The notes under the pieces are model-generated. The model worked only from the letters and a program-made list of their open reading frames with translations, had not been told where the DNA came from and made no database searches. Shown one piece after another: positions 1 through 44,837 of a DNA stretch of 44,837 nucleotides (its first letter is position 1; each line of letters starts with the position of its first letter). Made by a program: the position numbers and the translations under genes. Source of the stretch: Acidobacteriota bacterium (GTDB taxonomy: Bacteria; Acidobacteriota; Blastocatellia; Pyrinomonadales; Pyrinomonadaceae); NCBI GenBank assembly GCA_025463135.1, contig JAOAPY010000028.1, forward strand, positions 1 through 44,837, in the 5' to 3' direction.

Positions 1-58
1 CATGATGATGAACACCGAGCATTAATAACCGCACTCCGCGCCGCCATCGCGGAAGACC

Positions 59-122
59 GTTCATCTTCGCGTGAAATGAGTGTTCACCTTCACGTGAAAT
101 CACCGTTCATCTTCCGTGAAAT
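59..122 (+). repeat. Three short repeats with 23-bp period
   Basis: Copies at 59-77, 82-100 and 105-122 follow the pattern GTTCAYCTTCRCGTGAAAT; the third lacks one base. Start-to-start spacing is 23 bp. The middle copy contains the palindrome TTCACGTGAA. Three copies with 4-base spacers are not a CRISPR array. They could be a small iteron-like or operator cluster, or a decayed tandem repeat. Confidence 0.6.
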
Positions 123-260
123 ACGCAACGCCTGGAAGAAGTCTTGCGCGGGTATGCGCCCGAACGCACATACTAGCCCAAAATCTTCCGGCGCCCGATC
201 TTCGAGCCGTCGTTCCCACCCTTTTTCTCTAATGCGTTGCATACACCTGACCTCCGACGG

Positions 261-350
261 AGCTTTGCACAAAAAGTCACAACGCTAGCCACTTGAGAGA
301 CTTTCAGAGAACGAATAACACTGAAGGCGTTCGCTAACGTCAGCCCAGGG
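261..350 (+). repeat. Left arm of a 90-bp inverted repeat around the IS
   Basis: The 90 bases match the reverse complement of 1835-1925 with roughly six differences, one of them a 1-base indel. The arm begins AGCTTTGCACAAAAAGTC and ends GTCAGCCCAGGG. It lies about 150 bp outside the left IS end, so it is not the IS terminal repeat. It is probably an older repeat family present twice, the IS having landed beside the second copy. Confidence 0.85.
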
Positions 351-501
351 TTGAAACCCTGGGTTCAAAAGTGCCCGAGGAGATTGTTCGCAACCGTGAA
401 AGAGTTGCGCGGTTTTGCGGTAATTAACGCCAACGCAACTCTTTCAGAGTTGCTCCTTCTAGAAATGAGTACCTTCACCCAGGGTTGCCAAAGCTGTTGG
501 G

Positions 502-1815
502 TGTCAAGACATAGTTGACAGTTGGCTATCATGACATCGTTGACAGTTTTGTCTGGCTTCACTGCTCCATAGCGTTAGGTTTTTGATTTCACATCCGGAG
601 CAGCACCGGGGTGCTGGTCCGGGTGTGAAGGTCAATTTCGCGTATAGTTAAGTGGCGAAAGGTGACCGTTAGCTTGCCATCAAACTCGTCAACTCTGACG
701 CGTTCTTTGGCCAGGGCTTCGCACACGAAATACCAGCAGCCGTACTTACTCAAGCCACCTTCATTCTCGAGTCTTCTAACTTCACCGCCGCCATATTCCC
801 ATTCCGGCCGGTGCTCCTGGTAAGGGCGCAAGTTCTCAGTGGTATAGACCTCGGCCGGCGTCTTCATGCCGAGCGCTTCGTGCGGTCGTTGCTCGTTGTA
901 TTCCTGACGCACCTCTTGGGCCCAGGCTTCCCATTCGCCCATGGTGCCCGGCTCACCGCGATGCTTCGTACGCTCCTTCAAAGTGCGATGAAACCGTTCC
1001 ACCTTTCCTTGGGTCTGCGGATGATGGACGCCCGAATACTTCAGCTTCACGCCCTGCTTGATGAGCCAAATCGAGAGCCACGTCAAACCATGCTGGCTCA
1101 TGTTGGCATACCAGGTAGAACCATGGTCCATCAGCATTTCTTCCGGCACTCCCAACTGCTGAAAATGCGGCTTCCGCACCTCCTGAACGCCCTTGGCATC
1201 AGTGCCTGGTAACGGCCACAGACCCAGCAAGTACCGGCTACAATCGTCGAGCAACGAAAACGGATAGCACTTTCCGCCAGCTGCCAACCAGTAATCACCT
1301 TTGAAATCCATTTGCGCTAGTTCATTGCAACGCGCCCGCGCAAATTGTCCTGCTGCCGGCCGCCGCTTGTTCTCCGGCCTGATTCTATTGTTGCGTTTCA
1401 ATATGCGATGGATGGTGATCGCTGATAGTGCCACTCCCTCTTTCGCTACTACATACTGGATCTTCTCAGCGCCCCATCCCTTCTCATCTCTGACCGCTAA
1501 TACACGCTGCTCAGCTGCCGCACTTGTTTGCCGCGGGCTATGGTGCGGCCGTCGCGATAGCTCCTGCAGCCCTGCTATTGTCCCGGCTGCTTCATATCGC
1601 CTCAGCCATTTGTAGCCCGTCTGCCGACTGACCCCGTAGCGTCGACTCAACTCACTCAGATTCGCTTTCTGTTTACGCGCTTCAATTCAAAAAGCTTAAC
1701 CGTTGCTCCATCACACTCTCCGTTTTCCAGGGCATCTCAGCTCCTCCTTGAGCTTTAGATTACCCTGCTAACTGTCAACCATGTCATGATAGGAGAGTGG
1801 CAACCATGTCATGAT
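502..1815. mobile_element. IS481-family insertion sequence
   Basis: The element is bounded by imperfect terminal inverted repeats at 502-548 and 1771-1815. Each end carries two tandem copies of a roughly 20-bp unit ending ACAT-(N)-GTTGACAG; the inner copies, such as ATCATGACATCGTTGACAG at 529-547, are the best conserved between the ends. The single gene inside is an IS481-type transposase on the minus strand. I could not identify a target duplication. The exact outer ends are uncertain by a few bases. Confidence 0.75.
589..1650 (-). CDS. IS481-family transposase, 5' end frameshifted
   Basis: DDE transposase that would cut and join the element's ends. An N-terminal helix-turn-helix (RRYGVSRQTGYKWLRRYE) is followed by an rve/integrase core: first Asp in QMDFKGDYW, second in LMDHGSTWY, Glu in GKVERFHRTLKER. 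The frame opens at a TTG (1650), but reading upstream in the same frame gives IEARKQKANLSEL, the usual start of this family, back to a TGA at 1687-1689. A natural ATG lies at 1709-1711 in another frame and encodes MEQRLSFL. One extra A near 1685-1690 therefore separates the true start from the body. Either the transposase is dead, or it is made by a frameshift at the TTTTTG run or from the TTG. Confidence 0.85.
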   Translation of the reverse strand: MSRRYGVSRQTGYKWLRRYEAAGTIAGLQELSRRPHHSPRQTSAAAEQRVLAVRDEKGWGAEKIQYVVAKEGVALSAITIHRILKRNNRIRPENKRRPAAGQFARARCNELAQMDFKGDYWLAAGGKCYPFSLLDDCSRYLLGLWPLPGTDAKGVQEVRKPHFQQLGVPEEMLMDHGSTWYANMSQHGLTWLSIWLIKQGVKLKYSGVHHPQTQGKVERFHRTLKERTKHRGEPGTMGEWEAWAQEVRQEYNEQRPHEALGMKTPAEVYTTENLRPYQEHRPEWEYGGGEVRRLENEGGLSKYGCWYFVCEALAKERVRVDEFDGKLTVTFRHLTIREIDLHTRTSTPVLLRM

Positions 1816-1834
1816 ATTGAACACAAAGCGCAAC

Positions 1835-1925
1835 CCCTGGGCTGACATTAGCCAACGCCTTCAGCGTTATTCGTTCTCTGAAAGTTTTCTCAAGTGGCTA
1901 GCGTTGCGACTTTTTGTGCAAAGCT
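1835..1925 (-). repeat. Right arm of the 90-bp inverted repeat
   Basis: Reverse complement of the 261-350 arm with about 93% identity. The right IS terminus (about 1815) lies 20 bp away, with a short continuation of the repeat ('gttcaat') running up to the IS edge. This suggests that the IS inserted beside or into this copy. Confidence 0.85.
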
Positions 1926-2136
1926 CTCCGACGGTGAGTAAAGCATACATAGGCACATTTCGAAGTTGCACTGGAAGCTTCTACTTGAACTTACAATGGA
2001 ACATTAGGGTTGCGGCAGGTTGTGGGGCCGGGCTGGCTGCCCCAGTGAGGTCTGCGCAAATTATTTAGAATTGCTTTTTGTGCGAATTTCTTAGCAAAAA
2101 GCGTAGAATGGGTCGGGCCCCGGGTTAATACCAAGA

Positions 2137-2369
2137 TTTACGTAATACATCGGGATAGAATCAACTTTACGCAATGGAACGAAAACTCACTGCGCGCAAT
2201 AGAAAAATGACGCTTCAATCAAATCAACAACTTGGAGACCGCAATGGCACATCAGATTTACGTAACCGTAGGATAACGGCTTTTGATCCAAAAAAATACG
2301 GTTACCTAAATAAGGTGGGATCTGTTGCGTAAAAGTGGTTTGGAGGGTTGAATCCAACATTTACGCAAC
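2137..2369. repeat. Five TTTACGYAAY repeats (iteron-like)
   Basis: Copies lie at 2137-2146 (TTTACGTAAT), 2166-2175 (TTTACGCAAT), 2257-2266 (TTTACGTAAC), 2324-2333 (inverted, GTTGCGTAAA) and 2360-2369 (TTTACGCAAC). The core TTACGTAA is itself palindromic. They sit just beyond the stop codon of the HEPN-like gene and before the IS-derived region. They resemble multiple binding sites for one protein; no partner gene is obvious. Confidence 0.6.
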
Positions 2370-2385
2370 CGATGCGATGGGGGCG

Positions 2386-3363
2386 TTAGTCCTCATAGAG
2401 TTCCTCCGCGAACCTAATCAGCCCGTCAATATGTTTCTTGAGGAAGTATTTAAAGATATCTGCGTCTTTGGCATTTAACTTGGAAGCTTCAGGGTTTATG
2501 AAGAACTGCCGCAATTCTTCCAGTGGATACTCAATCAAATTCAGGTCATAGTCTATTGAGTCGTGTGCTCCCAATAGGCCTCGTTCCTTAAGAGCGGCCT
2601 TAAAGCTTTCAATAAGCTTAGCGACGAGATCGACATGGATAGTCCCAAATTCTGACGGCTTATTTCCATGAATGGCTTCCCCTATTTTCTCAAAAAAATA
2701 ACCCAATGTTGGCGGAAACACATCAGCTAGCTTTTTCGACTTGAACTCCTCTTTGTGTTTCATTTCCTCTTCCTTAAGCTTCTCAAGTACATCGTTAAGA
2801 GCTGTTTTGATCAGGTTTCTCTGTGACTCGATCAACGGTGGGATATCGACGTGTTGAAATGTGGTGTCGTGGGTTGCGTATGTAGTTAACAGCGTGAACC
2901 CACCTTTGTGCATCGATATTTGCGATATGAAATTGAACGCACTTCCCTTCCCGCCACCTCTCTTCGTGGGATATCCGATACTATTATTGCGGAGTTCACG
3001 TATGGTTTTGATGAGTGGGTCCGGGCAGTACCGGATATCCAGCGATTCCGCTAGATGAGCCACAGCGTCCTGTTGGACGAACATTACTTGAAGTATGCCG
3101 TAGAGGAGTATGTAATTCTCGCCAACCGATTTCGGCTCGGACATGTTCGCATAAGCTTCAAAAGCCCATTCAGTATCCCCGATAACATCAAGCGAACTGC
3201 ATAGCTTGTTCCAAGAAGCAGGGTCTTTCAACAGCATGTGCTGCTTCCTCGGATTGTTAATGTAGAAAGAAACCCATTCCGCGTTCCCTTCAATGAGGAC
3301 ACCCTCAGTCAAGACTACCTGCTCGAACAAAGTAACGCTTTCGAAGCGTGGCGCATGGCGCAC
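2386..3363 (-). CDS. HEPN-like protein of unknown function
   Basis: Hypothetical protein of 325 residues from a GTG start; no in-frame ATG occurs before about residue 43, so the start is uncertain. I recognise the general look of a family in which residues about 118-135 carry an R-N-x-x-x-G-H-P-T-K-R signature typical of HEPN domains. Here it reads IRELRNNSIGYPTKRGGG, with Tyr131 where His is expected, so RNase activity may be lost. A charged helical stretch follows (about 185-215, rich in Glu/Lys), then a C-terminal helical region. No signal peptide or membrane segment is seen. Two GATAA-type dyads lie 30-100 bp upstream, the same sites found at the glycosyltransferase and STAND genes. HEPN proteins are common in defence and toxin systems; the role here is inferred only from context. 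Confidence 0.75.
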   Translation of the reverse strand: MRHAPRFESVTLFEQVVLTEGVLIEGNAEWVSFYINNPRKQHMLLKDPASWNKLCSSLDVIGDTEWAFEAYANMSEPKSVGENYILLYGILQVMFVQQDAVAHLAESLDIRYCPDPLIKTIRELRNNSIGYPTKRGGGKGSAFNFISQISMHKGGFTLLTTYATHDTTFQHVDIPPLIESQRNLIKTALNDVLEKLKEEEMKHKEEFKSKKLADVFPPTLGYFFEKIGEAIHGNKPSEFGTIHVDLVAKLIESFKAALKERGLLGAHDSIDYDLNLIEYPLEELRQFFINPEASKLNAKDADIFKYFLKKHIDGLIRFAEELYED

Positions 3364-3393
3364 ACCTTGCCCGGCGTTAGCACGGCAGCACGT

Positions 3394-3410
3394 GATAACG
3401 AAAAAGTATC
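3394..3410. promoter_or_regulatory. Degenerate GATAA-N7-(G/T)TATC dyad
   Basis: Seventeen bases GATAACGAAAAAGTATC, one mismatch from the dyad GATAA-N7-TTATC seen at three other places in the island. It lies exactly 50 bp before the perfect copy at 3444-3460 and 31 bp upstream of the HEPN-like start. It could be a second operator for the same protein; it is the weakest copy. Confidence 0.4.
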
Positions 3411-3443
3411 CCCCTTGGCTTGGCTATCCTAGTTTCAATTAAT

Positions 3444-3460
3444 GATAACTCCTTGTTATC
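3444..3460. promoter_or_regulatory. Perfect dyad GATAAC-N5-GTTATC upstream of the HEPN-like gene
   Basis: Seventeen bases GATAACTCCTTGTTATC, a perfect 6-bp dyad with a 5-base centre. It matches the site at 10310-10326 at 14 of 17 positions in the same orientation. In both places it is followed by TTATCTCGC, 30 bp later here and 51 bp later there. It is either an operator for a shared regulator or a tyrosine-recombinase core-type site. Confidence 0.55.
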
Positions 3461-3528
3461 CAAACGAACGCCTTGAGATTCCAGATTGTATTATCTCGCC
3501 AAACCTGGTCTCCAACAACCACCTCAGT

Positions 3529-3771
3529 TTAAGAGCAAGAGTCTTCCGGACGAAGATCAGCGCACGTCAGACAATAAACAGTGAAGAATCGCTCAGTTCC
3601 ATCACGGGCAATCATGTGGACATTGTTTGCCTCACTTTGAGTCAGCGAGTTGCTATCCACATTTGGGTACTCAACCAACGGTATGTCTGGCCTATACAAA
3701 CAGTCAATCAGTTTCCTCGCTTCTTCTCCATCAGTATGGGCTGGCACGTCAACGCGCCAAGCAGTTCGCAT
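3529..3771 (-). CDS. Possible small protein, 80 residues, unknown
   Basis: The ORF runs from an ATG at 3771 and lies in the 324-bp gap between the HEPN-like gene and the glycosyltransferase. Composition looks protein-like (WRVDVPAHTDGEEARKLIDC near the start) and the C-terminal 15 residues contain two cysteines three apart (YCLTC) and a third near the end. The ribosome-binding site is weak. The dyad at 3789-3805 would lie between this gene and the divergent glycosyltransferase. I do not recognise a family. It may be a chance frame. Confidence 0.35.
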   Translation of the reverse strand: MRTAWRVDVPAHTDGEEARKLIDCLYRPDIPLVEYPNVDSNSLTQSEANNVHMIARDGTERFFTVYCLTCADLRPEDSCS

Positions 3772-3788
3772 TCATCTGTCTCGATACA

Positions 3789-3805
3789 GATAACAGAGAA
3801 TTATC
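3789..3805. promoter_or_regulatory. Dyad GATAA-N7-TTATC abutting the glycosyltransferase start
   Basis: Seventeen bases GATAACAGAGAATTATC ending one base before the ATG at 3806. With five more bases on its left (3784-3805) it is an exact 22-nt reverse complement of 10310-10331, upstream of the STAND gene, and a shared TCTCGA follows outside on both. A protein bound here would cover the translation start and any promoter of a near-leaderless message. The inverted pair could alternatively be recombination core sites. Confidence 0.6.
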
Positions 3806-4918
3806 ATGTCCGTGTCGGTCATCATTCCTTATCACGGCCCAGCATTCTACCTTGATGTTTGCTTGGCTTCTTTGGCCAAGGATCTTAACGACATTGCAGA
3901 AGTTATCGTGGTTTCTAACGGTAACGCCACTTCGGCGGTCGCTCCCTCTAACTACGATGGAGTCCTCAGAATCCTGCAGCACGACGAACCGCTCGGTTAT
4001 CCCGCCGCAATCAACCTGGGTGCCGAGGAGGCACGGGGCGATCTCTTACTATTCTGTGACGCGGATACTTTTTTCCCGCAGGCAGGTTGGATTGCCAAGC
4101 ACCGTCAACTACGCGATGCCCGCCCTGAAATCGGTATTACGAGCTCCAAGCTGCTGAACTACCGTACCGACCGCATTCTTGATTTTGGAATCGGCCGCAC
4201 TCGACTAAACAATTTCCACCCCTACCTAGATTCCCCCAAAACTGACAATCGAGTCCAGAAATCGCGCCGTGTTCAGATGGCATGCTCCGCCGTCATGATG
4301 ATCGAACGAGAACTTTTTCGTAGCCTTGGCGGGTTTGATGAATCACTACGTTACCACTATCAGGACCTCGACCTCTCATTACGCCTCAAGGAGGCGAAAC
4401 GGGAGGTGTGGGTTGTTGGCGACGCCGCTGCCTATCACCGTGGTCAATCATCGAACATTGTTCGAGCGCCTTTTCAAATTGATGACAGGGCGCATTTCAC
4501 TCTAAAAAACTCAGAGCTATTAGAGATTGACTATCCGGAATATCTAAACGAGGCCCTGGCGCCTTACATAAGCCACCTTTCATCGTGTGGTCCATTCGGA
4601 TTGGTGAATCTTTCCACCCTGATCGACCTCAATGAGGTGCTGCCTCTGGTTCAGACTTACACCACCGTTAAGGAACTCTGCCGATGGACACCGCCCAAGC
4701 GTGATCTGGAGTTCATTGCTCTGCCCGACGTGGTTGAGACAAGAGTTCTTCGTTATGGCGGACCACTGTTGATAGTGGTCGATCGTTCTTTCAGCCTTCG
4801 GTTCAATGCGCTTTGGCGATCAGCCCGCGATACCCGAGCCGACCTAGTAATCGATCGCCATGCTAATGCCTATCTCTTTGATGAGATAGTCGAGGCTCAA
4901 TGTGAATCATGTCCGTAG
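3806..4918 (+). CDS. Family 2 glycosyltransferase
   Basis: Cytoplasmic GT-A glycosyltransferase of 370 residues that would transfer a sugar from a nucleotide-sugar donor. MSVSVIIPYHG is the classic first strand, which supports this start. The DxD metal site is D85-A-D87 in FCDADTFF. GGFDES followed by YQDLDLSLRL (about 176-194) is the acceptor/catalytic region of rhamnosyltransferase-like GT2 enzymes. A C-terminal extension of about 130 residues has no motif I recognise. No transmembrane helix is seen. It overlaps the carbamoyltransferase gene by 10 bases, so the two are probably co-translated. A recognisable ribosome-binding site is missing, because a dyad site sits directly before the ATG. 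Donor and acceptor cannot be told from sequence. Confidence 0.9.
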   Translation: MSVSVIIPYHGPAFYLDVCLASLAKDLNDIAEVIVVSNGNATSAVAPSNYDGVLRILQHDEPLGYPAAINLGAEEARGDLLLFCDADTFFPQAGWIAKHRQLRDARPEIGITSSKLLNYRTDRILDFGIGRTRLNNFHPYLDSPKTDNRVQKSRRVQMACSAVMMIERELFRSLGGFDESLRYHYQDLDLSLRLKEAKREVWVVGDAAAYHRGQSSNIVRAPFQIDDRAHFTLKNSELLEIDYPEYLNEALAPYISHLSSCGPFGLVNLSTLIDLNEVLPLVQTYTTVKELCRWTPPKRDLEFIALPDVVETRVLRYGGPLLIVVDRSFSLRFNALWRSARDTRADLVIDRHANAYLFDEIVEAQCESCP

Positions 4919-6870
4919 TATTGGGGCTGCACTTCGGTCATGATGCGAGCGTCGCTGTCGTCATTGATGGTCACCTCTCAACCTTTCTTCAACGCGAACG
5001 TCTTTCCCGGATCAAGCATGCTTATTCACTCGACCGACAAATCGTCGAGTTAGCATTGGATAGGTCTGGCGTCACGGTTAACGAAATCGACGCGGTAGCC
5101 GTCACGTCAACTCAGGGCTGTGAGCCCATCCTTTACAACTTCAAAGGATTTTCTCTGTCCTATGACGCCTCGATGAGGATTGGCCGTCCAGCTTTGCTAG
5201 TAGAGAGCCTTGGCTCCGATCCAGAGGCGGTGATGCGTCTTTGTGTTCCATCTATGGTTAAGCGAGTCTTGGGGACGCCGGCCGATCCCAAAGCTCATCC
5301 GGCTTTCAGAAATTATCTTGCTGAATATGGTTCTATTCCTTACGAACAGCTTCGTTGTTTTCCTTGGCTGGACGCCCATATTGAGATCCCTGAATGGCGC
5401 GATCCGCATGGACTTCGCAACGTTAGTTCCATCAATATTGACTCGTGTGTTGCAGACGAACGGAAGCAACTCGGGTTTCATTATCCGCTACGTGTCACTT
5501 TTGATGGACGCTCGATCGCTGGAGTTCGGGTGGATCACCATCTGGCCCATGCCGCGTCATCGTATTTCCGTTCCGGCTCGCAGCGAGCCATCATTCTCAC
5601 AAATGACGGCTATGGAGGCAGACGGACGGCCTTCTCGAATGGGGGTATCTACCTGGGTCTGGAGAATCGACTGATTGCCGTCGCGCCACACTTCCTGACG
5701 CACGGACATCTTTATGACTACGTAGCTCGCTCAATTGGTCTCGATCCTGTCGGCGGCCCGGGAAAGCTTATGGGGCTCGCGCCATATGGCTCGCCAGTCT
5801 ATTATGACCAACGTTTTGTGGGGGATCCTTACGATCATGAGCGTTTCAAGATCGATGGGACAGCTCAGGGCTGGATCGAATTCGCACGCAATCGTTCGCG
5901 CGAATTCGGGCACGAAGAAAACGATCCGAGTGGTAGTTCTCTGCCGTTCAGCGAGTTTCAAGTGAATCTTGCGGCAAGTACTCAAGCTCTATTCGAAGAG
6001 AGTTGGTTAGCATTGACGCAACTCATGAATGAAACTGTGAGGCGTCAAAATATCCGTGTTGATACGTTGTGCTTGTCGGGAGGAGCGGCGCTCAACTGCC
6101 CTTCGAACAGCCGAGTGTGCAACGAAGGTGGCTTTTCAAGAGTCTTTATTGAGCCCAACTGCGACGACAGTGGGTTGTCGATTGGGGCCGCTCTATGGAT
6201 CCATCACTCATTAATGGACAACGAACTTGAGCGCACAATGTCTTTCGGAATTGCTGAAACCTACAGCAAGCCATATTCGCGATCCGAAATACTCTCTGCC
6301 GCACAAACAAACCGAGAAGTTATAAGAATGGAAGAATGTACCGATTCGTCTCGCAGTGCTGCACAGGATCTCTCTTTAGGTAAGGTCGTTGCTTGGTTCG
6401 AGGGCGGATCTGAGATGGGACCGCGAGCTTTGGGCCATCGTTCGGTTCTTGCGGATCCCAGGCCGCGATTAATGCACCAACTGGTGAACCGTATGAAGGG
6501 TAGAGAATTATGGCGGCCATTTGCCCCAGCGGTTCTGCAAGAAGATGCCTCCGGCTACTTCGACTTTTTGCGCATGCCACCAGATTCTCCGTTCATGCTC
6601 CTAACCACCCAAGTTCTTGATCCTTCCTTAGCGGCAATCACACATGTCGACGGTTCGGCACGGGTGCAGACCGTGACCGTTGAGGGCGGCCGCTTCTACT
6701 CTGTGCTCGCGGCCTTCAAAGACTTGACCGGTCTTCCTGTCCTGTTGAATACGTCAATGAACGGACCAGGAGAACCGATAGTAGAGACTCCAGATCAGGC
6801 CATTCGTTTCCTCACGCAGAGCGGAGTCGACGTTCTCTACCTGGAAGGCTTAAGGATCACGCGTCGTTAA
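4909..6870 (+). CDS. NodU/CmcH/TobZ-type carbamoyltransferase
   Basis: O-carbamoyltransferase of 653 residues using carbamoyl phosphate and ATP to carbamoylate a hydroxyl group. The N-terminal Kae1/ASKHA half begins VLGLHFGHDASVAVV and has the metal-binding VDHHLAHAASSYF (about 207), GPGKLMGLAPYG and CLSGGAALNCPSN motifs. The C-terminal YrdC-like half has FEGGSEMGPRALGHRSVLAD, WRPFAPAVL and LLNTSMNGPGEPIV. The length is normal for NodU-like enzymes. Family members act on Nod factors, cephalosporins, aminoglycosides, surface sugars and, in some phages, hydroxymethylcytosine in DNA. Paired with the glycosyltransferase it most simply decorates a glycan or small molecule. Its stop codon overlaps the stop of the convergent STAND gene (shared TTAA, 6867-6870). 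Confidence 0.93.
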   Translation: MSVVLGLHFGHDASVAVVIDGHLSTFLQRERLSRIKHAYSLDRQIVELALDRSGVTVNEIDAVAVTSTQGCEPILYNFKGFSLSYDASMRIGRPALLVESLGSDPEAVMRLCVPSMVKRVLGTPADPKAHPAFRNYLAEYGSIPYEQLRCFPWLDAHIEIPEWRDPHGLRNVSSINIDSCVADERKQLGFHYPLRVTFDGRSIAGVRVDHHLAHAASSYFRSGSQRAIILTNDGYGGRRTAFSNGGIYLGLENRLIAVAPHFLTHGHLYDYVARSIGLDPVGGPGKLMGLAPYGSPVYYDQRFVGDPYDHERFKIDGTAQGWIEFARNRSREFGHEENDPSGSSLPFSEFQVNLAASTQALFEESWLALTQLMNETVRRQNIRVDTLCLSGGAALNCPSNSRVCNEGGFSRVFIEPNCDDSGLSIGAALWIHHSLMDNELERTMSFGIAETYSKPYSRSEILSAAQTNREVIRMEECTDSSRSAAQDLSLGKVVAWFEGGSEMGPRALGHRSVLADPRPRLMHQLVNRMKGRELWRPFAPAVLQEDASGYFDFLRMPPDSPFMLLTTQVLDPSLAAITHVDGSARVQTVTVEGGRFYSVLAAFKDLTGLPVLLNTSMNGPGEPIVETPDQAIRFLTQSGVDVLYLEGLRITRR

Positions 6871-9800
6871 GGGGACTCGATGGCTTCATTCTGGTATACA
6901 AAGGCTGCTTCTTGGACTCTGCTTCGCTCAAATGCCTTGAACGTTTTATCGGACATAGCGAGAATTTCAAGTATTTCGGCTTGTACGGCGCCATTGGGCA
7001 AAAGGGAAACCTTGGCCTTGTCCAACAACAACCCATATCGTCGACACGTCGCTGCAATGTCCCGAAGAAGCGGACTCTTCCACGCAACTTGCTCTGGCGT
7101 TCGAAGTTTCATAGCCAAGGAATTAATTGCGTCGGAAAACGCTCGAGTCGCTCGTGCATAATCGCCGGTCCGAACGAGAAATTTGGCATCCAAATAGGAA
7201 ATTGCCCAACGCGAGCGATCGGCATGAGATACGTTTGCCCAGTCTCTTGCCTTGATCAGCAATTCATTAACAGCTTTAAGTTTACGCTTGTCACGCCCTG
7301 CTGTAAGCAGGTGAGCCACTGCTTCTAATAAGAGTAGCCTTATTCCCCAGAAGCTGTTTCCTACACGTTCTGCGTGTTTCGCGCCACTCTTGCAGAAGTC
7401 GTAGGCCGTGGTGAAATCGTGGTCATGAATTGCTAATTCCGACCTCACGTAGAAATATCGACAAGGTGCGGGCTCACGCATCGCATGCTTGTTAAGCACG
7501 TAAATGTGCGATCCCTCGTCGAATAGTTTTCGAGCTTCAGGTCTGCGTCGTGGAAGCGCAAACAATATCGCGCCTAGATCGAACAGAGTCTCAACCATCA
7601 TCGACTGATCTCCAATCCTTTTAAATCGTTTCAGTGCCTCGTCGCCCGCGTCCAAGGCATCTTCTATGCGGCCAAAGTTCTTCAGGGTAGCAGCCTTTCG
7701 ATTGAGAATGGCCGCGAGGAAGGCATCACGCCGTTCTCTATTTTCAAATCTGATTTGCCGCAAGTCACCTAGCGCCATCGTTGTCACTTCGAGTGCCTCG
7801 GTGTCATCATATAAAGCTAGGCAAGCATTTACAGTGGCCGTATAGAATTCGAAAAGAGCTTCACCCGGCAGGGATCTGCGAGAAGTCTTTAGTACCCGCT
7901 GTGTAAGAAAATTTCGGAGAGTTCCACCACCTTGCAGAAGCGATTCGAACCTCTGTTGCCAATCTCCAATGAGTCTGACTCCCGTCAGCACAGTGCCGCT
8001 AACTGATCGGCGTGAATCTGTTAGATAGGTTAATAAGACATCTGTGTATTGGCGCCAATAGTCAGGCGTGAGGCCGTTGTGGTCCATATTACGAACAGTA
8101 GCTACTATGGACGCACTTGTAACTGCACCGGCGAAATGACATATAAGGAAGTATTGCTGAAACTTAGTGCTACTAAGGCCGTGTGATTGAAACTTAGACT
8201 TAAGGGCTACAGCAGTGCCCTTTTTCAGCTGGTGGAATTGCTTTCGGAAAAAATTAAAAACTTGGCTATGAAAGAACTGAATGAAGCCTCCACGCTGGCT
8301 CGCCAGTATTCCCACCCGAATCAATAGGTCGATTGCTCTCGCGGTTGCGCCCATTGACAAGAGTTGCTCCCTAGCATCGTTACCTAATAGATAGGCAACT
8401 CGAACGGTTCGGTCTAGTTCGGGCTCCGCAATGCCACTCCTATTGCTGCTCTTCCGAATGCGCTCCCAGCGCAGTCGCAACAGGTCTTGAAGCCCCTTCG
8501 GAATATTATCCAGTCGACTCAGCAGTTGTTCGCCGCCTCTGAGCCTCAAGCGGTCGTCTTCAAGGCTGAGAATCCCCTCGTCGGCCAAGTACATCAAGCT
8601 CTGCCATAGGTTAAGCGGTCTCGGTTGAACCCTTCGTCTAAGCAGGGCCAAAGTTCGCTCATACAGCCGCACAGCTTTCGGCGAGGAATCTCGGCCAGAA
8701 AGTGCTGCGGCAACAAACTCAGCCACGTCATCCCTGTCAAATTCCTTGAGTTCGGAATAATGGACGGTACGACTGCGCAACGTATCCGTACCCCACCCCC
8801 TGAGTTTCGCTGCTAATTCGTTGATCCTGCCTTCTGGGGGGATGAAGTCACTGTTGATCGACAGAACTAATATTATGTTCTTGTTCGACAAGTGTTGAAG
8901 CTGAAGTATTAGCGATTCCACAAACTCTGCGAATCGATCATTTGTGAACTGAAGGTTGTCGATAAGTAATATGGTGGGCTTCTTCGATAAGAGAGAAATG
9001 ACTCCGGAAACTACGTCATCGATGTGGTCCCAAAAGGCAAAGCTAGGATCATAAAGGGCGCGCGCAAGGATCGAGCTATTGGAGAGCGCTTCCTCAGAGT
9101 AATGATCTTGTTCAGCGACGCCCCTTAACCGAGGTAACTCACTCACATCGGCCACAATATCGCGCACAACATTTTCAGCGGATTTTGCGTCCTCGAATTC
9201 CGGGTCATACAAGTGGCAACGAAAACCCTCTTCCAAACCGACTTTCGCGATTTCCAACATTAGACGGCTTTTGCCGGTACCACTTGCGCCTTCGGCGACG
9301 ATGACAACTGGTTTTCTACGATTCCGCGTGAAGCTACTCGCCTGGTCAAGAATCTGTCGGTGTCCTTTGCCGACAACGTCGATTTGAAAGAGGTGGGACA
9401 CATTGACAGTTCCGGTCTCAATCGGTCGATCAGGTATCCCCTCTCCGATGGCCCTTACAGTCGGGAGACTAAGCCGCTCACCGGCTTCACACGGTTGTAT
9501 GATTAAGGATGTCTGAACAATGCCAGCGCCAGGAATTCTTAGTGTTACCGAACTGGCTCGTCTGTGTCCTCCAAAGGAGACTAGACGTAGCCGTGAATCC
9601 AATTTCTCTTTCATCAACTCTAGTCTGATTTCGGCTGCGGTGCTTGAACTTAAGTTCCTTAAGGAAAAGTCAATGCGAATGAGCCCGTAACGAACGGCTT
9701 GGATCGGCCGTTTGCTGTGAGCCCCAGTGATGTAGGGAACGAGGCTAGTATCTATCGCCTCAGTGAGTGCGTCCGGCGTAAGTGAGTAGCGCAATTGCAG

Positions 9801-10268
9801 CCCTGAGAGAGAGGCTTGAGGGCAGGACTGGCTCGGAAAGAAAGCTCTGTAGAGGCCGGTTCCCAAGACAGCGTTATCTAAGACCGAACCATCCAGTGCA
9901 ACAATTCTTTTGCCTGAGGCTTTCTGAAAAGCAGCGAGGTGACGAAGGGCGTTATCATTCAATTGACTACGAGACACCACAATGACAGTGTGGGGATCTT
10001 CAATAATCGCCATCACCAAAGTTGGCGAAACGACATAAACCGATAGCCGGTCGCTGTAAGCTTTGCACTCTGCCCACAACCATCCATGCCCATCGCGTTT
10101 TTCGAAGTCCCTCGACCCGTCCCGAGTCGCTTGTGTGGACTTCCAACCTCGGCCGTAAAGAGACTCGAGCAACTTTAGCGAAAGATTCTCAAACTTTTTC
10201 CCGTCGTATCGGCCGTCCGGCAAAAGGAAGGATTTTCGCCAAGAGGCTTCGGGAATGATGCGGGCCAT
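6867..10268 (-). CDS. Mrr-like nuclease / STAND NTPase / repeat protein (Avs-like)
   Basis: Large cytoplasmic protein of 1133 residues with the layout of antiviral STAND proteins. Residues about 20-130 look like a PD-(D/E)xK Mrr-type nuclease: helix FENLSLKLLESLYG, then D50/D54 in TRDGSRDFEK and E67-C-K69 in WAECKAYSD. A beta-rich stretch follows (about 180-290). The P-loop NTPase has Walker A EGASGTGKSR (about 326-335) and Walker B TILLIDNLQ (about 432-440, Asp437). The remaining 500 residues are helical and TPR-like (about 840-1100). Avs proteins sense phage proteins through such repeats and then cleave DNA; that is family knowledge, and which Avs type this is, if any, cannot be decided here. 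The start at ATG 10268 sits 41 bp from the dyad at 10310-10326. The protein converges on the carbamoyltransferase with overlapping stops. Confidence 0.85.
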   Translation of the reverse strand: MARIIPEASWRKSFLLPDGRYDGKKFENLSLKLLESLYGRGWKSTQATRDGSRDFEKRDGHGWLWAECKAYSDRLSVYVVSPTLVMAIIEDPHTVIVVSRSQLNDNALRHLAAFQKASGKRIVALDGSVLDNAVLGTGLYRAFFPSQSCPQASLSGLQLRYSLTPDALTEAIDTSLVPYITGAHSKRPIQAVRYGLIRIDFSLRNLSSSTAAEIRLELMKEKLDSRLRLVSFGGHRRASSVTLRIPGAGIVQTSLIIQPCEAGERLSLPTVRAIGEGIPDRPIETGTVNVSHLFQIDVVGKGHRQILDQASSFTRNRRKPVVIVAEGASGTGKSRLMLEIAKVGLEEGFRCHLYDPEFEDAKSAENVVRDIVADVSELPRLRGVAEQDHYSEEALSNSSILARALYDPSFAFWDHIDDVVSGVISLLSKKPTILLIDNLQFTNDRFAEFVESLILQLQHLSNKNIILVLSINSDFIPPEGRINELAAKLRGWGTDTLRSRTVHYSELKEFDRDDVAEFVAAALSGRDSSPKAVRLYERTLALLRRRVQPRPLNLWQSLMYLADEGILSLEDDRLRLRGGEQLLSRLDNIPKGLQDLLRLRWERIRKSSNRSGIAEPELDRTVRVAYLLGNDAREQLLSMGATARAIDLLIRVGILASQRGGFIQFFHSQVFNFFRKQFHQLKKGTAVALKSKFQSHGLSSTKFQQYFLICHFAGAVTSASIVATVRNMDHNGLTPDYWRQYTDVLLTYLTDSRRSVSGTVLTGVRLIGDWQQRFESLLQGGGTLRNFLTQRVLKTSRRSLPGEALFEFYTATVNACLALYDDTEALEVTTMALGDLRQIRFENRERRDAFLAAILNRKAATLKNFGRIEDALDAGDEALKRFKRIGDQSMMVETLFDLGAILFALPRRRPEARKLFDEGSHIYVLNKHAMREPAPCRYFYVRSELAIHDHDFTTAYDFCKSGAKHAERVGNSFWGIRLLLLEAVAHLLTAGRDKRKLKAVNELLIKARDWANVSHADRSRWAISYLDAKFLVRTGDYARATRAFSDAINSLAMKLRTPEQVAWKSPLLRDIAATCRRYGLLLDKAKVSLLPNGAVQAEILEILAMSDKTFKAFERSRVQEAAFVYQNEAIESP

Positions 10269-10309
10269 ATCAGTATGGTGAGTCGCCGACCTATGATGAC
10301 CTCATTAGC

Positions 10310-10326
10310 GATAATTCTCTGTTATC
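10310..10326. promoter_or_regulatory. Dyad GATAA-N7-TTATC upstream of the STAND gene
   Basis: Seventeen bases GATAATTCTCTGTTATC. The 22-nt block 10310-10331 is the exact reverse complement of 3784-3805. The site lies 42 bp upstream of the STAND start codon, where a repressor or activator could act. It is also a direct-orientation relative of the 3444-3460 site. Confidence 0.6.
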
Positions 10327-10577
10327 TGTATTCGAGAGAAAGCCTAGAAACGTCAAAGACTGCGTTCTGGGGAGCAATTATCTCGCTAAAACCCTCGTTA
10401 GAACAACCCTTTAGTGCAAGTGAAGTCTTTTTCTGAGATTTCGCCGCCTGTTTAGGTGGAATCACAATGATACGGTTTGTACCGATTTTCCTTGAAAACT
10501 CTACAACTCGTAACTAAACTCGGCAGCGCTTTCAAGACCTACCGCCTAATAAGTTAACACGCTCTACAAGTTGCGCT

Positions 10578-10593
10578 TGTCCCCAAACGGGGA
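10578..10593. promoter_or_regulatory. Small perfect hairpin in the recombinase leader
   Basis: GTCCCC-AAAC-GGGGAC forms a 6-bp stem with a 4-base loop, 18 bases before the recombinase start. There is no T-run, so it is not a classical terminator. It could affect translation initiation of the recombinase or mark a protein-binding site. Confidence 0.45.
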
Positions 10594-10611
10594 CTTGCTT
10601 CGAGGTGTGCT

Positions 10612-11586
10612 ATGCAGATGACAAAAGCTATCGGAGAGTTCTTGAGTGGCTATTTCGCCACAAATGATCGCAGTAAGAAAACCAGGGCGGCATACGGCTC
10701 TGACTTACAGCAATTTGCGGTATATGCAGGAAAGGAATTGCCCCTTCAGTCCTTGCGCGGAGTCCTCATTGAAGAATGGGCAGCACACCTCCGAAAAGAA
10801 GGTTATTCTCCTGCTTCCATGCGCCGCAAGATGGTAGTTCTTAAAGTTTTTTGTTCTTATTGGGTGCGAAGAGCTGTACTAGCTGAGTCGCCTTTTTGGC
10901 GGGTCAAACTCAGTCTTGGACGAATTGAACAGCTACCTAGAGCGCTCACAGAAGCGGAAATGCGAGGACTTCTTGCGTACGCCGGAGCACGCGGTAAGCT
11001 TACTTCAGCGCCGCATAAGGGTTTGGCATTATCGAAAGATGAAGCGGTGCGGGCTTCTTCGCAGGAATATCGAGCACTTCGTAATTTGGCGTTGGTCGAT
11101 CTTCTCTTTGCGACAGGAATGCGGGTCGGCGAAGCCGCATCACTCAACGTTGAAGACTTTCAAATAGCTGAATCGGTATTTAGGATTCAAGGAAAAGGCG
11201 GGAGAGATAGATTGGCCTACGTGGTTGATCAGCAAACAGTGCGAATCCAAAAACAACACTTGGAGACCCGATCACATCTTCTTACGGAAAGCCCGGCTCT
11301 CTTCCTGAACGCCTCGGGCCAGCGTCTCTCAACTCAAGGAATGGCGAACGTCATTGCCCAATTTCGTCGAGGTTCTGGAATTGAGCGACACGTTACGCCA
11401 CATATGTTGCGTCATACTGTGGCAACACTACTTCTGCGGAATGGCATGGACATACGAGTTGTACAGGAATTCCTTGGCCATGCGTCTATAGCTACCACGC
11501 AGAGGTACACTCATGTGGTAAAGGAGCATCTGATTGGAGAGTTGAGAAAACACCATCCCTCAATCGGCTTTAGGGCGGAACCATGA
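10612..11586 (+). CDS. Tyrosine recombinase / integrase (XerC/D type)
   Basis: Site-specific recombinase of 324 residues that breaks and rejoins DNA through a phosphotyrosine. The N-terminal SAM-like core-binding domain (about 5-90) contains TRAAYGSDLQQF. The catalytic domain has all the expected residues: R171 in ATGMRVGEA, K195 in GKGGRDR, H264 and R267 in PHMLRHTVA, H290 in FLGHAS and the nucleophile Y299 in TTQRYTHV. A roughly 25-residue insertion (about 128-152) precedes the first catalytic arginine. It is very like XerC/XerD but sits in an accessory island, so it more likely serves a mobile unit than chromosome dimer resolution. Start: ATG 10612 with GAGG about 8 bases before it; a second ATG follows two codons later. 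Confidence 0.93.
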   Translation: MQMTKAIGEFLSGYFATNDRSKKTRAAYGSDLQQFAVYAGKELPLQSLRGVLIEEWAAHLRKEGYSPASMRRKMVVLKVFCSYWVRRAVLAESPFWRVKLSLGRIEQLPRALTEAEMRGLLAYAGARGKLTSAPHKGLALSKDEAVRASSQEYRALRNLALVDLLFATGMRVGEAASLNVEDFQIAESVFRIQGKGGRDRLAYVVDQQTVRIQKQHLETRSHLLTESPALFLNASGQRLSTQGMANVIAQFRRGSGIERHVTPHMLRHTVATLLLRNGMDIRVVQEFLGHASIATTQRYTHVVKEHLIGELRKHHPSIGFRAEP

Positions 11587-12089
11587 CACGCGTAACCGCG
11601 AGGATAAGTCGAACCAATTTTGAAGCGTCGAAGGGCCCACCGGTGGTGTTTGCAAATGGAGACCCTGGAAAGCTGGCGAGCTCAACCTGAGTCCAACGTA
11701 GAAAGCCAGGGGGACGTCACATTGAGGGACCCCGCTCCAAGCGGCAGAGCTTGCCGTTGCTCGGCTTCGATGGATTTATCTTCACAGATAGACAATGTCA
11801 ATCTCACATCATTTCAAGTCGACCCGAGGAAGTCATAGTCCCAAAGCGACTACAAGGTAATGCTCTAGTTTTCCGCCAAACGTGACGTCCCCATGGAGTG
11901 CGCCATTCTGTTCGGCAGGATACAAGGAAACTTTTATAGAGTGCCAAATGGGGCAAGTGGGAAGAATCTTGATTTGTTGTGCAAGGATCGGGGATTATTG
12001 TGATGTATGAATCTTTTTAGTGCACCGCCCGTTCTTATATATTCTTGGCGCACTCAGTTTTCGATATGGTTCTGAGAGGATATTTCAGA
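11587..12089. other. 503-bp gene-free region downstream of the recombinase
   Basis: I see no gene. It contains an 11-bp perfect inverted repeat, GGGGACGTCAC at 11710-11720 and GTGACGTCCCC at 11882-11892, 161 bp apart. No tRNA or attachment-site duplication is visible. It marks the boundary between the island and the respiratory genes. Confidence 0.5.
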
Positions 12090-13121
12090 TCAACTGAGTT
12101 TCTGACTCGCCGAAGGAGGAGCGGCAGACACTTCACTTTTGAAAATGCGAAATAGGTAATAGTAAGAAGGAAAGAGCACGAGCACCCCCACGGCAAGCGC
12201 AATGACTAGCAACCGCAATGTGGCGTGCGACGCGGCAGCGGAGTAGATAGTGATGTCCGGTTCGACAAGATACGGGAATTGCGCAAACGCCCAGCCAAGG
12301 AGAATCAGAGTTACCTGTGCTGCCGCACAGAGGCGTGCCACTCTGTATTTTCTGATCCACAAAGTATAGAACGCGCCCACGGCGACTACTGCGGTGCCGA
12401 GGTGCAACGCTAACGCCCACCAGCTTCGGCTGATACCAGCGCGCACGGTCGGTGCGCCCGTTCCGGCTAATAGAAAAACGATTAATGCCAATATGCCGAC
12501 TGCGAAGCCTGCGATCAACGCTCGCATTCGAAAATCTTCCTGCAGTTCGGGCTGAGACGCTTCTACAGTCAAATAAACCGCCGCGAGAAATGCGAACAAC
12601 GAGAGCGCGAAAAAGCCCACGGCAAAAGGAAACGGCGCCAGCCACGACTTGAGAAAGTCTGATACCACTACACCATTTTCGACCCGGATAGTTCCCGATG
12701 CGATAGCGCCGAGCACGATGCCCAACAGCACCGGCGTGATGATGCTGGCTATCGAGAAGAGCAGGCTCCAACGACGCTGCACGTCATCGCGCTGCGCATC
12801 ATGAGCGCGAAACGTAAACGTTGTGCCCCGCAGGACGATTCCGATCAGCAACAGCGTGAGTGGAATATGGAGTGCAATTGAAATAGCAGCAAACGCGGGT
12901 GGGAAGGCTGTGAAGAGAACCACAATCACAAGGATCAGCCAGACGTGATTCGCTTCCCAGACTGGGCCAATCGCTTGTGCAATGAGCGCCCGCTGTGCCG
13001 GCGCGCGCTTGCCAAAAGCAAACAGATCCCAAACTCCGCCACCGTAATCTGCGCCGCCCAGCAACGCATAGAGGATCAGGGCAGAGATCATTACACCCGC
13101 TATAATCGTTTCAAGCGGCAA
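12090..13121 (-). CDS. cydB: Cytochrome bd-type quinol oxidase subunit II (CioB/CydB)
   Basis: Integral membrane subunit of the bd-type ubiquinol oxidase, which reduces oxygen with quinol and resists cyanide and nitrosative stress. The protein has 343 residues and about eight or nine hydrophobic segments. Hallmarks are the N-terminal LLGGADYGGGVWDLFA, then GPVWEANHVWLI and TAFPPAFAA (about 52-78). The start MPLETIIAG is typical of the family. It overlaps the end of the subunit I gene by 11 bases, so the two are translationally coupled. Subunit II supports assembly of subunit I. The short length fits the CioB group. Confidence 0.93.
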   Translation of the reverse strand: MPLETIIAGVMISALILYALLGGADYGGGVWDLFAFGKRAPAQRALIAQAIGPVWEANHVWLILVIVVLFTAFPPAFAAISIALHIPLTLLLIGIVLRGTTFTFRAHDAQRDDVQRRWSLLFSIASIITPVLLGIVLGAIASGTIRVENGVVVSDFLKSWLAPFPFAVGFFALSLFAFLAAVYLTVEASQPELQEDFRMRALIAGFAVGILALIVFLLAGTGAPTVRAGISRSWWALALHLGTAVVAVGAFYTLWIRKYRVARLCAAAQVTLILLGWAFAQFPYLVEPDITIYSAAASHATLRLLVIALAVGVLVLFPSYYYLFRIFKSEVSAAPPSASQKLS

Positions 13122-14460
13122 GCCTCACCTCCTGTCCGTCTGATCCAAAAGCTTGCGGGCTCGCTGCAACCTGTCTCAGTAGCAACCAAACTGTAATGGC
13201 GGCCAGAAAAATATAGAGAAACGTGAAGGCAATGAAAGGCACGACCAATCCTGGTACGGGCGTGACGGCTTCAGCCGTCTTCATAACACCATAAATAATC
13301 CAGGGCTGACGACCGACTTCGGTGACCACCCAGCCGGTCTCGATGGCGATGAAGCCGAGCGGCGCAGCTAAAACAAGCGCACGCAGAAACCACTTTGACG
13401 ACAGCCATGTTTCAGATTTTTTCCGCCTGGCCCGCCAATATCGCCACGCCGCCCAGGCTGCAACAAGCATCATCGCCAATCCGCACGCCACCATGATTTG
13501 AAACGAGACGTGCACAATTGCAACTGGTGGACGCTCTGTTGCGGGAAAGTCGTTCAAGCCTTTAACGGTCGCATGTGGATCGTTATATGCCAGTATGCTC
13601 AACCCGTACGGAATCTGAATCGCGTACCGGGTTACTCCTGCACCTTCATCTGGAATGCCGCCGATGCGGAGCGGCGCGCCCTTCTCGGTCGCAAATTGTC
13701 CCTCGAGCGCTGCGAGTTTCACCGGGAGATTCTTCGCCACCATCTTAGCGAGCAGATCGCCACTCAAAGGTTGAAGAATCGCCGCAGTTCCCCCAACCGT
13801 TAGCGCGATGGCCAGCGCGGCTTTGTGAAATCGGTTGTTTGCATCGCGCCGCAGCATGAACGCATGAATACCGGCGACGACAAATCCCGTCGCTGCATAA
13901 GCGGCCAGAGTCATGTGAAGGGTTTGCGCGAACGCCGCAGGATTCATCATCGCCGCAAGTGGATCGATATCGACAGGTCTGCCATCAACGACGTGGAAAC
14001 CCGTGGGAGTGTTCATCCAGGCATTAGCGATGACGACGAAAATGCCCGAGAGCGCACCGCTTATAGCGACCATCGCGCCTGCGAACAAATGTGCTCGCGG
14101 CGGCACGCGATTCCAACCATAGAGATAGACGCCCAAGAAGATCGCTTCGGTGAAGAATGCGAATCCTTCGAGCGAGAATGGCATGCCGATAATCGCGCCT
14201 GCGTAACGCATGAAACCTGGCCACAGCAATCCCAACTCGAATGAAAGCACAGTGCCTGAAACAGCGCCGACCGCGAATAGTATTGCCGTTCCCTTGGCCC
14301 ACCTTTTTGCCAATGCCAGATAGACTTCGTCTTTCGTCCGCAGCCATTGCCACTCAGCAATGATCATTAGAAGCGGCATAGCAATACCGATTGCCGCAAA
14401 GACGATGTGAAAAGCCAGTGACATCGCCATCTGCGACCGAGCTGCAAGTAAGTCGTTCAT
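13111..14460 (-). CDS. cydA: Cytochrome bd-type quinol oxidase subunit I (CioA/CydA)
   Basis: Catalytic subunit of the bd oxidase, carrying the three haems and the quinol site, in the cytoplasmic membrane. I place the start at ATG 14460 (MNDLLAARSQMAMSLAFH), giving 449 residues; a TTG four codons earlier is possible. The haem-ligand His lies in SLAFHIVFAAIG. LQPLSGD, KLAALEGQF and GRQPWIIYGVMKT are conserved signatures. The Q-loop is short, as in the CioA (cyanide-insensitive) class rather than long-loop E. coli CydA. It is the third gene of an activator-DsbA-cioAB run on the minus strand; a 138-bp gap before it could hold its own promoter. Confidence 0.94.
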   Translation of the reverse strand: MNDLLAARSQMAMSLAFHIVFAAIGIAMPLLMIIAEWQWLRTKDEVYLALAKRWAKGTAILFAVGAVSGTVLSFELGLLWPGFMRYAGAIIGMPFSLEGFAFFTEAIFLGVYLYGWNRVPPRAHLFAGAMVAISGALSGIFVVIANAWMNTPTGFHVVDGRPVDIDPLAAMMNPAAFAQTLHMTLAAYAATGFVVAGIHAFMLRRDANNRFHKAALAIALTVGGTAAILQPLSGDLLAKMVAKNLPVKLAALEGQFATEKGAPLRIGGIPDEGAGVTRYAIQIPYGLSILAYNDPHATVKGLNDFPATERPPVAIVHVSFQIMVACGLAMMLVAAWAAWRYWRARRKKSETWLSSKWFLRALVLAAPLGFIAIETGWVVTEVGRQPWIIYGVMKTAEAVTPVPGLVVPFIAFTFLYIFLAAITVWLLLRQVAASPQAFGSDGQEVRLAA

Positions 14461-14598
14461 GACTGGAACCAAGACTCAGCGAACACCCAAGGCAGGAAAT
14501 AGTAAAGCCGGACGCGTGAACTCGGTGATTCAACAATCCAGTACTTTATGGCGGGCAGAAGACGCATTCAAATCCGCGGCGCTTGTGAATACATGAAA

Positions 14599-15150
14599 TC
14601 ACTCGTAACCCTCTCGCTCATTAAGACAGGCCTTTACCGCCATTACCAATTCCACGGCGCTCATCGCATAACGCACACCATTGATAAAAGTAGTCGGTGT
14701 GCCGGTGATCCCGTGGTTCAGGCTGAAAGAAAAATCCTTCAATATTTGCTCGGCATAGATGCCGCTGGCCATCTCGCGATCAAATCTTTCAAGATCAAGT
14801 CCAACCTCGTTGCCATACCTATGTAGGTCTCGATCTCGTAGTTTGTCAGGATGGAGATAAAGCAGCCGGTGCATCTCCCAGAACTTGCCTTGAGCTGCGG
14901 CGGCTTCCGCTGCCTCGGCTGCACGCAGCGCACGCGGATGGCTTTTCACGAGCGGGAAATGTCGATGAACCAAACGCACTCTGTCCAGCAGTTCACGAGC
15001 CATCTTCTCGGTGGACCGATGTCTTTGTTGACAGCCTGGACACTGGTAGTCGCCATAATTGACCAATGTAACCGCCGCATTGGCTGGGCCCATCACGTGG
15101 TCGCGCTCGTTCACCGGCACGGCCAGCTTGATCGAATCTGTTTGACTCAT
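14599..15150 (-). CDS. Cytoplasmic DsbA-family thioredoxin-like protein
   Basis: Thioredoxin-fold protein of 183 residues of the DsbA/thioredoxin_4 group. The redox motif is C37-P-G-C40 in NYGDYQCPGCQQ, and the cis-proline loop is GTPTTFING (about 151-159). The helical insert between them is as expected for DsbA. No signal peptide is seen, so it probably acts in the cytoplasm, unlike true periplasmic DsbA. It lies between the activator gene (28-bp gap) and cioA, and may protect or report on redox state linked to the oxidase. Substrate unknown. Confidence 0.87.
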   Translation of the reverse strand: MSQTDSIKLAVPVNERDHVMGPANAAVTLVNYGDYQCPGCQQRHRSTEKMARELLDRVRLVHRHFPLVKSHPRALRAAEAAEAAAAQGKFWEMHRLLYLHPDKLRDRDLHRYGNEVGLDLERFDREMASGIYAEQILKDFSFSLNHGITGTPTTFINGVRYAMSAVELVMAVKACLNEREGYE

Positions 15151-15178
15151 CTCAAGATCTCACTTCAAAGAGCGACAT

Positions 15179-16270
15179 TCAATTCGCCGCAACTTCTGAA
15201 TACATAAGATTAGTCCTGACCTCTCGCGCATCAATGCCGAGCCTTTTCATGCGGTCGAGCAAGGTGCTTCGTTTCACACCTAATCGGGATGCTGCTCCAT
15301 TGGGACCACTCACCCGTCCTTTGGTCTCCTTGAGAGTATTAACAATTCTCTCTTGCTCCTCGAAGTTACCGACGACTTCCGACGCATCTATCGCTCCGTT
15401 CCCCTTTTCAGGTAAAGAAACCGCGAGTGTGTTGCCATTTGTAAGGATCACAGATCGCTCTACAAGATTCTCTAGCTCGCGCACATTTCCTGGCCAGGAC
15501 CAACGCTCCAGTTTCTGCATCGTCGTCGCCGGCACTGCGTCGATTCGTTTTCCCATTGTGCGAGCGTACTTCTGCGTGAAGTGTTGTACCAGCAATGGAA
15601 TGTCTGCACGACGTTCGCGCAACGGTGGAATACGGATCGGGAACACGTTCAATCGATAGTAAAGATCACTCCGGAATTGCCTCTCCGACATCATCTCTTC
15701 CAGATCGCAATTAGTCGCTGCCACCAGTCGCACGTTAACTTTCTTGGTCCGCGCGCTACCTACTCTCTCGTACGTACGCTCCTGCAAGGTGCGCAAAAGT
15801 TTCGGCTGCAGTTCAAGTGGCATTTCACCCACCTCGTCGAGGAACAGAGTACCTCGATCAGCCAACTCGAACCGGCCTACCTTCTGCATATACGCCCCGG
15901 TGAAAGCCCCGCGTTCATGTCCAAAGAGTTCACTCTCAAACAGCAAACTAGGAATCGCGGCGCAGTTGAGAGTGAGAAACGCTTCCTTCTGACGCCGGCT
16001 GCGTTCGTGAATGGCGCGGGCGATCAGCTCCTTGCCCGTGCCGGTCTCGCCCAGCAAGAGTACGGTGGCGTCGCTGGCGGCTACCATTTCCACAAGGTGC
16101 AGGACTTGCCGCAGTGCTGAACTCCGACCAACGATTCCAGCGAAGTCGGCAATACCTGCCATGTCTTCGGAAATTGAAAGCTGCTGATCCGCTTTCATGT
16201 CCGCGACTCCTGAACTCGTGGGCAAACCTTCGGAGAGCGGCTGTGAATCTGACAAAATACTAAAGGTCAT
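15179..16270 (-). CDS. Sigma-54-dependent transcriptional activator without receiver domain
   Basis: Enhancer-binding AAA+ activator of 363 residues that remodels sigma-54 RNA polymerase. The N-terminal segment is only about 40 residues, with no receiver, GAF or PAS domain. The AAA+ core has Walker A GETGTGKE (74-81), the sigma-54 contact loop GAFTGA (121-126), Walker B TLFLDEVGEM (141-150), and FRSDLYYRLNVFPIRIPPLR. The C-terminal Fis-type helix-turn-helix (about 315-345, NGAASRLGVKRSTLLDRM) binds DNA. Ribosome-binding site AGGAGG lies 5 bases before the ATG. The next genes are a DsbA-like protein and cioAB. With no sensory domain, activity may be constitutive or controlled by a partner or by abundance. 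I found no clear TGGCAC-N5-TTGC promoter nearby. Confidence 0.92.
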   Translation of the reverse strand: MTFSILSDSQPLSEGLPTSSGVADMKADQQLSISEDMAGIADFAGIVGRSSALRQVLHLVEMVAASDATVLLLGETGTGKELIARAIHERSRRQKEAFLTLNCAAIPSLLFESELFGHERGAFTGAYMQKVGRFELADRGTLFLDEVGEMPLELQPKLLRTLQERTYERVGSARTKKVNVRLVAATNCDLEEMMSERQFRSDLYYRLNVFPIRIPPLRERRADIPLLVQHFTQKYARTMGKRIDAVPATTMQKLERWSWPGNVRELENLVERSVILTNGNTLAVSLPEKGNGAIDASEVVGNFEEQERIVNTLKETKGRVSGPNGAASRLGVKRSTLLDRMKRLGIDAREVRTNLMYSEVAAN

Positions 16271-16456
16271 TGAACCTCCTGGAAGTCATGCTTCTAACTA
16301 GTGCCTCTTGCCTCGCATTTCTTTCAAATCAACTTTTACGCCTCCCCCATCAGCGAGTAAATGCACTGCGGGTCATTTTGTAGTCATTTGCTGTAATTCT
16401 GGGGTCCTTCTAACCAAGCTGCGCAAGTAGTACACTTTGCAATTTCGACAGCACCT

Positions 16457-19400
16457 ATGGAACGTCCATTATCAGGTCGCGTGCGAATCGGAGACTTTGA
16501 GCTTGATCTCAAGACGGGTGAGCTGTCTTCGGCGGTTGATCGAGATCAGAAGGTCCTCCTCAGAGAGCAGCCATTCCAAGTTCTCCGAATGCTGATTGAG
16601 CCGGGCGGCACGATCGTAACCCGCGAGGAAATCAGACGAAAGCTCTGGCCCAATAGCACCATTGTAGACTTCGACCATAGCATCAACGTGGCCATCGGGA
16701 TTCTTCGGAAAGTGCTGGGTGATTCAGCAAACAACCCCACCTACATCGAGACCTTGGCGCGGCGCGGGTATCGACTAGCTGTAGCTGTTGAGTTTCTGGA
16801 AACGACAACAGAAGTCCATCGCCCGGAGACTCCCATCGTACAACCTCCAGCCGGAGCTGCCGCGCTCATCGGTAAGAAAGTTTCCCATTATCGCGTACTT
16901 AGAATCATAGGCGGTGGCGGCATGGGAATGGTCTTCGAGGCAGAGGACCTCAAGTTGGGCCGGCGCGTGGCCCTTAAGTTTCTCCCTGAAGAGTTGGCCA
17001 GCGATCCGGTTGCTCTCCGCCGCTTTGAGCGTGAGGCGCAAACAGCCTCAGCGCTGAATCATCCCAACATCTGCACGATCTACGGAGTTGAAGAGTATGA
17101 AGGCCAGCCTTTCATCGCTATGGAGCTACTTGAAGGAGACACTCTGCTTCATCGCATAGATAGCTCGGCGCCAAAGCCAGTCTTATTCGATACGCTTTTG
17201 GATGTAGCTATTCAAATTTGCAACGGGCTACAGGCTGCTCACGATAAGGAGATCATTCATCGCGACATCAAGCCGGGAAACATTTTTCTGACGAAGCAAG
17301 GCCACGTGAAGATTCTCGACTTTGGATTGGCGAAATTGGCGGAGAGTGAAGAAGTTGCCGAAAGGGACATAGGGACATCAAACATTCAGCCCTTGCTGGA
17401 TAACGAACAAATCACCACTGATAGCACCGCTGAAAGCATCGAGCGGATCTCCCCAGGTTTAACGCGCCCCGGAACGACGCCGGGCACGGCTGGCTATATG
17501 TCTCCGGAACAGTTACGCAAGGAAAAGTTGGACGCCCGCACCGACCTTTTTTCCTTTGGGCTGGTCATATACGAGATGGCAGCTGGCCGACGTGCCTTCA
17601 CCGGCGAAACGGCGGCTTTGGTCCAGGACGCGATTCTCAACCAGACCCCAAACCCAGCGCACGATCTGAACTCCGCCGTCGCGCGCGAACTGGACGCCAT
17701 CATCACCAAAGCGCTGGAGAAGGACCGGTCGCGACGCTACCAGTCTGCTGCCCAGATGCGTGACGATCTTGAGCTAGTCAGGAGCGGGACGGAGCCGGCA
17801 CGCCGCCGCCCGCTAAGATGGCTCGCGGCAGCCGCGCTGCTCGTGCTTGTAGCTTCAGGAACCTGGATCTATCTGCGTTTCCGCAACAAGGTGACGCTTT
17901 CCCCCAGTGACACGATTGTCCTCGCCGTCAGCAATCAAACCGGAGATCCCGTATTCAACGACGCTTTATACACCTCATTGCGTACCGGTCTGGAGCAGAC
18001 GCCCTACCTCAATGTCCTGGCCGCGAACAAAGTCGGCGAGGCACTAAGGACGCTCCACCTTTCTGACGATCCGACGAAGATGACGCCGCAGACCGCACGT
18101 GAAGTTTGCGTTCGGTCGAACAGCAAAATGGTGATAGCTGGTTCTCTCGCGGAAGCGGGTAACGGCTTCCATATCGAGCTAGACGGAATCAACTGTCAAT
18201 CGGGAATGACCATAGCGCGAGCATCGAATGACGCTCCAAGTCGAACTCTGGTCGTGCATGTGCTGGGCGTCTCCGCAGCTCAACTGCGCGCCAAGCTGGG
18301 CGAACCAGACGCTTCCGTTGCCAGGTTCAATAAGCCGTTAGACGAAGCGACGAGTGCGTCTCCGGAGGCCTTGCAACTGTTGACTGAGGGCTATAGGCGC
18401 CATCTAACAGGGGACTTCCCTGGTGCTGTTCCGTATTACCAGCGTGCCATCGAGGTAGATCCAGACTTCACGATGGCACATGTCGCTCTCGCGTTTGCAC
18501 ATAGTAGTCTGGGTAAACAGGCTTTAGCTGCAGCCTCTGCAAAGAAAGCCTACGAGCTACGCACTCGCATGACCGAAAGGGCCCGGTTCCATGCAGAGGA
18601 TGTCTATTACGATCTCGCAACCGGAGAACAAGAGAAAATGTGTGGTGTTCTCTCGCAATGGGTGCAAACCTTTCCTGACGATTTTATAGCCCACTACAAC
18701 TTCGCCGTATGCTTGCTGTCACTGGGGCAACTAGATCGGTCTCTCGCCGAAGCGCGGGAAGCAGTTCGCTTGCTCCCCAGTTCAGTCAGTTATGGTGGGG
18801 TGATACGCGGCGCCATTGTGACGGACCGGATCGACGAAGCCAAGGACGCGTACGCTGATGCGGAATCGCGAAAATTCGACAACGCCGAATTGCGCGACTA
18901 CCGCGTCCAAATAGCTTTCCTGCAAAAGGACAATCCGGTGATGCAGGAGCAGTGGAGCTGGGCCGTGGGCCAACCGGGTGCTGATCATGATTTCCTCTAC
19001 GGTAGGGCACAGGTGGAGAGTTACCACGGCCACTACCGCGACTATCGACGCGTTTTGGCGCAAGCTAAAGATTTGGCGACGAAGGAAGGAGCGTTGCTCT
19101 ATGCCGACCTGTACAACAGTGACGATGTGTTGCACGAAGCCGAAGCCGGCAACTCGGTCCAAGCTCGACGAATAGCAGGAAATTCTCTCAAGGGGGTTCA
19201 GAACCGAGCTACGCAACTCGTCCTGGCTCTGGCCCTTGCACGAGCAGGAGACATCGCGCAAGCGCAGAAACTAGCAGATACGATCAGCCAGGAAGCTCCA
19301 CTGAATACCATGGTCCAGAATTACTCGCTGCCGACCATCCGAGCTGCGATGAAGTTGAATACGAACGATCCAGCAGGAGCCGTCGAAATCCTGCGTGCTA

Positions 19401-19726
19401 CAGCAAAATACGAATTAGCAATGCCCGGTGGTTTCGACAGTCTTTATCCTGTTTACATTCGCGGGCTTGCGTACCTCCGGATGGGCGAAGGGCGTCTGGC
19501 AACGGCAGAGTTTCAGAAGCTGCTTGACCATCCGGGTATCATCGGAAGATTTGTAATTGGAGCGTTGTCACACTTGCAGATGGCAAGGGCACAGAAAATG
19601 GCGGGTAATGAAGCCGCCGCACGCAAGTCCTATGAAGATTTCCTGACCCTGTGGAAGGATGCCGACGCCGATCTTCCCGTCTACCAGCAAGCCAAAGCCG
19701 AGTACGCAGAGTTGCTCAAACGATAG
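16457..19726 (+). CDS. Winged-helix / Ser-Thr kinase / TPR membrane receptor
   Basis: Multidomain signalling protein of 1089 residues. Residues about 8-108 form an OmpR/PhoB-type winged helix (GTIVTREEIRRKLWPN, then YIETLARRGYRL). The Hanks-type kinase (about 145-440) has the Gly-rich loop GGGGMGMVFEAE, Lys174 in VALKFLP, HRDIKPGN with Asp270, DFGLAK and GTAGYMSPEQ, so it should be active. One transmembrane helix lies at about 454-474 after an Arg-rich stretch. The outer half (about 480-1089) is a FlgO-like segment and TPR repeats. The protein would phosphorylate targets or bind DNA from the membrane, in CadC/ToxR manner. This fusion is frequent in acidobacteria. Ligand and target genes cannot be read from the sequence. 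It stands alone, convergent with the NADH dehydrogenase gene. Confidence 0.9.
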   Translation: MERPLSGRVRIGDFELDLKTGELSSAVDRDQKVLLREQPFQVLRMLIEPGGTIVTREEIRRKLWPNSTIVDFDHSINVAIGILRKVLGDSANNPTYIETLARRGYRLAVAVEFLETTTEVHRPETPIVQPPAGAAALIGKKVSHYRVLRIIGGGGMGMVFEAEDLKLGRRVALKFLPEELASDPVALRRFEREAQTASALNHPNICTIYGVEEYEGQPFIAMELLEGDTLLHRIDSSAPKPVLFDTLLDVAIQICNGLQAAHDKEIIHRDIKPGNIFLTKQGHVKILDFGLAKLAESEEVAERDIGTSNIQPLLDNEQITTDSTAESIERISPGLTRPGTTPGTAGYMSPEQLRKEKLDARTDLFSFGLVIYEMAAGRRAFTGETAALVQDAILNQTPNPAHDLNSAVARELDAIITKALEKDRSRRYQSAAQMRDDLELVRSGTEPARRRPLRWLAAAALLVLVASGTWIYLRFRNKVTLSPSDTIVLAVSNQTGDPVFNDALYTSLRTGLEQTPYLNVLAANKVGEALRTLHLSDDPTKMTPQTAREVCVRSNSKMVIAGSLAEAGNGFHIELDGINCQSGMTIARASNDAPSRTLVVHVLGVSAAQLRAKLGEPDASVARFNKPLDEATSASPEALQLLTEGYRRHLTGDFPGAVPYYQRAIEVDPDFTMAHVALAFAHSSLGKQALAAASAKKAYELRTRMTERARFHAEDVYYDLATGEQEKMCGVLSQWVQTFPDDFIAHYNFAVCLLSLGQLDRSLAEAREAVRLLPSSVSYGGVIRGAIVTDRIDEAKDAYADAESRKFDNAELRDYRVQIAFLQKDNPVMQEQWSWAVGQPGADHDFLYGRAQVESYHGHYRDYRRVLAQAKDLATKEGALLYADLYNSDDVLHEAEAGNSVQARRIAGNSLKGVQNRATQLVLALALARAGDIAQAQKLADTISQEAPLNTMVQNYSLPTIRAAMKLNTNDPAGAVEILRATAKYELAMPGGFDSLYPVYIRGLAYLRMGEGRLATAEFQKLLDHPGIIGRFVIGALSHLQMARAQKMAGNEAAARKSYEDFLTLWKDADADLPVYQQAKAEYAELLKR

Positions 19727-19792
19727 AGTCACGCGGGCTGCGCTAGAGTTTTTGGGCGAAGCGCGGACGCTCTTTCTCTTAGGCGGAGGCTT

Positions 19793-21049
19793 TCACTCGT
19801 CGTCCTCAGGCTTAATAATAATTCTCGCGGCTCGGTCGTGGGTGAGCGCAGACCAACCCCAGTTCCAAAGCGTTTCGATCCTGTTACGCATTCCAGTTAG
19901 TAGCGTTAGGTGAACGCCCAGCCACGCGAAGTAGGCCAACTGCCCTTGAAGAGTTCGCTGGTTCGGAAACTCCACGACCGCAGCTCCACGCCCGATGGTT
20001 GCCATAAAACCCTTATCCCAATACTTGAATGGTTGAGCCGACTCTCCCGCCAAGCGTCGGGAGATCTGTTGTGCCACGTGCGCTCCCGACTGCATCGCTA
20101 CCGAACCAAGTTGCGGCAGGACCTTGCCCTCGGAGACCACCTCACCCATATCACCGACAACGGAGATCTCCGGATGTTCCGGCACGCTTAAATCTGGATT
20201 CAGTTTGATGCGCCTGCCATGTCCCTGAGGCAATCCGAGAACATCCGCCAAGGGATTGGCCCGTACGCCGGCCGCCCAGATCAGTGTGTGGGTTTTGATT
20301 TGTTCCCCCGACCCAAAACGCACATATGCGGGACCTACCTCTGTGACCGCTTCTCCCAAACGAAGTTCAACTCGTCGCTGCTTAAGTTCTTCTTTAGCGT
20401 ACGCACGCAGATTGTCCTTGAACGGAGCGAGTACTTCGTTACCCATCTCCACAATGATTACTCGCGCGCTTTCAGTCGCGAGCCGGTGATAATCGTCAGG
20501 CAGAAGGTTGTACACCAGATCCGAGAGCGCACCGGCTATTTCAACGCCTGTGGGACCTGCGCCGACGATAACGAAATTCAACACGCCGTCTTCAATCAAA
20601 GTCGAGTCGCGGTCGGCCGCTTCGAATCGCTCCAGGATTCTGGTGCGAAGGGTAACTGCATTCATCAGAGTGTAGAGCGGAAACGCATGCTCCGCTGCAC
20701 CAGGCGTATTGAAGTAGTTAACAGTCGCTCCCCCCGCGAGCACCAAATAATCGTAAGGGATCTGGGTGCCGTCCTCTAGTTGTATTCTCTGGCTTGGAAT
20801 ATCAACGCCCGAAACCGTTGCCATGCGAAAGGTCACATTTTCCTGGCGTCGAAAAATGCTACGCACCGGAACCCCGACATCTTCAGCATTAAGCAGAGAC
20901 GTTGCGACTTGATAAAGCAGCGGCTGGAACGTGTGGTAGTTGTGCCGGTCAATTAGAGTCACATCGACGGGGACGTGCGCCAATTCCTCGGCCACTCCCA
21001 AACCACCAAACCCCGCGCCGACAATAACGACGTGTGGGTTGTTACTCAT
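19793..21049 (-). CDS. ndh: Type II NADH:quinone oxidoreductase (NDH-2)
   Basis: Single-subunit flavoprotein of 418 residues that passes electrons from NADH to quinone without pumping protons, bound to the inner face of the membrane. The FAD-binding motif VVIVGAGFGGLGVAEEL starts at residue 8, and the NADH-binding VIVGAGPTGVEIAGAL lies near 166. HNYHTFQPLLYQVAT and LIWAAGVRANPL are family signatures. The C-terminal hydrophobic segment (LTLLTGMRNRIETLWNW) is the usual membrane anchor. It is the last gene of the seven-gene minus-strand operon and overlaps the TPR gene by 8 bases. It could feed the nearby bd oxidase, giving a short non-pumping chain up to quinol. Confidence 0.93.
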   Translation of the reverse strand: MSNNPHVVIVGAGFGGLGVAEELAHVPVDVTLIDRHNYHTFQPLLYQVATSLLNAEDVGVPVRSIFRRQENVTFRMATVSGVDIPSQRIQLEDGTQIPYDYLVLAGGATVNYFNTPGAAEHAFPLYTLMNAVTLRTRILERFEAADRDSTLIEDGVLNFVIVGAGPTGVEIAGALSDLVYNLLPDDYHRLATESARVIIVEMGNEVLAPFKDNLRAYAKEELKQRRVELRLGEAVTEVGPAYVRFGSGEQIKTHTLIWAAGVRANPLADVLGLPQGHGRRIKLNPDLSVPEHPEISVVGDMGEVVSEGKVLPQLGSVAMQSGAHVAQQISRRLAGESAQPFKYWDKGFMATIGRGAAVVEFPNQRTLQGQLAYFAWLGVHLTLLTGMRNRIETLWNWGWSALTHDRAARIIIKPEDDE

Positions 21050-22106
21050 GACTTTTCATCACCTTCGCGCCCACTACTTCATTTGCGGCGACAGCCCGCG
21101 CCAATAGGTCGTACGCGCGTGGCGTCTTGCGAATCTCGATATTCATTCTCGCCAACCGGAGTGCCTTGTCCGGATTAGCGCCCGCAGCAAGCCAGAATTC
21201 GGCTGCATGATCCGCGAAGGCCTCCGGGTGAGTCGCGACCAACTCGTCATAACGCGCGGCGGCCAGCCGGCACCAATGCCGGAATTGGGAGCAGCCCGCG
21301 TCCCTGAGAATGCGCGCGAGTTGCGCAGCGTAATCAGGATCATCCGAAGAGGCTGCTAATGAATACAGGCGGGCGAGTGCTGATTCGGTTTCCCCCAATT
21401 CTGCTTCGACCTCAGCGAGATGGCCCTGCGCCGGCGCGTAAGCCGGGACACGGCGTCGCGCGGCGTCGAATGACGTGCGTGCATCATCCAACCTGCCCTC
21501 GTTCATCCACATCAGGCCCAACTGGAAGTCGAGAAGCGCCAGTGGAAACGGTGAGACACCGCGGTATCGCCGGCGGCTTTCCGCGTACAGTCGTTCTGCT
21601 GCGTCGATTTCGCCGTTTTCGGAATAGAGTCCAACCAGGGCCGCGACATTTTCAAAACTCGCTCGACGGTCTGCGGCTTCTTCGCGTATGGCAAGGGCTT
21701 CATCGTAGCGACCGAGGGCTTGGAAGATCGCGGCACGGTCGCCATTTGTAGTTTCGGCATTGAGCCCGAGTCTCTCAGCTCGATCGATGTCGTCTAAAGC
21801 ATCGGTAAACCGATGGAAGACAGCCCTTGTTCGCGCACGTGCGACAAAAGCAGCCCCGTCAGTGGCCGCGTCGCGTACGAGTTGTTCCGCCATCTCGTCT
21901 GCCCGCTGATAATCGGCGATGTGGCCGAGGATGAGCCCGCGAAGCGTGATCAGTTCGATAAGACCAACTCGACTTTCAACGGTGGAGTTAACGAGCCTGA
22001 CGTCCGCTTCCAGACTGTCGATTTGTGCGCGGAGATTCAGCAGCGCAATGGTCCCATCTGTGGCCGGCAGCTCGGTAACGTCGTACATGTGTGTTGCGGC
22101 AATCAT
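21042..22106 (-). CDS. TPR-repeat protein
   Basis: Soluble helical-repeat protein of 354 residues, no signal peptide. Repeats of about 34 residues run through most of it, for example AAIFQALGRYDEALAIREEA and LLDFQLGLMWMNEGRLDDAR. TPR scaffolds mediate protein-protein contacts; no enzymatic motif is visible. The start codon overlaps the DUF4331 stop as TAATG (22104-22108), and its end overlaps the NDH-2 start, so it is translationally coupled on both sides. It may assemble or chaperone the operon's products. An alternative ATG is six codons in. Confidence 0.85.
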   Translation of the reverse strand: MIAATHMYDVTELPATDGTIALLNLRAQIDSLEADVRLVNSTVESRVGLIELITLRGLILGHIADYQRADEMAEQLVRDAATDGAAFVARARTRAVFHRFTDALDDIDRAERLGLNAETTNGDRAAIFQALGRYDEALAIREEAADRRASFENVAALVGLYSENGEIDAAERLYAESRRRYRGVSPFPLALLDFQLGLMWMNEGRLDDARTSFDAARRRVPAYAPAQGHLAEVEAELGETESALARLYSLAASSDDPDYAAQLARILRDAGCSQFRHWCRLAAARYDELVATHPEAFADHAAEFWLAAGANPDKALRLARMNIEIRKTPRAYDLLARAVAANEVVGAKVMKSHE

Positions 22107-23221
22107 TACGAGGCAGCCTGTGTGCGATTCGGTGGCGCCATGTAGGGAAATACTTTGGATGACCAGGCTATCGGCCCGTCGACACCGTCGCTGATGCGTG
22201 GACCGTTTCCAGCGTTCACGTACAGCGTAAGAATAGAGTCGACTACGTCCTCATTGAGCCATCGTCCTCCGCATGTAATATGCGCGCGCTCCTTGAGCAT
22301 GGCCTGCTCAATCTCGAAGTAGCTGGTTTCGCAAAACGGTTTAGAGGCATCCACGACCAGGTAATCTTTGAGGAGAAGCTCCATCAGCGGATGGTTCCCG
22401 TGCTCGTCGAGCGGCCAATCAGTTTTTCCGTCGAGGCCATCGTAGAAAGCGAGATTGGCGTTCAGCCGTGCGCGATACGCTCCAACGTAGTGCTCGGAAA
22501 GGTTGAAGGCGTCTTCATTGTTGTACAGGTCGCGAATCTCGAGATCCCGATTAACGGGATCGAATATCTTCGCACCGAGAGTGATATTCTTGATTTCCGG
22601 CCGGCCAACCCGCTCCAGACGGACTGGACGTTTGCCGGACGTCAGAGTCTCGCCGACGACGGCGAACATGGGCCCGCCCTTAAGCAAAGTTCCCCAGTCA
22701 AGTTTTAGGACAATTCCCAAAACATTCTTGCCGTAGAGTCTGTCGGAACCGACTTGCTTGAACGCGAGTTGTCTTGTCGCGAGGGTTTGTGCGGCCATCG
22801 GACCGTCGAGGAAGAATGGATCGGACCTTTGTCCTGCGAAGACATGTAGGCCTTCGCCCTTACCACCGTTCTCGTCGTTCACGCGAAAGAGAACGGTCTC
22901 ACCGTTTGGCATCTTGCAGCGGCCCTGTTGTACTAGTTCTCCCCCGCCGTCCGGATTAACTGGGACATCGAACGTGCAATCGAATGTGAATTCATCGGCT
23001 CCAACGGCGAACGCGCGTCTGTTGGGCGCGATAGATACAGAACGCACGCGCAGCCGGTATATGACGGCGTCGGAAAAACAGGCGGACGCACCGGCGTAGG
23101 GAAACACATTCATGATCAGGACGAGATGCCGCGGACTCTCGGGACAGGGAAAAGCAAAGACGTCCGTGATGTCAGTGACTGGGTCGGCGATAGCGCGAGG
23201 TCCTGAGATGTGGTCAGACAT
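22106..23221 (-). CDS. DUF4331 family protein
   Basis: I take the start at ATG 23221 (MSDHISGPRAIADPVTDITD), giving 371 residues. The open frame extends 79 codons further upstream, but that part is Arg/Pro-rich and overlaps the small membrane-protein gene in another frame. The opening SDHxxxPxAxxDPxxDITDVFAF is the DUF4331 signature, and GPMFAVVGETL and IKNITLGAKIFDPVNRDLEIR fit the family. Function is not established. Many members carry export signals; this one shows none. It lies inside the DyP-NDH-2 operon, 14 bases after the small membrane-protein gene. Confidence 0.85.
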   Translation of the reverse strand: MSDHISGPRAIADPVTDITDVFAFPCPESPRHLVLIMNVFPYAGASACFSDAVIYRLRVRSVSIAPNRRAFAVGADEFTFDCTFDVPVNPDGGGELVQQGRCKMPNGETVLFRVNDENGGKGEGLHVFAGQRSDPFFLDGPMAAQTLATRQLAFKQVGSDRLYGKNVLGIVLKLDWGTLLKGGPMFAVVGETLTSGKRPVRLERVGRPEIKNITLGAKIFDPVNRDLEIRDLYNNEDAFNLSEHYVGAYRARLNANLAFYDGLDGKTDWPLDEHGNHPLMELLLKDYLVVDASKPFCETSYFEIEQAMLKERAHITCGGRWLNEDVVDSILTLYVNAGNGPRISDGVDGPIAWSSKVFPYMAPPNRTQAAS

Positions 23222-23235
23222 GTGTGAATATCTCT

Positions 23236-23538
23236 TTATTGTAATTGCTTGGCTTTTTGCTGATTGGCAATTGATGCACCTACCGGATCCAAGAGCCCAT
23301 CGCGGGTCCTGTGCGCGCGACTGACTCGCCACAGGGAGGCACCGATGAGAAGCACGGCTAGGCCTAGCGCTCCGCCGACCAGGTGGACGGGCTCGGTGAA
23401 ATAGTGGCGGCCACTCCAGTTGCCTCCGTCGGCGCCGTGACCTGGATGCGCCCAGCAAATCGCAGGGATCAGAACGCCAACCACGAGGCTCCCGGCCTGC
23501 TTTGCTACGTTTCTCATCATCGAATCCTCATGCTTCAT
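23236..23538 (-). CDS. Small membrane protein, unknown
   Basis: Protein of 100 residues with two hydrophobic segments: an N-terminal one (SLVVGVLIPAICWA, perhaps a signal peptide) followed by HPGHG, and a second (VHLVGGALGLAVLLIGASLW) near residues 51-70, with a charged C-terminus. The His-Pro-Gly-His-Gly motif after the first segment could bind metal. It starts in a 4-base ATGA overlap with the upstream gene; a second ATG six codons later is an alternative. Coupling to DUF4331 and the DyP gene suggests a membrane partner for that pathway. I do not recognise a named family. Confidence 0.75.
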   Translation of the reverse strand: MKHEDSMMRNVAKQAGSLVVGVLIPAICWAHPGHGADGGNWSGRHYFTEPVHLVGGALGLAVLLIGASLWRVSRAHRTRDGLLDPVGASIANQQKAKQLQ

Positions 23539-23927
23539 TTCTGCACCTCACTTTCCTTGCTCTCGCTTAGAATTGTTTCTGCTATCTGGAAGCAATCTGC
23601 GCCGACCGGAATCCCACAATAGATGGTGATGTGGACGAGCACCGCACGCAGTTCGTTCCGTGTAAGGCCGTTGACGCGTGCGCCACGGAGATGGTTGGCA
23701 AACTCACCCCTCTCGCCGATCGCAGCGACGATGCCGAGGGTGAGGATGCTGCGCTCGCGAGGCGATAAGGTCTCGTCGCCCCATGCCTCACCCCAACAAT
23801 ATTCGGTCACCAGCCGTTGGAAATCACGATTGAAGTCGTCGAGCTTCGCGAGCGCGCGGTCCACAAACGCATCGCCCAACACTTGACGGCGCTTAGCGAG
23901 ACCTTGGTCGTAGAGGTGCCTATCCAT
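23535..23927 (-). CDS. Carboxymuconolactone decarboxylase family protein
   Basis: Protein of 130 residues from ATG 23927 (MDRHLYDQGLAKRRQVLGD); ten more upstream codons are open but lie within the DyP gene's end. The CMD/AhpD-like helical fold is shown by the family pattern DFNRDFQRLVTEYCWGEAWG, LSPRERSILTLGIVAAIG and NHLRGARVNGLTRNELRAVL. The closest classical role is gamma-carboxymuconolactone decarboxylase in protocatechuate breakdown, but many paralogues have other or unknown roles, and no other beta-ketoadipate gene is in the window. It overlaps the DyP gene by 8 bases and the next gene by 4. Confidence 0.88.
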   Translation of the reverse strand: MDRHLYDQGLAKRRQVLGDAFVDRALAKLDDFNRDFQRLVTEYCWGEAWGDETLSPRERSILTLGIVAAIGERGEFANHLRGARVNGLTRNELRAVLVHITIYCGIPVGADCFQIAETILSESKESEVQK

Positions 23928-25317
23928 GACGCGCCGGCCTTTCCGCTGCTTCCGCATTCAAGCCGGCCAACCACTTCAGCGCGGACAAGCTCGGCATGAA
24001 AAGGTACTCGCCGCCGCGAAGCACATTGAACGTTTCGATGTCGTGTATGCGGCGCCTCACCGGCTCTTTCGGAATCGTGAATGTATTCCTCTCCTCCTGC
24101 AGACCGACGAGTGGGTCGCGTTCACTACCCAAATTCATGAACGTGCCGTCATTGATCCAGTCTTGCTGGAGAAATTCGAGGGTACTCATCGCCTTGGCGC
24201 TGATGAATAAGAAATAGATGCCTCGCGCGCCTTCGTCATCGAGCTCGGAGATTGTGTTCGCATCGTAGGGCGCTCCGTAGGTCGTGCTGCGCCTGATAAG
24301 GCGATGGATGTTCACGTCCGTGAGCACGGGCATCTTCGTGTCCCGTGGGTTCATGCGACGCATGTGGCAGCCCAACGGGACCTGTTTGCCCTGTGGATCG
24401 TTGGCGTAGGTGAAATCGTTATTTCGGTGCGGATCTTCGCCAAGCGCCGCATCGTCCTTTGCCGGTGCGAGCGTCAATGGCGCGCCGCTACGCCAGCGCC
24501 CGACGAGCTTCGCGGCCAGCAACTCGCGCTCCTCGTCGTTCTGACCGTTCTCTCGCAGGAACCGGTTGAACGCTCCGACGCGGGACTGGTATTTTCGCAA
24601 ACCAACGTAAGTGCCGTTGCGGCCTAACGTGTCCGGCTGAGGCATCGCAAGGGGAACGCCGGCCTCGCCTGGATAGCTGAGGATGAACTCGCCGGCTTTG
24701 ATAGGTCGCCCCTGACCAGGAAGCGGCTCGACGCCACTGCCCTCAATGGCGGGTTGGCCGATACTGTCTTTATAACCGAGCGAATTGAGACTACCCGGTT
24801 GAGCGCCGAAGTCTTGAATCAGCAGGACGGTGACGCCCGAAAAGCCTTCATACTGCTGCCGCGCCGTCTCCATGGTACGGTGCCACTTATCCTCAGTGGG
24901 GCTGACAATGCTGACTTGGACGTGAATCTGTCCGCTACCGAACGGCCGTTCCCAGTTCTTTGGATCGTTTGCTCCATAGTCATGAAGCTCCTCCGCACGT
25001 GCAGCCATTCCCGCCCGAAATGCTTCCGGAAAGCTTCGCAGCGAGTCGCCGGGCACGCCCAATGCCACCAGCCCTGGATAGCTGATGGCAACTGCGATCC
25101 AAGCGTCCCCCGCTTTCCACCAATCGGCGGCAGAACCGATGTGCGGTGCGAGTCTCCGCAAGAACTCACGACCGCCGTGCGCATCGTTGATGTGCAGGAA
25201 GACGTGCGTGCCGAAGTACGGCTCCGGACGATGGCGCAGAATAGTCGCTTGAATGTCGTGGAGGTCGACGGCGATGCAGTTGCGTGAATCTTCGCCGACT
25301 CGATCTTCTGATGACAT
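23920..25317 (-). CDS. DyP-type haem peroxidase
   Basis: Dye-decolourising peroxidase family protein of 465 residues; uses hydrogen peroxide to oxidise a substrate. The distal GxxDG motif appears as GYKDSIGQPAIEG (Asp184 kept, last Gly replaced by Ser). The proximal haem His is probably His318 in CHMRRMNPRD, and HRLIRRSTTYG (about 338-348) carries the conserved distal Arg. No signal or Tat peptide, so it is probably cytoplasmic or cargo of a compartment. A good ribosome-binding site (GGAAGG) precedes ATG 25317. It follows the unknown protein gene by 15 bases. No encapsulin gene is seen in the window. Substrate unknown. Confidence 0.88.
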   Translation of the reverse strand: MSSEDRVGEDSRNCIAVDLHDIQATILRHRPEPYFGTHVFLHINDAHGGREFLRRLAPHIGSAADWWKAGDAWIAVAISYPGLVALGVPGDSLRSFPEAFRAGMAARAEELHDYGANDPKNWERPFGSGQIHVQVSIVSPTEDKWHRTMETARQQYEGFSGVTVLLIQDFGAQPGSLNSLGYKDSIGQPAIEGSGVEPLPGQGRPIKAGEFILSYPGEAGVPLAMPQPDTLGRNGTYVGLRKYQSRVGAFNRFLRENGQNDEERELLAAKLVGRWRSGAPLTLAPAKDDAALGEDPHRNNDFTYANDPQGKQVPLGCHMRRMNPRDTKMPVLTDVNIHRLIRRSTTYGAPYDANTISELDDEGARGIYFLFISAKAMSTLEFLQQDWINDGTFMNLGSERDPLVGLQEERNTFTIPKEPVRRRIHDIETFNVLRGGEYLFMPSLSALKWLAGLNAEAAERPARHG

Positions 25318-25332
25318 GGCGTCCTTCCGTGA

Positions 25333-25971
25333 TTAGCTGATCTTGTCGAGGAATTCTTCGGTCGCTTTGCCGATACGCTCAAGCCGTCTCGTCTCCACCA
25401 CGGTCAGATTAGGATTGGCGACGTACCAGAAGTCCGCTGTGATCTGGTGGCTCGCGATGAAGTCCTTGACCTTCGGGCTACGAACCCCGGGCCAACCTTC
25501 GACATCGCCGAACTGGAGGTCGAGGATGTCGGGGATCTTCGTCGCGAAGTCTTCGATGTAGGGATCCCAGTCGAGATCGTAGGCAGTGCAGAAAAGAAGC
25601 TTCGTGTCGTTATCCAGAATCACGAAGCGCATGTCATGGACGGTGCCAACCATATCCACCATTTCATTGCCAATGCTGCCGTGCAGAATCTCCAGAAAAG
25701 CGCGCATCCGCTTGGCTCCGCCTGGTGCGAGCGGAGCGATCACCGTCAGCTCCGACACCTTACCCTGCCGGCGACCGATCCGGCCCGCGGTTCCAACCGG
25801 CGCTGCCGGTTCCTTTGCCGGCGTGCCCGACTTTAGAGCGCGGATCACGTTCTCCAGCGCGGTCTTCCCAATCTCTGGTGCGTCGGCGTAAAGCTCGCGC
25901 AGCTTTTGCACCTTCTCCTCGAGGTCCGTCGACTGCTCCGATTTTGTCTTCACTTGCTTTTGTGTTGCCAT
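25333..25971 (-). CDS. Unknown protein, first gene of the DyP operon
   Basis: The start is placed at ATG 25971 (MATQKQVKTK), which follows a strong AAAGGGG; sixteen upstream codons are open but less likely. The protein has 212 residues. The first 80 are charged and Ala/Pro-rich, probably disordered. Residues about 85-212 form a compact domain with FVILDNDTKLLFCTAYDLDWD and ADFWYVANPNLTVVE. I have the impression of a family that travels with peroxidase-like genes, but I cannot name it. It may be a partner of the DyP protein; it is read first in the operon. Confidence 0.75.
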   Translation of the reverse strand: MATQKQVKTKSEQSTDLEEKVQKLRELYADAPEIGKTALENVIRALKSGTPAKEPAAPVGTAGRIGRRQGKVSELTVIAPLAPGGAKRMRAFLEILHGSIGNEMVDMVGTVHDMRFVILDNDTKLLFCTAYDLDWDPYIEDFATKIPDILDLQFGDVEGWPGVRSPKVKDFIASHQITADFWYVANPNLTVVETRRLERIGKATEEFLDKIS

Positions 25972-26096
25972 GGTTGGTCCCCTTTCTTGTTGATTGTTGT
26001 TCCGTGGCGTGTCGCTCAACGTCCACGTCCTGCGGTTGCTTCTACCGGAGGCAAAAGGTGCGGGATAGCTCCACTGGTTCTTAGACTCCGAAGTGC

Positions 26097-27065
26097 TTAA
26101 ACCGCATAGGAGCCATGCTCTACGTCTTCCAAAATGTCATATCTGGTCGGCGTCCAGTTCAGAACTTTTCGGGTCTTCTCGCTGGCGAGGCGCTTATTCA
26201 CCGACAAGCTCACGCCGCCTCCGCCTCCTCGGGTGTACATCTCCAGAAGTGACAAGGCCTCGGTTCGGCCGCCGGCGCCCACAAGTCGGCTGGCCGCCGC
26301 GGCTAGATCCCCAAGGGCGATCTCGTCGGTCACGGCATGGAGCATCGTGCCAGCTGGGGCGCGTTCAAGTGCCAGGACGTAGACTTCAACCAGGTCGTCG
26401 AGATGCACGTAGCCCTGCCGAACGCCGCCTATTCCGAGATGCGGTGCAGCGCCATGCGTCTTGGTCAGGGCGATCAGATTGGGCAGGTCGTAGCCTCTGC
26501 CCTGGCCGTAGACGAGACCGGGTCGAATCACGATTCCGCGAACGCCGGCCGCCTTGAGCACAGCTCTCTCCGTCTCGGCTCGGGGCGCCATTGAGCCACC
26601 GAAGCCGTCGATTAACGGCTGCGGTATCTCAGCCTTGGGCGGTGCAAATACTGACGCGGGAAGCGGGACGGGGTGGTCTTCATCGAAGATGGTCGGGCTG
26701 GCCTCACCCTTGGTGAAGACACCGAAGATCGCCGAGCCGCTGGTGAAGATGAATGGATTTCCTGCATCGCCGGCGGCCTTGATCATCACCTCCACGGCGT
26801 CACGATCCTTGGCGAAGCTCTCCGGAGTCCCCTCGATTTGCCCGATGCTGGCGAGGCTGACGACCGCATCTACCTCGGTTACGGGAGCGACCAGGCTCGC
26901 GGGATTAGCGAAGTCGCCGATGACTGGTGTCATCCCTCCGACTCGCAGCCTTGCGAAGGCGTCCTCAGTTTGCGACATAGCCACGACCTGATGGCCTTGC
27001 TGCAACAGCTTTCGGGCGACGGCGCCCCCGATGAATCCGGTTGCGCCGGTGACGAGAATCTTCAT
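26097..27065 (-). CDS. NAD-dependent epimerase/dehydratase family protein
   Basis: Extended short-chain dehydrogenase of 322 residues. The Rossmann dinucleotide motif is TGATGFIGGAVARKL (7-21), with conserved GLVYGQGRGYD near 188-198. The canonical YxxxK is not obvious, so the catalytic tyrosine cannot be assigned. The substrate, often a nucleotide sugar or other carbonyl compound, is unknown. The gene lies 125 bp upstream of the DyP-operon start on the same strand and could be co-transcribed, but with no overlap. Start ATG 27065 begins directly with MKILVTGATG. Confidence 0.88.
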   Translation of the reverse strand: MKILVTGATGFIGGAVARKLLQQGHQVVAMSQTEDAFARLRVGGMTPVIGDFANPASLVAPVTEVDAVVSLASIGQIEGTPESFAKDRDAVEVMIKAAGDAGNPFIFTSGSAIFGVFTKGEASPTIFDEDHPVPLPASVFAPPKAEIPQPLIDGFGGSMAPRAETERAVLKAAGVRGIVIRPGLVYGQGRGYDLPNLIALTKTHGAAPHLGIGGVRQGYVHLDDLVEVYVLALERAPAGTMLHAVTDEIALGDLAAAASRLVGAGGRTEALSLLEMYTRGGGGGVSLSVNKRLASEKTRKVLNWTPTRYDILEDVEHGSYAV

Positions 27066-27140
27066 GTGCCTCCATTACCTCAAGGTCAATCATTTTAGCT
27101 GGGAGGTAATTTGCGCTGGACAGTCCCCGGACAGCATGGA

Positions 27141-27230
27141 GTCAGTACCGGGAGCGGTAGCGACCGGGTCACCCTTGCGATTTCAGGACTCTTGCACAGC
27201 GACCCGGTCGCTACCGCTCCCGGTACTGAC
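27141..27230. repeat. REPIN/MITE-like hairpin, copy 1 (perfect 30-bp arms)
   Basis: Arms 27141-27170 and 27201-27230 are perfect 30-bp reverse complements, with a 30-base loop. The arm begins GTCAGTACCGGGAGCGGTAG. The same outer GTCAGTACC and central GCGGTAGCG are found in the copies at 30.3 and 34.3 kb. It lies between the epimerase and aldehyde dehydrogenase genes. No transposase or RAYT gene is near. Confidence 0.92.
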
Positions 27231-27256
27231 ATCATCCTCAAATAGATCGCTGCCGG

Positions 27257-28645
27257 CTATGACGCAAGCGCGGGCGCGGGTGCTACCCAGATCAATTTCT
27301 TGTTCACAAACTCCTCGATGCCGAGATTGGAAAGCTCCTTGCCATATCCGGAACGCTTGATGCCGCCGAACGGCAAATCGGGGGCGCTCATCGATGGATA
27401 ATTGATAAAGACCATGCCAGTTTCGATACGGCTGGCAACTTGCTTGCCGTGCTCGATATCGGAAGTGTAGACCGAGCCACCCAATCCATAGGGCGAATCG
27501 TTCGCAATAGCTACGGCCTCATCCTCGTCCTTAGCGGTAAAGAACAGCGCGACTGGTCCGAAGAATTCTTGCCGGTAGGCCGGATTGTCGGGAGTGACGT
27601 CGGTGAGAATCGTTGGTTGCATATACGCGCCCGTTTGTCCAAGCCGATCGCCTCCCGTGAAGACCCGCGCACCATTGGCAACCGCTTCACCGACCTGATT
27701 GAGCAGAAGTTTCAACGCGGCGTCAGAGGACAATGGCGCCAGTGTGGTCGCTTCATCCAACGGGTCGCCCGGCTTGAGTTGTTCGAGAGCATCACGAAAC
27801 GCATTGAGGAACTGCTTTGCACGCGCGCCAACCACAATGAATCGTTTCGAGCCGATGCAAGTTTGTCCCGCGTTGCTCATACGACCTGCGACCGCCATTT
27901 GAACCGCGTACTTGAGGTCGCAATCTTCCAGCACAATAAAACAATCACTTCCGCCCAGCTCCATCGTCGATTTCTTCAAATTCTTGCCGGCACGCGACGC
28001 GAGTGATTCGCCCGCTCGTTCCGATCCAGTGAGCGCGATGCCGCGAATGCGCGGGTCGTCGATCAGGGCGCCGACCTGATCGTTTGAAAGAAATAGATTT
28101 GTATAAGCGCCAGCCGGCGATCCCGCATCAGTGAAGAGTTGCTCGAAGGCAAGCGCGCACTGCGGGACACCCGATGCATGCTTCACTAAGAGAACATTGC
28201 CGGCCATCAAATGGGGCGCGGCAAATCGCGACAGTTGATAGTAGGGATAGTTCCAGGGTTGAATGCCGATTAGTACTCCAAGCGGAGAGTATTCAAGGCG
28301 CGCAGATCCCGTTTTCGATTCGATGATCTTTGGCGAAAGGAACTTCTCTGCATTATCTGCATAGTATTGAAGAATGGAGGCGCTGAGATTAACCTCATCG
28401 CGTCCTTCCGAGATCCGCTTGCCCATCTCCAGTGATGCCAGGCGTGCCAGATTCTCTATACGTTCCCGCATCAAAGAAGCTGCTCGGGCAACGATCTTGG
28501 CCCGCTCCTGGATAGGCATCGTGGACCAAACGTTTCGATATGTGTTGTCAGCCGTCGCTAGCGCGCTTCGCATTTGCTCATCGGTATGCTCATCGAAACT
28601 GCGAAGTATCTCGCCGTTGGCGGGGTTGACGCTTTGGTATGCCAT
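27257..28645 (-). CDS. NAD(P)-dependent aldehyde / succinate-semialdehyde dehydrogenase
   Basis: Aldehyde dehydrogenase of 462 residues that oxidises an aldehyde to its acid, cytoplasmic. MAYQSVNPANGEILRSF is the usual opening of the short SSADH (Sad/GabD-like) group. Cofactor and catalytic motifs are IQPWNYPYYQLSRF, MELGGSDCFIVL (catalytic Glu) and NAGQTCIGSKR (catalytic Cys). EFFGPVALFF and PFGGIKRSGYGKEL complete the fold. Ribosome-binding site AGGAGA precedes the ATG. Succinate semialdehyde is the likely substrate by family likeness, but is not proven. No GABA aminotransferase gene is in the window. Confidence 0.9.
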   Translation of the reverse strand: MAYQSVNPANGEILRSFDEHTDEQMRSALATADNTYRNVWSTMPIQERAKIVARAASLMRERIENLARLASLEMGKRISEGRDEVNLSASILQYYADNAEKFLSPKIIESKTGSARLEYSPLGVLIGIQPWNYPYYQLSRFAAPHLMAGNVLLVKHASGVPQCALAFEQLFTDAGSPAGAYTNLFLSNDQVGALIDDPRIRGIALTGSERAGESLASRAGKNLKKSTMELGGSDCFIVLEDCDLKYAVQMAVAGRMSNAGQTCIGSKRFIVVGARAKQFLNAFRDALEQLKPGDPLDEATTLAPLSSDAALKLLLNQVGEAVANGARVFTGGDRLGQTGAYMQPTILTDVTPDNPAYRQEFFGPVALFFTAKDEDEAVAIANDSPYGLGGSVYTSDIEHGKQVASRIETGMVFINYPSMSAPDLPFGGIKRSGYGKELSNLGIEEFVNKKLIWVAPAPALAS

Positions 28646-28702
28646 GCTTGTTTCTCCTAAGAATTGGTTTGCTGTTTCTTTTCCTCAGTGCCTAACAACG
28701 AG

Positions 28703-29071
28703 CTAGAAGCGAGAGAACCCGCCCCAGGCGGAGCGATAGCTGGCGCCGAGCCGGTCGAGAATCTCGCGGGCTGCGGCGTTCGGGTCGCCGTAGACGACGC
28801 ACCGCGTCGAGTCCACACAGTCCATGAAGCGCCTAGCCCAGTTCTTCATCATGAACCCCTCGCTGATGTGGTGGGCCACCACCGCCTCAGAGTCGGCATA
28901 AATCTCGAAGACATGGACAGTGCCGCCGTCGGGCGAGATGTACCACTCGTACGCGAGCGTTCCCGGCTCGGCTCTGGTGCCCGAAACCATTTCCTCCATC
29001 AGCTCCTTGAAGGTATCGAGCGCACCGTCTTTGATTGCCAGCTCGTTAACCCAGGAAACGTGTGCCTTCAT
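28703..29071 (-). CDS. Putative quinol monooxygenase (ABM domain)
   Basis: Antibiotic-biosynthesis-monooxygenase-like dimeric alpha-beta barrel protein, 122 residues from ATG 29071, which follows GGAGG with good spacing; a start nine codons earlier is possible. The pattern ALDTFKELMEEMVSGTRAEP, TLAYEWYISPD and HVFEIYADSEAVVAHH is typical of YgiN-like proteins. The C-terminal extension of about 35 residues is unusual. Likely roles are quinol oxidation or sensing; no cofactor is needed in the family. It lies upstream of the dehydrogenase gene on the same strand. Confidence 0.82.
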   Translation of the reverse strand: MKAHVSWVNELAIKDGALDTFKELMEEMVSGTRAEPGTLAYEWYISPDGGTVHVFEIYADSEAVVAHHISEGFMMKNWARRFMDCVDSTRCVVYGDPNAAAREILDRLGASYRSAWGGFSRF

Positions 29072-29391
29072 CGCGTCCTCCGTCACATGTATCTTCAACC
29101 GATGCGAAGGGCAACCTGCATACCAGTTCGACAGGATTCGAAATTGGTCGAATCAGTGAGGTTTTCTGAACCCAATTACCAGTGTTGTCGGAATTGCCGG
29201 AGGCACTCGGATCGCTGTCGGCAGAACTTCCGGCAGTTTTAGTGGTGGTTGTTCTTGGAGTTTTAGTATCCGAGATAACGAGGGCGAGTGTTAAGGCCCA
29301 TCAGCGAGCCATCGCCAGTCGACAGGGCTGGTTGCCAGGGATAATTCCGTAGGGCTCCGTCCATTGAATAGACATCATTAACAGACGCCTC
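29072..29391. other. Gene-free stretch with a TTGYCGGAATTGCCGG repeat
   Basis: About 320 bp. No gene is seen. A 16-base repeat TTGTCGGAATTGCCGG at 29185-29200 recurs at 30467-30482 and 31087-31102 with one or two changes. A CCGGCAG/CGGCAGAAC stretch follows nearby. Confidence 0.5.
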
Positions 29392-30186
29392 TTAGAAGAT
29401 GGATCGGACCACTCCACCATCTACTCGTAACGCTGCGCCATTAGTCGCTGCGGATAATGGACTGCAAACGTAGACGACCAGGGAAGCCACTTCTTCAGGC
29501 TGTATGAATCTTTTGATAAGCGACGAAGGGCGCGTGTTCTGGAAAAACTGCTTCTCAACTTCCTCTACGGAAACGGCTTGTTCTTGCGCTAATTGCTGAA
29601 TAAAAGTTCCGACACCCTCAGATAGCGTCGGGCCAGGAAGTACCGAATTGACCGTGATCCTTGTTCCGATAGTTGTTTCAGCTAAGCCTCGAGCAAGCGC
29701 GACTTGAGCGGTTTTCGTTACCCCATAATGAATCATCTCTGCGGGTATGTTGGCTGCTGATTCACTTGAGATAAAAACAATTCGACCCCAGTTACGATCC
29801 TTCATCTGGGGGAGATAGTGCCGGCTTAGCCGCACTCCACTCATTACATTTACCTCGAAGAATTTGAGCCAGTCGGCATCCGGGATCTGCTCAAACTCGC
29901 GGGGCTCAAAAATACCTACGCTGTTTACCAGTATGTCTATGTCCGGATACGCTTCTGTGATCCTGGTAACTCCATCAGCCGAAGAAAGGTCCGCAGCAAC
30001 ACCTCCAATCTTAGCTTTTGAAACCTTGGCAGCGATTCTGCGCTTTGCCTCGCTTACTTTCTCCTCGGTGCGGCCATTCAGTATTACTTCAGCGCCCTCT
30101 TCAGCTAAAGCCTTTGCGATAGCGAAACCAATGCCCACAGTTGAGCCTGTAACCAGCGCCCTCTTGCCGTTTAGTTGAAGATCCAT
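29392..30186 (-). CDS. SDR-family oxidoreductase
   Basis: Classical short-chain dehydrogenase, 264 residues from ATG 30186 (MDLQLNGKRALVTG), preceded by CGAGGTAA; 28 further upstream codons are open but unlikely. The cofactor motif TGSTVGIGFAIA, the active-site Ser in FISSESA and YGVTK (Tyr and Lys) are all present. LNGRTEEK after strand 2 suggests NADP preference. The C-terminus GAALRVDGGVVRS is typical. Substrate unknown. It stands alone between repeats. Confidence 0.9.
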   Translation of the reverse strand: MDLQLNGKRALVTGSTVGIGFAIAKALAEEGAEVILNGRTEEKVSEAKRRIAAKVSKAKIGGVAADLSSADGVTRITEAYPDIDILVNSVGIFEPREFEQIPDADWLKFFEVNVMSGVRLSRHYLPQMKDRNWGRIVFISSESAANIPAEMIHYGVTKTAQVALARGLAETTIGTRITVNSVLPGPTLSEGVGTFIQQLAQEQAVSVEEVEKQFFQNTRPSSLIKRFIQPEEVASLVVYVCSPLSAATNGAALRVDGGVVRSIF

Positions 30187-30606
30187 TGCACGTTTACCTC
30201 GTTCTAGAGTTTCAATTCGCAAGGTCAGTGTCACAACCGAGACGTAAGAAGCAAGCAATATGCTTGCCAAATACTAATGCAGTTTGAAATCGACCAGCCG
30301 CGTTGGCAGGGTAGATAACTCGAACTGTCGTGTCATGAGGTCAGTACCACCGCGCGGTAGCGGGTGGGTCTCGATCCATCAGCATTCTCGTTATCCGGCG
30401 ACCGACGGACCCACCCGCTACCGCGCGTTGGTACTGACTTCATGACACGGAGTAGTCACGACATTCTTGCCGGAATTGCCGGGCAGGATTGAAGTGATGC
30501 CGGGAATTCGTTCCGACACTCTACGGAGTGATTGACTTGATCAGACTCGGTTGCGCCTCACTTACTCTCGCAATCCTCATGTTCGACATTGGCAGGTCTC
30601 TTGCCT
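30187..30606. other. Intergenic region carrying hairpin copy 2
   Basis: 420 bp between divergent genes. It holds the hairpin at 30330-30448 and a TTGCCGGAATTGCCGG repeat (30467-30482). No promoter of consensus quality is visible for either neighbour. Confidence 0.5.
30330..30448. repeat. REPIN/MITE-like hairpin, copy 2 (41-bp arms)
   Basis: Arms 30330-30370 and 30408-30448 match with two mismatches in 41 and a 37-base loop. Outer bases GTGTCATGAGGTCAGTACC, inner GCGGTAGCGGGTGGGTC. It shares both blocks with copy 3 at 34304-34427. Confidence 0.92.
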
Positions 30607-31062
30607 ATGTCAGAGGCGATGAACGTAGGATACCTTACCGCTATTGCTGCTCTAGCTGGCGCAGGGCTCGGCGGATTAACCTCATTCGCAAGCTCATGGA
30701 CCACCCTGCACGCACAGATGAAGGCTCAGCGGCTTGCGAACAGTAAATCGACACGGCAAGAACTCTACAAGCAGTTCATTGATGAAGCGTCGAGAACTTA
30801 CGCAGACGCGCTAGTGCATGACACGCTGGACGTATCCCGCTTGGTTGGCATTTATTCACTCGTCAGCAGAATGCGCGTTCTCTCGTCTGAAAAAGTGATC
30901 CACAGCGCCTCTAGTATTGCCATACTTGTCACCGACACCTACTTCCAGCCCAATAAGACGCCTACTGAATTGCAGGCGATGATGCATGACGGCGGCGTGG
31001 ATCCGTTACGAGATTTTAGCGAAGTTTGCCGCAATGAATTAGAAAGCGATCTCCTTGCCTAA
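30607..31062 (+). CDS. Small membrane-anchored protein, unknown
   Basis: Protein of 151 residues from ATG 30607 (MSEAMNVGYLTAIAALAGAG). One N-terminal transmembrane helix (about 8-26) is followed by a soluble helical domain with QELYKQFIDEASRTYADAL. Proteins with this layout are common hypotheticals in soil bacteria; no function is known to me. The C-terminal part has no catalytic motif. A TTG six codons upstream is an alternative start. Confidence 0.7.
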   Translation: MSEAMNVGYLTAIAALAGAGLGGLTSFASSWTTLHAQMKAQRLANSKSTRQELYKQFIDEASRTYADALVHDTLDVSRLVGIYSLVSRMRVLSSEKVIHSASSIAILVTDTYFQPNKTPTELQAMMHDGGVDPLRDFSEVCRNELESDLLA

Positions 31063-31258
31063 GCATGCGAGGCATTAAAGGGAATGTTGCCGGATTTGCC
31101 GGACACGCCTGGGCAGTTCTCTAAGACTTAACCGGCACTTTCATCAGGTTAAGGTCACTTGCAGACTGAAACTGCCCGCATTCTCTCACCGAAATAGTTG
31201 TGCCGATCTTGGCCGAATCATTGCAGGTCTGACGGGAAAGAAGAGGTGGCCCGAGGTA

Positions 31259-32620
31259 ATGAGAAGCAAGGTCGTGCACAATCTAAAGAGCTATTTTGCA
31301 GCACTGTCTTTCTTGCTGGCTACACCGTTGGCCCTGTGGTGTCAACAGAGCGCTCCAACTGCGGCTGACGTATTGAGTCTTGATCAGGCCATTAATATCG
31401 CCCTGCAGAAGAATCGTTCCCTCGAAAATGCGCGCCTTAACGTCGAAAAGGACGCAGACGAAATTCGAAGCATACGCACGTCGCGTCTTCCATCCACACA
31501 TTTCTACGCGCTGGTCTCGCAAGACATGGTCAAATACGAAACTAACCTGACGAATCCCTTCACCGGCGTCTTTCCTGGGATAGGACCATTCTTCTCACTG
31601 AGCACGCCCAGACGGCCAACGGCGATATTCGCTGCTCAGGTTCTGCAACCGATCTCGCAGCAGTACCGGATCGGTCTCGCTATCGATGTCGTGAAGTTGG
31701 CTCGCGACGAAGAGCAGCAGAAGTTCCGTTCGCAGGAGCAGGCACTCATCAACAACGTCAAGCAGACTTACTACGGAATATTGCAAAGTGAAAGCGCTCT
31801 GGAAAGTGTGCGTGATGAAGTCAAATCTTACCGCGAACTTGATCGAGTGACCGGCGAGTTTGTTCTGCAACAAGTTGTCTTGAAGTCCGATCATTTGCAA
31901 GTTCAAACTCGATTGGCAAAGGCGGAATACGAAGCTCTCGATCTGACTAATCGTCTGTCGACGCAGAAAGAGCAATTGAACAAGCTCCTGGGGCGGGAGG
32001 TGCTTACGGATTTCAGCGTTGGTCCTGTGGCGGAGGCGACAGTCTTTGAGTATGACATTTCAGCCTCGCGCCGTCGTGCACTAGACCAACGGCCTGAACT
32101 CAGTGCAGCGCGACTCAAGATCGAGCAGGCCAAGCTTGATAAACGTCTGAAGAAATCAGAGTACATCCCTGATGTGAGTGTGGGGTTCACCTCATTGAGC
32201 CTGCGAAACTTTGACGAAGTAGTGCCAAAGAATGTGGCGTCCGTCGGAGTTGTGATGAGTTGGGAGCCCTTCGACTGGGGGCGCAAGAAACGTCAATTGG
32301 CTGAGAAGATCAAGACAATCGAGCAGGCCGAGAATGCCTTGCAGGAAACCGAAGACCAAATCCTCATTGAGGTCGGCGATAAGTTCCGCCGTTTACAACA
32401 AACCCAACAGGCGTTGCGAGTCGCACGCCTTAGTCAGGATGCTGAGCGCGAAGCTCTCCGCGTCACTCAGGGCAGGTACCGATTCGAGACTGCTCTGTTA
32501 ACGGAAGTGCTGCAATCTCAAGCTAAGTTGGCAGATGCAAACAATCAATATCAACAAGCATTGCTGTCTTTCTGGACCGCTAAAGCTGAATTGGAAAGAG
32601 CGTTGGGCCAAGACAAGTGA
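31259..32620 (+). CDS. TolC-family outer membrane efflux protein
   Basis: Outer-membrane channel of a tripartite efflux system, 453 residues. A signal peptide (about 1-28, ending LATPLALWC) precedes two outer-membrane-efflux repeats with long coiled-coil helices: LSLDQAINIALQKNRSLENA begins the first, LDQRPELSAARLKIEQAKLD the second. GSREVL-type turns and Gln/Glu/Lys-rich helices fit a TolC barrel-tunnel. The adaptor and pump genes follow on the same strand, separated by repeat-bearing gaps of 319 and 232 bp. The transported compound is unknown. Confidence 0.92.
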   Translation: MRSKVVHNLKSYFAALSFLLATPLALWCQQSAPTAADVLSLDQAINIALQKNRSLENARLNVEKDADEIRSIRTSRLPSTHFYALVSQDMVKYETNLTNPFTGVFPGIGPFFSLSTPRRPTAIFAAQVLQPISQQYRIGLAIDVVKLARDEEQQKFRSQEQALINNVKQTYYGILQSESALESVRDEVKSYRELDRVTGEFVLQQVVLKSDHLQVQTRLAKAEYEALDLTNRLSTQKEQLNKLLGREVLTDFSVGPVAEATVFEYDISASRRRALDQRPELSAARLKIEQAKLDKRLKKSEYIPDVSVGFTSLSLRNFDEVVPKNVASVGVVMSWEPFDWGRKKRQLAEKIKTIEQAENALQETEDQILIEVGDKFRRLQQTQQALRVARLSQDAEREALRVTQGRYRFETALLTEVLQSQAKLADANNQYQQALLSFWTAKAELERALGQDK

Positions 32621-32939
32621 AAGAGGGATGCCGGTGAACTATCCAGTGTGGTGTCTCGGAAGTTCTAGCAATAAGTCTGATGGTCTTCCATCGGTCTAGT
32701 TCTCGGTCCCGAGGGGACCCAATGTTTATAGAACCAAGGGCCAAAAAGACTTTGAAGCTCCAGAGGAGCGAAATATGTGGCTTTGCTACGAGGCACATTG
32801 CGCTCCTCCGGAGCTAGAAACTCTTGGCGCGAACTGAAGCTATAGACATTTGGCCGCTCTGCGGCCAGGCACAAATTGTGGTTAGAACTCTAGAGTCCGC
32901 ACACCAGGCTGAATCCGAAAGCACAATCGACGAGGACAG
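32621..32939. repeat. Palindromic repeats in the efflux gene gap
   Basis: 319 bp without a gene. It holds imperfect palindromes: GCTCCAGAGGAGCGAAATAT against CACATTGCGCTCCTCCGGAGC (near 32757-32815), a GGTCCCGAGGGGACC stem (near 32705-32720), and a GGCCGCTCTGCGGCC stem (near 32853-32867). The motif GGGACCCAATGTTTATAGA resembles the repeats at 38.2 kb. They are probably a REP-like family placed between co-oriented genes. Confidence 0.65.
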
Positions 32940-34235
32940 ATGAAGAGAACATACAAAGCGTGGATAGTGTGCGGAACTCTCTTCGCGCTGGTCCTGGTAA
33001 TGGCTTGCCAGTCCAAGCAAGTACAAAAACCGCCAGTACCCGTAAAAGTCGCGACGGTAGAGCTGCATGCTGCCAACAGCGGAGCGCGGTATTCGGCGAC
33101 GATTATCCCGCGCACACAGGTCGAACTGGCTTTCAAGGTGGACGGCTACGTTGAGGCGCTGCAAAAGGTCCGTGGCGTCGACGGCCAAATGCGAGACCTT
33201 CAGGAAGGCGATCCGATTGTCGCAGGAGCGGTGCTGGCGCGCGTGCGCCAGAGCGATTACCAGGTCAAAGTCAAAGAAGCCGAATCTCAGGCCTCGGAGG
33301 CGAGATCGGCTATTGACGCCAGCAGAGCACAGTATCAGGAAGCGCTCTCCGCCATCGAATCGAGCAAGGCTCAACTCGCCGATGCTGAGGCAACCTATGA
33401 AAAAGCAAAACTCGATTTTGATCGCGCCCAAAACCTATTTGCCAGCCAGAGCCTGACCAAAGCCAACTACGATGCGGCGAAGGCACAGTTCGAACAGGCG
33501 AGTGCCAAGGTCGCCGCTGCTCGCTCACAAGTTGGCATGGTCCAAGCCAGGGCCGATTCTGCCAAATCGCAGATCGAAGTAATAAAGGCCAGGTCAACCG
33601 GGGCGCAGGCCGTCGTGCATGAGAAGTCAATTCCCCTCCAGGACACCGCGCTGAGGGCGCCGTTGAAAGGATTGGTACTGCAAAAATCGATCGAGAGGGG
33701 GACATTGGTCTCGCCCGGCAAAACAGGTTTCGTGGTCGCGGACACTTCTTCAGTCAAGGCGGCTTTCGGCGTGGCCGATATTGCAGTGCCGGAGATTAAA
33801 TTGGGAAGTAGGTTGAGTGTTGAGACTGAAACCATGCCCGGCACGGAATTCGACGGGCAGATCACTTCTGTATTTCCCGCCGCCGATCCCAAGAGCAGGG
33901 TCTTTAGTGTCGAGGTCACAATCCCGAACCCGAAAGGCCTGCTCCGACCAGGCATGATCGTCTCGCTCAGAGTAGGACGGTCGGAGGCTGTGCAAGCGCA
34001 GCCGGTCGTGCCGTTGAATGCGATCGTGAAATCCCCGACCGACGCGAATGGCTATGCCGTTTTCGTGATGACGGAGCTAGGCGGACGCCAGATCGCAAGA
34101 GTTCGCGATGTGAAACTGGGCGAAACTTACGGCAACACGATTGCCGTGACCGAGGGAGTGAAGGAGGGCGACCGCGTCATCACGACAGGCGTCACTCTGG
34201 TTAGGGATGGCGAAGCGGTGAAATTGATTCCTTGA
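32940..34235 (+). CDS. RND efflux periplasmic adaptor (HlyD/MFP family lipoprotein)
   Basis: Membrane-fusion protein of 431 residues linking the pump to TolC. The N-terminal signal ends in a lipobox-like LVMAC (Cys23), so it is probably a lipoprotein. ELAFKVDGYVEAL and GDPIVAGAVLARV form the lipoyl domain. A long coiled-coil hairpin (about 100-205, Ala/Glu/Lys/Gln-rich) follows, then beta-barrel and membrane-proximal domains with LRAPLKGLVLQKSIERGTLV and NPKGLLRPGMIVSLRV. It is the middle gene of the efflux set. Confidence 0.93.
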   Translation: MKRTYKAWIVCGTLFALVLVMACQSKQVQKPPVPVKVATVELHAANSGARYSATIIPRTQVELAFKVDGYVEALQKVRGVDGQMRDLQEGDPIVAGAVLARVRQSDYQVKVKEAESQASEARSAIDASRAQYQEALSAIESSKAQLADAEATYEKAKLDFDRAQNLFASQSLTKANYDAAKAQFEQASAKVAAARSQVGMVQARADSAKSQIEVIKARSTGAQAVVHEKSIPLQDTALRAPLKGLVLQKSIERGTLVSPGKTGFVVADTSSVKAAFGVADIAVPEIKLGSRLSVETETMPGTEFDGQITSVFPAADPKSRVFSVEVTIPNPKGLLRPGMIVSLRVGRSEAVQAQPVVPLNAIVKSPTDANGYAVFVMTELGGRQIARVRDVKLGETYGNTIAVTEGVKEGDRVITTGVTLVRDGEAVKLIP

Positions 34236-34303
34236 TTCCAGATCAGCATTGCACGAAAAGTCGGGATACCACCCACGGCAGAGACTACTCATGTTGCAGT
34301 GAG

Positions 34304-34427
34304 ATGAAGTCAGTACCACCTCGCGGTAGCGGGTGGGTCGGCTGGCGGAAAATGACATCGCTCGGGCAAAACGAATTGACTTTAGAGCCGGAACCCACCC
34401 GCTACCGCGAGGTGGTACTGACCTCAT
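34304..34427. repeat. REPIN/MITE-like hairpin, copy 3 (35-bp arms)
   Basis: Arms 34304-34338 and 34393-34427 match with one mismatch in 35 and a 54-base loop. Outer ATGAAGTCAGTACC, inner GCGGTAGCGGGTGGGT, as in copy 2. It sits in the 232-bp gap between the adaptor and RND pump genes, where its stem could also affect read-through. Confidence 0.92.
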
Positions 34428-34467
34428 GACTCTGTAGTTCCGGTTTTGAGACAGTCTGCGAGAAATC

Positions 34468-37400
34468 ATGGCACACGGTAAGAGCGACAATCAGATTATC
34501 CAAAGCAAGTACAACATCTCGCGCTTCTTCGTCGAACAGCGTCACATCTCCTGGGTCATGTTGATCGCTGTGTGTGTCTGGGGCTTTTACAGCTACCGAA
34601 GTATGCCCCAGCGCAAAGACCCTGACACGCCGGTCAAAAGCGCCGTCGCCATCACAGTCTGGCCTGGAGCAAAAGGCGAAAAGGTCGAGCAACTGATTAC
34701 CAGGAAGGTCGAAGAGAAGATCGCTCAGAATGCTCGAGTGGAAAAGATTCGCTCGATCTCTCGCACCAATTTTTCAGTTGTCTATGTAGATCTGGATGAG
34801 AACATGCCAGGCAGTCAGGTCGGCAAGGAACTCGACGACATCGCGCTCAAACTCGGCACTGTCGCTGGCTTGCCGGAAGGTGCCGGTCCCGTCAATTTCA
34901 TCAAGGACTTTGGCGATACAGCCGCCCTGATGCTCACGGTCGCCAGCCCGAAGATCAGCGAGACGGCGATCGCTTTGCGAGCTAAGTCAGTGAGTGATGC
35001 GATCACACGTCATCGGGCACAGTATGAGACAATGAGTGGCGGAACGCGCTTCACAATTGTCATCGGTCTCACCCAGGCCGTAAGTCCTCGCATCGTGCAG
35101 GAACCGCTCAATCTGTTTGCCGATTACCTCAAGGACAAGCAAGCAGCCACTGATGTGCACGTCATCGTCGAACCGGATTTTGTCGGAGTTGACGGCGTGT
35201 CCTACGCGAGCGATGAAGCTTTGCTTGCTTACACCCGGCAGTTTATCAATGAGCGTTTGCAGGCCTCGGATTTTCACCCGGACAGCTGGCAGCCTGTGGT
35301 GATCCGAGATCCAAATGAAACACGCTCCAAGCTAGCCTCAGTGGCGGGCGACAAATACAGCTACCGTGAGATGGATGACTTCACCGATCTCATCGAGAAG
35401 ACTCTCAAGAGCGTTCCGCAAGCGTCGAAAGTTTCGCGCTCCGGCATTCTGCCGGAGAAAGTTTTTCTCCTCTATTCTGAGGAGCGCATCGCTTCATACG
35501 GTTTGAAGACCTCTGACTTGTCCAATATTTTGGGCGCACGCAACATCACTCTTGCCGGTGGTCAACTGGAAGCTGCCGGAAAGAACCTCTCGATCGATCC
35601 TTCCGGCGAGTTCAAGAGTGAAAAAGAGATTGGCGATGTGGCCGTTTCCCAGACGAACCTGGGCGCGCCCGTTTACCTGCGAGACCTGGTAGACATCGCG
35701 CGCGGTTATGACAGCCCGCCACGCTTTCTCAACTATTACGAATCACGCGACGCGGAGGGCAATTGGCAGCGCACGCGCGCCATCACGGTCGCAGTTCAAA
35801 TGCGCCCGGGTGAATATATCGGCGAATTCGGCAAAGGAATCGATGAAGCACTGGCCCAGGTGAAGACGGAGTTGCCCGAAGACCTGATCATGGCCCGCAC
35901 CTCCGACCAGCCCCGGCAAGTCACAGAGAACGTCGACTTGTTTATGGACAGCCTCTACGAGGCGATTATTCTGGTGGTAATCGTTTCACTCATTGGTTTT
36001 TGGGACTGGCGTTCGGCGCTGCTGATGGGGCTGGCGATTCCCATTACGCTCTTTATTACCTTTGGAATGTCGCGCGCGCTGGGGATCGATCTTCAACAGG
36101 TTTCCATCGCTACCTTGATAATTGCGCTTGGTCTGCTGGTGGATGTGCCGGTAGTATCCGGCGATGCGATTAAGAACTCGCTCGCCAGCGGGTTTCCACC
36201 GCTCATCGCTTCATGGCTTGGTCCGACAAAACTAATCACCGCGATCATCTTCGCTACGATCACCAATATCGTCGCTTACCTGCCGTTCCTTACTTTGCCG
36301 GGAAGCACAGGCGAATTCTTATATAGTCTGCCGATCGTGCTTACCTGTTCGCTGGTAGCGGCGTTGATCGTGGCGATGATGTTCATTCCCTTCCTCGGCT
36401 ATTTTTTGTTGAAAGCCAAACCTCAATTGCCGATCGAGCAGCGGCGCAAGCACGGTTTTGCGGCCTTCTATTATCGGATCGGCGAAGGGGGAATCAATCA
36501 TCGCTGGAAGGTGCTGCTCGGCTCTTTCATCCTGCTGGCCGCCGGCGGACTCGCTGCCAGCCGGCTCAAAACCGACTTTTTTCCAAAGGACCTTTCTTAC
36601 CTTTCATACCTTGATGTGTGGCTGCCCGAAGATGCACCGCTCTCCGCCACGAATGAAGCCGCCGCGCGCGCTGAAGAAGTGGTGCGCGAGGCGGCGCAGG
36701 AATATGGCAAGGCTCATCCGGCAAAAGATGGGAAGCCGCGTGAGATTCTTGAATCACTCACCACTTTTGTCGGTGGCGGCGGTCCACGGTTTTGGTTCTC
36801 AGTCTCGCCTGAACTGCAGAAGTTGAACTATGCACAGGTCATCATCCAGGTAAAAGACAAGCATGACACTAACGAACTGATCGGCCTTTTTCAGAAAGCG
36901 CTGGACGACAAAGTTCCAGGCGCACGCATTGATGCCCGACAACTCGATACCGGCAAGCCCATCCCAATGCCGGTCGAAGTTCGGATTGCAGGCTCGGATA
37001 TGGCGACGCTGCGCCAGGAAGCCGAGAAGGTAAAAGACATCCTGCGCACCACTTCATACGCTCAGCGCATCCGTGACGACTGGGGCGAGGAGAGGTTTGC
37101 GGTGAAGCTTCAAACCGATCCCGATCGCGCGAACGCCGCGGGGATCACCAACCTCGACGTGGCTGCTTCTTCGGCGACCGGAATCAACGGCGGACAAGTG
37201 ACCGTGTTTCGCGAAGGCGATAAGCAGATTCCGGTCGTGACCCGGCTGCGAATGGAAGAACGCGCGCAGCTGGCCGACGTGCAAGACCTCTACGTTTATT
37301 CCACGCAGGGACCGCAGAAGGCACCGCTGCGGCAGGTCTCATCAGTGGACCACGAGATGCAGACTGAGACAATTCGGCGTCGCAATCAATTTCGCACGAT

Positions 37401-38136
37401 CACGGTTGGCTGTATGCCCGAAGCAGGACACCTGCCCTCTGAGGTTATGAACGCCATCCGCCCTCAGTTAACAGCCTTCGCGAATCAGCTGCCGCCCGGT
37501 TATCAAATGCAGATTGGCGGATCGGAAGAGGAGCAAGTCAAGGGATTCAAGAATCTTGTCGTCGTCCTGTTGATTTCCGTTAGCGCGATATTTCTAAGTC
37601 TTGTGTATCAGTTCAAAAATGCTATCAAGCCGTTTGTCGTCTTCGCGGCAGTGCCTTACGGAATTGTGGGTGGACTTACGGCGCTCTGGATCATGGGCAC
37701 GCCCTTCGGCTTTATGGCTTTTCTGGGAATCATCAGCCTGGTCGGGTTGATTGTGAGTCACATCATCGTGCTGTTCGACTTCATTGAAGAGAAACACGCA
37801 GCCGGTGAACCGCTGAAGGAGGCGGTGCTCGATGCGGGCATCATGCGATTGCGGCCGGTGTTGATAACGGTACTCGCCTTAGTGATTGCCCTTGTCCCAC
37901 TGGCCCTTCGCGGCGGGCCACTGTGGGAGCCGATGTGTTACGCACAGATGGGCGGAATGCTCTGCGCCACTTTCATCACCCTGCTGTTGGTTCCAGTGAT
38001 CTATTCGATCTTCGTCCTGGATCTTAAACTCATTAAGTGGGAAGTCCCAGGCACGCCGAACAGCGAAGATCAGCAACCCGAAGCTGCGAGCGATCACCAA
38101 GTCGACACTGGACAAATTACGGTGACAAATGGATAA
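34468..38136 (+). CDS. RND-family efflux pump permease
   Basis: Inner-membrane proton-driven drug or solvent pump, 1222 residues, longer than AcrB (about 1050) by extra loop sequence. The N-terminus ISRFFVEQRHISWVMLIAV is the first transmembrane segment, with two groups of hydrophobic helices (about 490-650 and 1030-1200) and two large periplasmic loops. In TM4 the usual LLVDDAIV reads LGLLVDVPVVSGDAI (near 559), so only one of the two adjacent aspartates of the proton relay is kept. LSLVYQFKNAIKPF and LVGLIVSHIIVLFDFIEE follow. Third gene of the TolC-adaptor-pump set. Substrate unknown; drugs, solvents and lipids are all possible. Confidence 0.92.
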   Translation: MAHGKSDNQIIQSKYNISRFFVEQRHISWVMLIAVCVWGFYSYRSMPQRKDPDTPVKSAVAITVWPGAKGEKVEQLITRKVEEKIAQNARVEKIRSISRTNFSVVYVDLDENMPGSQVGKELDDIALKLGTVAGLPEGAGPVNFIKDFGDTAALMLTVASPKISETAIALRAKSVSDAITRHRAQYETMSGGTRFTIVIGLTQAVSPRIVQEPLNLFADYLKDKQAATDVHVIVEPDFVGVDGVSYASDEALLAYTRQFINERLQASDFHPDSWQPVVIRDPNETRSKLASVAGDKYSYREMDDFTDLIEKTLKSVPQASKVSRSGILPEKVFLLYSEERIASYGLKTSDLSNILGARNITLAGGQLEAAGKNLSIDPSGEFKSEKEIGDVAVSQTNLGAPVYLRDLVDIARGYDSPPRFLNYYESRDAEGNWQRTRAITVAVQMRPGEYIGEFGKGIDEALAQVKTELPEDLIMARTSDQPRQVTENVDLFMDSLYEAIILVVIVSLIGFWDWRSALLMGLAIPITLFITFGMSRALGIDLQQVSIATLIIALGLLVDVPVVSGDAIKNSLASGFPPLIASWLGPTKLITAIIFATITNIVAYLPFLTLPGSTGEFLYSLPIVLTCSLVAALIVAMMFIPFLGYFLLKAKPQLPIEQRRKHGFAAFYYRIGEGGINHRWKVLLGSFILLAAGGLAASRLKTDFFPKDLSYLSYLDVWLPEDAPLSATNEAAARAEEVVREAAQEYGKAHPAKDGKPREILESLTTFVGGGGPRFWFSVSPELQKLNYAQVIIQVKDKHDTNELIGLFQKALDDKVPGARIDARQLDTGKPIPMPVEVRIAGSDMATLRQEAEKVKDILRTTSYAQRIRDDWGEERFAVKLQTDPDRANAAGITNLDVAASSATGINGGQVTVFREGDKQIPVVTRLRMEERAQLADVQDLYVYSTQGPQKAPLRQVSSVDHEMQTETIRRRNQFRTITVGCMPEAGHLPSEVMNAIRPQLTAFANQLPPGYQMQIGGSEEEQVKGFKNLVVVLLISVSAIFLSLVYQFKNAIKPFVVFAAVPYGIVGGLTALWIMGTPFGFMAFLGIISLVGLIVSHIIVLFDFIEEKHAAGEPLKEAVLDAGIMRLRPVLITVLALVIALVPLALRGGPLWEPMCYAQMGGMLCATFITLLLVPVIYSIFVLDLKLIKWEVPGTPNSEDQQPEAASDHQVDTGQITVTNG

Positions 38137-38157
38137 AGAAACTTACAGTCTGGCGGT

Positions 38158-38334
38158 TCCCACCCCGGAGGGGTGAAATGTTTATAGCCCAGAGCGTACC
38201 TAATCTCGACGGCGCCGTTCGGAGGAGCGGAACCCAACTTTATAGATACCATCCAAGTTCATTCCGCTCCTCGGAACGGCGCATCGTCTTTGTTATGCTC
38301 GGTTCTATAAACATTTCACTCCGGAGTGAGGAAG
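38158..38334. repeat. Nested inverted repeats (REP-like) upstream of the hydrolase
   Basis: The outer pair is CCGGAGGGGTGAAATGTTTA (from about 38165) against its near reverse complement at about 38305-38330. The inner pair is GCGCCGTTCGGAGGAGCGG (from about 38212) against CCGCTCCTCGGAACGGCGC (about 38264-38282). Together they could fold into a cruciform of about 170 bases. The motif GGRGYGAAATGTTTATAG is repeated here and in the 32.7-kb gap. Confidence 0.7.
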
Positions 38335-38346
38335 AAGGAACTACAG

Positions 38347-39150
38347 ATGAGTAATTCGATAATTGGTAGGCAAGTGGCACACGGAATGTCTCGCTTCCTC
38401 TGCATCGCATTATTGCTATTGACCGGCGACGTCCTCTCGGCGCAGAACAACGACCATCGCATCCGGAATATTATTCTGGTTCACGGCGCATGGGCGGATG
38501 GTTCCGGCTGGAAAGGCGTTTACGACATTCTTGTCAAAGATGGCTACAACGTCCGTCTAGTCCAGGAGCCGGAGACGTCCTTTAAAGAAGATGTGGCTGC
38601 GACGAAACGCGTCCTTGCTCAACTGGATGGACCATGCATTCTTGTCGCGCATAGTTATGGCGGAGCAGTAATCACTGAAGCCGGGATGGATCCATCTGTT
38701 GTTGGATTGGTATACGTCGCGGCCCACATGCCAGATGCTGGAGAGAACGAAGCTGATGTCGGAAAACGATTTCCAAGCGATCTCAGCAAGTCTACTGCGA
38801 TAAAGACAACAGCTGACGGTTTCACTTACCTCGACCCTGTGCAGTTTCAAGAGTACTTCGCAGCTGACCTGTCTGTTGAGCAAGCCGGTTTCATGGCGCG
38901 ATCGCAGGTACTCAACGCAGTAGACAATTTCAAAGCGGTTATCACGACGCCAGCGTGGAGAAGCAAACCAAGCTGGGTGTTGGTTCCGACAAAAGACAGA
39001 ACCATTAACCCCGACCTCGAACGGTGGTATGCCAAACGAGCCAACAGCCGCAAGGTCGAAGTCTCGGGCGCAAGTCACGCTGTCTACGTCTCGAGGCCGA
39101 AGGAGGTTGCAGCTGTGATCGAAGAAGCTGCATTGCACGCTCGCCCATAG
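38347..39150 (+). CDS. Secreted alpha/beta hydrolase
   Basis: Alpha/beta-fold hydrolase of 267 residues from ATG 38347 with AAGGA upstream. A signal peptide (about 1-32, MSRFLCIALLLLTGDVLSAQ) exports it. Motifs: oxyanion HGAWADGSGW, nucleophile elbow VAHSYGGAV (Ser), acid in PTKDRTINPD and His in SGASHAVYVS. It belongs to the group of esterase-like enzymes similar to EstC/salicylate esterase; substrate unknown. The next gene, an SDR, starts 75 bp later on the same strand. Confidence 0.9.
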   Translation: MSNSIIGRQVAHGMSRFLCIALLLLTGDVLSAQNNDHRIRNIILVHGAWADGSGWKGVYDILVKDGYNVRLVQEPETSFKEDVAATKRVLAQLDGPCILVAHSYGGAVITEAGMDPSVVGLVYVAAHMPDAGENEADVGKRFPSDLSKSTAIKTTADGFTYLDPVQFQEYFAADLSVEQAGFMARSQVLNAVDNFKAVITTPAWRSKPSWVLVPTKDRTINPDLERWYAKRANSRKVEVSGASHAVYVSRPKEVAAVIEEAALHARP

Positions 39151-39225
39151 CGATGATTACGTTTCGATCAGATCGATTATCCGAACTGCATAGCCGCCTA
39201 GTGCGGTGCAAGTGAAGGAGCCAAC

Positions 39226-39984
39226 ATGGAGAATCCAACGCGAAAGCTTGATGGAAAGGTTGCATTAGTAACAGGGGCATCGAAAGGAATCGGGGTAGGC
39301 ATCGCCTTATCGCTGGCAAAGGAAGGCGCCGCGGTTGCGGTGAACTACGCCTCCGATCGAGAAGGTGCAAATCGTGTTGTTGAAAAGATCAAAGCGGCCG
39401 ATGGAATGGCTATCGCTGTGCAAGGAAGCGTCACCTCGTCTGAAGAGATCGATCAGTTCTTCAACCAGACAGAGAAGCAACTCGGCAATGTGAACATCCT
39501 TGTCAACAATGCCGGCGTTTTCTCCTACCTGCCCTTACAAGACGTAAACGAAAAAGAGTTTCATCGTCAGTTCGACACGAATGTACTGGGACTTCTCCTG
39601 ACTTCAAAACGGGCTGCAAAACAATTCGGGGAAAAGGGCGGCTGCCTCATCAACATTGGCTCTGTAGCAAGCACTCTAACTCCTCCCGGATCGTCGATCT
39701 ACGCGGCAACGAAGAGTGCGGTGGACGCTATTACGCGTGTGCTCGCGAAGGAACTCGGACCGCAGAACATCCGGGTGAATTCTATAAACCCTGGCGTAAT
39801 CGACACCGAGGGCGCGCGGGCCATGGAGACCTACGAGCAAGTCGCAAACGAGATCAAAGCCCTGACTCCCCTGGGTCGAACCGGCATGCCGGAAGACATT
39901 GGGTTGATCGCAGCCTTTCTCGCCTCGGACGAAGCCCGATGGCTTACCGGTGAGATCATCTTCGGCAGCGGCGGTCTCCGCTAA
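39226..39984 (+). CDS. SDR-family oxidoreductase (FabG-like)
   Basis: Classical short-chain dehydrogenase of 252 residues. The cofactor motif TGASKGIGVGIA, NNAGVFSYL, INIGSVAS (Ser) and YAATKSAVDAI (Tyr, Lys) are all present, so it should be active. AVNYASDREGAN suggests NADP use. Ribosome-binding site AAGGAG precedes the ATG. Substrate unknown; 3-oxoacyl reductase activity is one possibility, but secondary FabG-like proteins have many substrates. Confidence 0.92.
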   Translation: MENPTRKLDGKVALVTGASKGIGVGIALSLAKEGAAVAVNYASDREGANRVVEKIKAADGMAIAVQGSVTSSEEIDQFFNQTEKQLGNVNILVNNAGVFSYLPLQDVNEKEFHRQFDTNVLGLLLTSKRAAKQFGEKGGCLINIGSVASTLTPPGSSIYAATKSAVDAITRVLAKELGPQNIRVNSINPGVIDTEGARAMETYEQVANEIKALTPLGRTGMPEDIGLIAAFLASDEARWLTGEIIFGSGGLR

Positions 39985-40027
39985 GCATGAACGTTGTTGA
40001 TTCAAATGGGACATAGGGAGGGAATAG

Positions 40028-40132
40028 ATGAAACTGAATTCCACATGGCATTGTTCAATAATATGCGGCCTTCTCTTAATAGCTCTTAGTCAAACGGCTG
40101 CAGGCGCAGGGTCAACCGCTACCGCAACCTGA
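40028..40132 (+). pseudogene. Orphan signal-peptide ORF cut off from the SnoaL gene
   Basis: The ORF starts at ATG 40028 and encodes a perfect-looking export signal (MKLNSTWHC, then IICGLLLIALSQTAAGAG), ending at TGA 40130-40132 after 34 residues. Four bases later the SnoaL-like gene starts in the +1 frame. In that frame the upstream codons read QPLPQPES, a plausible linker, so one lost or gained base near 40105-40120 probably split a secreted SnoaL protein. Confidence 0.6.
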
Positions 40133-40136
40133 GTCC

Positions 40137-40583
40137 ATGACGGTTGATCGGTCGCTATCTTCGGCAGCTGCTGCGCAAATGATCAAAACAGCGCGTTTGT
40201 TTTATGCGTTTTGGGATACAGGAAACGCGGAGTACGTCTCTGCCGCGGTGGACAACGATTTTCGTGACAACACGCTGCCGGCAGGACGACCTCAAGGTCC
40301 CAAAGGGTTGCTTTACGCTTCGCAGGCTTTTCGAAGTGCCGTGCCCGATCTCCATTGCGCGATCGAAGACCTGTTGGTTAGCCGCGATAAAGTCACCGCG
40401 CGCCTTCTCTTCACCGGCGCTCACAAAGGTGAGTTCATGGGCCACCCTGCGACCGGCAAGCCGGTGACGTTCTTTGCCATCGACATACTGCGTATTCGGA
40501 ATGGAAAGATTGTTGAAGATTGGCATCTCGAAGACAACCTATCCTTGTTGGAACAACTAGGTCCCGTTTCATTAACGAAGTAG
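40137..40583 (+). CDS. SnoaL-like / ester cyclase protein lacking its signal peptide
   Basis: NTF2-fold protein of 148 residues from ATG 40137. Its pattern RLFYAFWDTGNAEYV, FRDNTLPAGRPQGP, HKGEFMGHPATGKPVTFFAI and RNGKIVEDWHLEDNLSLL is that of SnoaL/polyketide-cyclase-like proteins. The family includes cyclases and many proteins of unknown role; no catalytic claim can be made. Upstream, in another frame, lies a signal peptide that probably belonged to this gene. If translated from here, the product stays in the cytoplasm. It ends 12 bases before the deacetylase start. Confidence 0.82.
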   Translation: MTVDRSLSSAAAAQMIKTARLFYAFWDTGNAEYVSAAVDNDFRDNTLPAGRPQGPKGLLYASQAFRSAVPDLHCAIEDLLVSRDKVTARLLFTGAHKGEFMGHPATGKPVTFFAIDILRIRNGKIVEDWHLEDNLSLLEQLGPVSLTK

Positions 40584-40595
40584 GAGGCACAGGTC

Positions 40596-41570
40596 ATGGA
40601 TCGCCGCACATTCATACAGACGAGCACATTAACCGCGGCTGCGATGGTTACGACATCAGCAGCCAGAACTTCGCGCGCGGAACGAATTCAAAAGGAAAGA
40701 ACTGAAATGAAGAAGTCAGGTGCTTTTTGGCCGAATGGAGCGCGCTTAGTTGTCTCCGTCTCAATGCAGTTCGAAGCGGGTGCGCAGCCCGAGCGGGGCG
40801 CCGAGAGTCCGTTCCCGGTCATCGACACCAAGTACCCGGATGTTCCAGTCGGCAAGTGGTACGACTATGGATTCAAAGAAGGCATCCCGCGGATGCTGGA
40901 TATGTTTGACCGAGTTGGAGTGAAGGTCACTTCTCACATGGTGGGCGCGGCTGTGGAAAGAAATCCTCAACTGGCAAAGGAGATCGTGGAGCGCGGGCAC
41001 GAAGCAGCCGGACATGGGCAGACATGGACGCCGCAGTTCTCGATGACACCCGAGGAGGAGCACCTCTCCTACCAGGCGAGCATCAAAACGATCGAGACTG
41101 CCACTGGCACTCTCCCAGTAGGCTTCAACGCTTTTTGGTTGCGTGGCACGCCTCGCACACTCGAGATCCTGCAAGACCTCGGGTTTATTTATCACATCGA
41201 TGATGTAAGTCGTGATGAACCCTTCCTAGTTCCGGTTCGGAATAAGCCGTTCGCAGTAGTTCCCTATACCATCCACACGAATGACATCGTCAACTATGAA
41301 GGGCGTCATTGGACAGCTGCAGAATTCGCCAGCGAATTGAAATACGAGTTCGATCAGTTGTATGCCGAGGCTGCCACACGTCGCCGCATGATGTCAGTCA
41401 GTGCGCACGACCGGATCACCGGTCGTCCCGCTCGAACAAAGGTCTTAGAGGACTTCATTGTCTACGCTCAGAAGCAGCCAGGCGTTGTTTTTCTGCGGAA
41501 GGACCAAATCGCGCGATTCGCTCTTGAGAGTTCAGCCACGCTGCGCGAGGGTTCGTTTGGACCAAGATGA
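40596..41570 (+). CDS. Tat-exported polysaccharide deacetylase / allantoinase-like protein
   Basis: Protein of 324 residues with a twin-arginine signal (MDRRTFIQTSTLTAAAMV). The NodB-homology barrel has VSMQFEAGAQPE near the start (this group often begins xFExG), VGAAVERNPQLAKEIVERGHE and AAGHGQTW (metal or active-site His), FWLRGTPRTLEILQDLGF and SVSAHDRITGRP. It resembles PuuE/chitin-deacetylase-like hydrolases acting on amides. The ribosome-binding site AGGAGG overlaps the SnoaL-like stop. Substrate unknown. It is the last gene before the right-hand accessory region. Confidence 0.87.
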   Translation: MDRRTFIQTSTLTAAAMVTTSAARTSRAERIQKERTEMKKSGAFWPNGARLVVSVSMQFEAGAQPERGAESPFPVIDTKYPDVPVGKWYDYGFKEGIPRMLDMFDRVGVKVTSHMVGAAVERNPQLAKEIVERGHEAAGHGQTWTPQFSMTPEEEHLSYQASIKTIETATGTLPVGFNAFWLRGTPRTLEILQDLGFIYHIDDVSRDEPFLVPVRNKPFAVVPYTIHTNDIVNYEGRHWTAAEFASELKYEFDQLYAEAATRRRMMSVSAHDRITGRPARTKVLEDFIVYAQKQPGVVFLRKDQIARFALESSATLREGSFGPR

Positions 41571-41927
41571 GGGGATGATGAGGGGGTTACGTATCTATAC
41601 CAAGCCGGACGTAGCTTGCTTTGACGACTGAAACGCCGGTAATACTGCTTGGTAACGCGTAGTACAATTAGGTGAGTAGCCGCGCAACGGGCTTAAAATC
41701 CGTTGGGAGTAATCCCGTGAGGGTTCGAATCCTCCCTCCGGATGTTTCAATAACTTACCGACACATTATGCCTTTTTATCGGCTCAAGTTTTGTTTAATT
41801 CATTAAGGATGCCACGCCAATTTGCAGAACAACTGAAGAACTCAATGAGGTGATTATTTTCGTGAATCCCGATGGTGGATCCACTGAGCGGCAATAATGG
41901 GCATAAATATCTACTGAGACTCTGCAC
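41571..41927. other. Gene-free stretch with a tRNA-like remnant
   Basis: 357 bp with no protein gene. It holds the tRNA-Leu-like sequence at about 41671-41742, listed separately; the rest is AT-rich with no motif I can support, up to a truncated transposase. Confidence 0.55.
41671..41742 (+). pseudogene. tRNA-Leu(UAA)-like remnant
   Basis: The anticodon arm is intact: ACGGG-CTTAAAA-TCCGT, with anticodon TAA and a 7-base loop. A long class II variable arm (GGGAGTAATCCC) and a T arm with GGTTCGAATCC follow, then CCTCCGGAT. The T stem has one mismatch, no 5' acceptor strand pairs with CTCCGGA, and the D arm is stretched. It is therefore a 3' portion or decayed copy, perhaps an attachment-site remnant, rather than a working tRNA. 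Confidence 0.6.
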
Positions 41928-42254
41928 GTGACCTTAAAGCAGGGCGCAATGCCTTACATCCCGTTCAAGTCAAACAGCAACCCGACTCGGACAGGTGGCC
42001 CGGTCTGGAACAAGCTCTATCACTTTTACAGTTTCAAGCGCGAAGAATTCCTAACTCACTATCACAAGCGCTCAAACGTTGAGACGGTGTTCAGCATGAT
42101 TAAAGCCAAGTTTGGTGAGCGACTGCGCTGCAAGACTGAAACGGCGCAGATCAATGAAGCACTCTGCAAGGTGCTGTGCCATAATCTTTGTTGCGTGATT
42201 CAATCAATGTACGAGTTGGTAGTTGACCCGACCTTTGGAGTTTTGGCAGCTTGA
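41928..42254 (+). pseudogene. DDE transposase C-terminal fragment (IS4/IS1182-like)
   Basis: The 108 codons match only the last third of a DDE transposase: PYIPFKSNSNPTRTG, then HKRSNVETVFSMIKAKFG with the catalytic Glu, then LCKVLCHNLCCVIQSMYEL. The N-terminal two thirds with both catalytic aspartates are missing and the upstream DNA does not encode them, so this is a dead remnant. The following HEPN gene starts about 18 bases after the stop. Confidence 0.8.
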
Positions 42255-42272
42255 GTGGGGCAGGAACGACAC

Positions 42273-42884
42273 GTGGCACTCTCCAATCAGCTCAAAGAGT
42301 TTACTAGAAGATGGCGGGCAAAGGCGCGACCTCACGGTGAGCAAAGTCTGCGCCAGTCATTCGACAGGTTCTTCACTCTGTATGTAGTCTTTAATTCACT
42401 CTATGCGGAGGCTACTCTTTGCTTGGCACGACAAGGGTGCGTGAAAATCGAGAATCGAAACCATTTTCCCGATGCCGAGGCCGCCCAAGAATACGTAGTG
42501 CAGTATCTCGGCGCAAGGCACCTACTCCAAGAACTGAACAATGATTCGGGCACGCGTGCGGCGCTCGAATCGATCAAGGCTCTGGTCTGTGGCGGGACCT
42601 TCTTTTTTAAGCTGAATATGCTGACAGGAGCGGGGCAACCTGACGAAGATGCCGACCTTTACTGTCGGCTAACCAGCACAAATAAGAATGCGCAAGCATG
42701 CGCAATCTTGGAAATCCTGTACTCGATCCGGTGCAATATGTTCCACGGACGAAAGGGTTTTAATGAAATACAGAAAGACTTGCTGGGCCCGGTCAACACT
42801 ATCCTTGAAAGAATCATTGAGATTCTCTATGTCAAACTCGACAGCGCCAACCCGCCTGAGCCGGGTGCGCATGGTGATCTCTAA
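42273..42884 (+). CDS. HEPN-domain protein
   Basis: The start is placed at GTG 42273, with CAGGA 7 bases before; GTG 42255 is an alternative. The protein has about 203 residues, is soluble and mostly helical. The C-terminal helix carries a textbook HEPN motif R-C-N-M-F-H-G (in ILEILYSIRCNMFHGRKGF), Arg and His five positions apart as in HEPN ribonucleases. No nucleotidyltransferase (MNT) partner or antitoxin is adjacent. In context it is accessory, between an IS fragment and decayed repeats. It could be an RNase effector or part of a larger lost system. Confidence 0.75.
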   Translation: MALSNQLKEFTRRWRAKARPHGEQSLRQSFDRFFTLYVVFNSLYAEATLCLARQGCVKIENRNHFPDAEAAQEYVVQYLGARHLLQELNNDSGTRAALESIKALVCGGTFFFKLNMLTGAGQPDEDADLYCRLTSTNKNAQACAILEILYSIRCNMFHGRKGFNEIQKDLLGPVNTILERIIEILYVKLDSANPPEPGAHGDL

Positions 42885-42912
42885 TTAAGTAGCGCAACCA
42901 ATTAGTTCGGAT

Positions 42913-43070
42913 GACTTTCTGTACGGGGACTCGACTTTTTGTACAAGAGAGACTTTCGGGCAAAGCTTGTTATCCTGTTATCCTGGCCTAGCCCGAAATG
43001 TCTGACTTTTCGTACAAGAGTCCGGCTACGTGAAAGTCCTGACAGTTGTTACCTAAAAGTCATGACAGAT
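42913..43070. repeat. Short repeats resembling IS ends
   Basis: GACTTTCTGTACGGG (42913-42927), GACTTTTTGTACAAG (42933-42947) and GACTTTTCGTACAAG (43004-43018) form one set. AAAGTCCTGACAG (about 43033-43045) and AAAGTCATGACAG (about 43056-43068) form another. TTGTTATCCTGTTATCC occurs near 42968. They look like leftover terminal repeats of mobile elements; no transposase remains here. Confidence 0.5.
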
Positions 43071-43086
43071 GGTTTTGATGGCTGTG

Positions 43087-43290
43087 TCATGAGATCTTGG
43101 TAATGGCCAGCGCGGCGATGGAAACGATCAGGAAAGGGTTAATAATGGTTCGGCTTATCATCCGTTCGATGAGTTCCGCGCGTGATAAACGTTCTCCGTT
43201 TAGGTAGACGTCGGAGTATGTATCGTCGGAGTATGTATCGTCGGAGTATGTATCGTCAACGACTCGCTTGGAGCCGTCGTGAATGTACAC
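43087..43290 (-). CDS. Possible small membrane protein with DDTYS repeats
   Basis: The ORF starts at a GTG (43290) and encodes 67 residues. Three DDTYS units come from the 15-bp tandem repeat; then LNGERLSRAELIERMISR and a C-terminal hydrophobic helix (TIINPFLIVSIAALAIT). The frame stays open far upstream to about 43563 without a standard start codon, and reads protein-like (VWVSTPAILWTANRPQERGL), so this may be the tail of a decayed longer gene. Family unknown. Confidence 0.35.
   Translation of the reverse strand: MYIHDGSKRVVDDTYSDDTYSDDTYSDVYLNGERLSRAELIERMISRTIINPFLIVSIAALAITKIS
43211..43255. repeat. 15-bp tandem repeat, three perfect copies
   Basis: TCGGAGTATGTATCG is repeated three times without spacers. 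The 15-bp unit keeps any reading frame, and on the minus strand it encodes DDTYS. Such repeats often vary in copy number between strains. Confidence 0.9.
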
Positions 43291-43519
43291 GTGGAGGCCT
43301 CTTTCTTGAGGGCGATTTGCTGTCCAAAGGATGGCTGGAGTTGAGACCCAAACCGTGTACTTACATCCGGCATAGTCGTCGAGATTTATTGACCGATCGG
43401 ATTCTGTGAAGACTACTGCCTGGGGATACTGTTCATGCAGCGGCTTGAGCGGTGTCGAGACACTTGCGGTCTTGCCCTCGCGATTCTTGCCTTCATCTTT
43501 CTTTCCCCCATGGCCGCCC

Positions 43520-43927
43520 TCATCGCGATGTCTCCTTTCGCCGCCGCTGCTGCTCGCTCTCCTTTATGATTTCGCTCAAATCCATAAGCGGCCGTATCTC
43601 AATCGGTCCCAGTCCATATTTAAAGCCTGGAAGCTGTGAGACCAGCTGAACGGCATGATTGAGGTCTCGCGCCTCGAGGATTTGAATGCCGCCGAGCTGT
43701 TCCTTGGTTTCCGCATAGGGGCCATCAGTCGTCGCGACTTTGCCGTCTTTTCAGTACAGGGTCAACGCGGTCTCCGGAGGCTGAAGAGGTACTTCCGCAA
43801 CAACATGTCCGTTGGCGCGCAGATGGTCGTTGTAATCAAAGCATTCGTCGAGCATCGCGTGTTGCTCGTCCTCGGTCATCCCTTCGAATTTTCCTGGCTC
43901 GAGGTATCCCAAACAGATGTATTTCAT
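43520..43927 (-). pseudogene. YCII (YciI/DGPF)-family gene with in-frame stop
   Basis: From ATG 43927, after a strong AGGAGGAG, the frame reads MKYICLGYLEPGKFEGMTED, a typical YCII start, and continues to LQPPETALTLY, then TGA at 43751-43753. The same frame resumes [21 protein letters not shown], the family signature, to a stop at 43520-43522. The usual residue at the break is Trp (TGG), so this is a TGG to TGA change. Readthrough would restore about 135 residues. TGA is a normal stop for other genes here. The family is small and of mostly unknown function, often beside ECF sigma genes. Confidence 0.85.
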
Positions 43928-43979
43928 TGTTCTTCTCCTCCTTGATGGAGCCCGCAGCGCAGGTGTCGCAGATTTTCTC

Positions 43980-44534
43980 TCACTGTTTCAAGTAACGAAG
44001 AGCGACACATCCTGATTTGAGAACCTTTGACTCAACAAGTTTTAAGTGCAAACTCTCCGGCAGGTTGACATCTTCCAACAAGCGTCTTCCTGCACCCGCA
44101 ACGATTGGCTGAACGACAACACGATATTCATCCACGAGGCCCAGCTCGATAAGTTGTGAAGGAATATCTACCCCGCCGGCCATAATATTTTTGCCGCTCT
44201 CTTGTTTCAGTTTAAGTATTTCGTCCTGAAGGTTCCCACGAACAATTCGCGTATTGCTGTCTTCAGCACTGTCTAATGATCGTGAAAACACAATCTTGTT
44301 AATGGAGTCAAACGTCCGTGCAAATTCGATCGATGCTTTTGTCTCAAGCGGGTTTTTTGCGACTTCAGGCCAATAGGGAACCATCAATTGATAGGTTTTA
44401 CGCCCATACACCAGCGGGTCAACCTCTCGCAGAAGCTGCGTATAATGTTCAAGTATGTCGTCCCCACCAATTCCTTTGGTGTGATCGCAGCAGCCATCCA
44501 AGGTAACGTTGATTGCGTAGATTAGCTTTCTCAT
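43980..44534 (-). CDS. RibD C-terminal / dihydrofolate-reductase-like protein
   Basis: Protein of 184 residues from ATG 44534 (MRKLIYAINVTLDGCCDH), preceded by AGGA; 28 upstream codons are open but unlikely. Family signatures are the opening strand, DPLVYGRKTYQLMVPYWPE (about 40-58), IVFSRSLD, IMAGGVDIPSQLIELGLVDEY and VVQPIVAGAGRRLLED. Such proteins reduce flavin-precursor or pterin-like substrates with NADPH; most have no assigned substrate. It is complete and stands next to the broken YCII gene on the same strand. Confidence 0.88.
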   Translation of the reverse strand: MRKLIYAINVTLDGCCDHTKGIGGDDILEHYTQLLREVDPLVYGRKTYQLMVPYWPEVAKNPLETKASIEFARTFDSINKIVFSRSLDSAEDSNTRIVRGNLQDEILKLKQESGKNIMAGGVDIPSQLIELGLVDEYRVVVQPIVAGAGRRLLEDVNLPESLHLKLVESKVLKSGCVALRYLKQ

Positions 44535-44639
44535 TTGATTGTCCTGCCCCCGGTCAATATACCAGTGCTTACGAAAGTTTGTGGGGCTGAGCGCCGGACC
44601 GTTCAAAGGCATTAACATCCTTGACGTATCACGTGTGTT

Positions 44640-44695
44640 CAGTCCGCGGAGCGGACGTCAGCGTAAAGCCTGGGGCGTAAGCCCCAGGTGAAATA
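44640..44695. repeat. Palindromic repeat beside the IS110 end
   Basis: Two adjacent stems: GTCCGCGGAGCGGAC (44641-44655) and CCTGGGGCGTAAGCCCCAGG (from about 44670). They are REP-like and similar in style to the CCCAGGG stem at 342-364. They lie about 45 bp downstream of the IS110 transposase stop. Confidence 0.7.
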
Positions 44696-44736
44696 CCAAA
44701 ATGTCAATCGAACCCGCGAAGCAACTGTGTTAGATG

Positions 44737-44837
44737 TCAAGAAGAATTTGACTCCGGGTTAGTTTTCCAGGAAGTGCTATCACGAACCATGACGTTAATG
44801 ATGGCCAGGAGTTTACGCATACAGGCGGTGATAGCGA
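44737..44837 (-). CDS. IS110-family transposase, C-terminal end (runs off the window)
   Basis: The last 33 codons of a minus-strand gene, entering from beyond the right edge, read AITACMRKLLAIINVMVRDS, then STSWKTNPESNSS and TGA at 44737-44739. The ACMRKLL(A/V)I(I/L)NxMxRD stretch is the hallmark end of IS110-family (DEDD) transposases. Length and integrity of the rest are unknown. The palindromic DNA next to it fits the habit of some IS110/IS1111 elements of inserting near REP sequences. Confidence 0.75.
   Translation of the reverse strand, partial: AITACMRKLLAIINVMVRDSTSWKTNPESNSS

What the first reader, a model, noticed from the sequence alone, without database searches (positions are those of the whole stretch)
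3784..10331. Exact 22-nt inverted repeat brackets glycosyltransferase, carbamoyltransferase and STAND genes
Bases 3784-3805 equal the reverse complement of 10310-10331, each containing a GATAA-N7-TTATC dyad with the same 7-base centre. A 7-bp centre between inverted arms is also how tyrosine-recombinase core sites look, and such a recombinase is encoded 280 bp away. Recombination between the inverted sites would flip the whole 6.5-kb block; alternatively one regulator controls both transcription units.
Basis: partly seen in the sequence, partly recalled or inferred. Interest (0 to 1): 0.75.

Follow-up and report, generated by a model that had tools for sequence, protein, structure and literature searches.

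The report
Invertible gene block beside its recombinase
Two mirror-image DNA sites, one placed right before a gene and the other just upstream of one, very probably let a neighbouring recombinase flip a 6.5-kb block so that the bacterium reads either a sugar-modifying gene set or an immune-type sensor gene, and the same arrangement recurs with other gene pairs in distant relatives.

Summary
The 22-nt inverted repeat is real and is one example of a family of inversion modules found mainly in Acidobacteria. Of 7 full-length relatives of the neighbouring Xer-like recombinase at 61-74% identity, 6 have the same dyad within 3 kb; one, on a viral-labelled contig, has none in the part held. In 13 same-contig pairs from 9 genomes, inverted dyads bracket two gene units. 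The 7-bp centre is identical within every pair (13 of 13; at most 8 in 200,000 random re-pairings) yet differs between pairs of one genome (4 of 4). Strand exchange by a tyrosine recombinase needs that; an operator does not. The dyad usually abuts a start codon (22 of 26), its purine-rich centre placed like a ribosome-binding site. Homologous blocks occur in both orientations in different species, and five metagenome contig ends in three genomes lie within 130 bp of a dyad. Most likely a flip exchanges which end gene is read: an enzyme unit (glycosyltransferase/carbamoyltransferase here) or a STAND-type protein. No flipped copy was seen in the window's own genome, and reads were not available. 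A third dyad (3444-3460), with another centre, has no partner. DNA inversion is a known kind; this is a new variant.

The parts
3784..3805 (+). Left recombination site B (core 3789-3805 GATAA-CAGAGAA-TTATC plus outer ATACA); the GT2 start codon follows directly
10310..10331 (-). Right recombination site C (core 10310-10326), inverted relative to B with the same centre; 41 nt before the STAND start codon
3806..4918 (+). Family 2 glycosyltransferase, first gene at the left end of the block
   Evidence: PF00535 1.6e-14
4909..6870 (+). Carbamoyltransferase (NodU/CmcH type), second gene of the left unit
   Evidence: PF16861 1.1e-53, PF02543 1.3e-30
6867..10268 (-). STAND-like protein of 1133 aa (weak N-terminal Mrr_cat, AAA_16, TPR_12), right-end gene, convergent with the left unit
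   Evidence: sub-cut-off Pfam matches; a D-x(n)-ECK stretch is visible in the N-terminus
10377..10406 (-). Promoter-like TTGTTC-N18-GATAAT outside site C, reading into the block (consensus match only)
10612..11586 (+). Xer-like tyrosine recombinase, 324 aa, transcribed away from the block; R171, K195, H264, R267, H290, Y299 present
3444..3460 (-). Third site A, centre CAAGGAG (differs from B/C, so not expected to recombine with them); no partner found
3490..3518 (-). Promoter-like TTGTTG-N17-GATAAT outside site A, reading leftwards; flank aligns with that of site C
2386..3363 (-). 325-aa protein without Pfam match downstream of site A; probably what is left of a second unit
   Evidence: assignment to a second unit is inference

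Best explanation
Sites B and C are core sites of the adjacent Xer-like tyrosine recombinase. Recombination between them inverts the 6.5-kb block. Because B directly precedes the glycosyltransferase start codon, and C lies just upstream of the STAND gene, inversion swaps which of the two convergent units stands beside the recombinase-side flank, where a promoter-like sequence points into the block. In the orientation assembled here the STAND gene would be read and the glycosyltransferase-carbamoyltransferase unit would be silent or low; after a flip the reverse. Shown by sequence: the site grammar, matching centres, recombinase linkage, both orientations between species. Inferred: that the flip happens in this strain, that it is reversible, and that it alternates expression.
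For: (1) 13 of 13 same-contig pairs have identical 7-bp centres; random re-pairing reached at most 8 of 13 in 200,000 trials; in the 4 genomes with two pairs the centres differ between pairs. (2) The dyad accompanies 6 of 7 full-length relatives of 61-74% identity, a 47% relative and about 30% relatives. In G356 two recombinases 98.6% identical over 289 aa each precede their own pair, with different centres. (3) Specificity: of 119 family genomes 12 match GATAACNNNGANTTATC; the 9 with only isolated matches showed no recombinase in the stretches held. Of 396 phylum genomes 14 match GATAACTNNNNATTATC; the 5 with pairs all have a recombinase beside them. (4) UbiA/TM blocks (49-61% identical proteins) are flipped relative to the recombinase: TM gene proximal in L018, UbiA proximal in L020. 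STAND is proximal in the window and L153, distal in L019, L017 block 2, L063, G341 and L152 block 1. (5) Five contig ends lie within 130 bp of a dyad, 0.26 expected; L153 begins with 21 nt equal to the recombinase 3' end joined through the site to the far-end gene. (6) Catalytic residues invariant in 7 recombinases spanning 30-69% identity to the window's. (7) Promoter-like TTGNNN-N16-18-NATAAT within 100 bp outside: 6 of 10 recombinase/promoter-side flanks, 0 of 9 distal flanks (Fisher 0.011).
Against: No flipped junction exists in the window's assembly; searches for a second contig with the junction in G092 and G489 found only the contig itself. No reads, expression or binding data. Promoter matches are individually weak, L018 and L063 have none on the recombinase side, and the P/distal labels of win_A, L017_1R and L046_L were given from flank resemblance. 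Site C is 41 nt from the STAND start, not flush. L075, a 65% relative, has no dyad in the 16.7 kb held of its 45.9-kb contig; G126 has a single dyad in the other orientation at a recombinase end. The 21-nt identity in L153 could simply be a longer repeat. L020's recombinase lacks about 30 N-terminal residues.
Confidence: 0.83

Rival explanations
1. The dyads are operators or leader hairpins (stem GAUAA/UUAUC, purine-rich loop) through which one regulator controls both units; no recombination takes place.
For: The dyad sits at the ribosome-binding site in most cases (22 of 26 sites within 15 nt of, or overlapping, an ORF start), so it is well placed for translational control, and both ends of a block share it.
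Against: A regulator constrains the arms; it does not explain why 7-bp centres are identical inside each pair but differ between pairs in one genome, the linkage to a recombinase, the strictly inverted arrangement, or opposite block orientations between species.
Confidence: 0.07
2. The blocks are mobile cassettes (like Acinetobacter dif modules) whose inverted end sites serve for capture and loss rather than in-place inversion; the two orientations are independent insertions.
For: Block contents are diverse and patchily distributed (STAND query: 1 of 119 family genomes); dif modules also have inversely oriented Xer sites with spacers that must match (PMC13141974 passages); several blocks can lie in tandem (L017, L152).
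Against: End sites abut start codons and carry the ribosome-binding site, which is meaningful for expression switching and not for cargo transport; centres differ from block to block, which would prevent free exchange; no empty site was looked for or seen.
Confidence: 0.12
3. A past inversion or duplication left a chance repeat without present function.
For: Inversion was not seen in this genome; site A is unpaired and lies near an IS481-type element, which suggests decay of one unit.
Against: Exact arm and centre conservation in 13 pairs over recombinases only about 30% identical and intact catalytic residues.
Confidence: 0.03

Closest known systems
Ureaplasma parvum UU172/UU171 and mba/UU376 loci (PMC3047005, passages seen)
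   Same: Inversion at short inverted repeats alternates expression of two neighbouring, oppositely oriented genes; XerC/RipX-type recombinases are suspected.
   Different: There the repeat lies inside coding sequence or spacer and swaps N-termini of surface antigens; here the site abuts the start codon, contains the ribosome-binding site, and whole, unrelated gene units alternate.
Acinetobacter dif/pdif modules (PMC13141974, passages seen)
   Same: Gene modules bounded by inversely oriented Xer-type sites (…ATAA-spacer-TTAT…); recombination, inversion included, follows spacer identity.
   Different: 6-bp spacer, distinct 11-bp XerC/XerD arms, host XerC/XerD act; here 7-bp centre, symmetrical 5-bp arms, a dedicated adjacent recombinase and start-codon-flush sites.
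Mycoplasma agalactiae Vpma and M. bovis vsp switching (mentioned in PMC3047005 and PMC11868660 passages)
   Same: Xer-like recombinase joins silent genes to one active promoter by inversion.
   Different: Families of paralogous lipoproteins; here two unrelated units per block.
Streptococcus pneumoniae cod locus/PsrA (PMC7096588, passages seen)
   Same: Adjacent tyrosine recombinase inverts DNA between several repeat pairs, each pair with its own sequence.
   Different: Shuffles hsdS coding segments; here whole genes are exchanged behind an outside promoter.
Phage Mu G segment/Gin (recalled, not from a call)
   Same: Invertible segment with alternative convergent genes at its two ends and the recombinase next to it.
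   Different: Serine recombinase, tail-fibre genes, phage.
PinQ/StfE2 in E. coli (PMC12529663, abstract and outline seen)
   Same: Inversion linked to phage resistance.
   Different: Serine recombinase acting on cryptic-prophage tail genes; no STAND gene involved.

Membership tests
Phase-variable DNA inversion systems with a tyrosine recombinase | Tyrosine recombinase with complete catalytic set next to the segment | tested here: met
   R171, K195, H264, R267, H290, Y299 (window numbering) invariant in 7 recombinases; gene 280 bp from the repeat
Phase-variable DNA inversion systems with a tyrosine recombinase | Inverted core sites with the same strand-exchange region | tested here: met
   13 of 13 pairs
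Phase-variable DNA inversion systems with a tyrosine recombinase | Both orientations occur in one population | tested here: inconclusive
   Both orientations between species; contig ends at dyads in three genomes; no flipped junction in own assembly nor second junction contig in G092, G489
Phase-variable DNA inversion systems with a tyrosine recombinase | Inversion changes expression | not testable with these tools
   Only promoter-like consensus matches, 6 of 10 against 0 of 9 flanks
Acinetobacter-type dif modules | XerC arm, 6-bp spacer, XerD arm of about 11 nt each | tested here: not met
   ATAA-N7-TTAT spacing, conserved arms only GATAA/TTATC against ATAA-N6-TTATG in PMC13141974
Acinetobacter-type dif modules | Use of host XerC/XerD rather than a dedicated enzyme | tested here: inconclusive
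   A dedicated Xer-like gene lies beside the sites; whether the host's own Xer proteins also act was not tested
Integron gene cassettes | IntI-type integrase with attC recombination sites | tested here: not met
   Integron integrase model TIGR02249 97 bits against cut-off 265; sites are short dyads, not attC-length structures (attC form recalled)
XerC/XerD housekeeping recombinases | Score above NCBIfam equivalog cut-off | tested here: not met
   TIGR02224 221 against 335 bits, TIGR02225 213 against 330 bits

The most novel reading that the evidence does not exclude
A widespread acidobacterial 'either/or' system: an Xer-like recombinase flips blocks in which a biosynthetic or envelope-modifying enzyme unit and a STAND/WD40 or receptor-like membrane protein read towards each other from start-codon-flush sites, so that a cell expresses one or the other but not both. 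The 7-bp centre acts both as the ribosome-binding site and as an address that keeps several switches in one genome independent while sharing one enzyme. The genes suggest alternation between surface or product chemistry and an immune-type sensor.
Probability: 0.5. Interest if true: 0.85.

Novelty: new variant of a known kind. Interest (0 to 1): 0.74.

Why it matters
If true, it gives a large, little-studied soil phylum a dedicated phase-variation machinery. It couples a STAND-type (in other bacteria often immune) gene and envelope-type enzymes in mutually exclusive expression, and shows one recombination site doing three jobs: crossover address, ribosome-binding site and gene boundary. The site grammar (GATAAC-NNNNNN-TTATC, inverted, matching centres, start codon next) is searchable, so candidate switches can be listed in any genome and tested in existing long-read data.

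Tried and rejected
Chance repeat: rejected. Genome-wide regulator motif: rejected, 6 places in 6.48 Mb. Integron and housekeeping Xer membership: models below cut-off. Known defence system: no PADLOC match at 0.01 for 5 window proteins. STAND relatives: none in 118 other family genomes at 1e-10 nor by the pattern-based scan of genome contigs. Viral relatives of the recombinase: 59 loci, one at 65% (L075), without the dyad in the 16.7 kb held; scans of the other 58 gave only isolated one-mismatch look-alikes in 4 loci. Partner for site A to its left: only a 4-to-5-mismatch look-alike, on the wrong strand. Alternative-junction contigs in G092 and G489: none besides the query contig. Fold of the 325-aa protein: pLDDT 41, useless. 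PDB sequence search with the STAND: nothing beyond E 0.058. Sequence similarity between the window STAND and those of L019, L046, L017, L063, L153, L152: no BLASTP match below 0.01, so 'same architecture', not 'homologue', is all I claim for it. G308, G042: isolated matches, no recombinase in the stretches held. The first centre test with 9 pairs is superseded by the 13-pair test; site A and the two pairs split over contigs (G092, G489) were left out of both. Literature: searches showed no paper describing this arrangement; the library holds only open-licence papers, so this is weak evidence of absence.
Full report
Observation. The repeat is exact (3784-3805 against 10310-10331) and the dyad is far above chance in the window (3 against 0.02). 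Exact inverted repeats of 20 nt or more did not arise in 40 simulations. Genome-wide there are 6 dyads, 3 of them here. The third, at 3444-3460, has the centre CAAGGAG on its minus strand, unlike CAGAGAA of the pair.

Anatomy. Read in the direction of the gene it precedes, each window dyad is GATAA-C-purines-TTATC. Site B is followed at once by the ATG of a family 2 glycosyltransferase, whose gene overlaps that of a carbamoyltransferase. Site C lies 41 nt before a 1133-aa protein with weak Mrr_cat, AAA_16 and TPR matches, all under Pfam's cut-offs. The two units converge; their stop codons overlap. Outside site C lies TTGTTC-N18-GATAAT reading into the block, then, 280 bp away, a recombinase gene reading outwards. 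Outside site A a similar TTGTTG-N17-GATAAT reads leftwards, and the flanks of A and C align (score 57 against a shuffle mean of 35.8, maximum 54 of 60).

The recombinase. It is Xer-like (XerC model 221 bits, cut-off 335; best PDB relatives XerA/XerD). The residues at the positions of the tyrosine-recombinase catalytic set (set recalled) are invariant in an alignment with six relatives, three of them only 30-31% identical.

The same site beside relatives. A scan of genome contigs returned 11 loci. Six carry full-length relatives (61-74%): L015-L020. All six have the dyad: on L017, L018, L019 and L020 as inverted pairs on one contig, on L015 (2.75 kb away) and L016 as single sites at the contig end, with a site of the same centre on another contig of the same genome (G092:C10, G489:C628). 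The fragment L022 and the distant relatives L021 and L023-L025 have none. A seventh full-length relative (65%), on viral-labelled contig L075, has none in the 16.7 kb held. A second recombinase in G487 (L063) has its own pair. A degenerate recombinase in G511 (two internal stops) has a single dyad near it. L019 is filed as a Chitinophagaceae bin; whether it is mis-binned was not tested.

More distant cases. G341 (47% identity) has an inverted pair with centre CTAGAGA, one arm with one mismatch. A phylum-wide pattern search (396 genomes, 14 with a match) led to G356 (two pairs), G248 and G387, whose recombinases are about 30% identical to the window's. There, and in G341, the recombinase reads towards the block; in G356 and G248 its stop codon lies inside the site. 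G356 has two recombinases 98.6% identical over 289 aa, each upstream of its own pair with its own centre, CTGAGGA and CTAGGAA.

Centres. Over 13 same-contig pairs in 9 genomes the centre is identical within the pair in 13 of 13, although single mismatches do occur in the outermost arm base in 7 of them; random re-pairing of the same 26 centres gave at most 8 matches in 200,000 trials. The sites were paired by adjacency, not by centre. In all 4 genomes with two pairs the centres differ between the pairs. Part of the set was found with patterns that fix some centre letters, which makes centres alike overall but does not create within-pair identity and between-pair difference.

Position. 22 of 26 sites lie within 15 nt of, or overlap, an ORF start on the inner side (my count). 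The exceptions are window C (41 nt), L152 block 1 right (225 nt), L152 block 2 left (38 nt) and L046 left (a PHP-domain gene reads towards that site). At least 5 of the last 6 centre bases are purines at every one of the 29 sites listed, as expected of a ribosome-binding site.

Block contents. Eight of 13 pair a STAND/AAA-TPR or WD40 protein with another unit: GT2+carbamoyltransferase (window), two glycosyltransferase ORFs (L019, L046), ATP-grasp (L017 block 2, L063), methyltransferase+ATP-grasp (L153), methyltransferase+TauD-like (G341, WD40 partner), and an ORF without Pfam match (L152 block 1). Five pair a lipid-type enzyme with a membrane protein: UbiA (L017 block 1, L018, L020), an FAD/lycopene-cyclase-like protein (L154), CDP-alcohol phosphatidyltransferase (L152 block 2). 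The UbiA proteins are 49-61% and the membrane proteins 57-61% identical among L017, L018 and L020.

Orientation. In L018 the membrane-protein gene is next to the recombinase, in L020 the UbiA gene is. The STAND gene is next to the recombinase in the window and in L153, and at the far end in L019, L017 block 2, L063, G341 and L152 block 1. So both orientations exist in nature, though in different species.

Assembly signs. Contig ends fall at sites far more often than expected: 5 within 130 bp against 0.26 (Poisson 8e-6, computed after seeing the ends). G092:C10 ends one base past the site; L016 begins inside it; L153 begins at the outer edge of the repeat, with 21 nt that equal the 3' end of the recombinase gene found on the other side of the block (translated AQLLEMSDN*); L015, whose contig name contains k141, begins so that the site's outer edge is base 141; G489:C628 begins 97 nt inside. 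Branch points from mixed orientations would do this. But no second contig carrying the L015 or C628 junction was found, and L153 could have a longer true repeat.

Expression. A promoter-like TTGNNN-N16-18-NATAAT within 100 bp outside the site is present in 6 of 10 recombinase/promoter-side flanks of the window-type loci and 0 of 9 distal flanks (Fisher 0.011); three labels were assigned from flank resemblance, and individual matches are not significant. In loci where the recombinase reads towards the block, the proximal gene could be co-transcribed with it. Thus the natural reading is a fixed outside promoter and an exchangeable first gene. This step is inference.

Comparison. The closest printed architecture that I saw is the Ureaplasma UU172/UU171 switch (PMC3047005, passages). 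Spacer-matched inversion at Xer-type sites is shown for Acinetobacter dif modules (PMC13141974, passages), which differ in spacer length, arms and enzyme. The recent phase-variation review (PMC11868660, passages) and the genome-wide inversion survey (PMC5903667, passages; no 'Acidobacteri' in its text) do not describe this in the passages seen.

Noticed in passing
L018:8872-9822 (-), L017:3618-4565 (+), L020:7837-8850 (+): The membrane protein opposite UbiA has no Pfam match; its AlphaFold model (pLDDT 82) matches insect gustatory/olfactory receptors over nearly the whole length in 16 of the top 18 VIA-align rows (best Z 11.4, rmsd 6.4), but Foldseek E is only 0.08 and helical proteins often reach such Z.
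   Followed up: partly
window 260-1926: IS481-type transposase (589-1650) between imperfect inverted repeats of 39 and 69 nt, close to the unpaired site A; it may have removed A's partner.
   Followed up: partly
window 30313-34445: Family of about 42-nt inverted hairpin repeats (GACCCACCCGCTACCGCG...) around efflux-type genes, with a shorter relative at 27133-27238.
   Followed up: no
window 43209-43257: 15-bp tandem repeat (CGTCGGAGTATGTAT) in three copies.
   Followed up: no
window 3529-3771 (-): 81-aa ORF between sites A and B, its start 12 nt from the 22-nt repeat; no homologue search made.
   Followed up: no
L046:389-1318 (-): A PHP-domain gene sits inside the G039:C72 block next to the left site and reads towards it, unlike other blocks.
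   Followed up: no
L075:7726-8700: A 65% relative of the recombinase on a contig of the viral collection with ParA-like and ATPase neighbours and no dyad in the part held; possibly a mobile-element origin of the enzyme.
   Followed up: partly
L158:9039-9055: G126: a single dyad in the opposite sense overlaps the end of a recombinase gene (32% identity to the window's); no partner within 2 mismatches.
   Followed up: partly
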